Translations under genes and position numbers: made by a program | The notes under the pieces: model-generated | Database searches by the model: none | Told to the model about the DNA's origin: nothing | Seen by the model: only the letters and a program-made list of their open reading frames with translations | Assembly: GCF_001542625.1 (NCBI RefSeq) | Contig: NZ_CP016279.1 | Span: forward strand, 4,588,001 to 4,652,000 | Source of the DNA: Streptomyces griseochromogenes | Lineage (GTDB): Bacteria > Actinomycetota > Actinomycetes > Streptomycetales > Streptomycetaceae | Direction of reading: 5' to 3' | DNA: 64,000 nt | Part shown: piece after piece, positions 1 to 64,000 of the stretch | How positions within the stretch are numbered: the stretch's first letter is position 1 | How the letters are laid out: every line of letters starts with the position of its first letter

Positions 1-4037
<4,037 letters not shown>

Positions 4038-4045
<8 letters not shown>

Positions 4046-7000
4046 CGACGCGGTCCTTCAGCATCAAGGAGAGCTCTTGTTCGGCGTGGTTCAGCAGGGT
4101 GTCGAGATCCGCCGTCTCGGACTCCGGCTCCGCGGTGTGCTCGGGCTCCTCGGAGGCCGGGGCGAGCGCCGTGTCGAGATAGCCGGCCAGCGCGGTGGGC
4201 GTGGGATGGTCGAACAGCGCGTTCGCGGGCACCCGCAGCCCGGTCTCCGTGCTGAGCTGGTTGCGCAGCTCCACGACGCCCAGGGAGTTGAGCCCCTGTT
4301 CGTGGAAGGGCCTGCCCGGCCGTATCTGCGCGGAGGAGTCGTGCCCGAGCACCCGGGCGGCGTGCCGGCACACCAGGTCGCGCAGCGCGCGGGCCCGCTC
4401 GGCCGAGGACATCCCGGCAAGCCGCCGCACGAGCGAGGAGACCTCCTCGGGCGGCGTGGCCTCCTTGCTGTGCTGCACTTCGGGCAGGTTCGCGAGCAGG
4501 GGGCTGTGCCGGGTGGTGGCGAACACCGACAGGAAACGCGCCCAGTCCACGTCGGCGATCACCAGGCCGGACTCGTCCTGTGCGAAGGCCAGCTCCAGAG
4601 CGTCGATCGCCAGGTCCGGGTCGAGCACCGTCATGCCGTTGCGGCGCAGCCGCGCGCCGACGACGTCCGCGTCCGCCCCGTCCACCGCCATCCCGCCGGC
4701 TCCCCACGGCCCCCAGGCCACCGACGTGGCCGCGAGTCCGTCGGCGCGCCGCTGTTCGGCCAGCGCGTCGAGGTACGTGTTCGCGGCCGCGTAGTTGGCC
4801 TGGCCCGCGTTGCCCACAGCGCCGGTGGCCGAGGAGAACAGCACGAACGCCGCGAGGTCGCCCGCGAGTTCGTGGAGGTGCGCGGCGCCACCGACCTTGG
4901 CGTGCAGGACGCGCTCCAGCCGCTGCGGATCCAGCGCGTCGATCACGCCGTCGTCCAGGACCCCGGCCGCGTGCGCGACCGCGGTCAGCGGACGGTCCTC
5001 GGGGATCCGGGCGAGCAGGGCCGCCACCTGTTCCCGGTCGCCCACGTCACAGGCGGCCACGTCGACCTCGGCGCCGAGCGCGGTCAGTTCGGCCACCAGC
5101 TCGGGATCACGCGCGTTCCTGCCCGTCAGGAGCAGCCGCTCGACGCCCGCCCGGGCGAGCCAGAGGGCGACCCGCCTGCCCAGCGCGCCGAACGCACCGG
5201 TGATCAGCGTCGTACCGCGCACGGGCCAGTCGCGGCTGGAGCCCGCGCCGACCGGTGCGTGCAGCAGACGCCGCACGAACACTCCCGAGGCGCGCACGGC
5301 GACCTGGTCCTCCGCGTGGGACAGCGCCCCGGCCAGCCGTTCGGCCGCCCGTGCGTCCACCGTGGCCGGGAGATCGATCAGCCCGCCCCACCGCTGGGGG
5401 TGCTCCAGTGCCGCGACCCGGCCGAGGCCCCACACCATGGCCTGCGCCGGGCTGCCGAGCCGGTCGCCGTGGCCCGTGGACACCGCCTGCTGCGTCGCGC
5501 ACCACAACGGCACTTCGAGTTCGGCATCCCCCATGGCCTGGACCAGTGCCGTGGTCAGCGCGAGCCCCGCCGGTACCCCGGCGGTTCCGGGACGCTCTCG
5601 CTCGTCCAGCGCCAGCAGGGACAGCACCCCGTCGACGGCGCCGCCCTCGCCGTTCGCCAGGGCGGCCAGCCGCTCGGCGATCTCCGCGCGGTCCGCTCCG
5701 GTGCCGAGGGGCAGCGTCCGGTCGCCGAGCGCGGCCCTGAGCGGCTCCGGTACGGGCAGGTCAGCGCTGTGGACGAGCAGCCAGTTCCGCCGGTCGGCGA
5801 CCTGGTCCACGGCCGGCTGCCAGCTGATCCGGTACCGCAGCCCGTTCATCGCCGCTTCCCGGTCACGGGTGCGCCACCACTGCGCCAGCGCCGGCACCAG
5901 CTCGCTGAACTTCCGGTCGGTGCTCGTGCCCAGCAGTTCGGCCAGCAGCTTCAGGTCATGGCTCTCCACGGCCGCCCAGAACGCCGAGTCCGGCTGCCGG
6001 GATCGCCCGTCCACCGCGTCGGGCAGCAGCCAGAACCGCTTGCGCTGGAAGGCGTACGTGGGCAGATCCACCCGGCGCGCCCCGCTCCCGGCGTACCACA
6101 GCCGCCAGTCGGGTCCGTGGCCACGGACCTGCAGCGCCGCGACGGTGTCCAGCACGTCGTCCTGCCGCAGGACGGGGATCACCGTCGCCTCGACGGTCTC
6201 GCCGAGACAGTCCGCGGCCATCTCGGTGAGCGTCGTCTCCGGTCCCAGCTCCAGGAACGTGGTGACGCCCTCGTCCTGCAGTGTCCGCATCCCGTCGAAG
6301 AACCTGACCGTGCCGCGCACATGCCGCACCCAGTACTCGGGGGAACACAGCTCGTCGGCGGTGGCCGGACGCCCCGTCACATCGGACACCACGGGGATCT
6401 CGGGCGGCTGGTAGGCCAGGCTCTCGGCGACCGCGCGGAACTCGTCCAACAGCGGGTCCATCAGGGACGAATGGAACGCGTGGCTGACCCGCAGGCGCTT
6501 GGTCCGCCGCCCTTGCGCACGCAGGCGCTCGGCCAGCGCGACGACCGCCTCCTCGACACCGGAGAGCACCACGGAACGGGGCCCGTTCACCGCGGCCAAC
6601 GACACCCCGGCAGGCAGTGGTTCGACCTCCTCCGGCGCCGCCGCCACCGCGTACATCGCGCCTTCCTCGGGCAACGCCTGCATGAGCGAGCCCCGCGCCG
6701 CGACCAGTCGACACGCGTCCGGCAGGGACAGCACCCCGGCCAGATGGGCGGCGGTCAGCCCACCGATCGAGTGCCCCAGCAGCAGGTCAGGGCGGATGCC
6801 CCAGCTGTCGAGCAGCCGGAACAGCGCCACCTCGAAGGCGAACAGTCCGGTCTGTGCGAACTCGGTGCGGTCGAGGGCCGCCTGATCCGCGCCGAACACG
6901 GTCTCCTTCACCGGCAGGCCCAGCTCGGCGCACACCTCGTCGAAAGCCTCGGCGAAGACCGGGTAGGCCGCGTGCAGGGCGCGCCCCATGCCCAGACGCT

Positions 7001-10000
7001 GGCTTCCCTGACCGGTCAGCAGGAAGGCCAAGCCTCCCTCGGCCACCGCGCCGACGGTGAGCGCGGGGTCGGACCGGCCCGCCGCCAGCGCGGTCAGCGA
7101 GTGCCGCAGCCGATCCGGGTCACCGGTGAGTACGGCCCGATGGGTCAGCGCGGACCGGGTCGTGGCCAGTGAGAACCCCAGGTCGTGCGCGGTGAGACCG
7201 GCATGGGCGTCCCAGTGCGCGGCGAGCCGTCCGGCCTGGGCGCGCAGAGCCGTTTCCGAGCCGCCGGAGACCGTCAGCACAGGCGGTACGGTCTTCGTGG
7301 GCTCGGCCGCACCCGCCGCCCCGGCGGGCGGCTGCTGAAGGATCACGTGCGCGTTGGTTCCGCCGATCCCGAACGAGGAGACGCCCGCCCGTCGCAAGGG
7401 GCCGGCATCGGGCCACGCGGTCCGCTCGGTCACCAGCCGCAGCCCCGCGTCCCAGTCCACATGCGGGCTGGGCCGGTCGACGTTGAGGGTCGCCGGGATC
7501 ACCCCGTGCCGCATGGCCAGCACCATCTTCATCACACCCGCCGCGCCGGCCGCGGCCTGAGTGTGCCCCAGGTTGGACTTCACGGAGCCCACGAGCAGCG
7601 GCCGGGCCGGCGGCCGGTGCGCCCCGTACGCCTCCAGCAGGGCGCCTGCCTCGATCGGATCGCCGAGCTTCGTGCCGGTACCGTGCGCCTCCACCACGTC
7701 CACGTCGGACGGCTGCAGCCGGGCGTCGGCGAGCGCGGAGACCAGCAGCCGGTGCTGCGCGGCCCCGTTGGGCGCGGTGAGCCCGTTGCTCGCTCCGTCG
7801 GAGTTGACCGCCGAGCCCGCGATCAGGGCGAGCACCGGATGGCCGTTGCGGCGTGCGTCGGAATACCGCTCCACCAGGAACATCCCACCGCCCTCCGCCC
7901 AGACGGTGCCGTCGGCATCCTCCGCGAACGGCTTCAGCCGCGCGTCCGGTGCGAGCCCGCCCTGGCGGCTGAACTCGATGAACACCTTGGGCGACGACAA
8001 CACGGTCACCGCGCCCGCCAGAGCGAGCGAACATTCGCCACGGCGCAGCGCGGCGGCGGCCAGGTGCAGGGCGACCAGCGAGGACGAACACGCCGTGTCG
8101 ATCGAGAGATTGGGCCCCTCCAACCCGAACGCGAACGAGATCCGGCCGGAGGCCACACTGGCCACGGTCCCGATCGCCAGATGCGGCCGTACGGCGCTGT
8201 CACCGTGCCCGGGTCCGGTGCCGTAGTCACCGTGGGACAGGCCCGCGTAGACCCCGGTGTCGCTGCCGCGCAGCGTGGCCGGGTCGATCCCGGCCCGTTC
8301 GCACGCCTCCCAGGACAGTTCGAGCAGCAACCGCTGCTGCGGGTCCATGTCGAGCGCCTCGTGTCCGCCGATGCCGAAGAACGCGGGGTCGAAGTCCGCG
8401 GCGTCGTGGAGGAACCCGCCCCGGCGGACGTAGCTCGTGCCCGGCCGTTCCCGTTCCGGGTCGTACAGATCGGCCAGATCCCAGCCGCGGTCCTCCGGCA
8501 TCGCCGAGATGGCGTCACGGCCCGAGACGATCAACCGCCACAGATCCTCCGGCGAGTGCACCCCGCCGGGGAAGCGGCAGCTCATCCCGACGATGGCGAT
8601 CGGCTCGTCCGTACCGGTGCGGCGGGGGAGCGCGGGCACCGGGCGGGGCGTGCGGTTCTCCAGGTGTGCGGCCAGCCGGTTCGGGGTGGGGTGGTCGAAG
8701 AGCGCGGCAGTGGCGATCTTGAGCCCGGTCCGTTTCCGCAGTCGTTTCACCAGTTCCACGGCGGCGAGGGAGTCGAGCCCGAGCTCGAAGAACGACCGGT
8801 CCGGACCGTAGCCGCCCGCGATCATCGACTCGGTCTCGGTCCGGATCACCCGCCGCAGGTCCGCCGGCCGGGACGAGGAGCGGGAGGGCGGCTCGGCCAC
8901 GTCGGCCGGCAGATGGGTGCGCCGGCCGCCCCAGCCCCGGAAGACCGAGGGCCACCGCACCGGGACGCCATGGGTGTGCAACTCGCCCAGCGTGCCGAGG
9001 ACGGCGTGCAGGTCAGACTGCTCGGCGCCGCCGCGCAGGGCGGCGGTGACCAGCGCGGTCGCGGCGGCCGGCTCGGGCAGTGTCTCCTCGACCAGCGCGG
9101 CCAGCACCCCGTTGGTGCTCATGTCCACGTAGGTGTCCACGCCCGCCGCGTGGAGACCGGTCACACAGCCGAGGAAATGCCCGGTACCGCGCACCTGCGC
9201 GCCCCAGTACTCGGGCAGGCCGACGACCCCGGGATCCGATCCGAGCCCGTTGTGGACGGGCACGAGGGGGATGTCCGGCGGCCGCCGGGACAGACCGCGG
9301 GCGAACTGCTCGAACTCCTCGGCCATGGCGGCCATGTGCGGCGAGTGGAAGGCCCGGTCGACCGGCAGCCGCTTCACCTTGCGCCCGCGCTCCGACCACA
9401 CTCCGGCGATCCGCAGCACCGTGTCGCGGTCGCCGGAGATCACCACGGAGTTCGGGGCGTTGACCGCGGAGATCCCGGCCAGGTGCTCCACCCCGGCCAG
9501 CGACTCCAGCGCTTCCGCCTCCGAGACGCGCATCGCGACCATCGCTCCGCCGACTGGCGTCTTCTCCCGGAACAGCCGGATCCGTTCGGCCAGCAACGCG
9601 CAGACGTCGGGCAGGGAGAACACCCCGGCCACGGTGGCCGCGGCCAGTTCCCCGACCGAGTGCCCCACCACGTAGTCCGGGCGCACTCCCCAGTCCTCGA
9701 ACTGCCGGAAGAGCGCCACCTGGAGGGCGAACAGCGCGTCCTGGGTGTAGAGCGCCCGGTCGGCCGGTGCGACCTCGGTGGGGGCGTCGCCGAGCAGCAG
9801 GTCACGCACCGACCAGGTGGAGACCGCCTCCATGTGGGCGCACACATCGTCCAGGGCGTCGGCGAACACGTCGAACAGCGGATACAGCTCGCGTCCCATA
9901 CCGGGCCGCTGCCCGCCCTCACCGGGAAAGAGGAAGGCCACCTTGCGCCCGGTGCCGGCCTTTCCCGCGCCGCCCCGGCCCGCGGCGAGCTCACCGAGCC

Positions 10001-10925
10001 CGTCGGCGAGCTCGCCGCGGTCGGCGGCAAGGAGCACCGCCCGGTGCGGCTGGTGCCGCCGGGCGAGGGCCAGGGTGTGCGCGGTGTCGAGCAGATCCGG
10101 GGCGTCGGGCCCGGCAAGGCGCAGGCTCTCCGCCTTGCCCCGCAGCGTCTCCTCACTGTCCGCCGACAGCAGCACCGGCAGCGTCGGGACCGTGGTCCTC
10201 GTCGACCGCCGCGGCCGTGCGGGCGGTTCCGACAGCACCAGCGCACACGCCGTGCCCGCCCCGTCCACGCAGCCGAACAGGGCGGTCAGGCGGCTGTCCG
10301 GGCCGAGCGGAACGCCTGGTACGGGAACCTCTCTGCGGCCGAGCAGCACGGGCAGGTCCAGCAGAGCCGCCACCGCGTCCTGCTCCTCGCCCGGCTCGGT
10401 GCCGTCGAGGAGCCCGTCCAGGGGAGCCTCGGCCGGATGGTAGCCGCGCCGCCAGACGAACCGGATGTCGTCGTGGCCCACGTCGGCGCGCGCACAGGCC
10501 TGCCGTACGACGTCACCCCGGCCGAGCGCGCTGCCGTCGATCACACAGTGGATCGGGTCGTCTTCGGCCACCGCGGCCGTAACCGGCTTGAGCACCAGGA
10601 AAGCGCCGCTCCCGTCGGGCGCGACGACCCCGGCGAGCGCGAGCGCCGACTCGCCGGCGCGGATGCTCTGGCAGGCCAGGTGGATCACCCCGGCGGGCAG
10701 GGTGTCCAACGTCAGTGCCGGCCCGAGCACGCCGAGTTCGGCGGCGATCGGGTCGGCCTGCGCCATGCTGAACACCCCGGCCGCCGTGTCCCGCAGCCGC
10801 TCCGGCACGACGCCTGCGTTCTCCAGCGCCCGCAGCGCCGCTTCGGCCGGTGGCACCGCAGCGGAACGAGGGGATATGCCGATGACCGCGACTGGCGCCG
10901 GACCGGCAGTGCTGCTCGGTTGCAT
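4038..10925 (-). CDS. Type I modular polyketide synthase: degenerate loading module plus module 1
   Basis: 2295 residues. Order: a shortened KS-like region (about 11-235) without the active-site Cys; loading AT (about 328-615; GHSVG 421-425, AFHSPHM 525-531); ACP (about 690-757; GLDSL, Ser719); KS1 (about 774-1197; DTACSSS with Cys946, His1081, His1121); AT1 (about 1299-1590; GHSIGG, HAFH 1482-1485, malonyl type); no DH; KR (about 1695-2080; GxFGxLG, LDD at 1990-1992 marking a B-type ketoreductase, Ser2032, Tyr2045, Asn2049); ACP1 (about 2180-2251; GLNSL, Ser2214, Asn replacing the usual Asp); C-terminal helical docking tail. The enzyme should accept a starter, add one malonyl unit and reduce it to a beta-hydroxy group. 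It lies 24 bases after the desaturase gene, with an AGGACAGGG Shine-Dalgarno. The loading substrate is unknown; the upstream cassette suggests a modified fatty acyl chain. Confidence 0.95.
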
Positions 10926-10949
10926 AGGACCCTGTCCTGTAGTGGTTGG

Positions 10950-11819
10950 TCAGATCCCGCGGATCCGGTGGACGAACTCGGCCAGGTCGGCCGCCGAGGC
11001 CCTGCCGCTCGACGTGGCGAATCCGTTGACGAGCCGGACCAGGGCGTCATAGGCCTCGGTGTGGTCGTAGGACGTGGCGTCCGTGATCTTCAGTGACCAC
11101 CGCCAGTACCCGTTCAGCGTGTCCGCGAGCGGCATCCGGAAGGTGGACAGCACGTCCTTGAGGTCCGGCACCGTCGCCGCGAGCCCGTGCCGCCTGATGT
11201 AGGCCTCGACGAGCTCGCTGTAGAAGGCGAAGTGCCGGGCCTCGTCCCTGGCCAGCCGGTGCAGCAGATCGCACAGCACCGGCTCCTTCGCCACCGCCTT
11301 GAACCGCTGGTAGAAGAGCTGGGTGGCCTTCTCCTGCACGAGTGTGTAGGTGAACGCCTGCACCGGGTTCTCGTAGGGCAGGGCGAACTTCTTGCGGCCC
11401 TCCTCGGCCAGCTCCAGCATCAGCGTCTCGGGGTCGCTGATGCCGGCCTCGACCTGGTACCTGGTGAGCACCGACGCGTGCCGTTCCTCCTCGTTCGCCC
11501 AGGAGATCAGGAACCGGAAGTACTCCCGGTTGAAGCAGAACTCCTCGATCGCGAGGTCGGTGCCGGACACGGGGAAGGCGTCCAGGAAGTAGGTGAGGTA
11601 CCCGGGGATGTGGTCCTCGATGAACGTGATGAACCGCACCACCGACCGGTCGGTGTCGGTGAGTTGCTCCGGCCGCAGGCTCGCCCAGGACAGCTCGTCG
11701 ACCGACCACTGACGCGTCGCCGCGCGACCGACCGCGTTCCGGGTCAGCTCTCGCATCTCCCCGGGCTCGATGGACTGCCGTAACCGCTCCCCGTCGGCCT
11801 CGATCAGGGTTTCGTTCAC
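10950..11819 (-). CDS. Soluble acyl-ACP desaturase (ferritin-like diiron, FA_desaturase_2 type)
   Basis: 289 residues. All six carboxylate and histidine ligands of the stearoyl-ACP desaturase fold can be placed: Glu68 (IEDH), Glu111/His114 (EEERH), Glu163 (LVQEKAT) and Glu193/His196 (DEARH). Family members insert a double bond into an acyl chain held on acyl carrier protein, using O2 and ferredoxin. Its start overlaps the stop of the methyltransferase gene by four bases, and it directly precedes the PKS, so the likely substrate is the chain on the small ACP of this operon. The position and geometry of the double bond cannot be read from sequence. Hydroxylation or a second desaturation of an existing alkene are alternatives known for related diiron enzymes. 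Confidence 0.88.
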   Translation of the reverse strand: MNETLIEADGERLRQSIEPGEMRELTRNAVGRAATRQWSVDELSWASLRPEQLTDTDRSVVRFITFIEDHIPGYLTYFLDAFPVSGTDLAIEEFCFNREYFRFLISWANEEERHASVLTRYQVEAGISDPETLMLELAEEGRKKFALPYENPVQAFTYTLVQEKATQLFYQRFKAVAKEPVLCDLLHRLARDEARHFAFYSELVEAYIRRHGLAATVPDLKDVLSTFRMPLADTLNGYWRWSLKITDATSYDHTEAYDALVRLVNGFATSSGRASAADLAEFVHRIRGI

Positions 11820-12685
11820 GGTGCCTCCGTCGGACCCATCCGGGACTTCAGCGCGCTCAGCGCGTAGTGCTTCGTGGTGTAGCCCCAGCCGGCGTTGGCC
11901 GTCCGGAGATACCGGACGAGCGGCTCGCTCATGCCCGGCGCCACCATCTCGACCCGGTCACGCGAGGCTTCCACCCGCCGCTCCCATTCCTCGATGGTGC
12001 GGTGGTAGTGCGCGGTGAGGTCGGTGAGTCCGGTGAGGCTGAAGCCGGCCGATTCCACCGCCTCGACGAGCACCGACAGCGGCACCATGTCGGCGAACCC
12101 GAAGATTCCCTCGGTGACGTGCTTGGTGCCCGGCCGCCGCGAGAACTCCTCGTAGGCCGCGTGGTCCCGGAAGCAGCTCTCCGACAGGTACATCGAACCG
12201 CCCTGCCCGAGCAGCCCGTACGCCTTGCGCAGCACCGCCGTTCGGTTCGGCATGTGCACGATCGACCCGAGCAGGGTGACCGCGTGGAACCGTCCGGTCA
12301 CCTCGATGTCGGCGAACGACCCGAGCTCCAGCGTCACCAGGTCGGCCACGCCCAACTTCTCCGCCTGCGCCCGGATGTACTCGGACTGCGGGCGCGAAGG
12401 AGTGACGCCCGTGACACGGCAGCCGTACTCCCGCGCCATGAACAGCGTCAGGCTGCCCCAGCCGCACCCGATGTCGAGCAGGCGCTCACCGCCGGTGAGG
12501 CCGAGCTGCCGCGCCACGAAGTGCAGCTTGTTCGTCTGCGCCTGATCGAGGTCGGTGTGCTCGTCGGTGTACAGCCCGGAGCTGTACTTGAGCCGCTGGT
12601 CGAGGTAGATGCCGAACAGTTCGGCAGGCAGCTCGTAGTGCTGGTTGGTGGCCTGATAGGCCTCTTGCGGGGTGATCGAGGTCAT
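11816..12685 (-). CDS. Cyclopropane-fatty-acid-synthase-like SAM methyltransferase
   Basis: 289 residues, close to mycobacterial mycolic acid cyclopropane synthases (about 287). The SAM motif is LLDIGCGWGS (69-78), and the N-terminal YSSGLY and late AHY (Tyr227) blocks align with that family. True members methylate a cis double bond and use bound bicarbonate as base. Aligning by memory with M. tuberculosis CmaA1, Cys35 becomes Ser36, Glu140 becomes Val143 and His167 becomes Ser168; only the Tyr232 equivalent (Tyr227) remains. So it is a lipid-type C-methyltransferase by fold, but the usual cyclopropanation chemistry is doubtful. Overlapping its neighbours by four bases on both sides, it probably acts on the ACP-bound unsaturated chain. 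Methyl-branch formation, an exomethylene, or methylation of a non-lipid carbon are open alternatives. Confidence 0.85.
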   Translation of the reverse strand: MTSITPQEAYQATNQHYELPAELFGIYLDQRLKYSSGLYTDEHTDLDQAQTNKLHFVARQLGLTGGERLLDIGCGWGSLTLFMAREYGCRVTGVTPSRPQSEYIRAQAEKLGVADLVTLELGSFADIEVTGRFHAVTLLGSIVHMPNRTAVLRKAYGLLGQGGSMYLSESCFRDHAAYEEFSRRPGTKHVTEGIFGFADMVPLSVLVEAVESAGFSLTGLTDLTAHYHRTIEEWERRVEASRDRVEMVAPGMSEPLVRYLRTANAGWGYTTKHYALSALKSRMGPTEAP

Positions 12686-12957
12686 GACGTCGCCGGTTCC
12701 TCACCGATGTGCTTCTGCACCAGCGTGATCAGGTCGTCGACCGTCTCCGCGCCGAAGATGGCCTCGTCGTCGAACTCGGAGTCCCACTGGCGCTCCAGCT
12801 TGGACACCACCCTCAGCAGCTTCATCGAGTCGGCACCGGGCAATCCCTTGAGCACGTCGAGGACGTCGATGTCGGAGGGGGAGATCTCCAACTCGGTGGC
12901 CAGGCACTCGATGGTGATTTCGGCGATCTGCTCGCGGCTTATGGGCTCGCTGGTCAT
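12682..12957 (-). CDS. Discrete acyl carrier protein of the starter cassette
   Basis: 91 residues, starting at MTSEPIS. The ATG overlaps the thioesterase stop, and its own stop overlaps the methyltransferase start. The 4'-phosphopantetheine site is Ser44 in GADSM. The protein is acidic, as expected for a carrier. It sits in the middle of the operon, between the fatty acyl-AMP ligase and diiron genes upstream and the methyltransferase and second desaturase downstream. That makes it the natural platform on which the starter chain is loaded and modified before transfer to the PKS. A longer open frame upstream in the same phase is out-of-frame coding DNA of the thioesterase gene and is not part of this protein. 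Confidence 0.92.
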   Translation of the reverse strand: MTSEPISREQIAEITIECLATELEISPSDIDVLDVLKGLPGADSMKLLRVVSKLERQWDSEFDDEAIFGAETVDDLITLVQKHIGEEPATS

Positions 12958-13484
12958 GATTCTCCTGTTCCGTGGTCGAAGTAGTGCCGGACGCGGCCGA
13001 AGGCGGCATCGTCCAGTTCCATGAGGGCCTTGGCCTGCTCGGAGCGGATGGGCTGGTAGGTACCGGTGGCCATGACGTGCAGCTCGTCCCCGGGGCCGAT
13101 GATCTCGGCTTCGGTGCGCAGCACCCCGTTGCCCCGGCCGCTGATCCGCGCGACGGTCAGATACGGCTCGCCCACCCGGAGCGGCAGCAGCATCTTGGTG
13201 CGCAGGGTCACGGAGAACGCGAGCAGACCGTGGACCAGCGCGAGGGCGTCGCCCATCACCTCGTCCACCAGCACGTTCACGATGCCGCCGTGCACGATCC
13301 CCGGGTAGGAGGCGTAGTTCTCCGAGAACGTCGTCTCGGCCGCGTAGTCGCCGTTCGGCAGCTGCTTCAGGCTGAGTTTGAGACCGATCGGATTGCGGGG
13401 CGAGCAGCCGAAGCAGTTGAAGGACGGCTCCGCGTGCCAGGGAAGTTCGATCGTTTCGTCGGTGGTGTGCGCGGGAGTGCTCAC
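12954..13484 (-). CDS. Hotdog-fold thioesterase (PaaI/4HBT-like)
   Basis: 176 residues. It carries the NCFGCSPRNPIGL block typical of one PaaI-like subgroup and the HGG-x6-DE motif (His65, Asp74-Glu75) that holds the catalytic acid in hotdog thioesterases. These enzymes hydrolyse acyl-CoA or acyl-ACP thioesters. In this operon it could edit stalled or wrongly modified chains on the small ACP, or release a free acid that is re-activated by the ligase. Overlaps of four bases with both neighbours show that it belongs to the cassette. A dehydratase role is possible for some hotdog proteins but nothing here favours it. Confidence 0.85.
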   Translation of the reverse strand: MSTPAHTTDETIELPWHAEPSFNCFGCSPRNPIGLKLSLKQLPNGDYAAETTFSENYASYPGIVHGGIVNVLVDEVMGDALALVHGLLAFSVTLRTKMLLPLRVGEPYLTVARISGRGNGVLRTEAEIIGPGDELHVMATGTYQPIRSEQAKALMELDDAAFGRVRHYFDHGTGES

Positions 13485-14347
13485 GCGGAGACCTTCTCCC
13501 GCGACGACTCCTCGGCAATGGCCCGCCGCACGTCGGACATCTTCGTCAGCTTGTAGCCGGTGAGCGCGGAGAAATACTTGAACAACTGCTCACAGCACTT
13601 GGCCCATTCGCTGCCGTCCTCGTCCACCTCGGCGAAATAGGCGAACATCTCGTCGATGGTCTCGTGGTTCTCCAGCTCGGGCAGATTCCCCTTGAACCGG
13701 CTGACCGGATGGCGGTAGAGGTCGCGGGTGGTGCCCATGTAGATGTACAGGGTCTCCACCACGGACGCGCATTCCTCCGGCCGCTCCGCCAGCTGCTGCG
13801 CGGTGTAGTGGACGAATTCGCGCGCGTGCCGCGCCTCGTCGCCGCTGGCCTTCTTCAGGATCGCGGCGAGGACCGGTTCCTGCATGCTGCGGGCGACGCA
13901 TTTGTACGCGTGCGTGGCGAGGACCTCGCAGATGACGTTGGTGGCCAGTGTGGCCGCCCGGGTCACCCCCGGCGGGTACGCCCCGCGCATCGAGGCGATC
14001 GTGCTGTGGTCGATGCTGTGCCCGGCCAGCTGGAGCCAGGTCTGGAAGGCGAGGTGGTGCTGGATCTCCTGGTAGCCCCAGATGGTCGCGAACTGCGAGA
14101 AGTCGTAGTCGTCGGAGAACTCGTTGAGCAGGCCGTGGGTGGCGGCGACGACGTTCGACTCGCCCACGATGGCACCCTTGGCGAACACGATGTGCTCGGG
14201 CAGCACACGATCGGCCCGGAACTCGTCCCACGGAATGTGGTGCATCTCCCAGGTCGCATGCTGATATCCGGCGAACACCCGCGCGCTGTGCATGCGCTCG
14301 TCCGCGAGGAGCGGGACCCCGGCAGCCGATTCCGTTTTGCTGTTCAC
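13481..14347 (-). CDS. Second ferritin-like diiron oxidase/desaturase-like protein
   Basis: 288 residues and only distantly similar to the desaturase at 10950-11819. The diiron ligand set is complete: Glu63 (GESN), Glu94/His97 (YQEIQHH), Glu141 (CEVLATH) and Glu171/His174 (GDEARH). It is therefore expected to activate O2. It lies between the fatty acyl-AMP ligase and the thioesterase with four-base overlaps, so it probably oxidises the same ACP-bound chain. Candidate reactions are a first desaturation, a second desaturation giving a diene or alkyne, or hydroxylation. The EIQHH variant and the long C-terminal part (about 200-288), which I cannot assign, suggest a subfamily of its own. Confidence 0.82.
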   Translation of the reverse strand: MNSKTESAAGVPLLADERMHSARVFAGYQHATWEMHHIPWDEFRADRVLPEHIVFAKGAIVGESNVVAATHGLLNEFSDDYDFSQFATIWGYQEIQHHLAFQTWLQLAGHSIDHSTIASMRGAYPPGVTRAATLATNVICEVLATHAYKCVARSMQEPVLAAILKKASGDEARHAREFVHYTAQQLAERPEECASVVETLYIYMGTTRDLYRHPVSRFKGNLPELENHETIDEMFAYFAEVDEDGSEWAKCCEQLFKYFSALTGYKLTKMSDVRRAIAEESSREKVSA

Positions 14348-16056
14348 ACCCGTTCTCCTTGGTCAGTGCTTGTGGTGGTGGGGAACACCCGTGCGTCGAG
14401 ATCGGTGGTGACGCGTCGCGCGGCCAGTCCCCGCTGCCACTTGCCGCTCGTGGTGCGGGGGATCCACCGGGGTTTGACCACGTAGACCTGCACCTGGGAC
14501 AGATCCAGCTCGGCCGCCACCCGTCTGCGGACCTCCCCGTACACCGTGGCGGGATCGTCACCGGCCTCCACGATGACGCCGATCCGCTCGCCGCCCTCGG
14601 CATCGTTGTCAGCGAAGGCGACGCAGCGGCGGCGGTACACGCCCGGCACGGCGCGCGCCACCCGCTCGACGTCGTCGGGGAAGAAGTTCTGGCCGCGCAC
14701 CACGATCATCTCCTTGCGCCGCCCGGTGACGTACAACTCGCCGTCGAGCAGGAAACCGAGGTCGCCGGTGCGCAGCCAGCCGCCGTCGAACGCCGCCTTC
14801 GTCGCCTCGGCATCGCGGAAGTACCCGGTGGTCACCGATCCGCCGGCGATCTGGATCTCGCCGAGCACTCCGTCCGCGGCAACCGCCCCGCCTTCGTCGA
14901 CGATCCGGAGGTCGATGCCGTGCACCGCCCGTCCGACCGAGACGACCGGTTTGGCCGTGGGCGCGCTCTCGTCGACGGTTCGTGCGGTGCCGGTCCTGGC
15001 GAGTTCGCGGCGGTCCACCGCGCGGATCGTCGCGGTGTCACCGGGGCTGGGGTAGCTGATCGACAAGGTGGCCTCGGCCATGCCGTACACCGGGTACATC
15101 ACCGACGGATCGACGCCGCTGGGCGCCAGGGCCTCGGTGAACCGTCGTACGGTGGCCGCGCTGACCGGTTCGGCGCCGTTGAACGCCAGCCGCCAGCTGG
15201 ACAGATCGAGCGCGGCGAGCCGCTCCGCCGGCACGCTGTCGAGCAGGTGGTCGTAGGAGAAGTTGGGTCCGGTGAGCACCGTTGCGCGGTGTGCGGCGAA
15301 GTGCTGGAGCACCTCGCCCGGGCGGCGGAGGAAGGACATCGGGGCGAAGACGTGGACGTCGGCGCCGTTGAGCCAGTGCGACTGCAGCCCGATCAGGCCC
15401 ATGTCGTGGAAGGTCGGCACCCACTGCACGAACACGTCGTCCGGGCTGAAGGCGCCCGACACCACGCAGGAGCGCAGGCCGGCCATGGTGGTCCGATGCG
15501 GCAGCATCACGCCCTTGGGCAGGCTGGTGCTGCCAGAGGTGAACTGGACGACGGCCAGCGAGTCCGGCTCGACGGCGGGCAGGGTGCGCGGGTTGCCGAT
15601 GCCACCGGGCGAAGGCGAGGGTACGAGGGTCAAGTCGGCCCGCAGGGTGGCCAGTTCACGGCCGAGCGTGTCGTAGTCGCTGTCCAGCACGAGGTGGCTG
15701 ATGCCGGCGACGTCCGTGATGCGCGCCAGTCGCTGGGCGACCGCTCGCACGTCCGTGAAGCCGGCCTGGACGGGCAGCACGCTGATCGCCGCCCCGGCCC
15801 GCCAGAGCCCGAAGATCGTGGTGAAGAAACGGGCGGCGGTGGGCACCAGCACACCCACGATGTCACCGGGCCGCACCCCGGCGCGCAGAAACTCGTGCGC
15901 GGCCGCCGCCGATGCCGATTCGAGGTCCGCAGCGGTGATGTCGTCGCCGGCGGTGGGAAATCTCGCGCGGGAATCCGGTGAGGCCTTTGCTAATCGGGCC
16001 AGGCTTTCCCCCAGGGTCTCCCCGTCCAGGAGAGCTGGTCGCATGCGGCGCTGCAA
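14344..16056 (-). CDS. Fatty acyl-AMP ligase (FAAL), starter activation
   Basis: 570 residues. It has the AMP-binding P-loop QFTSGSTSLPKG (171-182), the FNGAEPV block typical of FAALs, YGMAEAT, WLRTGDLG, VTGRRKEMI and the C-terminal catalytic lysine in TTSGKWQRG. The segment around AVDRRELART and VSVGRAVHG also matches the FAAL rather than the CoA-ligase pattern. FAALs form acyl adenylates and hand the chain to an ACP instead of CoA. As first gene of the operon it should load a fatty acid onto the ACP at 12682-12957. I chose the TTG start at 16056 because an AGGGG Shine-Dalgarno lies seven bases before it; an in-frame ATG at 16044 is less well placed. Its stop overlaps the next gene by four bases. 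Confidence 0.92.
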   Translation of the reverse strand: MQRRMRPALLDGETLGESLARLAKASPDSRARFPTAGDDITAADLESASAAAAHEFLRAGVRPGDIVGVLVPTAARFFTTIFGLWRAGAAISVLPVQAGFTDVRAVAQRLARITDVAGISHLVLDSDYDTLGRELATLRADLTLVPSPSPGGIGNPRTLPAVEPDSLAVVQFTSGSTSLPKGVMLPHRTTMAGLRSCVVSGAFSPDDVFVQWVPTFHDMGLIGLQSHWLNGADVHVFAPMSFLRRPGEVLQHFAAHRATVLTGPNFSYDHLLDSVPAERLAALDLSSWRLAFNGAEPVSAATVRRFTEALAPSGVDPSVMYPVYGMAEATLSISYPSPGDTATIRAVDRRELARTGTARTVDESAPTAKPVVSVGRAVHGIDLRIVDEGGAVAADGVLGEIQIAGGSVTTGYFRDAEATKAAFDGGWLRTGDLGFLLDGELYVTGRRKEMIVVRGQNFFPDDVERVARAVPGVYRRRCVAFADNDAEGGERIGVIVEAGDDPATVYGEVRRRVAAELDLSQVQVYVVKPRWIPRTTSGKWQRGLAARRVTTDLDARVFPTTTSTDQGERV

Positions 16057-16355
16057 GATGATTCCCCTCGGTGGTCAGTGGGATCGAGCCCTTGTCGACG
16101 GGTTATATCAAGTGGGAAGTAAAGACGCGCTGCGTATCACAGATATCGCAGATGGCATTGTTTATTTCGCGTCGAAAGATTTTAATAAATTAGTTGGAGG
16201 CTCTGACGGGTGTCAATGTCGCACTTGAACACCGAACGTGCGGCGTCCGACTCGACGCGCCCGTCGAGTGATGCACGTCACACTCATTGCCGTCACATCT
16301 CTCCGGGCCGTTCCGTCAGAGCGGTGTAGCCAACAGCAAGGGGACAGGAGTCACC
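16057..16355. other. Divergent intergenic region with AT-rich core
   Basis: This 299-base gap separates the leftward biosynthetic operon from the rightward AhpD-like gene. About 16085-16200 is strikingly AT-rich for this window, with TTTATT (16161-16166) facing AATAAA (16184-16189). It holds the promoter described separately and probably binding sites for a cluster regulator. No coding sequence was found. Confidence 0.6.
16187..16216 (-). promoter_or_regulatory. Putative promoter of the starter/PKS operon
   Basis: On the minus strand there is TTGACA (16216-16211), an 18-base spacer and TAATTT (16192-16187). The -35 is perfect and the -10 fits TAnnnT. Transcription would begin near 16180, leaving a leader of about 120 bases before the TTG start of the ligase. 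The assignment rests on sequence alone. Confidence 0.45.
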
Positions 16356-16829
16356 ATGGACGCTCGTTTGAACCTCTTCGGAAACCCGGTCGCGGGCAAG
16401 TTTCTGAGGTACATCAACTCGGCCGGCAAGGCGGTCTCGGACTCGGCCCTCCCGGCCGCGACGCAGGAACTGGTGAAGCTCCGCGCCAGTCAGATCAACG
16501 GCTGCGGCTTCTGTACCGACATGCACAGCAAGGACGCCGCCGCGGCCGGCGAGACCGCGGTGCGCCTCAATCTGGTCGCCGCCTGGCGGGAGGCCACGGT
16601 CTTCACCGACGCCGAGCGCGCCGCTCTGGAACTGACCGAGCAGGGCACCCGGATCGCCGACGCGGCCGGCGGCGTCACGGACGAGGCGTGGTCGAACGCC
16701 GCCAAGCACTACGACGAGGACCAGCTCGCCGCCCTGGTCTCGCTCATCGCTCTCATCAACGCCTACAACCGGCTGAATGTGATCGTTCAGCAGCCGGCCG
16801 GCGACTATCAGCCCGGTCAGTTCGGATAA
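16356..16829 (+). CDS. AhpD-like carboxymuconolactone decarboxylase family protein
   Basis: 157 residues. The CMD-family redox motif is CGFC (Cys50, Cys53) followed by TDMHSKDA, the proton-relay histidine arrangement seen in AhpD-type alkylhydroperoxidases. Such proteins reduce peroxides or partner peroxiredoxins in the cytoplasm. The start at 16356 is preceded by GGACAGGAG; an in-frame ATG at 16287 lacks a good site and would add a non-conserved extension. It is transcribed away from the PKS operon and probably marks the right border of that cluster. The physiological substrate is unknown. Confidence 0.85.
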   Translation: MDARLNLFGNPVAGKFLRYINSAGKAVSDSALPAATQELVKLRASQINGCGFCTDMHSKDAAAAGETAVRLNLVAAWREATVFTDAERAALELTEQGTRIADAAGGVTDEAWSNAAKHYDEDQLAALVSLIALINAYNRLNVIVQQPAGDYQPGQFG

Positions 16830-16870
16830 GGATTCCACGTAGGTCCCGGCCGGGTCACTCACTTACCTGC

Positions 16871-17026
16871 TCACCAATAGTGACGCCGGCCGGCGACTGC
16901 GTGACCCATGGAACCCAGGATCCAGAAGATCGCGCCGATCACCAGCAGGATGACGCCGATGGTCCACAGGATGGATATGCCGGTCACGAAGCCGACAACG
17001 AGCAGGATGATGCCGAGGGCAATCAT
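16871..17026 (-). CDS. Small hydrophobic membrane protein (DUF6131-like)
   Basis: 51 residues. The sequence begins MIALGIILLVVGF, has two hydrophobic segments (about 2-19 and 21-37) joined by a short turn, and ends in a basic RRHYW tail. An excellent GGAGG precedes the ATG at 17026 (GCAGGAGGCACATC). This matches a very common actinobacterial small-protein family that I recognise as DUF6131-like; its function is unknown. It stands alone between the AhpD-like gene and the aquaporin. Confidence 0.8.
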   Translation of the reverse strand: MIALGIILLVVGFVTGISILWTIGVILLVIGAIFWILGSMGHAVAGRRHYW

Positions 17027-17088
17027 GATGTGCCTCCTGCCGTGGGGGATGGTTCTCCCTTCCTAGTGCCCCGAAACGGGACATATTC

Positions 17089-17886
17089 TCAATCCGCCGT
17101 CGTGCGGTGTGCCGCGCCCTCTGCCTCGTCGTGGGCGGGACGCCCGTACAGCACCGCCACTGCGACCAGCCCGCATGCGGCCCCGGTCAGCTGGGCCGCG
17201 ATGAACGGGACGAGCGAGGCGGGGGCGATCCCGGCCGGGGTGTCGGTGAGGGAACGGCCGATGGTCATCGCGGGGTTGGCGAAGGCGGTCGAGGAGGTGA
17301 ACCAGTAGGCCGCCCCGATGTAGGAGGCCACGGCGACCGGCGCCAGCCGGGCACGGCCGGTGCGCTCCAGGCCGAGGACGAGCAGGATCAGCCCGGCGGT
17401 GGCGACGGCCTCGCTCAGCCAGAGGTGCCAGGCGGACCGCTCGTGGGTGGAGAGCCTCACCAGCGGCCGCGCGAACATGGCGTCGGCCAGGATCGCTCCG
17501 CCGACCGCCCCGGCCACCTGTGCCGGTATGTACGCGCCGACCTCGCGCAGGGTCGGCCCGGGGCCGTGGCGGCGGCCGGCGTACCAGGCGGAGAGGGTGA
17601 CGGCGGGGTTGAGGTGCGCCCCGGACACCGGCCCCAGCAGCGCGATCAGCACGCCCAGGCCGAAGACGGCGGTGAGTGAGGCGGCCAGCAACCGCACGCC
17701 GGAGTCGTGCGACAGCTGGGCGGCCTGGATCCCGGAGCCGACGGCGACAGCCACGAGCAGCCCTGTCCCTACGGCCTCGGCGGCGACGCGACGAGCCAGG
17801 GGCCGGGTCGTACGGTGTGATGCGCGGCCGGCGTGCACGGGCTGCCCGGCGGCATCCGACTCGCGGGGCGGCGCTTGACTGTTCAT
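17089..17886 (-). CDS. MIP/aquaporin family channel
   Basis: 265 residues starting at MNSQAPP. Six hydrophobic segments and both half-helix boxes are present: HLNPAVTL and FANPAMTI. MIP channels pass water, glycerol or small neutral solutes such as arsenite. The Thr after the second NPA box and the NPAM variant do not let me choose between water and solute specificity. The open frame extends 60 codons further upstream but without family similarity; the start at 17886 is more plausible. No arsenic-resistance genes are adjacent, so an arsenite role is not supported by context. Confidence 0.85.
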   Translation of the reverse strand: MNSQAPPRESDAAGQPVHAGRASHRTTRPLARRVAAEAVGTGLLVAVAVGSGIQAAQLSHDSGVRLLAASLTAVFGLGVLIALLGPVSGAHLNPAVTLSAWYAGRRHGPGPTLREVGAYIPAQVAGAVGGAILADAMFARPLVRLSTHERSAWHLWLSEAVATAGLILLVLGLERTGRARLAPVAVASYIGAAYWFTSSTAFANPAMTIGRSLTDTPAGIAPASLVPFIAAQLTGAACGLVAVAVLYGRPAHDEAEGAAHRTTAD

Positions 17887-18090
17887 GAGTGGCAGTCTGT
17901 GTGTGCCCCGAGTCGCAGGACAGTGGAGGAACACCCCATCTTGGGCGGGGTTGTTCGTCGGTTGAACGGTGATCGGCCTTGCCTCTCTGTTCTGCGCGAA
18001 GTCTGATTTCTTCCGGTTCGGTCCGCAGGTGGGTCTGGGCCCACCCACCCGTATGTCCAGGCCCATACCGCAGCCCTGTCGCGCTTCGTA

Positions 18091-18111
18091 GTGTCGGTAT
18101 CACGACGACAC
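18091..18111. promoter_or_regulatory. Inverted repeat upstream of small membrane protein
   Basis: GTGTCG (18091-18096) and CGACAC (18106-18111) form perfect six-base arms around nine bases. They end 15 bases before the start codon of the next gene, where a repressor could block transcription or translation. This is a weak signal because the arms are short. Confidence 0.3.
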
Positions 18112-18126
18112 GGAAAGAAGAAGGAC

Positions 18127-18567
18127 ATGGCTACCACCAACCGCACCACGACCGAGACCGCTCATCTCAACGACCCTGAGATCCAGGGAGCGTTCAACAA
18201 GGTGAAGAAGCTCGCTGTGATCTACGGCGTGTTCGACGCCATCGTGCTCGCCACGGTCATCGGGCTTTCGGTCGCCGGGCACAAGGAGGTCGGATTCGTG
18301 TGGGGCCGGTCCTGCGCGGTGTTCGCGAGTGCCGTGGCCCTCTACTTCCTGACCAACAACGCTTCCCGTGGCGAGCGTTCGGCCTACAAGCGGATCCGCA
18401 TCATCTCGACCGTCCTGCCGATCGCGATCGTCGGCGTCGACCTGATCCCCGGCATCTGCCCGCCCTGGTTCGCCGTGATGCAGGCCGTGTGCGCCGTTCC
18501 CCTCGCCATCGCCGGCTTCACCATCAACGGATCCAAGATGCGCGCCGCCTTCCCCAAGAACGCCTGA
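18127..18567 (+). CDS. Hypothetical four-helix membrane protein
   Basis: 146 residues starting MATTNRTTTE, after an AAGAAGAAGGAC Shine-Dalgarno. A polar N-terminus of about 35 residues is followed by four hydrophobic segments (about 33-55, 60-80, 93-113 and 116-136) and the end FPKNA. I do not recognise a characterised family; it resembles small conserved Streptomyces membrane proteins. It is monocistronic, being closed by a strong terminator directly downstream. Confidence 0.75.
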   Translation: MATTNRTTTETAHLNDPEIQGAFNKVKKLAVIYGVFDAIVLATVIGLSVAGHKEVGFVWGRSCAVFASAVALYFLTNNASRGERSAYKRIRIISTVLPIAIVGVDLIPGICPPWFAVMQAVCAVPLAIAGFTINGSKMRAAFPKNA

Positions 18568-18619
18568 GCGAACTCCGGCCGGCCAGGACGCGGTTGAGGC
18601 CGACCGGAGACTTCGCGCG

Positions 18620-18652
18620 AGGCCGGGCCCGGCATATCGCCGGGCCCGGCCT
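18620..18652 (+). terminator. Strong intrinsic terminator
   Basis: A perfect 14-bp stem, AGGCCGGGCCCGGC with GCCGGGCCCGGCCT, closes over a five-base ATATC loop and is followed by TT. It lies about 50 bases after the membrane-protein stop at 18567. Confidence 0.85.
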
Positions 18653-18895
18653 TTGCCGTGTCCGGCCACGGCCGACGACTGGACGAGGTGGACGGCCGCA
18701 CGCGCACCACCCGCCGAGAGCCTGCCGCAGGCCGTCCCGAACCCTGCGCCAGGACGTGCGCCGAGCCTGCCGGACCATCATGCGGGCCCACAAGGCACTG
18801 CCGGACGACGGGCCGATCCTCCCCTCGGCGATCCAGGTGGTCACACCGTTCGATCTGCCGCCCGACGTCGCCGCCGCGCCGTGCACGGAGTGACC

Positions 18896-19486
18896 TCCGG
18901 GGCCCTGGTGGGCGAAGGACGCTGGTCGGGAATCCTCGACCACTTCGCCTGGCGCTTGATCTACCTGCTGCCCATCCCCGCCTCGCTGCTCGCCGTGGCC
19001 TTCGCCGCGCGGCTGCTGACCGACTCGCGGGCACCGGGCTCGCGCCGGCTGGACCGGCCCGGCCAGATCACCGCCGCGCTGGCGATCACCGCGCTGGTCT
19101 ACGGGATCATCCAAGGGGGAGCCGAGTCCTTCACCGAACCGAAGGTCATGGTCGTGCTGTCCACGGCCGCCGTAGCCGCCGTCGCGTTCGTCCTGCTGGA
19201 ACGTGCCGGCTCCAGCCCGATGCCGGACCTGGCCCTGTTCCGCAGCCCGGCCTTCACCGCCACCGCCCTGATCGCCATGATCAGCTTCCTGGGCCTGATC
19301 GGCTTCTTCTTCGCCCTCAGCCTCTACTTCGCCATGGTCCAGCGGCTGTCCACCCTGGACGCCGCCTGGTGCCTGCTGTACCGGTATCTGAGCAAGCAGA
19401 TCGGCGCACTCCCCGGAGTGCAGACCGTCGAGACGGCCCTCAGCCTGCGCCGGATCAAGCAACTGACCTACGAACCGACCCGCTGA
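18896..19486 (+). pseudogene. Remnant chimera: MFS drug transporter fragment joined to Lrp/AsnC C-terminus
   Basis: From about 18896 the frame encodes an internal part of a DHA2-type MFS transporter: GALVG, DHFAWRLIYLLPIP, several membrane helices and an SPMPDLALFRSPAF block. It has neither the N-terminal helices nor the C-terminal half. After STLDAA the same frame switches to LSKQIGALPGVQTVETAL and RRIKQLTYE, the C-terminal end of an Lrp/AsnC regulator. Two unrelated genes have thus been fused by deletion and neither is complete. Bases 18653-18895 hold no recognisable gene. Upstream in-frame ATG codons give only low-complexity sequence. A functional short protein is unlikely. Confidence 0.7.
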
Positions 19487-19648
19487 GGCGGTCCGGCGGC
19501 GCTCCTCCTCCCGACGGCGGCATCGCCGCCCGGGTCTCCTCCGACGCCCCGGCCGCTCTCGTCGCTCCGGCCAACCGCACGCCTGCGACCAGCCGGCACA
19601 GGACACCCGACCGAGTCGGCTCACGAGCGTGCCCTCTACGCTTCGGTC

Positions 19649-20428
19649 ATGATCACGCAGACCTACCTCTCCGAACTCTTCTCGCTGGACGGCCGTGTCG
19701 CCCTGGTGACCGGCGGCAGTTCCGGCATCGGCCGGGCCATCGCCGGGGCACTGGCGCGGGCCGGGGCGAGCGTGGTGATCGTGGCCCGCAAGGAGGCGGA
19801 GCTGGCGGCGACGGTCGACGAGCTGACGGCCGACGGGTGCCGGGCGGCCTGGGTCAGCGGCGACCTGAGCACGCGCGAGGGCGTGCGTGCGGCGGCCGAC
19901 GAAGCGGCACGGACGTTCGGGGAGCCCGACATCCTCGTCAACTGCGCCGGAGTCAACCTGAGGCCGCCGATGGGCGAGCTGGGCGAGGACGTGTGGGACA
20001 CCACCATGGCCCTGAACCTGGAGGCGCCCTTCCTGCTGGGCCAGAGGTTCGGGCCGGGCATGGCCGAACGGGGCTTCGGCCGGATCATCCACATCACCTC
20101 CCAGCAGGCACACCGGGCCTTCGTGCGGAGCGGTGCCTACGGCGTGTCCAAGGGGGCGCTGGAGTCGCTGGCCCGCTCCCAGGCCGAGGCATGGTCCCCC
20201 CACGGCGTCACCTGCAACACACTGGTGCCCGGCTTCGTGATGACGCCGCTCAACACACAGCTGTCGTCCGACCCCGAGAAGGTGGCGGCGCTGGCCGCGC
20301 GCACACTGATCGGGCGCAACGGGCTGGCCGAGGACTTCGCCGGCGCGGCCGTGTTCCTCGCCGGCCCCGCCTCCGCCTACGTCACGGGCCAGTCGATCTT
20401 CGTCGACGGCGGGTTCTCCGTCCACTGA
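19649..20428 (+). CDS. SDR family NAD(P)-dependent oxidoreductase
   Basis: 259 residues, classical short-chain dehydrogenase length. It has TGGSSGIG (cofactor binding, about 21-28), NCAG, the catalytic S-Y-x3-K arrangement (HITSQQAH, YGVSK) and a C-terminal FVDGGFSVH typical of gluconate 5-dehydrogenase or 3-oxoacyl-ACP-reductase-like SDRs. It interconverts an alcohol and a ketone; the substrate is unknown. It is preceded by the decayed MFS/Lrp region and followed by 286 bases without a gene before the UvrA-like ATPase, so it is probably its own unit. Confidence 0.88.
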   Translation: MITQTYLSELFSLDGRVALVTGGSSGIGRAIAGALARAGASVVIVARKEAELAATVDELTADGCRAAWVSGDLSTREGVRAAADEAARTFGEPDILVNCAGVNLRPPMGELGEDVWDTTMALNLEAPFLLGQRFGPGMAERGFGRIIHITSQQAHRAFVRSGAYGVSKGALESLARSQAEAWSPHGVTCNTLVPGFVMTPLNTQLSSDPEKVAALAARTLIGRNGLAEDFAGAAVFLAGPASAYVTGQSIFVDGGFSVH

Positions 20429-20714
20429 GCCGCCTGACGTCGCGCGTGGCCGAGCAGGCGACCGTACCGGTCAGGAATCGAGAAGCGTGGTCCCCGGGCC
20501 GCCAGCTAGCGTGGCGGTCACGGACATCACGACGCACCCGAGCCACCACCGAGCCGCCCGGTCACCACAGATCGGCCGGCCGGGACCGAACTGTGCCGGA
20601 GTCCGCGCGGACTAGGCGCACCGGACGTATTGTTCGGAGCCGGTCGGACCGAGCGAGGCGACACCGACGGAGACCGCGCGGGGCTCCCGCCCGAGAGACG
20701 GAGACACGATAAGC

Positions 20715-23108
<2,394 letters not shown>

Positions 23109-23325
23109 CCGAGACCCGCGCGGCAGTGTTCCGGGCCGGTGCTCACGCGCCCGCCCGGAACGCCGCCGACCGCGACGACGTATGCCCGCTCCAGCCCCTG
23201 CACGCGTTCCGCCGCCGACACAGGTCTCTCCGCGCCGCTTCACCTGAAGGTGTGGTGAGCGCGGACATACACGGACATATATCGAGAGGGCGGGAACCAG
23301 TAGCAGCCCGGCTCGGTACGTTGGC

Positions 23326-25716
23326 GTGGTGCGGCGGATCGGGGAGTTCACCGTGGAACGGCGCCTCGGCGCCGGCGGTATGGGCGTGGTGTACCTGGCG
23401 CGCAGCCCTGCCGGACGGCGGGTGGCGCTGAAGGTGATCCGCCCCGAGTACGCCGACGAGCCGCACTTCCGTGCCCGGTTCCGGCACGAGGTGGCGGCGG
23501 CCCGCAAGGTGAGCGGGGCCTTCACGGCGTCCGTGGTGGACGCCGACCCGGACGGCGATCCGCCGTGGCTGGCCACGCAGTACGTCGTCGGCGACTCGCT
23601 CGACGCGCGCGTGCGATCTCGCGGCCCGCTGCCCGTGGCCGACGTCGTCCGACTGGCCGGCCAGCTCGCGGAGGCGCTGCGCGACATCCACCGGCAGGGG
23701 ATCGTGCACCGCGACCTGAAGCCCGCCAACGTCTTGCTCGCCGCCGACGGCGTACGGGTCATCGACTTCGGCATCGCCCGGTCCGTCACCCGGAGCCGGG
23801 CGCTGACGCGCAGCGGTGCCATGGTCGGCACCCCCGCCTTCATGGCACCGGAGCAACTGGACTCGGCCCGGGCGATCTCCCCGGCGACGGATGTGTTCGC
23901 CCTGGGGAGTGTGCTGGCCTTCGCCGCGCTGGGCCGCAGCCCCTTCGAGGACCCCGAGGCCGCCGGCCTGGAACCGATCGCGGTCGCCTTCGCGGTGGTC
24001 CACAAGGAGCCGGACCTGGCCGGTCTCCCCGCTTCGTTGCGCCCGCTGGTGGCCCGCTGTCTGTCCAAGCACCCTGCCCGCCGGCCGGACCTGGACGAGG
24101 TGCTGCGCCTGGCGACCTCGGTCGGCGGGGGATCCGACGACCGGGGCCGCGTGTGTCCGGCGCGGCGCCGGCGGCCGGTCCGGGCGGCGGTCGCCCCGCT
24201 CGCCGTACTCTGCGTACTCGCCCTCCTCCTTCTCGTGGGCGATGTGTCGCGGTCGGCCCCGTCGGCGGTGCTGCCCTGTGCCGACGGACTGAGCGCCCTG
24301 GGCGAGGGCCACATGCGCAGATGTGTCGGCCTGCTGGCGGCGAACGCGTCGGCGGCGGGGCTGCGGCGCTCGTCCAGCCGGGTCGCCGCACCGGTGCTGG
24401 AGCGGATCGCCGCGGAGAACCGGCGGGTCGTGACGGCCGCCGCGAAACCGGGCGGCAGGCCGTACGTGTCGATGGTGTACCTGACGCCCATCACCGAGGA
24501 GTTCGACGGGAGCGCCTCGATGGAGTCGGTCCGGCGCGATCTGGAGGGCGCCTACCCCGCCCAGGTCAGAGCCAACGGGAGACTGACCGACGTACATGCC
24601 GACGCGTCCACGTACCGCGGCCCGCCGGTCCGGGTGCTGTTCGGCCAGACCGGCGGCACCGCCGGGCAGCGGGAGCACACGGTCCGGCAGGTGCTCGGGG
24701 CGCGCCGTGCCGAGCGGATCGTGGCGGCGCTCGGCCTGGGCGGCAGCACCGCCTCCAGCCAGGACATGGTGGAGGAGCTGACGGCCGGCGGCCTGCCCGC
24801 CTTCGGCTCGGTCCTGACCGCCGACTCCTGGGCCGCCGTGCCCGGCCTGGCTCGGGTCGCGCCCGCCAACGCCGACCAGGCGGCGGCCGCCGTGCGCCAC
24901 CTGTCGACCGGCGCGCTCGCCCGCGCGCGGGTCCTGTTCGTGCAGGACATCGCCCCCGGCGACCAGTACACCAGTACACTCGCCGAGCAGTTCCGCGCCC
25001 GGATGCCGGCCGGCCGGATGGTGCGCGCGGAACCCACTCTGTTCGACTCCTCGCGGCCCGGCCTGACCGACACCTTCCGCACCGAACTGGCCGATGTGTG
25101 CAGGGTGAAACCGGACGTCGTCTACTTCGCCGGCCGCGGCACCTCGCTTCCGGACCTCCTGACCGTCCTCGCCGCACGCCCCTGCCCGGACCACCGGATC
25201 ACCGTGATGTCCGGCGACGACACCCTGATGGTCTGGCACGCGAAGGGCTTCGGCCCGCACGAACTGGCCGGCATCCTCGGCAGGGGCGGGATCGACCTCG
25301 TCTACACCGGCCTCGCCCATCCCGGAGCCTGGGACGTGGCGCCGGACGACTTCGATCCGGACCTCGTCGCGCCCTTCCGCGACGGCACGTTCGCGCACAG
25401 CTTTCCGCACAGCGACCTGGACGACGGACGAGCCATCATGATGCACGACGCCCTGCTCACCGCGGCCCGAGCCGTCCAGGAGACACCTGCCGTGCCCGAT
25501 CCCACGGTCGCCGACGTCTACCGGACTCTGTCCCGGCTCCGGAAGACAGGACCGCTGCCGGGCGCGAGCGGCTGGATCGCCATCGGAAACGACGGTGCCC
25601 CGAAGGACAAGGCGATCCCCGTCCTGCGGATCACCCCCGACGGCCGCACCACCGCCATCACGGTCACCTCTGCGGACGGCACCCCGCAGGGCGGGACGGC
25701 ACGGAAGGCTCGGTAG
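23326..25716 (+). CDS. Ser/Thr protein kinase with extracellular substrate-binding-protein-like sensor
   Basis: 796 residues, GTG start. The kinase domain (about 7-265) has GAGGMGVV, Lys36 in VALKVI, HRDLKPAN (Asp130), DFG (147-149), APE and a PASTA-free tail. A transmembrane helix follows at about 285-305. The outer part (about 310-796) looks like a type 1 periplasmic-binding fold of the branched-chain amino-acid receptor kind: paired Rossmann-like segments such as RVLFVQDIAPGDQY, DVVYFAGRG and ITVMSGDDTLM. It is therefore a one-protein sensor kinase that could bind a small extracellular ligand. It is transcribed alone from a GC-rich 217-base leader. Kinase assignment is firm; the sensor fold is inferred from pattern and size. 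Confidence 0.88.
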   Translation: MVRRIGEFTVERRLGAGGMGVVYLARSPAGRRVALKVIRPEYADEPHFRARFRHEVAAARKVSGAFTASVVDADPDGDPPWLATQYVVGDSLDARVRSRGPLPVADVVRLAGQLAEALRDIHRQGIVHRDLKPANVLLAADGVRVIDFGIARSVTRSRALTRSGAMVGTPAFMAPEQLDSARAISPATDVFALGSVLAFAALGRSPFEDPEAAGLEPIAVAFAVVHKEPDLAGLPASLRPLVARCLSKHPARRPDLDEVLRLATSVGGGSDDRGRVCPARRRRPVRAAVAPLAVLCVLALLLLVGDVSRSAPSAVLPCADGLSALGEGHMRRCVGLLAANASAAGLRRSSSRVAAPVLERIAAENRRVVTAAAKPGGRPYVSMVYLTPITEEFDGSASMESVRRDLEGAYPAQVRANGRLTDVHADASTYRGPPVRVLFGQTGGTAGQREHTVRQVLGARRAERIVAALGLGGSTASSQDMVEELTAGGLPAFGSVLTADSWAAVPGLARVAPANADQAAAAVRHLSTGALARARVLFVQDIAPGDQYTSTLAEQFRARMPAGRMVRAEPTLFDSSRPGLTDTFRTELADVCRVKPDVVYFAGRGTSLPDLLTVLAARPCPDHRITVMSGDDTLMVWHAKGFGPHELAGILGRGGIDLVYTGLAHPGAWDVAPDDFDPDLVAPFRDGTFAHSFPHSDLDDGRAIMMHDALLTAARAVQETPAVPDPTVADVYRTLSRLRKTGPLPGASGWIAIGNDGAPKDKAIPVLRITPDGRTTAITVTSADGTPQGGTARKAR

Positions 25717-25809
25717 CCGGCGGGCGCGGCGGCGATCGTCTCAGGGAGGACGGCTCCAGGTGCCGAATTCCGTTGCTTCCCGGACAACCGGTCGCCTACG
25801 GTCCCGATC

Positions 25810-26733
25810 ATGCTGCCCCTGGTGGAAACGGACGAGGAATGGGACGCGGTCGTCCCCCACGAAACGGTGATGCGCCCCGGAGTCGAGGACCTCTGCGCAC
25901 GCCTCGGCCTCGCGGGCGCGCCCCTGACGCGTTTCCCGGACGGGTCGCAGCCGGTCTACGCGGTGGGCGAGACGCATGTGCTCAAGCTGTTCCCGGCGGT
26001 CGCCGCCCAGGAAGGCGCAGCCGAAGGGCGCGTCCTCGCCCACATCGAGGGACGGCTGCCGGTGCCGACCCCGCGGGTGCGGGACTTCGGCCCTTGCGAG
26101 AACGGCTGGCAGTACGTCCTGATGTCCCGCCTGCCCGGCGAGAACCTGGCCCGAGCGTGGGACCGGGTGCCGCGCGGCCACCGTGAGCGGCTCGTCACCG
26201 AGGTCGGTGAGACCCTCGCCGCACTGCACTCCCTGGACCCCCATCCCCTCGAAGACGTCCTCGGCCCGGGGGACTGGGGCGGCTTCCTGGACCGCCAGGC
26301 TGCTGGTGCCGTGGCGCGGCAGCGCGGCCACGGACTGTCCGCCGCCTGGCTGGAGCAGATCCCGGACTTCCTCGCCTCGGTGCCACTGCCACGTGCCCCG
26401 CACCGCTGTCTGCTGCACACCGAGGTCATGCGGCAGCACTTCCTCGTCGATCCCGACGGATGGCGCCTGACCGGCCTCTTCGACTTCGAACCGGCCATGA
26501 TCGGTGACCGTGCCTACGATTTCGTGGGCGTCGGCCTGTTCGTCACACGCGGCGAACCGGATCTGCTCGCCCGGCTCACCGGGGCGTACGGACACGCCTT
26601 CGAGCCGTCCGAACTGCTCGCGTACACGTTGCTGCATGTCTACAGCAACCTCCCCTGGTACATGAGGGAACTGCGCGTACCCGCCGATGGAACGCTGGCG
26701 TCGCTCGCGGAGGCGTGGTTCGGCACGGAGTGA
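25810..26733 (+). CDS. Aminoglycoside phosphotransferase (APH) fold protein, divergent active site
   Basis: 307 residues. The fold is indicated by YAVGETHVLKLF (nucleotide-binding lysine), YVLMSRLPGENL, a helical middle and the Mg-binding GLFDFEPAM block (Asp225). The catalytic loop, normally HGDxxxxN, reads HTEVMRQH (203-210): Asp is Glu205 and Asn is His210. This pattern occurs in uncharacterised hygromycin-kinase-like proteins as far as I can recall. It might phosphorylate a small molecule with altered chemistry, or might not be an active kinase. No antibiotic-resistance context is visible. The start at 25810 follows a weak site. Confidence 0.78.
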   Translation: MLPLVETDEEWDAVVPHETVMRPGVEDLCARLGLAGAPLTRFPDGSQPVYAVGETHVLKLFPAVAAQEGAAEGRVLAHIEGRLPVPTPRVRDFGPCENGWQYVLMSRLPGENLARAWDRVPRGHRERLVTEVGETLAALHSLDPHPLEDVLGPGDWGGFLDRQAAGAVARQRGHGLSAAWLEQIPDFLASVPLPRAPHRCLLHTEVMRQHFLVDPDGWRLTGLFDFEPAMIGDRAYDFVGVGLFVTRGEPDLLARLTGAYGHAFEPSELLAYTLLHVYSNLPWYMRELRVPADGTLASLAEAWFGTE

Positions 26734-26850
26734 CGCGATTCCGTTACATCCGTATCGCCGTACGGGCGAGTAACCCCAGATGAGACGTGTAATCAATAAC
26801 GATCTTGGCTCAGGTCTTGTGTGATTCCTCGTCCCCTTTAGCCTCCCGTC

Positions 26851-27807
26851 ATGGCATTTCTTTCAGGTCGCCGCAGAAGATCACGCCTTGCCCCGGAACT
26901 CGACGACCAGGAACTGGGCAAGCTGCTGAAGTCGTTGCTGGCGACCACGAGGACGGGAACGATCGCGACGACGGACTTGTGCGTGGCGCAGATCGCCCGT
27001 CTTCTCGACCAGGACCCGGGCGACTGGGACCGCCGGGCGCACCGCATGGGCGTCCTGGCGGACTTCCTGGCCGGATCGAATCTGCCGCGTTCCTGGGCCA
27101 CGCGCGAGCCGCGCAACCCGAGCGCACTCACGCTGCACGCGTGGGCGCAGGTGGCGCGCGGCCGCTCCGAGGGGCACCTGGAGGACTCGGCCGGCGTCGT
27201 CGAGAGCTGTCTGCGAGCCGCCGAACTCGCCCCGCAGGACCCCACTCCCTGGGTCGTCCTCCTGGGGGCCGCGCGCCTGGAGCGCTGGCAGCAGTCGCAG
27301 GTCTTCGGAGCGTGGAACGAGGTGCTCGCGCGCGATCGCTGGAACCGTGAGGCCTACCTGACCATGCTGGGCTATCTCACCCCCGAGGAAGCGGGGTCAC
27401 GCATCCAGGTCCTGGAGTTCGTGGACGCCCTGCGCGCCCGCATGCCCGCGAACATGCCCTGCGCGGCGACGGAACTCACCGCCCAGGTGTTCCAGTACCA
27501 CTCCGTCCTCGGCCGGGGCGGCTTCGAAGCACTGACGGCGCGCAATCACTGGTCCCAGGCAATGGCCGCCCAGGCCCTCGAGCGCGTGGTCCACACCTGG
27601 GTGCAGCCCGGATTCCTCCGTCACGCCAGGGCCCTCGCCGATCTCAACGTCCTCGCCTACGCGCTGATGGCCGCCGACCGGCGCCACGAAGCCCGTCCGG
27701 TCTTCGAGGCGCTCGGCGGCATCGTCACCGCCTGGCCCTGGCAGGCCGGCGGCGACCCCTTGGCCGAGTACGACCAGGCCCAGCGCAGAGCCGCCGCCGG
27801 CGCGTGA
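26851..27807 (+). CDS. Hypothetical TPR-like alpha-helical protein
   Basis: 318 residues, soluble, with no signal peptide. It is helix-rich, with repeated motifs like DPGDWDRRAHRMGVL, AELAPQDPTPWVVLLGA and EVLARDRWNREAYLTML, which resemble tetratricopeptide-type repeats. Conserved Streptomyces proteins of this length and style exist, but I know no function. It probably mediates protein contacts. It is transcribed toward the lanthipeptide operon and shares a convergent terminator with it. The upstream 117 bases are relatively AT-rich and may hold its promoter. Confidence 0.7.
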   Translation: MAFLSGRRRRSRLAPELDDQELGKLLKSLLATTRTGTIATTDLCVAQIARLLDQDPGDWDRRAHRMGVLADFLAGSNLPRSWATREPRNPSALTLHAWAQVARGRSEGHLEDSAGVVESCLRAAELAPQDPTPWVVLLGAARLERWQQSQVFGAWNEVLARDRWNREAYLTMLGYLTPEEAGSRIQVLEFVDALRARMPANMPCAATELTAQVFQYHSVLGRGGFEALTARNHWSQAMAAQALERVVHTWVQPGFLRHARALADLNVLAYALMAADRRHEARPVFEALGGIVTAWPWQAGGDPLAEYDQAQRRAAAGA

Positions 27808-27825
27808 CCCTGCCGCCGGCGGCGG
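27791..27825. terminator. Bidirectional terminator between TPR-like gene and lanM
   Basis: CCGCCGCCGGC (27791-27801) pairs perfectly with GCCGGCGGCGG (27815-27825) over a 13-base loop. The stem overlaps the last codons of the rightward gene and lies just before the stop of leftward lanM, so it can end both transcripts. Confidence 0.65.
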
Positions 27826-27831
27826 GTCCGG

Positions 27832-30663
27832 TCAGTCGAGGAGGAGGGGGTCGGGCAGCGACGCCGCGCGGTGCATGCGCAGCAAGGTGTGGACGACTCC
27901 CGACAGACCCGACATCAGACTGGGGGAGAAGGCTTCGCGGGCCAGCCCGCCGACCGGACCGCGCTGCTCAAGACCGGTGAGGATCTCAGCGTCGAGGGCG
28001 TCGGGGTCGCCGAAGTCCATGGACGTGAGGAACTGCCACAGGCCCAGGTCGCCGTGGCACAGCGTGTGGCTCCAGCCGAATCCCTCGGCGGCGCAGGCAC
28101 GCGCGGCGCGCCGGGCCATGTCGAGTCGGGCGGGATCGCCGGTGCGCCGGTGGAGGTCGAGCATGCCGATCCCGACGCCCGCGCTGCCGTGGCACCAGCT
28201 GGTGAAGAAGTCCTCCTCGGCGCCGATGCGGACATCGAGCCAGTTGCCGTGCTCGGGCTGCCAGAGGGACTCCTGAAAGGCGAAGGCCCGTTCGGCCAGC
28301 TGGTTCCAGTCGCGCCGCTCGGTCGCGGAACCCGCCCCGCTGAGCGCGAGCCGGGCCAGCGCCCAGCCGACGCCGGTCGCGCCATGAGCGAAGCCGCCGA
28401 TGCCCTCGGGGTTGAGCCGAGTCGTCCAGCGGGCACCGCCGGCCTCGACCGTGGCAACCCCGGCGAGCCGGTGGCCGATGCGCGCGGCAGCGCCCAGCCA
28501 GCGGTCCTGTCCGGTCGCTTCGGCCAGGCCGAGCAGCGGGACGATGCCGCCGGCCGCCCCGTTGAGGAGATCCACCTCCACGTCGTCGTCGACCAGCGGA
28601 CCCGCGAGCAGGAGCGCCCTTTCGGCGGCCCGCTCCAGCAGCCAGTCCTCACCCAGCACCCGGTGCAGCGCCAGCCACGTCCACACCTGCGACGCGGCGC
28701 CGCTGAACGCCCCGGCCGACGGCGTCGGCGTGCGGTCCTCGGTGCCGATCAGCACACGCAGCGCGCCCTCGAAGGCCTCGGCCACCCCGGGCACCTCGTC
28801 CGCCCGACCCGCCCGCGCCTCGGCCACGTACTCCGCCAGCGTCAGCGTCACCCCGCCCTGCCCGGTGTACAGGTCGGCGGGCAGCACCCTGATCGACCAG
28901 CCCGCCGGGGTGAAGACCGGGCTGATCCAGGTGACCGTGCCGTCCTCGCCGCGAACCGCCCCGTCGCACAGCCGCCGCACCATCCGCGCGGCCAGCGCGC
29001 GGCGACGCCGCTCCCGGTCCCCGGCGTGCGGGTCACGGGCGGCTTCCTGCACTCGTGCGGGCAGTGAACGCTCATTGAGATACGCGCCCACCAGGGCGTC
29101 CTGGATCACCGACTCCTCCAGTGCGAAGTCGGCGGTGCGCCAGTCCTCGACCGTGTTCCGCACGGCGGTCGCGTCCACGGTGAAACCGAACATCGGTACG
29201 TCGCCGACCAGCAGGTCCGCGATCTCCGCGTCGATGGCCGCGCGGTCCGTCGGCGCGCCCGGCAGCACCTCGGCATTGCGCCGCAGGATGTCCCGGGCCC
29301 GCTCCACGGCCGCAGCCTCGTCGTGCAACGACGCCGGGTGCCAGAGCATCCTGCCGATGTCGACGTAGGCCTGCGTCGGCCGCAGGATCCGCCGGGCCCG
29401 GGCGCCTTCGAAGCGGGACAGCAGCCGGTACGGGTCGACGCCGGGCCGGCGCAGATGCGCGGTCATCTCGCGGAAGCCGGCCAGGATCCGGTCCCAGTAC
29501 GCGCTCAGCACGGGGGCCGGGCTGGGGTGGTTGCCCGCGGTGGGCATCGCCACCAGATCGACCTGGAAGCGGGCGGCCGCGGTGCCGCCGTCGGCGATCA
29601 CCGGGTTCGGGATCAGTGGCTGCTGACCTGGGAGCGCCCCCACACCGGAGATGTCCACGCCGCCGAGGGCGAATCCGGTGCCGCGTACCGGCAACAGCCC
29701 GGTGCGCAGGACCGTACGGCGGATGGCCGCGGCCGCCGTGTCCACCGCGTCGCCCCGGCCGCTGGGCGGGAAGGGCGCCGGGGCGTCGAAGAGCGTCTCG
29801 GCGTCCACGATCACCGGGACCGGGCCTGCGGCGATCATGTTCTCGGCATGCATGTCGGTGCCGCCGCAGAAGCGCAGGACGGCCAGCCAATGCCCCATAT
29901 TGCGGTAGAACGCGGCCAGTTCGGTGTCATCGGCGCAGTAGCGGTGGTGGATGAACTCGGCCCAGCCGTAGCCCTCGCGGGTCAGCGTCCGAGGCACCCG
30001 GATGCGCTCGCCGGGCGCGGGGGCGCCGGGGAACTCCGCGAACAGCTCGTCGAGCAGTGCGCCCAGTGCCACGTCGGCCTCCGACGGCCGGGGCTTGTAC
30101 ATGACGCGCGCGTCGGCGAAGTCGACCCGGCTGACGGTGAGACCGCCCCGATGGCTGTCACCCGCCCCGAACGACACGGCACGGATCTGCCCCGCGGGTC
30201 CCCCGAGCAGCGGCCGCAGCAGTGCGCGGTCCGCGGCGAGCCGCTGCGCGAAGGCGGTCGTCGCCGCCACCGACAACCGCGCCACCGACGCGATCCGCGC
30301 ACCGACGCTCGGATAGCGGCCGGCCAGCTTGTCGAGGTAGCCCTCCTCGCCGGCCAGCTCGATGAACGCCGCCCACGTCGCGGTGCCGGAGCCCTCCTCG
30401 GCATGCTCGGTGCCCGGCTCCGCGCCCTGGGCCATGCGCAGCGCGTGCAGTTCGATCAGGAACAGTCGGGAGAGCTTGGCGTGCAGTGACCTGAGCATCG
30501 CGGTGTGGCCCGCCTCCAGAACGGTTTCCCGTTCGTCCGGATGCAGAGCGTCGACGGCGGCCAGACGCCGGGCCAGCTCCCTGCGCCATGGACGGGCAAG
30601 GCTTCGCACGGGCCGTGCGAACCACTCCGACTCGCTCCCGTCCTCCGGCACCGAACCGCTCAC
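27832..30663 (-). CDS. lanM: Class II lanthipeptide synthetase LanM
   Basis: 943 residues from the GTG at 30663, which has a strong AGGGGG site; an ATG at 30750 lies inside a hairpin and is rejected. The N-terminal DUF4135 dehydratase carries VMYKPRP, GGTDMHAENM and PVIVDAETLF, residues that phosphorylate and eliminate Ser/Thr of the precursor. The C-terminal LanC-like cyclase has zinc ligands Cys824 (WCHGSAG), Cys869 and His870 (LCHGDLG), which join Cys thiols to dehydroamino acids. Its substrate is the 66-residue peptide encoded just upstream. No transporter, protease or immunity gene accompanies it, so export and leader removal must rely on genes elsewhere. Family assignment is secure. Confidence 0.95.
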   Translation of the reverse strand: MSGSVPEDGSESEWFARPVRSLARPWRRELARRLAAVDALHPDERETVLEAGHTAMLRSLHAKLSRLFLIELHALRMAQGAEPGTEHAEEGSGTATWAAFIELAGEEGYLDKLAGRYPSVGARIASVARLSVAATTAFAQRLAADRALLRPLLGGPAGQIRAVSFGAGDSHRGGLTVSRVDFADARVMYKPRPSEADVALGALLDELFAEFPGAPAPGERIRVPRTLTREGYGWAEFIHHRYCADDTELAAFYRNMGHWLAVLRFCGGTDMHAENMIAAGPVPVIVDAETLFDAPAPFPPSGRGDAVDTAAAAIRRTVLRTGLLPVRGTGFALGGVDISGVGALPGQQPLIPNPVIADGGTAAARFQVDLVAMPTAGNHPSPAPVLSAYWDRILAGFREMTAHLRRPGVDPYRLLSRFEGARARRILRPTQAYVDIGRMLWHPASLHDEAAAVERARDILRRNAEVLPGAPTDRAAIDAEIADLLVGDVPMFGFTVDATAVRNTVEDWRTADFALEESVIQDALVGAYLNERSLPARVQEAARDPHAGDRERRRRALAARMVRRLCDGAVRGEDGTVTWISPVFTPAGWSIRVLPADLYTGQGGVTLTLAEYVAEARAGRADEVPGVAEAFEGALRVLIGTEDRTPTPSAGAFSGAASQVWTWLALHRVLGEDWLLERAAERALLLAGPLVDDDVEVDLLNGAAGGIVPLLGLAEATGQDRWLGAAARIGHRLAGVATVEAGGARWTTRLNPEGIGGFAHGATGVGWALARLALSGAGSATERRDWNQLAERAFAFQESLWQPEHGNWLDVRIGAEEDFFTSWCHGSAGVGIGMLDLHRRTGDPARLDMARRAARACAAEGFGWSHTLCHGDLGLWQFLTSMDFGDPDALDAEILTGLEQRGPVGGLAREAFSPSLMSGLSGVVHTLLRMHRAASLPDPLLLD

Positions 30664-30718
30664 CGTTCCCCCTCCCGTTCGCCGTACGTGCGCGCCTTGC
30701 CGGGCGCCCGGAGAAGAC

Positions 30719-30755
30719 GCGCGGTGGAACTGCGTCAGCAGCAGTTCCACCGCGC
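30719..30755 (-). terminator. Attenuator hairpin between lanA and lanM
   Basis: A perfect 15-bp inverted repeat, GCGCGGTGGAACTGC with GCAGTTCCACCGCGC, closes over a seven-base loop. It lies 35 bases after the lanA stop and 56 bases before the lanM start. There is no U-tract, so it probably works as a partial terminator or RNA stabiliser giving more precursor than enzyme, as known for other lantibiotic operons. Confidence 0.7.
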
Positions 30756-30789
30756 TCAGGTCGTACGAACCTCAAGGCGCGACAGGGGA

Positions 30790-30990
30790 TCAGCAACACC
30801 AGCTGCCGTGCGACCCGCTCGGGCTGGAGCAGAAGCCGTAGAGGGCGTCGCTCGGGTCGGTCAGTGCGGCCTCGGCGGCTCTGCCGCCGACGTAGAGCGG
30901 CCCTGCGGGGTTGAGCCGGCCGTAGGCGCTCTCGGCGCCCGACAGCCAGGCGTCGAGCACTGCGGTGGCGGGAACACTGGGCTGAGACAT
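30790..30990 (-). CDS. lanA: Lanthipeptide precursor peptide LanA
   Basis: 66 residues, MSQPSVPATAVLDAW to GSHGSWCC, with GGAGG placed before the ATG. The C-terminal end FCSSPSGSHGSWCC holds three cysteines (54, 65, 66) and five serines (55, 56, 58, 60, 63), the residues needed for lanthionine rings. A GG pair (35-36, in LYVGGR) could be a double-glycine cleavage site, giving a 30-residue core that also contains Thr44 and Ser47; cleavage nearer Tyr51-Gly52 is an alternative. Position directly before lanM makes it the substrate. I recognise no known lanthipeptide with this core. Up to three (methyl)lanthionines are possible; ring pattern is unknown. Confidence 0.85.
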   Translation of the reverse strand: MSQPSVPATAVLDAWLSGAESAYGRLNPAGPLYVGGRAAEAALTDPSDALYGFCSSPSGSHGSWCC

Positions 30991-31036
30991 CGGCTGCCTC
31001 CGAAGGCGGGGAATCGGGGCGGATTGCCCAGCCCTG

Positions 31037-31064
31037 AGTATCGCCGCGCTCGAACGCCTGTCAG
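31037..31064 (-). promoter_or_regulatory. Possible lanA promoter
   Basis: On the minus strand CTGACA (31064-31059), a 16-base spacer and GATACT (31042-31037) resemble a housekeeping promoter. It lies about 50 bases upstream of the lanA start, in the gap after the SDR gene. Confidence 0.3.
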
Positions 31065-31166
31065 ATGACATATCCGGCCACAGTGAGGTGCTCCTCGTGT
31101 GCCGTACGGGAGCCACCCGTGACCGTGGTCCCGGTGCGACGCGCGGTGTCGCCGAGGCGCATCGGA

Positions 31167-31958
31167 TCAGCGACTCGACCGCTGCGCCGCCACGATGCCC
31201 TTCACGGTCTGGTCGGCGCCCGCCCGCCGTTGCACCCGCTCCGCGAACCCCGGGAACTGTGACGCGATCCTGGTGAGGAATTTCAACTCGAGCGGGGCCA
31301 CGTTGATTTCCGCGACATCGCGCTCGATCGCGCGCGATACGCCCTTGACAACCTGCTCCGGTGAGACCGTGCGTACGCGACCGGGAGTCGGTGAACCCGT
31401 GTTCGCGAACATCCCCAGATCGCGGACGAAGCCGGGCTGGACGATCGAGACGCCCACGCCCGTGCCGTGCAGATCCTGGCGAAAGGCGAGCGAGAAGCCG
31501 CGAAGTCCGAACTTCGTCGCGGTGTACATGGACGACGACTTCGTGGCCGCCAGACCAGACAGCGATCCGACGAAGCAGATGTGTCCGCGCCCCTCGGCCA
31601 CCATGCCGGGGGCGAGCAGCCGCGCGAGCATCGCCGGCGCGCGCAGATTCACCGCGAGCGCCCGGTCGATCTGGGCCGGCGTGTAGTCGAGGACGTCGCC
31701 GCTGGAGGGCAGGGCCGCGTTGGCGATGAGTATGTGCGTGCCGGCCGCTTCTCCGGCGAGGCGCTGCACATCGTCGGGGTCCGCGAGATCGGCCAGGATC
31801 GTGCGCGCGCCGTGGCGTTCGGCGAGGGGGTCCAGCGCCTCGCGCCGTCGCCCGGTCAGAATGAGATGCGCACCACGGGCGGACATCTCGGCGGCGATCG
31901 CGCCACCGATGCCGCCGGTGACTCCGGTGAGCAGAACAGTTGCCCCAGCGATGTGCAC
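31167..31958 (-). CDS. SDR family oxidoreductase
   Basis: 263 residues from the GTG at 31958, which follows TGGAGGATAGTC; the longer frame to 32042 crosses the operator. Motifs: TGVTGGIG (cofactor), NAAL, catalytic Ser in FVGSLSGL and YTATK. The C-terminal extension (EINVAPLELKFLTRIAS) is like SDRs annotated as short-chain dehydrogenases of lipid or xenobiotic metabolism. The substrate is unknown. A perfect palindrome sits just upstream of its ribosome site, implying tight repression. It faces away from the MarR gene, and precedes lanA by 176 bases on the same strand, but nothing ties it to lanthipeptide maturation. Confidence 0.85.
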   Translation of the reverse strand: MHIAGATVLLTGVTGGIGGAIAAEMSARGAHLILTGRRREALDPLAERHGARTILADLADPDDVQRLAGEAAGTHILIANAALPSSGDVLDYTPAQIDRALAVNLRAPAMLARLLAPGMVAEGRGHICFVGSLSGLAATKSSSMYTATKFGLRGFSLAFRQDLHGTGVGVSIVQPGFVRDLGMFANTGSPTPGRVRTVSPEQVVKGVSRAIERDVAEINVAPLELKFLTRIASQFPGFAERVQRRAGADQTVKGIVAAQRSSR

Positions 31959-31974
31959 GACTATCCTCCAGTTC

Positions 31975-31992
31975 TGTTCGTTCGAACGAACA
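31975..31992. promoter_or_regulatory. Perfect 18-bp palindromic operator
   Basis: TGTTCGTTCGAACGAACA is a perfect palindrome. It ends 17 bases before the GTG start of the SDR gene, directly above the Shine-Dalgarno, where a TetR-type repressor would block expression. No TetR gene is adjacent, so the regulator is either distant or the nearby MarR protein, though the half-site differs from that protein's own likely operator. Confidence 0.7.
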
Positions 31993-32171
31993 ATAGGCAG
32001 GGCGGGAAGTCCTGTCCACCGAGCCGTCGATGAACGGAACACGGCCGCAAGGAAATTGCGCGACCGTCAGCAGGGCCGGCGGGCCCGACATCCGTGATGC
32101 GGAAGCGCGTGCGCGTGCTGGTCGTCGCGCTCGCGCTGCTCATCGCGTCCGGCGTCCGACACTGTTGCCTT

Positions 32172-32191
32172 GACAAGGGTTGTCGTGACAA
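32172..32191. promoter_or_regulatory. Three-half-site operator of the marR gene
   Basis: GACAA (32172-32176), TTGTC (32180-32184) and GACAA (32187-32191) form two overlapping inverted repeats with spacers of three and two bases. They end five bases before the ATG of the MarR gene, the usual place for MarR autorepression. A TTGACA sequence is embedded at 32170-32175. Confidence 0.65.
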
Positions 32192-32196
32192 GCATC

Positions 32197-32658
32197 ATGG
32201 GGCGTGTGAGTGAGACAAGCGGACTCCACGACCACCTCGGATACTGGCTGCGTCGCCTGTCCGACGAGGTCCACAGCCGGTTCGAGGCCGAACTCGGCAA
32301 GCACGACGTCACCGTCTCCCAGTGGGGCGTGATGATCAGCGTCTTCCACGGCCACGACACCACCAAGGCCGTGGCCGCACACATGGACATCGACCCCGGA
32401 GCCGTCTCCCGGCTGGTCGACCGCCTCGCGGCCAAGAGCCTGATGCGCCGCGAGCCGGACGCCGCCTCACGGCGCACGGTCCGGCTCGTGCTGACCCGCG
32501 AGGGCCGGGCTCTCGTACCGGTCCTGGCCGAGATCGCCGACCGGAACGACGCCCACTACTTCGGCTCGCTCGACACCGATCAGCGTCGGCAGCTGGAGGA
32601 ATGGATCCTGCGTCTGGTCGGCGAAACCCATCCCCCTGCAGCGCACGACACCCCCTGA
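32197..32658 (+). CDS. MarR family transcriptional regulator
   Basis: 153 residues from ATG at 32197 (MGRVSETSG). The winged helix is clear: VTVSQWGVMISV, then DIDPGAVSRLVDRLAAKSL as recognition helix and RRTVRLVLTREG as wing. MarR dimers repress genes until a small phenolic or other ligand, or oxidation, releases them. The operator at 32172-32191 suggests self-control. The SRPBCC gene starts 12 bases after its stop and is probably co-transcribed, so its ligand may be a small hydrophobic molecule. Confidence 0.88.
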   Translation: MGRVSETSGLHDHLGYWLRRLSDEVHSRFEAELGKHDVTVSQWGVMISVFHGHDTTKAVAAHMDIDPGAVSRLVDRLAAKSLMRREPDAASRRTVRLVLTREGRALVPVLAEIADRNDAHYFGSLDTDQRRQLEEWILRLVGETHPPAAHDTP

Positions 32659-32670
32659 AAGAAGCGCACG

Positions 32671-33081
32671 ATGAGCATCGCGCCCTCCGTCACCAAGACC
32701 GTCAGCATCGACCGCCCCTACGCGCAGGTCTACGCCTTCCTGGCCGACCCCGCGAACTGGCCCAAGTGGGCCGTGGTCAACATCCGGTCCATCGAGCCCA
32801 CCGACGACCCCGACCGGTGGCGCATGTCCACCCCGCTGGGCCCGGCCGAGCTGGGCCTGCGCCCCAACGCCGAGTTCGGGATCCTCGACCACGACTACGT
32901 CGACGACACCGCCTCCTGGCGGGTCCCGGCCCGCGTCGTCCCCAACGGCGACGGCGCCGAATTCATGATCACCTTCTATCGGCCGTCCACGCTCACCGAG
33001 GCGGTCTTCAAGGAACAGACCGACCTGGTCGACACCGAACTGGCCGCGCTGAAGAAGGTTCTCGAAACCGGCGAGGCGTGA
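32671..33081 (+). CDS. SRPBCC (START-like) family protein
   Basis: 136 residues. It begins with the family pattern KTVSIDRPYAQVYAFLADP, with WPKW in the first helix-turn and an amphipathic last helix (LVDTELAALKKVLE), which together form the hydrophobic pocket of the START/Bet v1 fold. Such proteins bind or cyclise hydrophobic small molecules, or act as unknown binding proteins. It is coupled to the MarR gene. No catalytic residues can be assigned. AAGAAGCGCACG precedes the ATG. Confidence 0.82.
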   Translation: MSIAPSVTKTVSIDRPYAQVYAFLADPANWPKWAVVNIRSIEPTDDPDRWRMSTPLGPAELGLRPNAEFGILDHDYVDDTASWRVPARVVPNGDGAEFMITFYRPSTLTEAVFKEQTDLVDTELAALKKVLETGEA

Positions 33082-33119
33082 GCCTTCCGCGCCCGAGCGG
33101 TGGGCCGGGCGCCCTCCTC

Positions 33120-33150
33120 CAGGCGGCGGCACGCGGCGTACCGCCGCCTG
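33120..33150. terminator. Convergent terminator
   Basis: CAGGCGGCGG (33120-33129) pairs perfectly with CCGCCGCCTG (33141-33150) over an 11-base loop. It separates the rightward SRPBCC gene from the leftward aldehyde dehydrogenase gene, which ends eight bases later. Confidence 0.65.
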
Positions 33151-33157
33151 TCCGGCG

Positions 33158-34591
33158 TCACAGCATGACATGTTTGACCTGCGTGTACTCGAGCAGGCCG
33201 GTGAGGGAGAGATCGCTGCCGTAGCCGGAGTGGCGCACGCCGCCGTGCGGCATCTCCGAGACCGTCGTGCCATGGGTGTTGACCCAGACGATGCCGGTGC
33301 GCAGCGCGCGGCTCGCGCGCATGGCGCGGTCGTGGTCACAGGTCCAGACACTCGCGGCCAGCCCCTGGGGAACGGCGTCGGCCAGACGGAAGGCCTCGGA
33401 CTCGTCGGCGAAGGGCTGGACGGTGACGACAGGGCCGAACACCTCGCTCTGCACGATCTCGTCCTCCTGCCGGACTCCGGCGACCACCGTGGCCTGGTGG
33501 AAGTAGCCGGGGCGGTCCAGGGCCGCGCCACCGGTGACGACTTCGGCATGGTCCGGCAGCCGCTCCAACAGGCCACTCACCGAGGCCAGTTGGGCAGCGT
33601 TGGCGAGCGGTCCGAACTCGGTCCGAGCGTCGTCCGGGGCTCCGGGCAGCCGCCTGGCGGCCCGGTCGGCGAAGAGGCCCAGGAAGGTGTCGTGGATCCG
33701 CCGGTCCACCAGGATCCTGGTGGGGGCCGTGCAGTCCTGGCCGGCGTTGTAGAAGGCCAGCGACGACAACTGCTCGACCGCGTCGCCGAGATCGGCGTCC
33801 TCGTGGACCAGTACGGGTGCGTTGCCGCCGAGTTCCAGATGAAGCCGCTTGAGGTCGACGGCCGCCGCCGCGGCGATCTCCTGCCCGGCGCGGACACTGC
33901 CCGTGACGGCCACCAGCCGGACGCACGGATGGGCGACGAGCAGGCGCCCGGTACCGCGGTCGCCGCACACCACGTTCAGCACACCGGACGGCAGATGCTC
34001 GGCGGCCAGCTGAGCCAGCAGCGCGGCCGACGACGGCGTGGTGTCGGACGGCTTCAGGACGACCGTGTTGCCGGCGGCGAGCGCGGGCGCGATCTTCCAT
34101 ACGGCCATCATCAGCGGATAGTTCCACGGGGTGATCTGGGCGCAGACGCCGACCGGCTCGCGCCGCAGCACGGAGGTGCGGCCCGGCGTGTACTCGGTGG
34201 CCGCGGCGCCCGGCAGATTCCGGGCGGCGCCGGCGAAGTACCGCAACACGTCCACGATCGCGGGCAGTTCGTCCGCCAGGAAGAGGGCGCGCGGCTTGCC
34301 CGTGTCGGCCACCTCGGCGCTCGCCAGGGCATCCGCCTCACGCTCCAGCGCGTCGGCGATCCGCAACAGCGCGGCCTGCCGGTGCGCCGGAGTCGAGGCG
34401 GACCAGCCGTGAAAGGCCTCCTGCGCGGCCCGGCAGGCCGCGTCCACATCCTGCGGACCGGAGAGCGGGGCCGTGCCGTGGGTGCGACCGGTGGCCGGGT
34501 CGATCAGCCTGAGAGTGGTGCCGGAGACCGCCGGCAGATCCTTGCCGTCGATGTGGTTGAGGACGGTCGTCAGGGGGTCGGTGTCAGCCAC
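33158..34591 (-). CDS. NAD-dependent aldehyde dehydrogenase (aminobutyraldehyde dehydrogenase-like)
   Basis: 477 residues from a GTG at 34591 that overlaps the amine-oxidase stop by eight bases. Features: ITPWNYPLMMAVWK and VVLKPSD (NAD binding), LELGGNAP with the general-base Glu, and the nucleophile in AGQDCTAPTR. It resembles PatD-type gamma-aminobutyraldehyde dehydrogenases. It should oxidise the aldehyde made by the amine oxidase next door to a carboxylic acid. Last gene of the transporter-oxidase operon. A longer open frame upstream crosses the oxidase coding region and is not used. Confidence 0.9.
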   Translation of the reverse strand: MADTDPLTTVLNHIDGKDLPAVSGTTLRLIDPATGRTHGTAPLSGPQDVDAACRAAQEAFHGWSASTPAHRQAALLRIADALEREADALASAEVADTGKPRALFLADELPAIVDVLRYFAGAARNLPGAAATEYTPGRTSVLRREPVGVCAQITPWNYPLMMAVWKIAPALAAGNTVVLKPSDTTPSSAALLAQLAAEHLPSGVLNVVCGDRGTGRLLVAHPCVRLVAVTGSVRAGQEIAAAAAVDLKRLHLELGGNAPVLVHEDADLGDAVEQLSSLAFYNAGQDCTAPTRILVDRRIHDTFLGLFADRAARRLPGAPDDARTEFGPLANAAQLASVSGLLERLPDHAEVVTGGAALDRPGYFHQATVVAGVRQEDEIVQSEVFGPVVTVQPFADESEAFRLADAVPQGLAASVWTCDHDRAMRASRALRTGIVWVNTHGTTVSEMPHGGVRHSGYGSDLSLTGLLEYTQVKHVML

Positions 34592-35897
34592 GGCGCAGTG
34601 CCTCCTCGGCGGCGGCCCGGCCGGTACGGACGGCGCCTTCCATGTATCCGGCGACCCACTGGTCCGAGCCGCAGACGTAGAACGGCGGTTCATGGGTGCC
34701 GTGCAGCGGGCCGACCGCCATGACCTCGCCCGGCGGCCACTGGGTGACGTAGCCCTGGGTCCACGGGTCGGTGCCCCACAGCCGCAGGTGACAGGCGGTC
34801 GGCCGGAGCGCCCGGTCACCGAACAGGGCGGCCATCTCGGCGAGCAGCTCGGGGGTGCGCAGATGAGGTGGGGTGCCGAGCAGGACGCCATAGCGCTCGG
34901 GCGGGATCAGTGCCGACAGCACGCCCTCGTTCTGCGGCCAGGTGCTGCCCAGGACCCCTTCGGACTCGGACAGGCCGTTGAGGCCGTCGGCGCGCCAGAA
35001 AGGACGGTCGTACACGGCGGCGAACTTCGCGGCCGTCGCCTGTCGTTGCCGGTGCAGCGAGGCCAGGCGGGCGTCGCTCACACCGGTGACGGTGACCGAC
35101 CTGAGCGGCCCCACCGGCAGGGCGCTCACCACGGCCGCCGCGGTGAGGACTTCGCCGGTGACGAGGCGTACGGTGCAGTGGCCGGGGCGTCTGTCCAGCG
35201 CGGCGACGGGCGAGCCGAGGCGTATGCGCGGTCCCAGCTCGCGGCCCATGACCTCGGCGAGGGTGGCCGACCCTTCCGCCAGTCGCAGTCCCTCCCAGTT
35301 GTCGTAGTCGTAGTCGCCCGTACCGGGGACCGCCGCGCTCTTGCGCAGTGCGGCCAGCAGCGAGATGCGCTCGTACGATCCGCCCGCCAGGGCCAGTTGG
35401 CCCATCTCCCACAGCCGCACCACGGTGGGAGGGGCGTGGCAGGAGCGCAGCCAGTCGGCCACGGACAGCCGGTCCAGGGCGGTCGCCTCCGGGTGCGACC
35501 AGGGGTCGTCGGGGTCGACGGTGGCGGCGAGTTCACCGAACTCCTTGCCGAGTCGCTCGTGCTGGGCCATGTCGCCGGGGCCGAACCAGTGCGGTGGGTC
35601 GCCGGCCGAGAGACCCTCGGGGGTGGAACGGGTGATTCGGCCGGGTTCGGCGACATAGCTGGGAACCAGCTCCAGGCCGACTTCCTCGGCGAGCCGAAGA
35701 TATGCGGTGTGGGCATGGCCGACCACTTCGCCGCCCAGCTGGACGGTGCGGCCGTCGGGCGCGCGGGTCTGTTCGACCCGGCCGCCGACACGGTCCCGGG
35801 CCTCCAGGACGAGCACGTCGGTGCCGGCGGCGGCCAGGTCCCGGGCGGCGGCGAGGCCCGCGAGCCCCGCGCCGAGCACGATCACGTCGTGATGCAT
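34584..35897 (-). CDS. FAD-dependent amine oxidase (putrescine/monoamine oxidase-like)
   Basis: 437 residues. N-terminal FAD fold VIVLGAGLAGLAAARDL, then LVLEARDRVGGR, a substrate domain, and the C-terminal GSDQWVAGYMEGAV that closes the flavin pocket. Members oxidise primary or secondary amines to aldehyde, ammonia or amine and H2O2. The operon partners, a polyamine-type ABC importer and an aminoaldehyde dehydrogenase, point to a polyamine or related cationic amine as substrate. There is no signal peptide, so it acts in the cytoplasm on the imported compound. The exact amine is not determinable. Confidence 0.9.
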   Translation of the reverse strand: MHHDVIVLGAGLAGLAAARDLAAAGTDVLVLEARDRVGGRVEQTRAPDGRTVQLGGEVVGHAHTAYLRLAEEVGLELVPSYVAEPGRITRSTPEGLSAGDPPHWFGPGDMAQHERLGKEFGELAATVDPDDPWSHPEATALDRLSVADWLRSCHAPPTVVRLWEMGQLALAGGSYERISLLAALRKSAAVPGTGDYDYDNWEGLRLAEGSATLAEVMGRELGPRIRLGSPVAALDRRPGHCTVRLVTGEVLTAAAVVSALPVGPLRSVTVTGVSDARLASLHRQRQATAAKFAAVYDRPFWRADGLNGLSESEGVLGSTWPQNEGVLSALIPPERYGVLLGTPPHLRTPELLAEMAALFGDRALRPTACHLRLWGTDPWTQGYVTQWPPGEVMAVGPLHGTHEPPFYVCGSDQWVAGYMEGAVRTGRAAAEEALRRG

Positions 35898-35930
35898 CAG
35901 CTTCGCTTTCGTGAGTGAGACGGCCGGGAA

Positions 35931-37001
35931 TCAGGCCAGGACCAGGCAGTGCTCGGGCCGCCAGCCGAACTCCACGGTCTCGCCACCGCTCCAGCGGTCC
36001 TCCATGCGGGCACGGTCCGTGTTCTGCTCCAGCACGGAGAGCGTCACGCCGGGGGCGAGTTCGATCAGATAGGTCGTGGTCGGGCCGCTGTAGACCGTCT
36101 CGCGGATCACCCCGCTCAGCATCGACATGCCCGGTTCGAAGTCCGACAGCCAGATCTTCTCGGGGCGCACGGACACGCTCACGGCGGTGCCGTCCGCGAT
36201 GCCGGGCCGGGAGCCGACGGGCAGGGCGGGACCCCGGTCCAGGGCGACCTCACCACCCCGGTAGGTGCCCGCCATCAGGTTCGAGGTGCCCATGAAGGAC
36301 GCGACGAAGCGGGTGGCGGGGTGTTCGTAGACGTCCTCGGGGGTGCCGCACTGTTCGATACGGCCCTCGTTCATCACCGCGATCCGGTCGGACATGGTCA
36401 GCGCCTCGTCCTGGTCGTGGGTGACGAAGACGAAGGTGATGCCGACCTCACGCTGGATCTGCTTGAGCTCCACCTGCATCTGCCGGCGCAGCTTCAGGTC
36501 CAGGGCGGCCAGCGGCTCGTCCAGGAGCAGGACGGCCGGACGGTTGACGAGCGCGCGGGCCAGCGCGACGCGCTGCCGCTGGCCGCCGGAGAGGGTACGG
36601 GGCTTGCGGTCGGCGAGCCCGGCCAGCTGCACCAGCTCCAGCATCTCGCCGACGCGCTGCCGTATCTCGGCCTTGGCGACGCCCTTGCGCTTGAGGCCGA
36701 AGGCCACGTTGTCGGTGATGCTCAGGTGGTCGAACAGCGCGTAGCTCTGGAAGACCGTGTTGACGTTGCGCCGGTTCGGCGGCAGCGCGGTCACGTCCTC
36801 GCCGGCGAGCAGCACCGACCCCTCGGAGGGGTCGCTGAACCCGCCGATCATGCGGAGCGAGGTGGTCTTGCCGCAGCCGGAGGGGCCCAGCAGGGAGAAG
36901 AAGTGGCCGGACTCGATGTCGAGGTCGAGACGGTGCACGGCGTAGGAGTCGGCGAACCGCTTGGAGACGCCGTCGAGCCGGACGGCGGGGGTCGCGTCCA
37001 T
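35931..37001 (-). CDS. potA: ABC transporter ATPase, spermidine/putrescine type (PotA)
   Basis: 356 residues. Walker A GPSGCGKTTS, signature LSGGQRQRVALARAL, Walker B VLLLDEPLAALD, H-loop FVTHDQDEA, and a C-terminal TOBE domain (about 280-355). It begins three bases after the PotC stop and precedes the amine oxidase, so substrate import and oxidation are co-expressed. It powers uptake by the two permeases upstream. Confidence 0.93.
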   Translation of the reverse strand: MDATPAVRLDGVSKRFADSYAVHRLDLDIESGHFFSLLGPSGCGKTTSLRMIGGFSDPSEGSVLLAGEDVTALPPNRRNVNTVFQSYALFDHLSITDNVAFGLKRKGVAKAEIRQRVGEMLELVQLAGLADRKPRTLSGGQRQRVALARALVNRPAVLLLDEPLAALDLKLRRQMQVELKQIQREVGITFVFVTHDQDEALTMSDRIAVMNEGRIEQCGTPEDVYEHPATRFVASFMGTSNLMAGTYRGGEVALDRGPALPVGSRPGIADGTAVSVSVRPEKIWLSDFEPGMSMLSGVIRETVYSGPTTTYLIELAPGVTLSVLEQNTDRARMEDRWSGGETVEFGWRPEHCLVLA

Positions 37002-37004
37002 GGA

Positions 37005-37886
37005 TCACTCTCCGGAGAGGACGTCGAGGCCGCCGCGGCGGCCGAAGAGGCGCGGGATGAAAAGGGCCAGGGCGATCAGGCCGATGGATCCCGCGAGCAT
37101 CAGCGTGCCGACGGCGTTGATCGTGGGCTGCACGCCGAAGCGGATCGCCGAGTAGATCCGTACGGACAGCGGCTGGGGGTCGACGCCGGTGGTGAAGTAG
37201 GCGAGGACGAAGTCGTCGAAGACGAGCGCGAAGATCAGTACGGCGGAAGCGAGCACGGCGGGCAGCAGGGCCGGCAGGGTCACCAGGCGGACCGCCTGCC
37301 AGCGGGTGGCGCCGAGGTCCATCGCGGCCTCCTCCACCTCCGGGTTCAGCGCGGCCACCCGGGAGCGGAGGACGACCGTGACGTACGAGATCGAGAAGGT
37401 GATCTCGGCGAGCATCACCGTGCCGGTGGACAGGTCCACTCCCAACCCTTTGAACAGCAGCATCGACGCGACACCCGTGACGATCTCGGGGGTGATCAGC
37501 GGCACCAGCATGATCAGGCCGGCCAGCGAGCCGAGCCGGGTGCGGCAGCGGACCAGGCCGAGCGCGAGCGCCACCCCGAGCACGACCGAACCGGCCATCG
37601 CCACCAGGGAGATCCGCAGGCTGGTGCCCAGCGAGGAGATGATGACGTCGTCGTGGACGAAGGCCCGGTACCAGCGCAGGCTGAACCCGCCGAAGACGGT
37701 CAGGGACTTCTTCGAGTTGAAGGAGAACAGGGCCACCACGGCGATGGGCAGGTAGAGCAGGGCGAAGAAGAGCGCGGTGACGGCGATGAGGAGGCGCGGC
37801 TTGCGGTCGGCGCGGCCACGCCGCGCGCGGGTCCCGGCGGCGGGACGGGTGGGAGCGGTGGCGGAGGGCAGACGCAGCAGGGTCAT
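37005..37886 (-). CDS. potC: ABC transporter permease PotC-like
   Basis: 293 residues starting MTLLRLPSAT, overlapping the PotB stop by four bases. About six membrane helices and the EAA loop (EEAAMDLGATRWQAVRLVTLP) that docks on the ATPase are present. The N-terminal 35 residues are basic and cytoplasmic. Second half of the permease pair for a polyamine-like substrate. Confidence 0.92.
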   Translation of the reverse strand: MTLLRLPSATAPTRPAAGTRARRGRADRKPRLLIAVTALFFALLYLPIAVVALFSFNSKKSLTVFGGFSLRWYRAFVHDDVIISSLGTSLRISLVAMAGSVVLGVALALGLVRCRTRLGSLAGLIMLVPLITPEIVTGVASMLLFKGLGVDLSTGTVMLAEITFSISYVTVVLRSRVAALNPEVEEAAMDLGATRWQAVRLVTLPALLPAVLASAVLIFALVFDDFVLAYFTTGVDPQPLSVRIYSAIRFGVQPTINAVGTLMLAGSIGLIALALFIPRLFGRRGGLDVLSGE

Positions 37887-38776
37887 CGGCGGGCCTCCGC
37901 CTCGTCCTTGCGGGTGCGCCGCAGATAGCCGAACATCCCGATCAGCAGGACCAGCATCAGCAGCATCGTGAGCGCGGAGCCCAGTGGCCAGTTCTGGCCC
38001 TGGAAGAACTTGTCCTGGATGAGGTTGCCGATCATGATCTGGTCCGGTCCTCCCATGAGCTGTGCGCTGACGAAGTCGCCCATGGCGGGCAGGAAGACCA
38101 GGACGAGTCCGGCCGCCGCTCCCTGCCTCGTGGCGGGCAGGGTGACGTAGAAGAAGGTGCGGACCGGGCCGCCGTACAGATCGCGGCCGGCCTCGATGAG
38201 GGAGACGTCCAGCCGTTCCAGGGCCGCGTACAGCGGGATGATCATAAAGACGACGAAGCCGTAGACGAGTCCCGCGACCACGCCGACGCCGGTGTTGAGG
38301 ATCTTCGTGTTCCCGTCGGCCAGCCCGACGGCACGCAGGGCGCGCAGCACGGGTCCGTCGTCGGAGAGGACCACCGACCAGCCGTACATCCGTACCAGGT
38401 AGTTGGCGAAGAACGGCACCACGATCGCGGCGATCAGCGCGTGCTTGTAGCGGCCGCCGTGCAGGGCGATGGTGTACGCCACCGGGTAGGCGATCAGCAG
38501 GCAGATCGCGCAGGTCAGCAGGGCGTAGCCGAGGGAGCGGACCAGGACCTCGGTGTAGGCGGGATCGGCGAGGGCGCGCACGCCGGACAGGTCGAAGCCG
38601 AAACGCGGGTTGCCGAGATCGTCGGTGGTCCCGACGGCGAGGACGGCGACGAGCACCAGGGAGGCGATCAGGAAGCCGGTCATCCACAGGGTGCCGGGCA
38701 GCATGAACCAGGTCCACATGCGGGTGTCGGTGGCGTCCCGGCGGCGGGTGCGCGAGGAGTGGCGGAGCAGTGCCAT
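37883..38776 (-). CDS. potB: ABC transporter permease PotB-like
   Basis: 297 residues. A basic N-terminus is followed by six membrane helices, with the EAA-type loop EAGRDLYGGPVRTFFYVTLP and the downstream FLPAMGDFVSAQLMGG block characteristic of PotB. It starts one base after the PotD stop and overlaps PotC by four bases. Confidence 0.92.
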   Translation of the reverse strand: MALLRHSSRTRRRDATDTRMWTWFMLPGTLWMTGFLIASLVLVAVLAVGTTDDLGNPRFGFDLSGVRALADPAYTEVLVRSLGYALLTCAICLLIAYPVAYTIALHGGRYKHALIAAIVVPFFANYLVRMYGWSVVLSDDGPVLRALRAVGLADGNTKILNTGVGVVAGLVYGFVVFMIIPLYAALERLDVSLIEAGRDLYGGPVRTFFYVTLPATRQGAAAGLVLVFLPAMGDFVSAQLMGGPDQIMIGNLIQDKFFQGQNWPLGSALTMLLMLVLLIGMFGYLRRTRKDEAEARR

Positions 38777-38777
38777 G

Positions 38778-39902
38778 TCAGCCCGCCTTCACATGGGTCC
38801 AGGCGGTGTCGCGGGCGTCCTCCGCCGCGCGGCCGCCGTTGCGGAAGAACAGGCCGGCCTTGAGGTCGTCCTGGGTCACGAGGCACTCGGGGAACGGCTT
38901 GACCAGCTCGGCATAGGTCTTCTCGGTGCCCGCCACCGGCATCGGGTAGCCGATGTACTCGATGTTCTTCTTCACGTTCTCCGGCCGCAGCATGTAGTCG
39001 ATGAACAGCATCGCGGTGCCGGGGTGGGGGGCGTTCCAGGGGATGGCGTAGCAGTCGGAGTTGATCGGCGTGCCCTCCCTGGGGGCCTCGAAGCCGAACA
39101 CGGAGGGGTCCTTGGCCTGGTTGAGCATGGCGGCCATGTCGCCGCTCCAGGCCTGGGTCATGACCGCGTTGCCATTGAGGAGGTTGTTGTAGCTGTCGCT
39201 GGAGAAACCGCGCAGGCGCGGGCGGAGGGTGCTCAGCAAGGTGGTGATGCGGTCGAGGTCACCGGCGTCTCCGGTGCTGACGCCCAGGCCGAGTTCCAGG
39301 GCGCCCATGCCGAGGACCTCGTCGCGGTCGTCCAGCAGGAAGACCTTGCCCCGCGCCTTGTCGCTCCACAGGTCCTTCCACGAGCCGGTCAGCTCGCCGA
39401 TCCTGTCGCGGCGCCAGCCGATGCCGGTCTTGTACGCGGTGAAGGGGACGGTGTGCGCGGAGCCGGGGTCGTACCAGGGGTCGGCGAAGTAGGTGTAGGT
39501 GCCGAAGACGGCGTGCGCGTGGGGGAGCTGGGAGTGGTCGATGCGGCGCAGCCGGCCGCCCCTGACCAGGCGCTGGGCCCACTTGGCGGAGGGGAAGATC
39601 ACGTCGTAGCGATTGCCCGCGTTGAGCTTGGCGACCATGCCTTCCATGGAGTCGAAGTTCGACTGGACGACCTTGACGCCGTATTCCTTCTCGAAACCCT
39701 TGAAGACGGACGGGTCGACGTAGTCGGCCCAGTTGAAGTAGACGAGATCGCCGTCGACGCGCGCCTTGACCGGGGCGAGCTGCTGAGCGTCGGGCGTTTT
39801 GGCGGGCATGAACCCGCAGCCGCCGGCCGCGGCGCCGAGCAGGCCGCAGGCGCCCGCCCGCAACACGGCGCGTCGGGTCGGCGGTGGTACCTCGGGGGAC
39901 AT
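38778..39902 (-). CDS. potD: Spermidine/putrescine-binding lipoprotein PotD-like
   Basis: 374 residues. The N-terminus combines a twin-arginine (PTRRAVLRAG) with a lipobox ending AAAGGC, so it is probably a Tat-exported lipoprotein held on the outer membrane face. The mature part is a PotD-like binding protein: YFNWADYVDP, NAGNRYDVIFPS, YKTGIGWRRD and SDCYAIPWNAPHPGTA, with aromatic and acidic residues suited to cationic amines. First gene of potD-potB-potC-potA. It lies 171 bases after the Rieske oxygenase and may share its promoter or have its own in 39903-40073. Confidence 0.92.
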   Translation of the reverse strand: MSPEVPPPTRRAVLRAGACGLLGAAAGGCGFMPAKTPDAQQLAPVKARVDGDLVYFNWADYVDPSVFKGFEKEYGVKVVQSNFDSMEGMVAKLNAGNRYDVIFPSAKWAQRLVRGGRLRRIDHSQLPHAHAVFGTYTYFADPWYDPGSAHTVPFTAYKTGIGWRRDRIGELTGSWKDLWSDKARGKVFLLDDRDEVLGMGALELGLGVSTGDAGDLDRITTLLSTLRPRLRGFSSDSYNNLLNGNAVMTQAWSGDMAAMLNQAKDPSVFGFEAPREGTPINSDCYAIPWNAPHPGTAMLFIDYMLRPENVKKNIEYIGYPMPVAGTEKTYAELVKPFPECLVTQDDLKAGLFFRNGGRAAEDARDTAWTHVKAG

Positions 39903-40073
39903 GAAGCGTCCTCTCCGTCGAGGAACGGCACAACTCCAGGGCGGGACCGGCTGGTCGGCTCACGGAGGCCCTGACTCCGTAGTGAAGACCGGTCTGGGAG
40001 GGTGCGGACGTGCGTCAGCGGGCGCGGGATAAGTCCGACGGGAGGCGTACGGCGTACGGCGCGGGGGAGGACG

Positions 40074-41252
40074 TCACGGCGTGTCTCCCTCCAGGTCGTC
40101 CCTGACCCGGCGGGCGAACCAGCCGACGGCGGCCTCGCGCTGCGACAGCGGCCCCGGCTCGAAACCGGGCGTGGTCAGACCGGCCTGCACGCGCTCCACC
40201 AGCTCGGCGTCCTCGTCGTTGGTGACCCAGCCGATGTGGATGTTCAGCCGCCGGGCCAGCCTGGTGCGCACGCTCTCGCCGTGCCGGGTGTAGAAGCCGC
40301 CGGGGATCGCCGCCCGGTCCTGGGCGGTGGGCAGGGCGGTCCACGCGAGCACGTGGTCAGGGTAGAAGTCGATGAGAGTGTTCGGATAGATCACCGCGTA
40401 ACGCCACACGCGCCGGTCGGCCTCGGCCAGCCCCGGCATCGGGGCCGCGAGGCGCTGATAGAGCCGCTCGGTCCAGTTCGAGGACGGCTTGTCGCGCAGC
40501 GGGGACTCGAACAGCACGTAGTTCTCCCGTACGTCCACCGTGTACGCCTGGTAGTCGAGCAGGCGCATGAGCGCGGGGTGGGCCACGGGGACGTGGTAGC
40601 CCTCGAGGTAGTTGTCGACGATCACCTTCCAGTTGGCGTTCTGTTCCTCGCCGCCCGACAGGTCGTGGATGCGGTGCTTGCCGACGGGGATCAGGCCGGG
40701 ATCGGCATAGCGGCCCATGGCCTCCGCGAGCCCGGCACAGCTCTTCGCGAGCGGGGTCGCCTCCAGGTCGAGGTTGACGAAGACGAAGCCGAGGAAGGAC
40801 TCCACGTTGACCGGGTGGAGTCCGAGCCGGGGCTTGTCGAGGCAGGGGATCCGGCGCGCCTCGGGGGCACCGACGAGCCGACCGTCCAGCTTGTAGGTCC
40901 AGCCGTGGTAGGGGCAGCGGATCGCCTTGCCCGCCGGTTCGGGCGCGGTGACCAGGCGGGTGCCGCGGTGCCGGCAGACGTTGAGGTGGGCGGCGAGGCC
41001 GCCGTCCTCGGTGCGTACGACGAGCACCTCCCGGCCGGCGGCGGTGGCGGTCAGCCGTGCACCGGGGTCCGGCAGGTCGGACTCGTGGCAGACGAGCTGC
41101 CAGGACCTGGCGAAGATGCGTTCGGTCTCGGCCTCGGCGATGGCCGGATCGGTGTAGTAGCGAGCGGGCAGGGCTTCCCCCGGATGCTCGGGGGGTGGCT
41201 CCTGCGAGGCAGGGGAGACGGTGTCGGCTGCCCGGGTGGTCGAGGGGTGCAT
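40074..41252 (-). CDS. Rieske non-heme iron oxygenase, alpha subunit
   Basis: 392 residues. Rieske cluster: CRHRG (Cys93, His95) and CPYHGW (Cys113, His116). The catalytic domain has NWKVIVDNYLEGYHVPVAHP, with the bridging Asp and two His of the mononuclear iron site. It resembles oxygenases that demethylate or hydroxylate betaines, carnitine or choline-like compounds more than aromatic dioxygenases, and there is no beta-subunit gene. Electrons could come from the NuoF-like flavoprotein and ferredoxin encoded divergently. It is the first leftward gene from the TetR-operator region. The exact substrate is unknown, though the linked transporter suggests a cationic amine. Confidence 0.88.
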   Translation of the reverse strand: MHPSTTRAADTVSPASQEPPPEHPGEALPARYYTDPAIAEAETERIFARSWQLVCHESDLPDPGARLTATAAGREVLVVRTEDGGLAAHLNVCRHRGTRLVTAPEPAGKAIRCPYHGWTYKLDGRLVGAPEARRIPCLDKPRLGLHPVNVESFLGFVFVNLDLEATPLAKSCAGLAEAMGRYADPGLIPVGKHRIHDLSGGEEQNANWKVIVDNYLEGYHVPVAHPALMRLLDYQAYTVDVRENYVLFESPLRDKPSSNWTERLYQRLAAPMPGLAEADRRVWRYAVIYPNTLIDFYPDHVLAWTALPTAQDRAAIPGGFYTRHGESVRTRLARRLNIHIGWVTNDEDAELVERVQAGLTTPGFEPGPLSQREAAVGWFARRVRDDLEGDTP

Positions 41253-41345
41253 GGGGTCCTCCTCCGCGCCGCGGCGGCGGCGACGGGCGGTGACGCTGTG
41301 CCCGGAAAAGCGGCAGGTGGTCCTTCCGGACCTGCTGCGATCCGG

Positions 41346-41365
41346 CTGACTGATTGGTTAGTCAG
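41346..41365. promoter_or_regulatory. TetR-like operator 1
   Basis: CTGACTGATTGGTTAGTCAG has six-base perfect outer arms (CTGACT/AGTCAG) and an imperfect centre. It lies 94 bases upstream of the Rieske start. The regulator is probably the TetR protein at 49312-49923. Confidence 0.6.
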
Positions 41366-41404
41366 AGTGGGACGAGTGCGGGAGCAAGTCAAGACTTGTG
41401 AGCT

Positions 41405-41424
41405 GACTAATTAGTTAGTTAGTC
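41405..41424. promoter_or_regulatory. TetR-like operator 2
   Basis: GACTAATTAGTTAGTTAGTC has arms GACTAA/TTAGTC around eight bases and shares the TTAGTC half-site with operator 1, 40 bases away. Together they can control both divergent operons. Confidence 0.6.
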
Positions 41425-41641
41425 TCGTGGCAGACGGATGGCCCAGGCCCGCAGACGGATGCCCAGGCGCATTCCGCAAGCCCGCGGCCCACGGTCCGCG
41501 CCACACCGGGAGTCCGGATCCGGACATCCCGCACGGTTCCCCGCCCCTCTCGTCACGGCGCCGGAGCATTCCCCGTCCACGCCATCGCCGCGCCACCCCG
41601 TCCCCGGACCAGCCGGGCACGGTGCGCCCCCGGAGGCACGC

Positions 41642-42226
41642 ATGAGCGCTCGCCGAAGTCTCGTATGGCTCGGTCTCACGCCGGAGCCCGAACAGGAACT
41701 GCCCGTCGCGGTGGCCGCCCTGCGGGCCCCGGCGGACGGCCGCCCGTCGTCGGCCCTGGTCGCCGCCGAGCGGCACCGCGTCGAACGGCTCGTGCTGCGC
41801 GGTACACAACGCGGCTGGCTGCGCTACCTCGGCGAAGTCACCGACCTGGTCGTCGAGGCCGCGACCGGCTCCGGGGTCCGCGACCCGCGGTCGGCACTGG
41901 TGGCGGGCGAGGTCGTCCTCGATCACCACCGGATGCTGATCGGCCTGCCGGGGTCCGGATATGCGCGCACCGCCCCGCAGCGGCGGGATCTGGAAGAGGC
42001 GCTCGCTCGGCTGAGGGCCCGCCCTCGCATCGACCTCCCAAGGCCATCCGGCCCCTCCGGCGTCTCCGGCCCCTCCGGCGTCTCCGGCGTCTCCGGCGTC
42101 TCCGGCCCCTCCGGCGCCTCCGGCCCCTCCGGCATCTCCGGCCCCTCCGGCATCTCCGGCCCCTCTGGCCTCTCCGGCCCCGTCTCCAGTCCCTCCGGCC
42201 ACTCCGACCCCAGGAGCACCGCATGA
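41642..42226 (+). CDS. Hypothetical protein with collagen-like PSG repeat tail
   Basis: 194 residues from ATG at 41642, preceded by GGAGG. Residues 1 to about 135 form an unrecognised compact domain (SLVWLGLTPEPEQELPVAV, LGEVTDLVVEAATGSG). The rest is a Gly-Ser-Pro tail of tripeptide-like units such as PSGVSG and PSGISG, encoded by a 9-base minisatellite. Its stop overlaps the next start (ATGA), so it belongs to the catabolic operon. It could be an assembly or regulatory partner of the NuoF-like flavoprotein. The tail lacks the strict Gly-every-third-residue length of structural collagen and is probably disordered. Confidence 0.7.
   Translation: MSARRSLVWLGLTPEPEQELPVAVAALRAPADGRPSSALVAAERHRVERLVLRGTQRGWLRYLGEVTDLVVEAATGSGVRDPRSALVAGEVVLDHHRMLIGLPGSGYARTAPQRRDLEEALARLRARPRIDLPRPSGPSGVSGPSGVSGVSGVSGPSGASGPSGISGPSGISGPSGLSGPVSSPSGHSDPRSTA
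42045..42204 (+). repeat. Minisatellite of CTCCGGC-based 9-base units
   Basis: About 160 bases of repeated CTCCGGCGT and CTCCGGCCC-like units inside the hypothetical gene. The period of nine keeps the reading frame, encoding Ser-Gly-Val/Pro/Ile variants. Near-identical neighbouring units suggest slippage; copy number may differ among strains. Confidence 0.85.
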
Positions 42227-43506
42227 CCGGCGTCTTCTCCCTCCTTCCCGAAGGACGACCCGGCCTCCTCGCCCCGCTGCTGTCCGGGGCCTGGCTGGCC
42301 GGCGGCGGCGAGGATCACGCCAGATACCTCGCCGCAGGCGGATACGCGCCGCTGCCCGCCCCCGGTCGGTTGCTCGACCGGATCGCCGCGGTGGGGCTGC
42401 GCGGCCGCGGCGGGGCCGGTTTCCCCGCCGCCGTCAAGCTCCGCGCCGTCCGCGACGCACCGGGGCTGCCCGTCGTCGTGGCCAACGGCGAGGAGGGCGA
42501 GCCGGGCTCGGTGAAGGACCGCTGGCTGCTGCGTCACCGACCGCACACGGTCCTGGACGGACTCAGGCTGGTGGCGGCCATGACCGGTGCCGGGCGCGGC
42601 TGCGTGTATCTCTCCGACGCCCCCGCCGAGCGGGCCGTACGCCGTGCGCTCGCCGAGCGGCCCCCCGAGCTGCGCGTCGACGTCGTCCGGGCGGAGCACG
42701 CGTACGTCGCGGGGGAGGAGACAGCGGTCGTGCGGCGCATCGACGGTGGTCCGGCCCTGCCCGTGGCGAAGCCTCCGCGCCCGTTCGAGAGCGGTGTCGG
42801 CGGCGCGCCCACCCTCGTCGCCAACGTGGAGACGCTGGCCCGTATCGCGCTGACGCACTCGCGTCCCGAGGCCGCGAGAGCCATCGCCGGATCCCATCTG
42901 GTGACCGTCTCGGGCGCCGGAACCCGTGCCGACGTCGGCGGGGGCGCCGGCGGTGCGCTCGCGCTGGCCGAGGTGCCCGCCGGGACGCATCTGAAGGTGC
43001 TCGCCGACCTGTGCGGGCACGGCAGCGCCGAGGCGGTCCTGCTGGGCGGCATGTTCGGCGGACTGCACGGCACCGGCTGGACCGATCTTCCGCTCGACCA
43101 CGACCGCCTGAGCGCGGCCGGCGCGGCGCTCGGCTGCGGAGCGCTGCACTTCCTGCATCCGCGGGACTGCCCGGTCGCCGTGGCCACCGAGGCCGCCGCC
43201 TATCTCGCGGCGCAGAGCGCCCGGCAGTGCGGGGTGTGCGTCTCGGGCACCGGGGCGCTCGCCGCAACCCTCACCACCGTCGCACGCGGCGAGGCGGGCG
43301 ACGACACGGCCGACCGGCTGCGCCGCTGGTCACGGCAACTGCCCGGCCGCGGCGCCTGCGGGCTCCTCGATGCCGCCGCCCGCGTCGTCGCCACCCTCCT
43401 CACCCACTTCCCCGACCGGGTCGACGCCCACCGCGGCTCCGTGTGCCCCGCGTGCGCGGACCCGGCACCCGCCGACGGACGCCGGTTCACCGTGCCGGTG
43501 CCCTGA
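42223..43506 (+). CDS. NuoF-like (NADH dehydrogenase 51 kDa) flavoprotein
   Basis: 427 residues. GLRGRGGAGFPAAVKL and the VVANGEEGEPGS block are the FMN/NADH-binding signature of complex I subunit F. EETAVVRRIDGG and GVGGAPTLVANVETLA follow, and the C-terminal part has cysteines in RQCGVC, GRGACG and CPAC that could hold an iron-sulfur cluster. It is not near other nuo genes. With the ferredoxin next door and a Rieske oxygenase across the promoter, the likely role is an NADH-dependent reductase feeding electrons to the oxygenase or to the flavin dehydrogenases. This is inference from context; NADH/FMN binding is well supported. Confidence 0.82.
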   Translation: MTGVFSLLPEGRPGLLAPLLSGAWLAGGGEDHARYLAAGGYAPLPAPGRLLDRIAAVGLRGRGGAGFPAAVKLRAVRDAPGLPVVVANGEEGEPGSVKDRWLLRHRPHTVLDGLRLVAAMTGAGRGCVYLSDAPAERAVRRALAERPPELRVDVVRAEHAYVAGEETAVVRRIDGGPALPVAKPPRPFESGVGGAPTLVANVETLARIALTHSRPEAARAIAGSHLVTVSGAGTRADVGGGAGGALALAEVPAGTHLKVLADLCGHGSAEAVLLGGMFGGLHGTGWTDLPLDHDRLSAAGAALGCGALHFLHPRDCPVAVATEAAAYLAAQSARQCGVCVSGTGALAATLTTVARGEAGDDTADRLRRWSRQLPGRGACGLLDAAARVVATLLTHFPDRVDAHRGSVCPACADPAPADGRRFTVPVP

Positions 43507-43563
43507 GCCGCATCCGCCTCGCCGCCTCCTCGACTTCGCCGACCGCTCCGAAAGGACCTCGCC

Positions 43564-43755
43564 ATGAAACTCCTGCTGGACTCCACCCGCTGCCAGGGCT
43601 ACGGCCTGTGCCAGGAACCCGCGCCCGAGCTGGTCGAACTCGACGAGTGGGGTTACGCGCGGGTGCGTGAGAACACCGTGCCTCAGAGCGGCGGGGAAGC
43701 CGCCGCGGCCGCCGTGGCCGCCTGCCCCAACTCCGCGCTGCGGCTGGTGAAGTGA
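43564..43755 (+). CDS. Small 3Fe-4S-type ferredoxin
   Basis: 63 residues. The cluster ligands are Cys10, Cys16 and Cys54, in CQGYGLC and ACPNSAL. The second position of the usual four-Cys pattern is not Cys, as in the 3Fe-4S ferredoxins that serve actinobacterial P450s and oxygenases. AAGGACCTCGCC precedes the ATG. Lying between the NuoF-like gene and the acyl-CoA synthetase, it probably carries electrons from the flavoprotein to the Rieske oxygenase. Confidence 0.9.
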   Translation: MKLLLDSTRCQGYGLCQEPAPELVELDEWGYARVRENTVPQSGGEAAAAAVAACPNSALRLVK

Positions 43756-43756
43756 C

Positions 43757-45811
43757 ATGGGACGTGACCTGTCGGCCCTCTTCGACCCCGTCTCCGTCGC
43801 CGTCGTCGGAGCCAGCGACGACCCCGCCAAGTACGGCCACGCCATCGCCGCGCAGGCTCTGCGCGCGAACGGCCGCCGCCCCGTGCACCTGGTCAACCGC
43901 CGCGGCGGCACGGTGCTCGGCCGTACCGCCGCACCCAGTCTGAGCGCGATCGGCGAGTCCGTCGATCTGGCGGTGGTCTCCGTGCCCGCCGCCGGTTTCG
44001 AGGACGCCGTCGACGAGGCCCTGCGGTGCGGGGCCCGGGCCATCGTGGCGATCACCGCCGGCTTCGCCGAGACCGGCGACGCGGGGCGGGCCCGCCAGCA
44101 CGCCGTCGCCGAACGCGTCCGTGCCGCCGGTGCCGTCATGGTCGGGCCCAACTGCCTGGGGCTGGCGGACAACACCACCGACCTGTTCCTGGCCTCCGAC
44201 ACCTTCACTCCCGGCGGTGTCGCGCTGCTCAGCCAGAGCGGCAATCTGGCCCTCGAACTCCAGCTCCGCTTCCGCCCGCACGGCCTCGGCTTCTCCCGGT
44301 TCGTCTCGATCGGCAACCAGGCCGACGTCACCCTCGTCGACCTGCTCGCCGACTGCGCCCGGCACGAGGGCACCCGGGCCATCGCGGTCTACGCGGAGGA
44401 CTTCGCCGACGGACGCGCCTTCGCCGAGGCGGCCGCGGACGCCGGGAAGCCCGTCGTGCTGCTCACCGCAGGACGCGGCGACGCCTCCGCACGCAGCGCC
44501 CAGTCGCACACCGGGGCGCTGACCACCTCGGCCGACGTGGTGACCGCGGCGTGCCGGGACGCCGGTGTGGAACTGGTCGCCACCCCGCGTGAACTCACCG
44601 TCGTCCTGGCCGCGTCGAACGGAGCGCGACGGGCGGCCGGCCGCCGGGTCGCCGTGCTCACGGACGGCGGCGGCCACGGCGTGGTCGCCGCCGACGCCGT
44701 CGAGACGGCCGGTCTGAGCGTGCCCGAACTCCGGGAGCCGACACGTCGGGAGCTGCGCGAGGCCCTGTGGGAGCAGTCGGCCGTCGCCAACCCCGTGGAC
44801 CTCGCCGGAATGGGGGAGCAGGACCCCGGCTCGTACGCGCGGACCGTGGCGGCGCTGCTGGCGGCCGAGGAGGTCGACGCCGTCCTGATGACCGGCTACT
44901 TCGGCGGCTACGCGGCCGCCGAAGGCGGGCTCGGCGGGGGAGGCGCGGTGCTCGCGGACGGGGAGCAGGAGGCGGCGCGCCTGATCGCCGCCCGGCATCG
45001 CGCCACCGCGAAACCGATCGTGGTGCAGTCCATGTATCCCGGGTCTCCGAGCTGCCGTACCCTCGCCGAGGCCGGCATCCCGGTCTTCGCCGCCACCGAG
45101 GACGCCGCCCGAGCCCTCGCCGCCACGGCACCCCGCGCCCTGCGCACCGGTGTCGCACCTCTTCCCGGACCCGCGTCCCCGCTGCGCGAGAGCGGCTATC
45201 TGCAGACCCGCAGGGCTCTCGAGGAGGCAGGCCTCGCCTTCCCCGCCGCCCGGGAGGTCCGCGACGAGGCCGAACTGCGCGCCGCGGCCGAGGAGTTCAC
45301 CGGGCCGTACGTGCTCAAGGCTCTCCATCTGCTGCACAAGTCCGACGCCGGCGGCGTGGCGCTGGGCCTGGCCGGACCCGGCGAACTGCTCGCAGCCTTC
45401 CGCGAGATGCACGCCCGGCTCGGCGCCCCCTCCTACTCCGTGGAGGCCATGGCGGACCTGACCGACGGCATCGAGCTCATCGTCGGAGTGAACCGGGACC
45501 CGCGCTTCGGCCCGGTCGCCATGGTGGGCCTGGGCGGAGTGCTCGCGGAGACGCTGCACGACGTCGCCTTCACCCTGGCCCCCGTGCCCGCCGACCGGGC
45601 CCTGAGCCTGCTGCGCTCACTGCGCACCGCCGCCCTGCTCGACGGCGTGCGCGGCCGCCCGCCCGTCGACGTCGCCGCGGCCGCGGCGGCCGTCGAGACG
45701 ATCACGGCCTTCGCCGCCGCCCACCCGGAGATCGCCGAGATCGAGGTCAACCCCCTGTTCGTCGGCCCCCACGGCGTTCTCGCCCTCGACTCCCGAGCCG
45801 TACTCGCCTGA
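43757..45811 (+). CDS. ADP-forming acyl/acetate-CoA ligase-like protein
   Basis: 684 residues, starting one base after the ferredoxin stop. CoA-binding Rossmann domain (about 1-130, VAVVGASDDPAKYG), ligase domain with the phosphohistidine loop QSHTGAL, and C-terminal ATP-grasp (about 470-684, YVLKALHLLHKSDAGGVALGL, EVNPLFV). Alpha and beta parts are fused, as in bacterial ADP-forming acyl-CoA synthetases. It should convert a carboxylic acid into its CoA thioester for the dehydrogenases that follow. Confidence 0.88.
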   Translation: MGRDLSALFDPVSVAVVGASDDPAKYGHAIAAQALRANGRRPVHLVNRRGGTVLGRTAAPSLSAIGESVDLAVVSVPAAGFEDAVDEALRCGARAIVAITAGFAETGDAGRARQHAVAERVRAAGAVMVGPNCLGLADNTTDLFLASDTFTPGGVALLSQSGNLALELQLRFRPHGLGFSRFVSIGNQADVTLVDLLADCARHEGTRAIAVYAEDFADGRAFAEAAADAGKPVVLLTAGRGDASARSAQSHTGALTTSADVVTAACRDAGVELVATPRELTVVLAASNGARRAAGRRVAVLTDGGGHGVVAADAVETAGLSVPELREPTRRELREALWEQSAVANPVDLAGMGEQDPGSYARTVAALLAAEEVDAVLMTGYFGGYAAAEGGLGGGGAVLADGEQEAARLIAARHRATAKPIVVQSMYPGSPSCRTLAEAGIPVFAATEDAARALAATAPRALRTGVAPLPGPASPLRESGYLQTRRALEEAGLAFPAAREVRDEAELRAAAEEFTGPYVLKALHLLHKSDAGGVALGLAGPGELLAAFREMHARLGAPSYSVEAMADLTDGIELIVGVNRDPRFGPVAMVGLGGVLAETLHDVAFTLAPVPADRALSLLRSLRTAALLDGVRGRPPVDVAAAAAAVETITAFAAAHPEIAEIEVNPLFVGPHGVLALDSRAVLA

Positions 45812-45861
45812 CCGGACCCGCCCGCCCCGATCCCCTCGCCGCCCCGACCGAAGAGGCCACC

Positions 45862-47034
45862 ATGGACATGCGCTACACCCCCGAGCAAGCCGACCTGAAG
45901 CGCCGCGCCGCCGACTACGCACGCCTGCTGATGCGCTACGAGGACCAGTCCGAGCAGGCCGGCGGCCCCCTGCCGCAGCAACTCGTCACCGAGCTGACCC
46001 GGGCCGCCATGGACGCCGGCGTCTACGCCATCAACATGCCGTCCGAGTGGGGCGGCGCCGGCCTCAGCCTCCTCGACCAGGTCATCGTCGAGGAGGAGTT
46101 CGGCAAGGTCACCAACTGCCTCTGGGACATCCCGTGGCGGCCCGCCAACGTCCTCGCCCAGGGCGACGAGCGGCAACGCGAGAAGTACCTGCTGCCCGTC
46201 ATCCGGGGGGAGAAGTTCGACGCGTTCGCCGTCACCGAGCCCGGCGCGGGCTCCGACCCGTCCTCCGGTACCTCCACCGCCACGCGCACCGACGGCGGCT
46301 GGCTGCTCAACGGGGAGAAGTGGTTCGTCACCTGCGGCGACATCGCCGACTTCCTGCTGGTGCAGGCGGACGCGGGACCCGAACGGCTGGCCACGCTGTT
46401 CTTCGTGGACCGGGCCGCGCCCGGCGTCGAGATGACCCGGGTCCCGCACTTCATGCACTCCGCCGTCAACGGGCATCCCGAGTTCACCTTCACCGACGTC
46501 TTCGTCGCCGACGAGGACGTGCTCGGCGGCGTCGGCAACGGCTACGAGCTGACCAAGGAATGGTTCACCGACGAACGCCTGATGATCGCGGCCCGCACCG
46601 TCGGCGCGGCCGAGCGCGCACTCCAGCTGGCCCGTGACTGGGCGGTGGAGCGCGAGCAGTTCGGGGCGCCGATCGCCTCTTACCAACTGATCCAGGGCAT
46701 GCTCGCGGACTGCGCCGTCGACATCGCCGTCAACCGCGCCTACACCCACCAGGTCGCCTGGGAAGCCGACCAGCCGCACACCGACCGCAAGACGCTGCAC
46801 GCCAAGGCCTCCACCGCCAAACTCGCCGCCAGCGAGGCCGCGGGGCGGGTCGCCGACCGCTGCCTGCAGATCTTCGGCGGCCGCGGCTACGACCGCACCT
46901 ACCCCGTCGAGCGCATGTACCGCGAGCTGCGCGTGGACCGGATCTGGGAGGGCACCTCCGAGATCCAGCGGCTGATCATCGCCAACGAGCTGATCAAGCG
47001 CGGCACCCGCGCCCTGGCCCTGCCCACGCACTGA
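45862..47034 (+). CDS. Acyl-CoA dehydrogenase, copy 1
   Basis: 390 residues from ATG at 45862 (MDMRYTPEQ). FAD/substrate signatures AVTEPGAGSDP, LNGEKWFVT and AREQFGAPI-type VEREQFGAPIASYQLIQ are present, and IWEGTSEIQRLIIANEL contains the catalytic Glu. It introduces an alpha-beta double bond into an acyl-CoA, passing electrons to ETF. It lies downstream of the CoA ligase and upstream of a close paralogue; substrate chain type is unknown but may carry an amine-derived group. Confidence 0.92.
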   Translation: MDMRYTPEQADLKRRAADYARLLMRYEDQSEQAGGPLPQQLVTELTRAAMDAGVYAINMPSEWGGAGLSLLDQVIVEEEFGKVTNCLWDIPWRPANVLAQGDERQREKYLLPVIRGEKFDAFAVTEPGAGSDPSSGTSTATRTDGGWLLNGEKWFVTCGDIADFLLVQADAGPERLATLFFVDRAAPGVEMTRVPHFMHSAVNGHPEFTFTDVFVADEDVLGGVGNGYELTKEWFTDERLMIAARTVGAAERALQLARDWAVEREQFGAPIASYQLIQGMLADCAVDIAVNRAYTHQVAWEADQPHTDRKTLHAKASTAKLAASEAAGRVADRCLQIFGGRGYDRTYPVERMYRELRVDRIWEGTSEIQRLIIANELIKRGTRALALPTH

Positions 47035-47072
47035 AACCGCCCACCCCCGTTCACCGCACAGCGAGGACTTCC

Positions 47073-48245
47073 ATGGACTTCCGCCTCACCCCGCGCCAGG
47101 CGCAGCTCAAGGCCGACGCGCGCGCCCTCACCGACTTCATCACCGCCTACGAGCTTCAGTGCGAGGAGGAGAACGGCCTGCCCGCGAGCGCCCACGCCAA
47201 GATCCGCGACGCGGTCCTCGACGCGGGGCTCCAGGCCGTCAACATGCCGGCCGAGTGGGGCGGCGCGGGACTCACCATCGCCGAGCAGGCCACCGTGCAG
47301 GAAGAACTGGGACGGCTCACCGGCGCCCTGTGGGACATGGTGTGGCGCCCGGCCAACGCGCTCCGTTTCTGCACCCCCGAACAGCGCGAGCGCTTCCTGA
47401 TCCCGGTCATCAAGGGCGAGCGACGCGACTGCTACGCCGTCACCGAGCCCGGCGCGGGTTCGGACCCGCAGAACCTCGCCACCACCGCGACGAAGAACGA
47501 CCAGGGATGGGTGCTGAACGGCGAGAAGTGGTTCGTGACGGTCGGCGACCACGCCGACTTCATGATCGTGCTCGCCGCGGCGGGCCCGGACCGCGCTCCG
47601 ACGCTGTTCCTCGTCGACAAGGACACCCCCGGCATCGAGATGACGCGCGTACCGCGCTTCATGCACACCTTCGTCTACGAGCACCCCGAATTCACCTTCA
47701 CCGATGTCCAGGTGGGCGACGACGCCGTGCTCGGCGGCATCGGCGAGGGGTACGACATCACCCGTTCCTGGTTCACCGAGGAGCGCCTGATGATCGCGGC
47801 CCGCACGACGGGCGCGGCCGAGCGGGCCCTGGAGCTGGCCCGTGACTGGGCGGTGGAGCGGGAGCAGTTCGGGGCGCCGATCGCCTCGTACCAGCTGATC
47901 CAGGGCATGCTCGCGGACTGCGCGGTCGACATCGCCGTCAACCGGGCCTACACCCACCAGGTCGCGTGGGAGATCGACCAGGCTTCGGCCGAGGACCGCA
48001 AGACGCTGCACGCCAAGGCGGCCATCGCCAAGCTCTCGGCGAGCGAGGCCTCGGGCCGGGTGATCGACCGCTGCCTGCAGATCCACGGTGGCCGCGGCTA
48101 CGACCGCTCGTACGCCGTCGAGCGGCTCTACCGCGAGCTGCGCGTGGACCGGATCTGGGAGGGCACCTCCGAGATCCAGCGGCTGATCATCGCCAACGAG
48201 CTGATCAGGCGCGGCTCGGGGGTCCTGGACCTGCCCGTCGCATGA
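47073..48245 (+). CDS. Acyl-CoA dehydrogenase, copy 2
   Basis: 390 residues, the same length as copy 1 and co-linear with it. VTEPGAGSDPQ, LNGEKWFVTVGD, VEREQFGAPIASYQLIQG and RIWEGTSEIQRL are shared; the C-terminal halves are almost identical, even in DNA, while the first 130 residues differ. This indicates tandem duplication, possibly with gene conversion at the 3' end. It may work with copy 1 as a heteromer or on a later intermediate. Confidence 0.92.
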   Translation: MDFRLTPRQAQLKADARALTDFITAYELQCEEENGLPASAHAKIRDAVLDAGLQAVNMPAEWGGAGLTIAEQATVQEELGRLTGALWDMVWRPANALRFCTPEQRERFLIPVIKGERRDCYAVTEPGAGSDPQNLATTATKNDQGWVLNGEKWFVTVGDHADFMIVLAAAGPDRAPTLFLVDKDTPGIEMTRVPRFMHTFVYEHPEFTFTDVQVGDDAVLGGIGEGYDITRSWFTEERLMIAARTTGAAERALELARDWAVEREQFGAPIASYQLIQGMLADCAVDIAVNRAYTHQVAWEIDQASAEDRKTLHAKAAIAKLSASEASGRVIDRCLQIHGGRGYDRSYAVERLYRELRVDRIWEGTSEIQRLIIANELIRRGSGVLDLPVA

Positions 48246-48361
48246 CGCGCCAAGGCCGGGGCGGGCCCGCTGGGGCCGGCCCCGGCCGGTCGGGCGGCGG
48301 ACGGCGTCGCAACGGATCGCCCTGGGGTGGAGTGAGCGCCCCGCAGCGGAGAGGAAGAGGG

Positions 48362-49264
48362 ATGACCGACACAGAGCGGGTGGGAGTGGTCGGCTGCGGC
48401 CTGATGGGCGCCGGCATCGCCGAGGTCTGCGCGCGCGCCGGCGTGCCGGTCACGGTCGTGGAACGCGATGCGGAAGCGGCCCGTGCGGGCCTGCTGCGCA
48501 TCACCCGATCGCTCGACCGGGCCACCGCGCACGGCAGGCTCAGCGGCGAGCTGCGCGAGGCCGCCGCGGCCCGGATCACCGTGGCCGACCAGATCGAGGC
48601 GCTGCACGGCCACGACCTGGTGATGGAGGCCGTGGCGGAGGACGAGGGCCTCAAGACCGACGTCTTCACCCGCCTCGACACCGTGATCACCGGTGACCGC
48701 ACCATCCTCGCGACCAACACCTCCTCCATCCCGGTCATCCGCCTCGCCGCCGCGACCAGCCGCCCCGACCGTGTCGTCGGCGTGCACTTCTTCAACCCGG
48801 TACCGGTGCTGCGGCTCGTCGAACTCGTCCCGTCGCTGCTCACCTCGCCCGCCACCGCGGCCCGGGCCGAGAGTTTCGTGACCGGCACCCTGGGCAAGGA
48901 GGTCGTCCGCACCCGGGACAAGGCCGGGTTCGTCGTCAACGCGCTGCTCGTGCCGTACCTCCTGGCCGCGATCCGCATGGTGGAGTCGGGCAGCGCGACC
49001 GTCGACGACGTCGACCGGGGCATGGTCCTCGGCTGTGCGCATCCGCTCGGTCCGCTCGCCCTGACGGACCTGATCGGCCTGGACACCACGCGGGCCATCG
49101 CCGAGTCGCTCTACGCCGAGTTCCGCGAGCCGCAGTACTCACCGCCGCCGCTGCTGTCCCGGATGGTGGAGGCCGGACTGCTCGGGCGGAAGTCGGGGCG
49201 GGGCTTCCACGTGTACGACGAACAGCGGCGGGGTGCGGCGGCGGCAGCGGGGAGGCCGCGGTGA
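48362..49264 (+). CDS. 3-hydroxyacyl-CoA (3-hydroxybutyryl-CoA) dehydrogenase
   Basis: 300 residues from ATG at 48362. The N-terminal Rossmann VGVVGCGLMGAGIAEVCARAG binds NAD. NTSSIPVIRLA, HFFNPVPVLRLVELV (catalytic His and Glu region) and PLGPLALTDLIGLD are family hallmarks. It oxidises the 3-hydroxyacyl-CoA formed after hydration of the enoyl-CoA from the dehydrogenases. No enoyl-CoA hydratase or thiolase gene is in the operon, so these steps use enzymes from elsewhere. Confidence 0.92.
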   Translation: MTDTERVGVVGCGLMGAGIAEVCARAGVPVTVVERDAEAARAGLLRITRSLDRATAHGRLSGELREAAAARITVADQIEALHGHDLVMEAVAEDEGLKTDVFTRLDTVITGDRTILATNTSSIPVIRLAAATSRPDRVVGVHFFNPVPVLRLVELVPSLLTSPATAARAESFVTGTLGKEVVRTRDKAGFVVNALLVPYLLAAIRMVESGSATVDDVDRGMVLGCAHPLGPLALTDLIGLDTTRAIAESLYAEFREPQYSPPPLLSRMVEAGLLGRKSGRGFHVYDEQRRGAAAAAGRPR

Positions 49265-49311
49265 GGGAAGATGGTCATCACGTACGACCACCGGACGAGG
49301 GGAGCGGCAGC

Positions 49312-49923
49312 GTGTCCACCAAGGTGCGCACGGCAGACACACGCGAGCGCATCCTGACCGCGGCGTGCGAGGTCATCGCCGAGATCGGCTTCGAGAAGAT
49401 CCGTATGCGCATGGTCGCCGAGCGGGCAGGCGTGTCGACGGCGCTGCTGCACTACCACTTCGACACGCGCGAGAAGCTGTTCACCGAGGCGATGACCCAC
49501 TCGTTCGCCAACACCGCGGTCGATCTCGAACGCGACGCGGGGACGGCGCCGGCGGCGGTCATCCTGGCCCGTATCCTGCGCAGTCTGCTGCCGACCGATC
49601 CCGAACTGCAGCAGGACTGGCGGCTGTGGCAGGAACTGTGGGCCCGGGCCCTGCGCGACGAGACGACCCGCGCCTTCGCCGTGGACCTTTACGCGCAACT
49701 GCACGCCTGGGTAGCCGACGCCGTACGGCGCGGCATCGAGTCCGGTGAGTTCACGCCGACCGACGTGGACGCCCTCAGCACGCTGGTCCTGTCCTTGAGC
49801 GACGGCTACGGCATCCGCCTCATGCTGCGCGACCCGACGGTCACCCTGGACTCGGCCCTCACGGCCGTCTGGCGCCAGGTGTCGGCCGCGCTGGGCCTGC
49901 CGGACGCACTGCCCACCGAGTGA
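49312..49923 (+). CDS. TetR family regulator of the catabolic regulon
   Basis: 203 residues from GTG at 49312, which follows AGGGGAG with seven-base spacing; another in-frame GTG at 49261 would overlap the previous stop. The N-terminal helix-turn-helix is clear: TRERILTAACEVIAEIGFEKIRM, with AERAGVSTALLHYHFDTREKLF as the recognition region. The remaining helices form the ligand-binding domain. As the last gene of the rightward operon it probably represses both divergent transcripts through the operators at 41346-41424, released by a pathway intermediate such as an acyl-CoA. Confidence 0.88.
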   Translation: MSTKVRTADTRERILTAACEVIAEIGFEKIRMRMVAERAGVSTALLHYHFDTREKLFTEAMTHSFANTAVDLERDAGTAPAAVILARILRSLLPTDPELQQDWRLWQELWARALRDETTRAFAVDLYAQLHAWVADAVRRGIESGEFTPTDVDALSTLVLSLSDGYGIRLMLRDPTVTLDSALTAVWRQVSAALGLPDALPTE

Positions 49924-49943
49924 ACCGTCGACCACCGCACCAC

Positions 49944-49972
49944 TGCGCGCCGACGGGTGACGTCGGCGCGCA
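49944..49972. terminator. Convergent terminator
   Basis: TGCGCGCCGAC (49944-49954) pairs perfectly with GTCGGCGCGCA (49962-49972) over a seven-base loop. It lies between the tetR stop and the leftward NmrA-like gene, ending both operons. Confidence 0.75.
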
Positions 49973-50001
49973 ATGGTCGGCTCGCGGGGGAGTGTTCCGG
50001 G

Positions 50002-50886
50002 TCAGGCCGTCACGGCCGGCTTGAGGACCTCCTCGCACCACTGCCGGAACGTCGTCGCGGTCGTCGACTCCGCGGTGCGCGGCTCGGCGTTGTCGAGGCC
50101 CTTGTTCTTCGCCTCGAACATGTCGACCATGCCCTGCGCCATGCCGTCGGTCATCCCGAAGCCGGTCATGCGCTCCTTGAACGCCGCGCCCGTGATCTGC
50201 CGGTAGCCGATCTCGGTGCCGAGGACCTCGGAGATGATCCGTGCCATGTCGTTGGGCGACAGGTCCTCGGGCCCGAGGCAGGCGACCTGGCCGGACCCGT
50301 CCCACGAGTCGTCGAGGAGCAGCCGCGCGGCGGTGGCGGCGATGTCACGGGTGGCGACTGTCGGTGCCTTGAGGTCCGGGTCGGTCATCATGAAGAACAT
50401 GCCCTGCTCCTTGAGCGCACGGACATGGTTGAGCAGGTTGTGCATGAACGACGGGCAAGCCACCGCCCGCAGGGCCACTCCCGACGAGGCGATCAGATCG
50501 CACATCGCCAGGGACGAGGTCACGGGGCCGGCGTGGTCGGCCTGCGGAGTCCCCCGACCGAGCGCGGTGACGGCCACGACGCGCCTGACGCCGTGCCGGG
50601 CGAACGCCGTGGCCGCGGGGCGGGTGAAGTCGACGTACGCGACTTCGGTGCTCGGCGCGGAGCCGTCGTCGGGCGCGAGCCAGAAGACGGCCTCGGCACC
50701 CTCGCACGCCCGGTCGATGACGGTGGCGTCGCCGTGCGAGCCCACGACCACCTCGGTCCGTGCGCGGACCTCGGGTGCGAGCCGTGACGCGTCGCGGACG
50801 ACGAGGCGCAGTCGCTCCCCGCGATCGAGCAGGTCGTCGACGAGCAGGCGGCCGATGGTGCCGGTGGGTGCGGTGATGACGATCAT
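50002..50886 (-). CDS. NmrA-like NAD(P)-binding protein
   Basis: 294 residues. The N-terminus VITAPTGTIGRLLVDDL is the glycine-rich dinucleotide loop of the NmrA/atypical SDR family, with RRVVAVTALGRG and YRQITGAAFKERM later in the fold. The catalytic Tyr-Lys pair of classical SDRs is not evident. Such proteins are redox sensors or quinone/isoflavone-type reductases. It begins 42 bases after the beta-propeller gene on the same strand and is probably co-transcribed, under the divergent LysR regulator. Confidence 0.85.
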   Translation of the reverse strand: MIVITAPTGTIGRLLVDDLLDRGERLRLVVRDASRLAPEVRARTEVVVGSHGDATVIDRACEGAEAVFWLAPDDGSAPSTEVAYVDFTRPAATAFARHGVRRVVAVTALGRGTPQADHAGPVTSSLAMCDLIASSGVALRAVACPSFMHNLLNHVRALKEQGMFFMMTDPDLKAPTVATRDIAATAARLLLDDSWDGSGQVACLGPEDLSPNDMARIISEVLGTEIGYRQITGAAFKERMTGFGMTDGMAQGMVDMFEAKNKGLDNAEPRTAESTTATTFRQWCEEVLKPAVTA

Positions 50887-50928
50887 GTGTCTGTTTCCTC
50901 TTCTGGGAGTGCCCGCGAGCGCCGGATG

Positions 50929-51978
50929 TCAGACCGCGCGCGGGACGTAGGCCAGGCCGTGGGCGCCGGACTCACCCAGCTCGGCGATGTCCAGCCGCGC
51001 CAGGCGCCGCGGCCTCTCCAGGTCGACGATGTCGACGGTGGACGAGGCGTAGCAGGCCACATAGGCGATCCGGCCGTCGGGAGACGAGGTGATGGTCAGC
51101 GGGGCGAGGCCCACCTCAAGGCCGCCCAGTCGCTCGTGGGTGTCGGCCGAGAACACCGTCAGACGCCCCGGTGCCATGCCCGCGGACCGGCCCTCCGGGT
51201 CGCGGTGCACGCGCACCTCCCCCGCGAGCAGCCGGCCCGACGAGGTCAGGTGCACGGGCATGACGGAGTCCCGCGTGGGCAGGGTGTCGATCACGGACGC
51301 CGTCCCGAGGTCGACGACCCTGATTCCGGCGGCCGGTGGTTCGTCGGAGGTGAAGGAGCCTCCGTAGGGCGTGGCGACGTAGGCGCGCGTGCCGTCGGCG
51401 GAGACGGCGATCCCCTCGCTGCCCGGAACGTCGATCTTCGCGGTGAGGGTGTCCCGTTCGAGGTCGAGGACGGAGACGAACGGTGCCTCCTTGTTGGCGA
51501 CGCAGCCGGTCAGTCCGGCGCCGTCGACGGCGACCCAGTGCGCGCCTGGTGCGTCCGTGTCGATCCGCCCCATGGGCCGGCGGGTCCGGGTGTCGATCAC
51601 CACGACGCCGCCGGGCCGGTCCGCCGCTCCCTCCACGGTGACGTAGAGGCGGCCGCGCACGGCGTCCAGCGCGAGCCCGTGCGGGGCGTGTTCCGGGGCG
51701 AGGTCGACGATCTCGACGACGCGGCGTGCGTCGGGGTCGATGACGGTCAGTTCGGTGCGCCGGCCACTGTTGTCGTGGTAGTAGCCCGAGTGATACGTCA
51801 TCGTGCACCACAGCAGTCGCTGTGCCGGGTCGAAGCACAACTCGTGCGGCTCGGCGAGGGTTTCCACCGAGCCGAGGTACCGGTCGCGGGCGGCGTCGAA
51901 GAACGAGACCGACGGCCCGCTCTGGCCGACCACGGCCAGGACGTCGCCTTCTCGGGCGGCGCGGGAGAACTGATTCAT
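50929..51978 (-). CDS. YncE-like beta-propeller protein
   Basis: 349 residues from ATG at 51978 (MNQFSRAAREGD). Repeated blade motifs with PHGLALDAVRGRLYVT, GIAVSADGTRAYVA and TSSPDGRIAYVACY indicate a seven-bladed propeller of the YncE/surface-layer type. No signal peptide is seen, so it is probably cytoplasmic, unlike many relatives. The role is unknown; relatives bind small molecules or nucleic acids. A longer frame to 52080 would start within the LysR promoter region. Confidence 0.8.
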   Translation of the reverse strand: MNQFSRAAREGDVLAVVGQSGPSVSFFDAARDRYLGSVETLAEPHELCFDPAQRLLWCTMTYHSGYYHDNSGRRTELTVIDPDARRVVEIVDLAPEHAPHGLALDAVRGRLYVTVEGAADRPGGVVVIDTRTRRPMGRIDTDAPGAHWVAVDGAGLTGCVANKEAPFVSVLDLERDTLTAKIDVPGSEGIAVSADGTRAYVATPYGGSFTSDEPPAAGIRVVDLGTASVIDTLPTRDSVMPVHLTSSGRLLAGEVRVHRDPEGRSAGMAPGRLTVFSADTHERLGGLEVGLAPLTITSSPDGRIAYVACYASSTVDIVDLERPRRLARLDIAELGESGAHGLAYVPRAV

Positions 51979-52122
51979 GGCGGTTCCTAGAACGCGGTAA
52001 GTGGGGTGCCAGGCGTTTTCGCCGGCACACCCACTCTCCGCACGGGAGGATCCCGCAACCATGCAAAGATCGGCACACAATAATTGACTCAGACGTAAAA
52101 ACGCAGTTCAGGAGCGCTGTCC

Positions 52123-53019
52123 ATGGATCTCAACCTGCTGCGAGTGCTGGACGCCCTGCTCCAGGAGAACAGCGTGACCCGTGCCGCGGAGCGGCTCGGC
52201 ACGTCACCCGCGGCAGTGAGCCGTACGCTGGCCCGGCTCCGCCGCGCGGTGGGTGACCCTCTGCTGGTCCGCGCGGGTCAGGGGCTGGTCCCGACGCCGC
52301 GGGCCCTGGAACTCAGGGAGGAGGTCGGCGTGTTGCTGCGCGGCTGCGACAACGTCCTGCGGCCCGGGGACGGTTTCGAGGCCGTGCACCTCCAGCGCAC
52401 CTTCACCGTGCAGGCCACCGATCTGCTTCTCGTCGGGCTGGCCGGGCCGTTGACGGACCGGATCCACGCGGAGGCCCGGCACGTGGACGTGGTCTTCCTG
52501 CCGGAGGCGTTGGAGGGCGGCCCCGCGCTGCGGCAGGGCCTGGTCGACGTCGAACTGGGTGTTCTCGGAGAGCTAGACCCGGAGATCCAGACCCGGCAGC
52601 TCGCCCGGAAGACGCTGGTCGGGGTCGCCCGCAGCGGTCATCCGCTCTTCAACGGCCGGATCACCGCCCGCCGTTTCGCCGCCGCCGACCACATCGGCGT
52701 CTCCCGGCACGGCAAGCGCCTCGGGCCCATCGACGCCGCGCTCACCGAACTCGGGCTGCGGCGCCGGATCGCGGCCGTCGTCCCCAGTCACACGAGCGCG
52801 ATGATCCTCGCCCGTGACAGCGACCTGGTGGCACTCACCCTGGCCGACTGGCTCCCCGGCACCGTCGCCGCTCTGGGCCTGCGCACCTTCCCCATCCCCG
52901 TCGACCTGGCACCCCTCGACTTCGGAATGGCCTGGCACCCCCGCAACTCGGCCGATCCGGGGCACCGTTGGTTCCGTGACCATTTGGCGGACGCGGTACT
53001 GGCCCCGTCGACGTCGTAG
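52123..53019 (+). CDS. LysR family transcriptional regulator
   Basis: 298 residues. Winged helix at the N-terminus: LNLLRVLDALLQENSVTRAAERLGTSPAAVSRTLARLR. The substrate-binding domain (about 90-295) includes LVGVARSGHPLF. It is divergent from the beta-propeller/NmrA operon; the 144-base gap holds TTGACT and AT-rich stretches suited to a LysR T-N11-A site. Typical LysR behaviour would be self-repression and ligand-dependent activation of the neighbouring operon. The ligand is unknown. Confidence 0.9.
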   Translation: MDLNLLRVLDALLQENSVTRAAERLGTSPAAVSRTLARLRRAVGDPLLVRAGQGLVPTPRALELREEVGVLLRGCDNVLRPGDGFEAVHLQRTFTVQATDLLLVGLAGPLTDRIHAEARHVDVVFLPEALEGGPALRQGLVDVELGVLGELDPEIQTRQLARKTLVGVARSGHPLFNGRITARRFAAADHIGVSRHGKRLGPIDAALTELGLRRRIAAVVPSHTSAMILARDSDLVALTLADWLPGTVAALGLRTFPIPVDLAPLDFGMAWHPRNSADPGHRWFRDHLADAVLAPSTS

Positions 53020-53108
53020 GGGCGAGGAGGGGACGGCGGGCCCTCGCCGGGCGTCGGCCCACGGCCGGCGGACGCCGAGGGCGATCCGGCCGGAGCCTGC
53101 TCCTCACC

Positions 53109-54119
53109 TCACGACGACACCCCGTCCTCGTGCGTGACCGTGACGACGATCTTGCCCACCTGGCCGTTGGCCTCCATGTAGCGGTGGGCCTCGGCGATGT
53201 CCGCGAGGTCGAAGGTGCGGTCGACGACGGGGGTGAAGGAGCCGGAGGCGAGGCCGGCGTTGACGAACGCGACCGCGCGGCGCAGGCGCTCGGGATTCGT
53301 GGTGATCTCGAACAGCGTGTAGGTGCTGGTGGTCAGCGCCGGGAAGGAACCGGCGTTGGGCAGGGGGGTGGGACGCGGGTCGAGAGCGCCGTAGACGACC
53401 AGGCTGCCGCCGGGGGCGATGGCCTGGGCGATGGTCTCGACGCCGGGACCGGCGATCGGGTCGAAGGCCAGGCGGACGCCCTCGCCGCCGGTGATCTCCT
53501 TGACGCGGGCGGGGAGGTCCTCGTCGTCGGTGACGACGACATGGGCCGCACCGGCGTCCAGGAGGGCCTGCTTCTTGCCGGCGGCGCGCGTGGTCGCGAT
53601 CGGGACCGCGCCGACGTGACGGGCGATCTGGATGGCGGCCAGGCCGACGCTGCTGGAGGCCGCGGTGATCAGTACGTGGTCACCCGGACGGACCCGGCCG
53701 CCCTCGGCGAAGGGCCCGTATGCGGTGATGTAGGCCATCCACACGGCCGCGGCCCGGACGGGGTCGACCTCCGCGGGGCGGGGCACGACGGCAGAGGCCG
53801 GGACGATGACGTGGTCGCCGTAGGTGCCGTACTCGCTCTGCAGGAACGCCGGCACGACGGCGACCGGGTCGCCCTCGGCGAAGCCGGTCACGTCCTCGCC
53901 CACCGCGTCGACCGTACCGGCGGCCTCGTAGCCGAGCGTGGAGGGGAAGTCCGGCTGGTAGAAGTAACCGCCCTCCCGGTACATGATCTCGGCCCGGTTC
54001 AGGCCGATCGCGTCGACGCGGATCCGCACCTCTCCCGCGCCCGGAGCGCCCACCTCGACGTCGCGGAGGGTCAGAACCTCGGGGCCGCCGAGCCGGTCGA
54101 ACTGTACGAGCTTTGCCAT
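53109..54119 (-). CDS. Zinc-free quinone oxidoreductase-like MDR alcohol dehydrogenase
   Basis: 336 residues from ATG at 54119. GroES-like N-terminal domain (GLNRAEIMYREG, LGYEAAGTVDAVGEDV) and a Rossmann domain with ITAASSSVGLAAIQIARHVGA. Structural and catalytic zinc cysteines are absent, as in quinone oxidoreductase-type MDR enzymes, which reduce quinones or enones with NADPH. An inverted repeat 73 bases upstream and an ArsR-type regulator gene immediately behind suggest direct control by that regulator. Confidence 0.9.
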   Translation of the reverse strand: MAKLVQFDRLGGPEVLTLRDVEVGAPGAGEVRIRVDAIGLNRAEIMYREGGYFYQPDFPSTLGYEAAGTVDAVGEDVTGFAEGDPVAVVPAFLQSEYGTYGDHVIVPASAVVPRPAEVDPVRAAAVWMAYITAYGPFAEGGRVRPGDHVLITAASSSVGLAAIQIARHVGAVPIATTRAAGKKQALLDAGAAHVVVTDDEDLPARVKEITGGEGVRLAFDPIAGPGVETIAQAIAPGGSLVVYGALDPRPTPLPNAGSFPALTTSTYTLFEITTNPERLRRAVAFVNAGLASGSFTPVVDRTFDLADIAEAHRYMEANGQVGKIVVTVTHEDGVSS

Positions 54120-54191
54120 GGTGCATCCGTCCTCGGAGCAGGGATCAGGGAAGGACACCGCATCGACTCGGTGCCGACATTCACCCTGCCC

Positions 54192-54217
54192 CAAGGTTCG
54201 ATGACTGTCAAACTTTG
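54192..54217. promoter_or_regulatory. ArsR-type operator upstream of the oxidoreductase gene
   Basis: CAAGGTTCGA (54192-54201) and TCAAACTTTG (54208-54217) form an imperfect ten-base inverted repeat, eight of ten positions matching, around TGACTG. It sits between the ArsR-type gene and the gene it likely controls. Confidence 0.5.
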
Positions 54218-54281
54218 AGGGCTGTCGAAATAGATGCCCGTCGGTGCGGTCCCGACGGCGCACGGGGTCTGCCCGGTGGTC

Positions 54282-54632
54282 TCAGGCGGTGCCCGCCTCC
54301 GCCTCCGCGGCCGAAGCGGCCATCACGGCCGCGAGCAGACCGGGAAAGCGCTCTTCCATCTCCTGCGTGCGCAGCGTGTTCATCTTCGTCGTGCCCACGT
54401 AGTACTGCCGGATCACGCCGGCCTCGCGCAGCACGTTGAAGTGGTGGGTCAGCGTCGAAAGGGACACCGGCGCGTCGAACCTGCCGCAGCTCATGTCCTC
54501 GTCGGCCCGCGTCAGCTGGGTCACCACCGTGCGCCGCACGGGATCCACCAGGGCCTCGAGGACCTGCTGCAGCGAGACCTCCGAAAGATCCGGGTGCTCC
54601 ACTGTCCGGGCGGCGGTGCGCGGGCGGGCCAT
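54282..54632 (-). CDS. ArsR-type helix-turn-helix regulator
   Basis: 116 residues from ATG at 54632, preceded by AAGGAG. Winged helix: LEALVDPVRRTVVTQLTRAD, LSTLTHHFNVLREAGVIRQYY as recognition helix and wing. The metal-binding Cys motif ELCVCDL of ArsR metal sensors is absent, though one Cys (MSCGRF) is present that could respond to oxidants. It lies upstream of the MDR oxidoreductase on the same strand with 162 bases between them. Likely a thiol or electrophile sensor; this is inference. Confidence 0.85.
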   Translation of the reverse strand: MARPRTAARTVEHPDLSEVSLQQVLEALVDPVRRTVVTQLTRADEDMSCGRFDAPVSLSTLTHHFNVLREAGVIRQYYVGTTKMNTLRTQEMEERFPGLLAAVMAASAAEAEAGTA

Positions 54633-54826
54633 GGTGACTCCTTGGGGCGACGTCGATGCGATCAGGCCATGGTACGACCGCCATCGAAACGGTCTGGCCT
54701 TCAAGATCACTCGCCGCCGCCGCCGCCGACGGCTGCTGCCGCCGTACTGGGCCGCCTCCTCGTCCGCCCGCGTTGTCAGTGCCGCGCCGTAGGCTGCCAG
54801 GGCATGGTCGGTTCCTGGTGGTGACG

Positions 54827-56119
54827 ATGGGGGTAGTGGTGCACAGGCCGGTCGAGGGCGAAGTCCATGTTCACTACGGTCAGATCTATGTCGAGAGCGA
54901 TCCGGACAGCTTCGGCCCGGATCTCGCCGAGGCGTTCGCCGGGCAGAGCGGCGGACTGTGCGGGGCGGCCGTTCCCGGCGCCCTGTGGCTGACGACCGGA
55001 CTGCACACGGGGTACGTCGGCTTCACCGCCGAGGTGCACGACCAGGCCCCGCCGCCGGAGGCGGGGTGGGAGGACGTCGTGGAGGTGTCCTTCCGCCCCG
55101 CTTCCGCCGACAGCGCACTCGTGCAGTGGGCGGGCGAGGACTCCTGGGACCTGGACCTGGAGGAGACCGACTACCGAGTGCGCTACAGCGCCAAGGGCAT
55201 GGACGAGGCGAACCGGCAGGACACCCGGCTGGACGAAGATCCCCAACTGGACTGCTACCTGCTGCAGTTCTGGCCCGCGCCGCCCGCCCCGGACCGCGTC
55301 GTCAAGGAGACCTCCGCGATCGCCGCCTACTGGCACGACTACGCCCGCCGACAGCCACCTCCTCCGACACCCGCCGAACGCGCTGAGGCCGAACGCCTCG
55401 CCCGCCTCGCGCAGGAGCGGGCGGAACAAGAACGCCAACTGGCCTACGAGCGCTGGGAGTGGGGCGGCCGGCTGCCGAGCCAGGCCCTGCGTTCCGTCGA
55501 CGGCAACGTGCGTGGCCTGCTCGACTTCGACCCCGATCTCGTCCACGCCATCGATGCCGCCGGATCCGGCGTCCAGCGCGCGGTGGCTCTGCTCGCGGCC
55601 CGACGCGCGTGCGACGCGGCCGGCCTCGCCGATCTCGACTGGATCGCCGAAGGCCTCACAGCCCTGGCCGAAGGGCGCCCGATGCCCGCGCCGTTCGACG
55701 ACCCGGAGCGCGTGTGGCACGCTCTGGACTCCGATCCGCGCGTCCCGGACAGAACCGTCCGCCGCGCCGTCCCGCCCGACCGGCCTCCCTTCGAGCCGCC
55801 CGCAAGTGACGACGCCGGCATGCTGCTGCCGCAGGTCGTGCTGCCGGTGGTTGCCACGGCGCAGCCGCCGGGCGAGCCCGAAGCAGAGCCGCCGCGGCCC
55901 ACCGGGGAGCGGTACATCCTGGTGGCCACGGTCGGCCGGCCGGACCCGTCCCTGCGCATGTCCCAGCCGCACATGGCCCTCCCGGCGCTGCTCGGCGCCG
56001 CCGAGGCCGATCCGCTCCAGGCGGCACTCGATGCCGTCTACGCGGGGGTGGCCGCCTATGGCGAGGACTACCGGACCTTGCTCCAGGAGGTCTGGTCCCT
56101 GTGCGAGGGACGCCGGTAG
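54827..56119 (+). CDS. Hypothetical protein with coiled-coil middle
   Basis: 430 residues from ATG at 54827 (MGVVVHRPVEGEV); a GTG two codons earlier is also possible because the Shine-Dalgarno is weak. The N-terminal part (1-170) is beta-rich and acidic (VHVHYGQIYVESD, EETDYRVRYSAKGMDE). A charged helical stretch, about 195-225 (ERAEAERLARLAQERAEQ), may be a coiled coil. The C-terminal part has a proline-rich linker and an end LLQEVWSLCEGRR. It resembles conserved Streptomyces hypotheticals, possibly of toxin-immunity type, but I cannot assign a function. Divergent from the ArsR gene. Confidence 0.7.
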   Translation: MGVVVHRPVEGEVHVHYGQIYVESDPDSFGPDLAEAFAGQSGGLCGAAVPGALWLTTGLHTGYVGFTAEVHDQAPPPEAGWEDVVEVSFRPASADSALVQWAGEDSWDLDLEETDYRVRYSAKGMDEANRQDTRLDEDPQLDCYLLQFWPAPPAPDRVVKETSAIAAYWHDYARRQPPPPTPAERAEAERLARLAQERAEQERQLAYERWEWGGRLPSQALRSVDGNVRGLLDFDPDLVHAIDAAGSGVQRAVALLAARRACDAAGLADLDWIAEGLTALAEGRPMPAPFDDPERVWHALDSDPRVPDRTVRRAVPPDRPPFEPPASDDAGMLLPQVVLPVVATAQPPGEPEAEPPRPTGERYILVATVGRPDPSLRMSQPHMALPALLGAAEADPLQAALDAVYAGVAAYGEDYRTLLQEVWSLCEGRR

Positions 56120-56222
56120 ACACCGACGCGGGCAGGATCCTCGAACGACCGGAAGCCCGTGCCGGACGGCCGTCTCGCCCTTCGGCGACGCAGCCCGCAC
56201 GGCCCTGTTCCGTACGAGTCGC

Positions 56223-57635
56223 TCACGCCGCGGCCGAGGGACGGATGTTCTGGTTGAGTCGGAAGAAGTTCGTGGGGTCGTAGGTGTCCTTCACCCTCAC
56301 CAGCCGTTCGTGAACGGCACCGGGGTAGGAGGCGCGCACCTTGTCCTGGGCGGCGTCGCCGGTGAAGTTGACGTACGTGGCCCCGTGGCCGTGGTGCGCG
56401 ATCTCCTCGCGGGCGGCGCGGGCCCAGGCGACATGCGCGTCGAAGTTCGTCGCTTCGGGGGATCGTGCGACCACGTTGCACAGCATGCCGGGATCGCGCT
56501 GGCTGAAAGCCGTGGCCTCGGCGGGCACGCGGGCGAAGGCGCCGCCCAGCTGGTGCAGATGCAGTTCGCTGGAGGGCGTGGGCGTCGTCAGGTGCTGTCG
56601 CAGCACGGCGTCGAGAGCGGCGTCGGTCGGCTCGATGAACGCCGACGTGAAGTAGTTGTGGGCGCCGGCCGTCCACAGCGGGTCGAGCATGGACTGCATG
56701 CCCGTGTACGGCATGGGGCCCAGGAGGTCGGCGATGGGCGTGCCCAGCGTCCGCAGCGGTCCGACGGCCGCCTCTCCGGCCGCGGGATCGCCGGCGTACA
56801 TGCCGAGCAGCACCACGACGCGGGTGCCGTGCACCTCCTGGGGCAGGAACGGCAGGGGAGGGGCCGTCGTCAGGTTCACCACCGTCGTCAGGTCGTCGGG
56901 CATGCCTTCGGTCAGTTCGCGCCAGCCCGTGATCACCTGACGGGCCTGCTCCCGGGGATAGACGATCAGGCCGGCCAGGACCTGCGGCCCGACCGGGTGC
57001 AGTCGGTACTCGAGCGAGGTCACGACACCGAAGTTGCCGCCACCGCCACGCAAGGCCCAGAACAGCTCCGAATGTTCTTGCCGGTCCGCGCGCACCACGC
57101 GGCCGTCCGCCGTGACGACCTCGGCAGCCGTCAGGTTGTCGGAGGCCAGCCCGTGGCGGCGCAGCAGCCAGCCCACGCCGCCGCCCAGCGTGAAGCCGGA
57201 GACACCGGTCGTGGAGACCAGGCCGCCGGTCACGGCGAGGCCGAAAGCCTGGGTCTCGTGGTCCAGGTCGCCCCAGGTCAGACCGGCCTGCGCGACCACA
57301 CGGCGCCCCTCGGGATCGACGATGGCGCCCTTCATCGGCGACAGGTCGATGACGATGCCGTCATCACAGGTCGAGAACCCGGCGATGCTGTGGGCACCGC
57401 CGCGCACGGCGACGAGCAGGTCCTGGCTGCGGGCGAACTCGACGGCGCGGATCACATCCGCCGTTCCGGCGCAGCGCACGATCAGGGCCGGATGCCGGTC
57501 GTGGGCCCCGTTCCAGACCGCGCGCGCCTGGTCGTAGCCGGCGTCGTCAGGGCGTACGACCCTGCCGCGCAGGCCTGCCTCCAGCTCGGCGATGGTGGCG
57601 TCCCCCAGGACGCCCTTTGCCGTGTCGATCGACAT
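56223..57635 (-). CDS. FAD-linked oxidase of the BBE/PCMH family
   Basis: 470 residues from ATG at 57635, preceded by GAGGAG. FAD-binding PCMH domain: VRGGAHSIAGF with the His that is covalently linked in this family, then GFTLGGGVGWLLRRHGL and SDNLTAAEVV. The second flavin link (Cys in GxCxxVG) reads STTGVSG, so attachment is probably through one residue only. A C-terminal BBE segment (TYVNFTGD, DPTNFFRLNQNI) closes the site. It oxidises alcohols, sugars or secondary metabolites with O2. Lies 68 bases after the AfsR-like regulator gene on the same strand. Confidence 0.9.
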   Translation of the reverse strand: MSIDTAKGVLGDATIAELEAGLRGRVVRPDDAGYDQARAVWNGAHDRHPALIVRCAGTADVIRAVEFARSQDLLVAVRGGAHSIAGFSTCDDGIVIDLSPMKGAIVDPEGRRVVAQAGLTWGDLDHETQAFGLAVTGGLVSTTGVSGFTLGGGVGWLLRRHGLASDNLTAAEVVTADGRVVRADRQEHSELFWALRGGGGNFGVVTSLEYRLHPVGPQVLAGLIVYPREQARQVITGWRELTEGMPDDLTTVVNLTTAPPLPFLPQEVHGTRVVVLLGMYAGDPAAGEAAVGPLRTLGTPIADLLGPMPYTGMQSMLDPLWTAGAHNYFTSAFIEPTDAALDAVLRQHLTTPTPSSELHLHQLGGAFARVPAEATAFSQRDPGMLCNVVARSPEATNFDAHVAWARAAREEIAHHGHGATYVNFTGDAAQDKVRASYPGAVHERLVRVKDTYDPTNFFRLNQNIRPSAAA

Positions 57636-57684
57636 GGTCGGCTCCTCGGTATGAGTGCTTGCGCTGATGTCCACGACCGTAGGC

Positions 57685-57700
57685 AGTGCCTCTTAGCACT
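57685..57700. promoter_or_regulatory. Short inverted repeat upstream of the BBE oxidase
   Basis: AGTGC (57685-57689) and GCACT (57696-57700) flank six bases, 50 bases before the oxidase start. It may be an operator, but the arms are short. Confidence 0.3.
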
Positions 57701-57703
57701 CAC

Positions 57704-60700
57704 TCAGCAGCCGCTTTGGGCGGTGGGTGCCGGTCGCGGCGTGCGCCGCAGGAGGGCCTGGCCGCGAGTGCAGCCGAGGTGGGCGAAGAGCTCGGTGGCC
57801 CGGGCGGCTCTCGCTTCGGCGGCCTCGTGCTCACCCTCCTGCCACAGCAGCCGCGCGAGCATCAGGGCGACCCATCCGCCCGCGGAGGCCGACCCGGCGA
57901 CCTGCTCCAGTCGCTGCGCTCGCGTCAGCAGGGCGCGGGCACGCGCTGTGTCACCCGCGGCCCGGGCGACGAGCCCGAGGTGGAGCAGGCTGTTGGTGAT
58001 ACCGGGGATGTCGTCGGTCTCCTCGAAGCCCGCGAGCACACCGGCGATGGTGGCCCGTGCGCCCGTGACGTCCCCCTCGGCCAGCCGGAGCAGGCCGAGG
58101 CACCCCAGGGTGATGCCTTCCTCCCGGCGGTCGCCGACCCGGCGCCTGATCGCGAGCGCCGCGTCGAGGTACTTCCGTGCCGCTTCGTGGTCGCCCCGGC
58201 TCCGGTGGACGTTGCCGAGGGCGTTCAGGGCCAGGGACTCCCCGTGCGGGTCGGCGAGCACGCGGAAGCAGTCGACACCGCGCTCGGCCGCCACGACGGC
58301 GGCGCCGGTGTCGCCCACCAGGCGGGTCGCCCACGCGAGATTCGCCAGCGCGTAGCCGCGTGCTCGGGAGGGGCCGACCGTGCGCCCGGCCAGCACCGTC
58401 TCCTCGAAGCACAGCGAAACCCGGCCCTCCCCGTCGTCCTCGACCGTGTAACCCGGCGTCATGACCGGGAAGAACGGCAGGCTGTCGGCTTCGACGTCGT
58501 CCAGCAGCCGCAGAGTCTCCTCGCACGCCTCGCGGGCCATCGAGCCCTCCCCGCGGCAGACGGCCCAGACGCCGTCGAGATGCGCGGCGGCGGCCAGGAC
58601 CGAGGAGGCGCTCGCCTCCCGGGCGAGGGCGCGGGCCCGGTCGAGGGCGGTACGGGCACGGCCCCACGCACCGCGCATCCAGAGCAGGATCGCCTGCTGA
58701 CAGTGGGCGGACGCCAGCGCCGACGGGATTTGTCGCCGCTGCTGGATCCCGACGATCTGCTCGGCGATGTCCTCCAGGGGAGAGCCGTCGCCGAGGCGGA
58801 TGGCCAGCACGGCCCGCCCCATCAACGCGCTGGCCCGCCGCGGGGTGGGCTCCGGTGCGGCGGCCAGGGCGTCCTCCAGCCAGCGCCGGCCCTCGGCGAG
58901 GCGCCCACGCTCGGGCCAGAACGAGCGCAGGGCGACGGCCAGGCGCAGCGCACTGTCGGGGTCGTCGCGCAGCAACGAGCGCAGGGCGGCCCGGAGATTG
59001 CCGTAGTCGGCCTCCAGCTCCAGCGACGTGGCCCCGCAGACCCCGGTGGGCCGCTCACGGTCCCGCGCCTCGGCGAGTGCCAGGTAGAAACTCCGGTGCC
59101 GGGCCTCGATGGCCGCCCGTTCCCCGGCGTCCCGCAGGCGCTCCGCGGCATACTGCCGGATCGTCTCCAGCAGCCGGTAGCGAACCTCGTCCTGCCGGGG
59201 CTCCACCCACACCAGGGACTTCTCGGCCAGCCGGCCGAGGAGGTCCAGCACCGAGGTGTCCTGCGGTCCGTCCGCGCACACCTCCTCGGTGGCCGCGAGG
59301 GAGAACCCGCCCGCGAAGACCGCGAGCCGACGGAACAGACGCCGTTCCTCGTCGTCGAGCAGCCGATGGCTCCACTCCAAGGTGGCCAGCAGCGTCTCCT
59401 GGCGGGTCGCCCCGCGCCGGCTGCCCCGGCCGAGCAGGGCCAGGGCGTCGTCGAGCCGTTCGGCGATCTGACGCGGGGCCAGCACCTGCACCCGGGCCGC
59501 CGCGAGCTCCAGGGCCAGGGGCATGCCGTCGAGCCGGAAACAGATCTGCGCGACGGCCTCCGCGTTGCCCCGGGTCAGCCGGAATCCCGGCGCCGCTTCG
59601 GCTGCCCGCTCCACGAACAGCCGGACGGAGGCGAAGCGGCTCAGTTCCTCCACGGACGGCAGCCGGCGCGGATCCGGCAGCCCCAGAGAGGGCACCCTGA
59701 AAGTGCGTTCCCCGTAGCTGCGCAACGGCTCCCGACTGGTGGCGAGGACGAAGACGTCCGGGCATCGGGCCATGACCTGCGAGACCAGGACGGCACACGC
59801 ATCGATCAGATGTTCGCAGTTGTCCAGCAACAGCAGCGTCTTCCGGCCGCCGAGCTGCGCGATCAACGCTTCCCGGCCGCCTCCGGTCTGCGGGAGCTGC
59901 AGTCCCAGGGCCGCGGCGACCGCCTCGGGCACGAGGTGCGGTTCCGCCAGCCCGGCGAGGTCCACGAACCAGGTCCCGTCCCGGAAGTCGTCGCGCCGGC
60001 GGGCCGCGACGGCGAGCGCGAGCCGGGTTTTGCCGCAGCCGCCGGCCCCGGTGAGGGTCAGCAGCCTGCCGCGCCCGAGCAGCTGCTCCACCTCGGCCGT
60101 CTCACGCTCCCGGCCGATGAGGGCGGTCGCCGGTGCCGGCAGGTTGTGCCGTGGGTTCCCGGGCCGCTGCTCCGGCTGCTCGACCGAGTCGGCGAGCAGC
60201 TCGCGGTAGAGACGGCGAGTCTGCGGGTCGGGATCGGCGCCGGTGTCCTCGCGCAGCGCATCCCGCAGCCGCTCGTAGACGGCCAGTGCCTCCCGGCGCC
60301 TCCCGGCATCGGCCAGGACCCGCATCAGCGCCCGGTGGCCGGGCTCGTGCAGAGCGTCCTCGGTGATCAGGGTGCGCAGTACGTCGACGGCCTCGGCCGT
60401 GTGGTGATCGTGCTCCAGAGCCTCGGCCAGCCCCAGCCGAAGTGCCGTGCGCCGCGTCTCGAGCGCCTCGGCGGCCTCGCTCACCCAGGGCTCGTACCGG
60501 TCCTCGGGCAGCAGCCCGGGAGCGGCCAGCGCGAGCGCGGCCCGGTATTCGGCGGTGCCGCCGGCGTCCGACGCCTGCCGGGCCGCCTCGTCGAACGCGT
60601 CGAGATCGATCCGTACCCCGCCGTCGGGGCCGAGCAGCACCAGATCGTCGCGGAGCACGACGACGTCGTCCGGCGCGCCTGCGGAGGCCAGCGCCCGCCG

Positions 60701-60928
60701 TACGGCGTGCAGCACCTGGTGCAGGTTGTTCGCCGCGGCCGTCCGGTCGAGGTCCGGCCACAAAAGGTCGTAGAGCCGCTCCCGGTGCAACCGGTGACCG
60801 GACGACAGGCACAGCAGTTTCAGCAGACTCCGGGCCTTGCGCAGCCGCCACGCCCCGGCGGCGACCGGGCGGTCCTCGACCGCCACGGCGAAACCGCCGA
60901 GGAGCCGGATGCGCACCTCATCGGCCAT
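57704..60928 (-). CDS. AfsR/SARP-type regulator with NTPase and TPR domains
   Basis: 1074 residues from ATG at 60928, which follows GAGGG; a GTG at 60940 is possible. Order: winged-helix DNA-binding region (RLLGGFAVAVEDRPV, LLKLLCLSSG), bacterial transcriptional activation domain (about 100-250), NB-ARC/AAA ATPase with P-loop TGAGGCGKTRLA and LLLDNCEH, then many TPR-like helices up to about 1060. AfsR-like proteins activate secondary-metabolism genes and hydrolyse ATP. It is upstream of the BBE oxidase on the same strand and could activate it; no biosynthetic genes adjoin. Long for the SARP class but typical of the AfsR/LuxR-TPR type. Confidence 0.9.
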   Translation of the reverse strand: MADEVRIRLLGGFAVAVEDRPVAAGAWRLRKARSLLKLLCLSSGHRLHRERLYDLLWPDLDRTAAANNLHQVLHAVRRALASAGAPDDVVVLRDDLVLLGPDGGVRIDLDAFDEAARQASDAGGTAEYRAALALAAPGLLPEDRYEPWVSEAAEALETRRTALRLGLAEALEHDHHTAEAVDVLRTLITEDALHEPGHRALMRVLADAGRRREALAVYERLRDALREDTGADPDPQTRRLYRELLADSVEQPEQRPGNPRHNLPAPATALIGRERETAEVEQLLGRGRLLTLTGAGGCGKTRLALAVAARRRDDFRDGTWFVDLAGLAEPHLVPEAVAAALGLQLPQTGGGREALIAQLGGRKTLLLLDNCEHLIDACAVLVSQVMARCPDVFVLATSREPLRSYGERTFRVPSLGLPDPRRLPSVEELSRFASVRLFVERAAEAAPGFRLTRGNAEAVAQICFRLDGMPLALELAAARVQVLAPRQIAERLDDALALLGRGSRRGATRQETLLATLEWSHRLLDDEERRLFRRLAVFAGGFSLAATEEVCADGPQDTSVLDLLGRLAEKSLVWVEPRQDEVRYRLLETIRQYAAERLRDAGERAAIEARHRSFYLALAEARDRERPTGVCGATSLELEADYGNLRAALRSLLRDDPDSALRLAVALRSFWPERGRLAEGRRWLEDALAAAPEPTPRRASALMGRAVLAIRLGDGSPLEDIAEQIVGIQQRRQIPSALASAHCQQAILLWMRGAWGRARTALDRARALAREASASSVLAAAAHLDGVWAVCRGEGSMAREACEETLRLLDDVEADSLPFFPVMTPGYTVEDDGEGRVSLCFEETVLAGRTVGPSRARGYALANLAWATRLVGDTGAAVVAAERGVDCFRVLADPHGESLALNALGNVHRSRGDHEAARKYLDAALAIRRRVGDRREEGITLGCLGLLRLAEGDVTGARATIAGVLAGFEETDDIPGITNSLLHLGLVARAAGDTARARALLTRAQRLEQVAGSASAGGWVALMLARLLWQEGEHEAAEARAARATELFAHLGCTRGQALLRRTPRPAPTAQSGC

Positions 60929-61166
60929 GGCTGCCCTCACGAGCAGGCTACCGCCGGCTGCCCGCCGGGGCCCGGGCTGGACAGGACGCCCGGAGGAGCC
61001 GCGGGAGGGCAGGGCCCGGATGCGTGATCACGGTCGTCGGGGAAGGATCGGCAGGGGCGGACCACGCACCGCGACCCAGCGCGGCGCGCCCGCCGACCGG
61101 TGCCTCGGCGTCTACCGTCCGAGCTGGGGGCAATGCCCTTTCCGGCCTCCTTACCGGAGCATCGAC

Positions 61167-61724
61167 ATGCATACGAATCGCATCCCGCGCCGTTCTTCGA
61201 GTTCCGCGGAATCACGCGCGCCCGGCGCCGCGGCGGTGAGGTCGCCCGCCGCCGACTGGGGGCTCTTGCTCATCCGGTTGACCTTCGGGCTGTTCATGGC
61301 CGGGCACGGCGCTCAGAAGCTGTTCGGGATCTTCGGCGGAGACGGCCTGACGGCGACCGGCCGGGCCTTCGCCGGCCTCGGTTACCGTCCGGGAAAGCTC
61401 TTCGCCGTGATAGGCGGCCTGTCGGAATTCCTCGGCGGCCTCGGCCTGGCTCTCGGACTGCTCACCCCACTGGCGGCCGCCGCTCTGATCGGCGTGATGA
61501 TCAACGCCATGGCGACCGTCACCGGCGCCCACGGCCTGTGGGACGTGGACGGCGGCGTGGAGTACAACGTCTGCATCGCCGTGGTCGCCCTGGCCGTCGC
61601 GGCCATCGGCCCGGGCCGCTTCGCCGTCGACCGGTTCCTCCCCTGGGGCACGGGCGGCTGGCGCGAGGCCGCGGTCGCCCTCGGGCTGGGCGGTGTCGGC
61701 GCTGCGCTGTCGCTCATTCTTTGA
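61167..61724 (+). CDS. DoxX family membrane protein
   Basis: 185 residues from ATG at 61167, with GGAG placed well. After a polar N-terminus of about 30 residues come four membrane helices with the DoxX pattern: LLLIRLTFGLFMAGHGAQKLFG, then ATGRAFAGLGYRPG, and GGLSEFLGGLGLALGLL. DoxX proteins are linked to thiol and oxidative-stress membrane complexes; the exact function is unsettled. Divergent from the AfsR-like gene across 238 bases. Confidence 0.88.
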   Translation: MHTNRIPRRSSSSAESRAPGAAAVRSPAADWGLLLIRLTFGLFMAGHGAQKLFGIFGGDGLTATGRAFAGLGYRPGKLFAVIGGLSEFLGGLGLALGLLTPLAAAALIGVMINAMATVTGAHGLWDVDGGVEYNVCIAVVALAVAAIGPGRFAVDRFLPWGTGGWREAAVALGLGGVGAALSLIL

Positions 61725-61836
61725 GCAGGTGCCCTTCCTGCGAACCGGCTTCCGGCGCGGCGTACGAAAAGTCCTACACCGCGCATGCGGTGACCGGGAG
61801 GTACCCGATCCGCCGGTCGAAGGCGTCGCCCTGCTG

Positions 61837-63405
61837 TCAGGGCAGCGCCGGACAGGTCACCGCGCTGAGAGCGTCGTGGAGGGCGGCCTCGCTCGGCGGG
61901 TGCTCGGGCCACCGCGCGCCGATGTGGCCGTCGGGACGGATGAGCAGGGCTCCGCGCGGGCCGAGTCCGCAGAGGCCGGTGTGCTCGGCGGGCAGGGGCT
62001 CGACGCGCAGCGGCCACGGCGTGGGGGTGCGTGGTGCCCAGCGGGTGGGGTCCGGGGTGAGCAGGGTGAACCATTCGCCGAAGGCGTCGAGCGTGGAGCG
62101 GGTCCGGGCGAGCCAGAGATGCGGCATCCGATGGCCCGGCTCGGCGGTGGGGAAGTAGTCCGTGCCTCGCTCGGACGGCTCGGGTGGGGCGGTGTCGTCG
62201 GCCAGGACGGCGCCGGAGCGATAGGTGACCCCCAGGACGAAGCCGAGTTGCGCGAAGTACCGCTCCGACCAGGGTAGTTCGATCTGATCCGATGCTGCCT
62301 GACCGCTCTGGAGCTGGTCCCGGCGTCGCTTCTGCACTTGGAACAGAAGGTGGGCGTTGGCCACCGCCTGGCGGAGAGTCTCGTGGGCGACGGGTTGGCG
62401 TTCCGTTTCGTAGGTCTCCACCAGGCGCGGCTCGGCCCACCCCCGCAGAACACCCGCCAGTTTCCAGCACAGGTTGTGCACATCGGAGAGACCGGCGTTC
62501 ATGCCCAGGCCGCCGATGATCGGGACCGCGTGCGCGGCGTCACCGGCCAGCAGGATACGGCCGTGCCGGAAGCGTTCGGCGACGAACGCGTTCATCACCC
62601 AGTGCTGCACCCGCACCACCTCGGCCCGCGCCTCGGCTCCCGGGCCGAGGGCGCGCGCGACGAGAGCGGGCCAGTCGGCGCCCGCGGCGTCGTCGGGTGT
62701 GGGGCCGAACCAGGCCCAGCCCCCTTCGGGGTAGAGGGGCGCGAACGATCCGTGCGCCGTGAAGTAGACCCCGGCGGGCTGACGGGCGCACCAGCGGTTG
62801 AGGTCGGCGTGGAAGACGACGGTGGTGAAGTCGCCCATCGCGCCGGGGCCGGTGGTGTCGATGCCGAGCAGTTGCCGGACGGCGGAGTTCGCGCCGTCGG
62901 CGGCGAGTACATAGCGGGCACGGACGCGCGTCCGGCCACCGTGTTCGTGGTCGACGAGCGAGGCGACGACGCCGTCGTCTTCCTCGGCCAGGCCGACGAG
63001 CTCGGCCCCGAACCGTGTCTGCGCGTCCGCTGCGGCGAGCAGCGTGGGTTCCAGCCGGTCCTGTGAGGTGACCACGCCGATCACGGGGCTCTCGGGGACC
63101 GGCGCGTTCACCCCGACCATCGCAGCTGTGGCGAAGTCCTGGTCGTGCAGGGTGTCGCGGAAGCGAATGCGGCCGTATTCGGGGGCGAACGCCCTGGCCG
63201 CGATCCGGGCGGCCAGCCCGAGCTGGCGATAGATCTCCATCGAGCGCACATTGACCAGCCGGGACCGTGGAAACGGTGACAGCTCGCGGTGCTTCTCGAC
63301 CAGCAGGACCCGTACGCCCCAGCGTTCCAGAAGCGCCCGGGCGGTGAGCCCGACCGGTCCGCCACCGACGATCAGCACGTCCGCCTCGGCCTCTGCTCCG
63401 GGCAT
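61837..63405 (-). CDS. FAD-dependent aromatic monooxygenase (PheA/TfdB type)
   Basis: 522 residues from ATG at 63405, preceded by GGAGGAG. DVLIVGGGPVGL binds the ADP of FAD, RSRLVNVRSMEIY and the GDAAHAVPIIGGLGMNAGLSD block bind FAD and place the substrate, and the C-terminal third has a thioredoxin-like look without active cysteines. Relatives hydroxylate phenols, anthraquinones or other polyketides with NADPH and O2. It could be a stand-alone tailoring or detoxification enzyme; no neighbour names a substrate. Transcribed away from the DNA ligase. Confidence 0.9.
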   Translation of the reverse strand: MPGAEAEADVLIVGGGPVGLTARALLERWGVRVLLVEKHRELSPFPRSRLVNVRSMEIYRQLGLAARIAARAFAPEYGRIRFRDTLHDQDFATAAMVGVNAPVPESPVIGVVTSQDRLEPTLLAAADAQTRFGAELVGLAEEDDGVVASLVDHEHGGRTRVRARYVLAADGANSAVRQLLGIDTTGPGAMGDFTTVVFHADLNRWCARQPAGVYFTAHGSFAPLYPEGGWAWFGPTPDDAAGADWPALVARALGPGAEARAEVVRVQHWVMNAFVAERFRHGRILLAGDAAHAVPIIGGLGMNAGLSDVHNLCWKLAGVLRGWAEPRLVETYETERQPVAHETLRQAVANAHLLFQVQKRRRDQLQSGQAASDQIELPWSERYFAQLGFVLGVTYRSGAVLADDTAPPEPSERGTDYFPTAEPGHRMPHLWLARTRSTLDAFGEWFTLLTPDPTRWAPRTPTPWPLRVEPLPAEHTGLCGLGPRGALLIRPDGHIGARWPEHPPSEAALHDALSAVTCPALP

Positions 63406-63736
63406 GTCGCACTCCTCCCGCTGAACTCTGATCCGACAGGGCACTCGTCGGCTGTCGGCCCACCTGTCACGCCGTGGCGGCGAAGCCACGGTGACCGGGA
63501 AGCCGGCACCGACGACGACGAAGGCCGTCTCGGCGTGATCGGTACCGCCGTGAGGTCACGGAACCGCACCCGGTGCCGGGCCGCAACGTCCGCCCGCCGG
63601 AATACACCTGAACGCAGTGCCGTCCGGCGCGAGCCGTGCGGGCCGCCGTCTCACTGCCGCACCGGGCGGCCCGGTGCGCTCAGTGCGGTGGGTTTCGCCC
63701 GGACCCTACGCAGGTGACCAGTGCGGCCGGGGCCCA
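63406..63736. other. Divergent intergenic region, no gene seen
   Basis: About 330 bases between the flavin monooxygenase and the DNA ligase. The only structure noticed is a 9-bp hairpin, CGCACCGGG with CCCGGTGCG over a three-base loop (63658-63678). Short open frames here lack conserved features or good ribosome sites. Confidence 0.6.
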
Positions 63737-63759
63737 TTGTCAGTGGTGGGCGGCAAGAT
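63737..63759 (+). promoter_or_regulatory. PafBC-type (RecA-independent) DNA-damage promoter
   Basis: TTGTCAGTG (63737-63745), eight bases, then CAAGAT (63754-63759). This matches the actinobacterial RecA-NDp/PafBC pattern TTGTCRGTG-N8-TAnnnT apart from C in the first -10 position. Transcription would begin at about 63766-63767, exactly at the ligase ATG, so the mRNA is probably leaderless. Confidence 0.75.
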
Positions 63760-63766
63760 GCAGGAC

Positions 63767-64000
63767 ATGACGACTTCTGCAGCAGTGATCGTGGATGCCG
63801 CCGCCTATGCGCAGGCGGTCGATGACGCGGTGGGCGCGGCGGCCGCCTACTACGCAGGTGGCACCTCGCCGCTGGACGACGACGCCTACGACCGGCTGGT
63901 CCGGGGGATCGCCGCGTGGGAGGCGGCGCACCCGGATCAGGTGCTGCCCGAGTCCCCCACCGGGAAGGTCGCCGGTGGCGCGGTCGAGGGCGATGTGCCG
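63767..64000 (+). CDS. ligA: NAD-dependent DNA ligase LigA, N-terminal part
   Basis: Cut by the right edge; 78 residues visible. The sequence has the LigA N-terminal Ia domain pattern: [20 protein letters not shown], then [19 protein letters not shown]. The catalytic lysine motif KxDG lies beyond the window. It seals nicks during replication and repair using NAD. Several Streptomyces carry a second LigA; the DNA-damage promoter suggests that this copy serves repair. The ATG at 63767 is favoured by the promoter position; an in-frame ATG at 63758 lies within the -10 region. Confidence 0.85.

Follow-up and report, generated by a model that had tools for sequence, protein, structure and literature searches.

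A putative acyl-ACP tailoring operon adjoining a two-module polyketide synthase in Streptomyces griseochromogenes, with a proposed role in starter supply

Results

Cassette and polyketide synthase genes form one operon

We analyzed a 64,000-nucleotide stretch of the Streptomyces griseochromogenes genome (the window; NZ_CP016279.1, positions 4,588,001 to 4,652,000) and confirmed an operon that encodes, in order, a fatty acyl-AMP ligase (FAAL), a first diiron protein (DI1), a hotdog protein, an acyl carrier protein (ACP), a CMAS-family methyltransferase, a second diiron protein (DI2) and the polyketide synthase (PKS) proteins PKS1 and PKS2. A previous sequence-only reading had placed all eight genes within 4038-16056; eight genes are indeed present, but only seven, all on the minus strand, lie inside those limits, as PKS2 starts at 4045 and continues past the window edge. 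The same reading had the cassette genes joined by ATGA overlaps, which by our reading of the sequence holds for two of the five junctions (hotdog/ACP and ACP/CMAS), whereas the other three (FAAL/DI1, DI1/hotdog and CMAS/DI2) are GTGA. Its 24-base gap between DI2 and the PKS loading module was reproduced by measurement, PKS1 and PKS2 overlap by 8 bases, and its calls for the six cassette proteins agree with Pfam matches.

The FAAL (570 aa, 14344..16056, minus strand) starts at a TTG at 16056, with an alternative ATG at 16044. It has an AMP-binding fold (Pfam AMP-binding, E 9.9e-59), its closest solved relatives include the FAALs 3pbk and 3kxw, and its alignment with 3pbk carries no large gap across what we take to be the FAAL-specific insertion region. 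Together these features place it among the fatty acyl-AMP ligases, and it is predicted to pass its acyl group to the ACP. That stand-alone carrier (91 aa, 12682..12957, minus strand) matches Pfam PP-binding at 33 bits (cut-off 20.8) and bears the motif GADS. The thioesterase-like hotdog-fold protein (176 aa, 12954..13484, minus strand) matches Pfam 4HBT at 23.6 bits (cut-off 20.6); its top PDB match is the hypothetical protein PA5202, with thioesterase superfamily member 2 among the lower ones.

Both diiron proteins retain complete ligand sets

The earlier proposal that the cassette holds two soluble diiron enzymes is upheld by the retention of all six metal ligands in both proteins. DI1 (288 aa, 13481..14347, minus strand) combines a ferritin-like, acyl-ACP-desaturase fold with a six-ligand diiron site; it matches Pfam Ferritin_2 at 25.6 bits (cut-off 24.7) and falls below the FA_desaturase_2 cut-off (12.8 vs 22.7 bits). 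DI2 (289 aa, 10950..11819, minus strand) is a soluble acyl-ACP desaturase by its FA_desaturase_2 match (62.5 bits vs 22.7) and by its ligands E68, E111, H114, E163, E193 and H196, which are invariant in all 14 aligned sequences. By sequence its nearest solved relative is M. tuberculosis DesA2 (1za0, E 3.6e-9).

The CMAS-family methyltransferase has lost most of the bicarbonate site

The SAM methyltransferase (289 aa, 11816..12685, minus strand) matches Pfam CMAS at 146.8 bits against a cut-off of 27. We located the residues that we take to form the bicarbonate site of cyclopropane synthases (Cys, Glu, His and Tyr) from the printed alignment, and the window's protein lacks the Cys, the Glu and the His. 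Across 146 entries, which are redundant in that the same gene can appear under locus and protein identifiers, the Cys is kept in 6, the Glu in 1, the His in none and the Tyr in all 146. The His position aligns with E169, which is near-invariant, and neither this position nor that of S168 is His in any entry. The protein thus belongs, by these residues, to a subfamily that lacks the bicarbonate-site Glu and His and, with few exceptions, the Cys as well. The earlier description of a CFA-like methyltransferase acting on alkenes stands as to family; its chemistry becomes a guess because the subfamily has lost most of the bicarbonate-site residues. Relatives are plentiful: among the best 120 of 6011 protein-database matches, about 78 share 63-70% identity.

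The PKS carries a dead loading KS and an intact malonyl-type AT

PKS1 (2295 aa, 4038..10925, minus strand) consists of a dead KS-AT0-ACP loading part followed by KS-AT(malonyl)-KR-ACP, and PKS2 (1942 aa in all; 1..4045 of the window, minus strand, ending at genome position 4586217) adds KS-AT(methylmalonyl)-DH-KR-ACP-TE by Pfam. The assembly line is therefore complete, and what had been described as a modular PKS is a bimodular one with its own TE. The loading part comprises a short KS (about residues 1-245), AT0 (about 323-632) and an ACP. Rather than the Gln and intact His residues of a KSQ module, the loading KS has Pro at the active Cys position in 11/11 copies; the second His is lost in all 11 and the first in 10, with deletions around both and one His letter still aligning in the copy at locus L002. 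At the two most distant loci the loading KS is missing. Such inactivation is expected if malonyl decarboxylation no longer supplies the starter.

AT0, on the other hand, is an intact malonyl-type AT whose best solved match is a GfsA KSQ-AncAT chimera. It keeps Ser, His and an Arg at what is presumably the carboxylate-binding position in 15/15 sequences, and it is better conserved than AT1, with a mean pairwise identity of 84% (11 sequences) against 80%. A motif census of 41 distinct ATs in the fetched regions, with sister-species copies collapsed and the AT0s of genomes G775 and G783 checked separately, gave GEGGQ in 13, GQG in 24, no motif within the stretch searched in 3, and GMGRQ in one that was probably mis-assigned; AT0 is marked by GEG where the 24 other ATs have GQG.

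The cassette is syntenic with this PKS and also occurs apart from it

A DI1 pattern scan of 84,980 species, one genome each, returned 12 loci, all from close relatives. In 12/12 the six cassette genes stand in identical order beside such a PKS, and coordinates place a TE-bearing frame nearby; the recurrence of the six genes in this order exceeds chance. We combined the window and these 12 loci with four found through CMAS relatives and nine through DI2 relatives, giving 26 places; DI1 is present at the 12 scan loci by construction. The CMAS relatives (E up to 1e-70) came from 5 of 295 genomes of the genus, the window's own included, and the DI2 relatives (E up to 1e-60) from 12 of 150 genomes of the Amycolatopsis orientalis family, centre included; three of these 12 (G002, G007 and G012) lie in genomes already counted. 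At an E-value of up to 1e-10, DI1 occurs in one of 396 genomes of a phylum sample, namely the window's own.

FAAL, ACP, CMAS and DI2 are found together in all 26 places, with CMAS adjoining DI2 in every one, and all six genes occur in 21. Among the 13 places identified through CMAS or DI2 relatives, DI1 occurs in 8. The cassette stands without such a PKS in the fetched stretch at 11 of those 13, and some copies adjoin PUFA-synthase-like or NRPS genes instead. At a Kibdelosporangium locus, genes that look KAS III-like and FabF-like by sequence adjoin the cassette. The neighborhood search thus recovered the gene set with its PKS at all 12 scan loci, but much of the set also recurs in soil actinobacteria beside differing types of assembly line, so that its range extends beyond clusters of this type.

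Comparison with characterized pathways

In the mycolic-acid machinery (FadD32, AcpM, DesA1/DesA2, CmaA/MmaA and Pks13), too, a PKS takes over after a FAAL, soluble acyl-ACP desaturases and CMAS methyltransferases have acted on an ACP-bound chain, and DesA2 is the nearest solved relative of DI2. The two differ in that the cassette is one small operon, the CMAS site residues are changed, and the FAAL scores 223.9 bits, far under the FadD32 cut-off of 975. CylC-type halogenases were considered because they also belong to a FAAL-ACP pathway, and we make no claim of kinship with them. GfsA-type KSQ-AT-ACP modules resemble the loading part in their AT but not in their KS, which here is either missing or carries Pro in place of Cys/Gln and has lost catalytic histidines.

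In the Jam-type cassette of jamaicamide biosynthesis (JamA/JamB), a FAAL charges a dedicated ACP with a fatty acid, and a desaturase alters the chain before PKS extension (PMC11837247), as proposed here; the cassette differs in that its diiron proteins are a pair of soluble, ferritin-like ones and that it includes a methyltransferase. No membrane desaturase or acetylenase, as in a Jam-type alkyne pathway, was found among the seven operon ORFs and PKS2. The Burkholderia afc cluster (AFC-BC11), according to excerpts of PMC12186527, encodes a FAAL, two acyl-ACP-desaturase-like proteins, one of whose genes is dispensable, and a KAS III-like protein. The FAAL with two desaturase-like proteins recalls the cassette, but AFC-BC11 and bolagladin are lipopeptides of nonribosomal machinery, and AFC-BC11 was dropped as a homologous system after no CMAS-type methyltransferase partner was seen in those excerpts. 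BioE, a ferritin-like diiron oxygenase of biotin synthesis that cleaves C7-C8 of long-chain acyl-ACP (PMC12915131, in part), offers a precedent for DI1 by description, with a six-ligand diiron site and an acyl-ACP substrate; its ligand spacing differs (E26-E53-H56-E125-E155-H158 against E63-E94-H97-E141-E171-H174). The passages available from a streptavidin/acidomycin paper (PMC13336041) mention parts of the gene set and not the whole, and those from a PUFA-hybrid paper (PMC13291983) do not mention desaturase, cyclopropane, AMP ligase, diiron or Amycolatopsis. The earlier statement that the set is not known from a characterized cluster agrees with our search of the open full-text literature, which found none; it is a weak check, with subscription papers mostly outside it.

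Discussion

We propose, with a probability of roughly 0.6, that the operon holds a portable acyl-ACP tailoring cassette supplying an unusual acyl starter to the two-module PKS. Gene content, gene order, domain make-up, metal ligands and conservation are read directly from the DNA, and from them we infer each chemical step, the step order, the chain length and the product. The FAAL would adenylate a free fatty acid and load it on the stand-alone ACP, where DI2 would introduce a double bond (or another oxidation). The CMAS-family enzyme, the invariant neighbor of DI2, would then methylate the DI2 product without a classical bicarbonate site, the near-invariant E169 perhaps acting as a built-in base. 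DI1, in cassettes that have it, would perform a second O2-dependent change, and the hotdog protein may edit or release acyl groups. The acyl group would reach the PKS through the conserved AT0-ACP unit or directly onto the first KS; module 1 would add malonate and reduce it to the alcohol, module 2 would add methylmalonate and leave a C=C, and the TE would release R-CH(OH)-CH2-CH=C(CH3)-COOH, or a lactone or dimer thereof. On our best reading, then, the cassette here would provide the starter for a hydroxy-methyl-enoic acid lipid.

Six-gene synteny, CMAS-DI2 adjacency, the six ligands in DI1 and DI2 and the dead loading KS count for a tailored starter; that only gene order ties the cassette ACP to the PKS counts against it. 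The earlier claim that the cassette primes the PKS gains from synteny across genera, but the loading module has its own conserved malonyl-type AT, which weakens the case for the cassette ACP priming the PKS directly. The type of this AT, its likeness to GfsA and its conservation fit malonyl loading better than acyl transfer. The PKS might accordingly start from malonate or acetate through AT0-ACP, with the cassette acyl joined later by ester, amide or TE-mediated coupling, as the kinship of AT0 to KSQ-AT loading modules, its retained Ser, His and Arg, and cassettes found without this PKS would allow. We consider this unlikely, as the decarboxylating KS is gone, the window's operon has no separate acyltransferase gene, cassette and PKS are tightly coupled translationally, and AT0 has GEG against GQG in 24 other ATs (four more show no clear motif). 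Given that AT0 is intact and of malonyl type while its KS is dead or missing, the loading part could also be a split extension module, in which AT0 loads malonate as extender and a KS in trans (the first KS, or host FabF/FabH) condenses the cassette acyl with it. The KAS III-like and FabF-like genes at the Kibdelosporangium locus would suit this arrangement, but the window's operon holds no such KS gene, and we regard it as very improbable.

For the acyl group itself, ordinary CFA chemistry yielding a cyclopropane or methyl-branched fatty acid would agree with the CMAS score, the adjoining acyl-ACP desaturase in all 26 places and the parallel to DesA and CmaA/MmaA of mycobacteria; the census of the bicarbonate site, in which Tyr alone persists throughout the redundant entries, makes it doubtful. 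More speculative, and quite unlikely in our estimate, is a mix-and-match acyl-ACP remodelling unit in which two diiron oxidations bracket a bicarbonate-independent methylation, with E169 as base, to give a novel building-block acyl, and AT0 has turned into a shuttle that passes acyl groups between ACPs, with the GQG-to-GEG change as its mark. Its product might be, for instance, a methylated diene that undergoes furan ring closure; alternatively, chain cleavage could leave an acyl group ending in a carboxylate, in keeping with the carboxylate Arg that AT0 has kept. Acyltransferase-driven ACP-to-ACP transfer has a precedent in VinK of macrolactam loading (PMC11284099, in part).

Since, within the stretches fetched, 11 of the 13 cassettes found through CMAS or DI2 relatives lie apart from this PKS, the cassette may serve more broadly by yielding a free acid or a thioester. 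If the tailored-starter proposal is right, assembly lines of several kinds draw custom acyl groups from one small set of genes that they have in common. The window's version comprises just eight genes and two extension modules, so the whole pathway could be rebuilt in a single host, which would make both ferritin-like diiron chemistry on acyl-ACP and a CMAS enzyme without the bicarbonate site directly testable.

Operon structure and predicted polyketide chain

All eight genes of the proposed operon lie consecutively on the minus strand, overlapping or 24 bases apart, and Pfam agrees with the name given to each. The fatty acyl-AMP ligase FAAL (14344-16056) comes first, followed by the ferritin-like diiron protein DI1 (13481-14347), a 4HBT thioesterase-like hotdog protein (12954-13484), the ACP (12682-12957), the CMAS-family SAM methyltransferase CMAS (11816-12685), the soluble acyl-ACP desaturase DI2 (10950-11819), and the polyketide synthase genes PKS1 (4038-10925) and PKS2 (from 4045, continuing outside the window). 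Their junctions comprise five 4-bp overlaps, a single 24-base gap and an 8-base overlap; the cassette genes are joined by 4-bp overlaps as described, but three of the five are GTGA and only two are ATGA. The window (G000:C1:4588001-4652000) lies within a 10.76-Mb single-contig genome, and the closest named relative we met was Streptomyces cellostaticus, with 87-96% identity across the six cassette proteins.

The genome sequence fetched spans 120 kb, with 88 kb lying left of the window. PKS2 encodes 1942 aa, terminates in a TE and ends at genome position 4586217. PKS1 carries a short KS-like stretch (~245 aa), a loading AT (AT0) and an ACP, then KS-AT-KR-ACP, and PKS2 carries KS-AT-DH-KR-ACP-TE; the synthase is thus modular, as had been claimed, but with just two modules. 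We take the HAFH motif of AT1, the AT of the first extension module, to indicate malonyl and the YASH and GHSQG motifs of the PKS2 AT methylmalonyl. Both KRs contain LDD and retain the Tyr. Because the DH motif reads HxxxDxxxxP in place of HxxxGxxxxP, the PKS2 DH is probably, though not certainly, active. The chain predicted from these domains would be R-CH(OH)-CH2-CH=C(CH3)-CO-, with R supplied by the starter.

No extra tailoring gene attached to the operon was seen past FAAL or past PKS2; next past FAAL is a divergent carboxymuconolactone-decarboxylase-family gene, and the frames past PKS2 look unrelated by eye. A 797-aa ABC protein (20715-23108, plus strand; Pfam ABC_tran, UvrA-like by eye) lies 4.7 kb upstream of FAAL, and the S. 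cellostaticus locus (L002) has a similar start at its edge; this gene could reflect self-resistance or mere neighbourhood. The window also holds a Ser/Thr kinase (23326-25716, plus strand; Pfam Pkinase) whose C-terminal part resembles a periplasmic ligand-binding domain by eye, and a 1078-aa BTAD/TPR regulator (57704-60940, minus strand) adjoining a BBE/FAD_binding_4 oxidoreductase (56223-57674).

Distribution of the cassette

A DI1 pattern scan of one genome per species across 84,980 species returned 12 loci, in Streptomyces, Kutzneria, Acrocarpospora, Amycolatopsis, Winogradskya and Kibdelosporangium. The set FAAL-DI1-hotdog-ACP-CMAS-DI2 was found in the same order in all 12, each time adjoined by a PKS that shares the loading AT. 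This PKS is divergent in 10 and downstream, as in the window, in S. cellostaticus and NBRC 109706. By coordinates, the best match to the window's TE lies near the cassette in 12/12 genomes, at 66-92% identity in 10 (frames of 1945-2011 aa, one of 4338 aa) and 42-43% in Winogradskya and Kibdelosporangium, where motifs indicate longer lines of four and three extension modules, respectively.

By eye, KAS III-like and FabF-like genes adjoin the Kibdelosporangium aridum cassette (L013/L020-L022), and a second FAAL-like frame lies ~8 kb past its PKS. Inspection of sequences also revealed a P450-like gene with a common N-terminus (LFDPRDP/TFDPRDP) near the cassette or PKS at loci L003, L008, L009, L012, L013, L026-L027 (NBRC 109706) and in genome G775 (L049-L050); none was seen adjoining the window's operon.

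Thirteen further places were selected without DI1, by a CMAS search (295 genus genomes) and a DI2 alignment search (150 genomes of another family). FAAL, ACP, CMAS and DI2 keep their order in all 13 (the ACP of locus L035 by BLASTP), with hotdog in 12 (absent from L034) and DI1 in eight (absent from L034, L035, G707, G758 and G722). Across the 26 places (window, 12 scan loci and these 13), the four-gene core is present in every one and the complete cassette in 21.

A PKS of the window's type adjoins the cassette in two of the 13 (G775, G783); none was seen in the other 11, within fetched stretches of 6.6 to 40 kb. Near the cassette of two genomes lies an iterative synthase: G809 (L053/L054), known by motifs only, and G768 (L058), where Pfam finds KS, AT, five ACPs and KR plus a separate FabA-like protein, as in PUFA synthases. 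Both are PUFA-synthase-like iterative PKSs with tandem ACPs, with P450-like and LysR-like genes (by eye) nearby, and G768 has a second AMP ligase near the cassette; these surroundings look like an uncharacterised lipid cluster. Elsewhere, G707 has a second AMP ligase together with aminotransferase I/II and Acyl_transf_3 proteins, and G722's surroundings partly resemble these by sequence. By eye, an NRPS-like frame lies ~5.5 kb from the L035 cassette, and L033 has a KAS III along with PPTase-like and carbamoyltransferase-like frames (these two also by eye). The cassette's neighbourhood does not prove a shared function.

Loading module and source of the starter

In the KS-like stretch, Pro replaces the active Cys in 11/11 copies, the second His is gone in 11/11 and the first in 10/11, with deletions flanking both; in L002 a His letter still aligns at the first position. 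Winogradskya and Kibdelosporangium have no KS-like stretch. AT0 keeps GHSVGE, the carboxylate-position Arg, which we take to bind the malonyl carboxylate, and the FHS His in 15/15. All 15 also read GEGGQ instead of GQGxQ; among other ATs of the fetched regions, 24 have GQG and four no clear motif. Mean pairwise identity over 11 sequences is 84% for AT0, 80% for AT1, 87% for KS1 (the KS of the first extension module) and 60% for the dead KS; given 84% versus 60%, AT0 seems to be under constraint, and the dead KS far less so.

Among solved structures, AT0 matches a GfsA KSQ-AncAT chimera best and other cis-AT proteins next. We read the module as a former decarboxylating malonyl loader whose KS probably decayed once another starter source became available. 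The favoured reading is that the cassette makes this acyl starter; alternatively, AT0 and its ACP may load malonate, as starter or as extender. The question of AT0's substrate supports these alternatives as much as it does a cassette-derived starter.

CMAS and the standing of the cassette

We aligned CMAS to the CFA synthase structure 7qos. The Cys, Glu and His that bind bicarbonate in CFA synthases and CmaA1 correspond to S36, V143 and E169, and the Tyr to Y227. Among 146 redundant entries (E below 1e-40), all 146 retain the Tyr, 6 the Cys, 1 the Glu and 0 the His; at position 169, 144 of these redundant entries have Glu, one Asp and one Ala. The assignment to a CFA-like methyltransferase subfamily held, but since Cys, Glu and His are nearly always lost across it, the reaction cannot be read from CFA precedent. 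The carboxylate at 169 could replace bicarbonate as the base, which would again bring CMAS closer to alkene methylation.

Collectively, the operon is real and conserved, and we found no published description of the gene set in the literature searchable here. Its parts are known families and its logic is of a known kind, that of FAAL-ACP cassettes ahead of a synthase; the interest of the cassette lies in its spread and small size.
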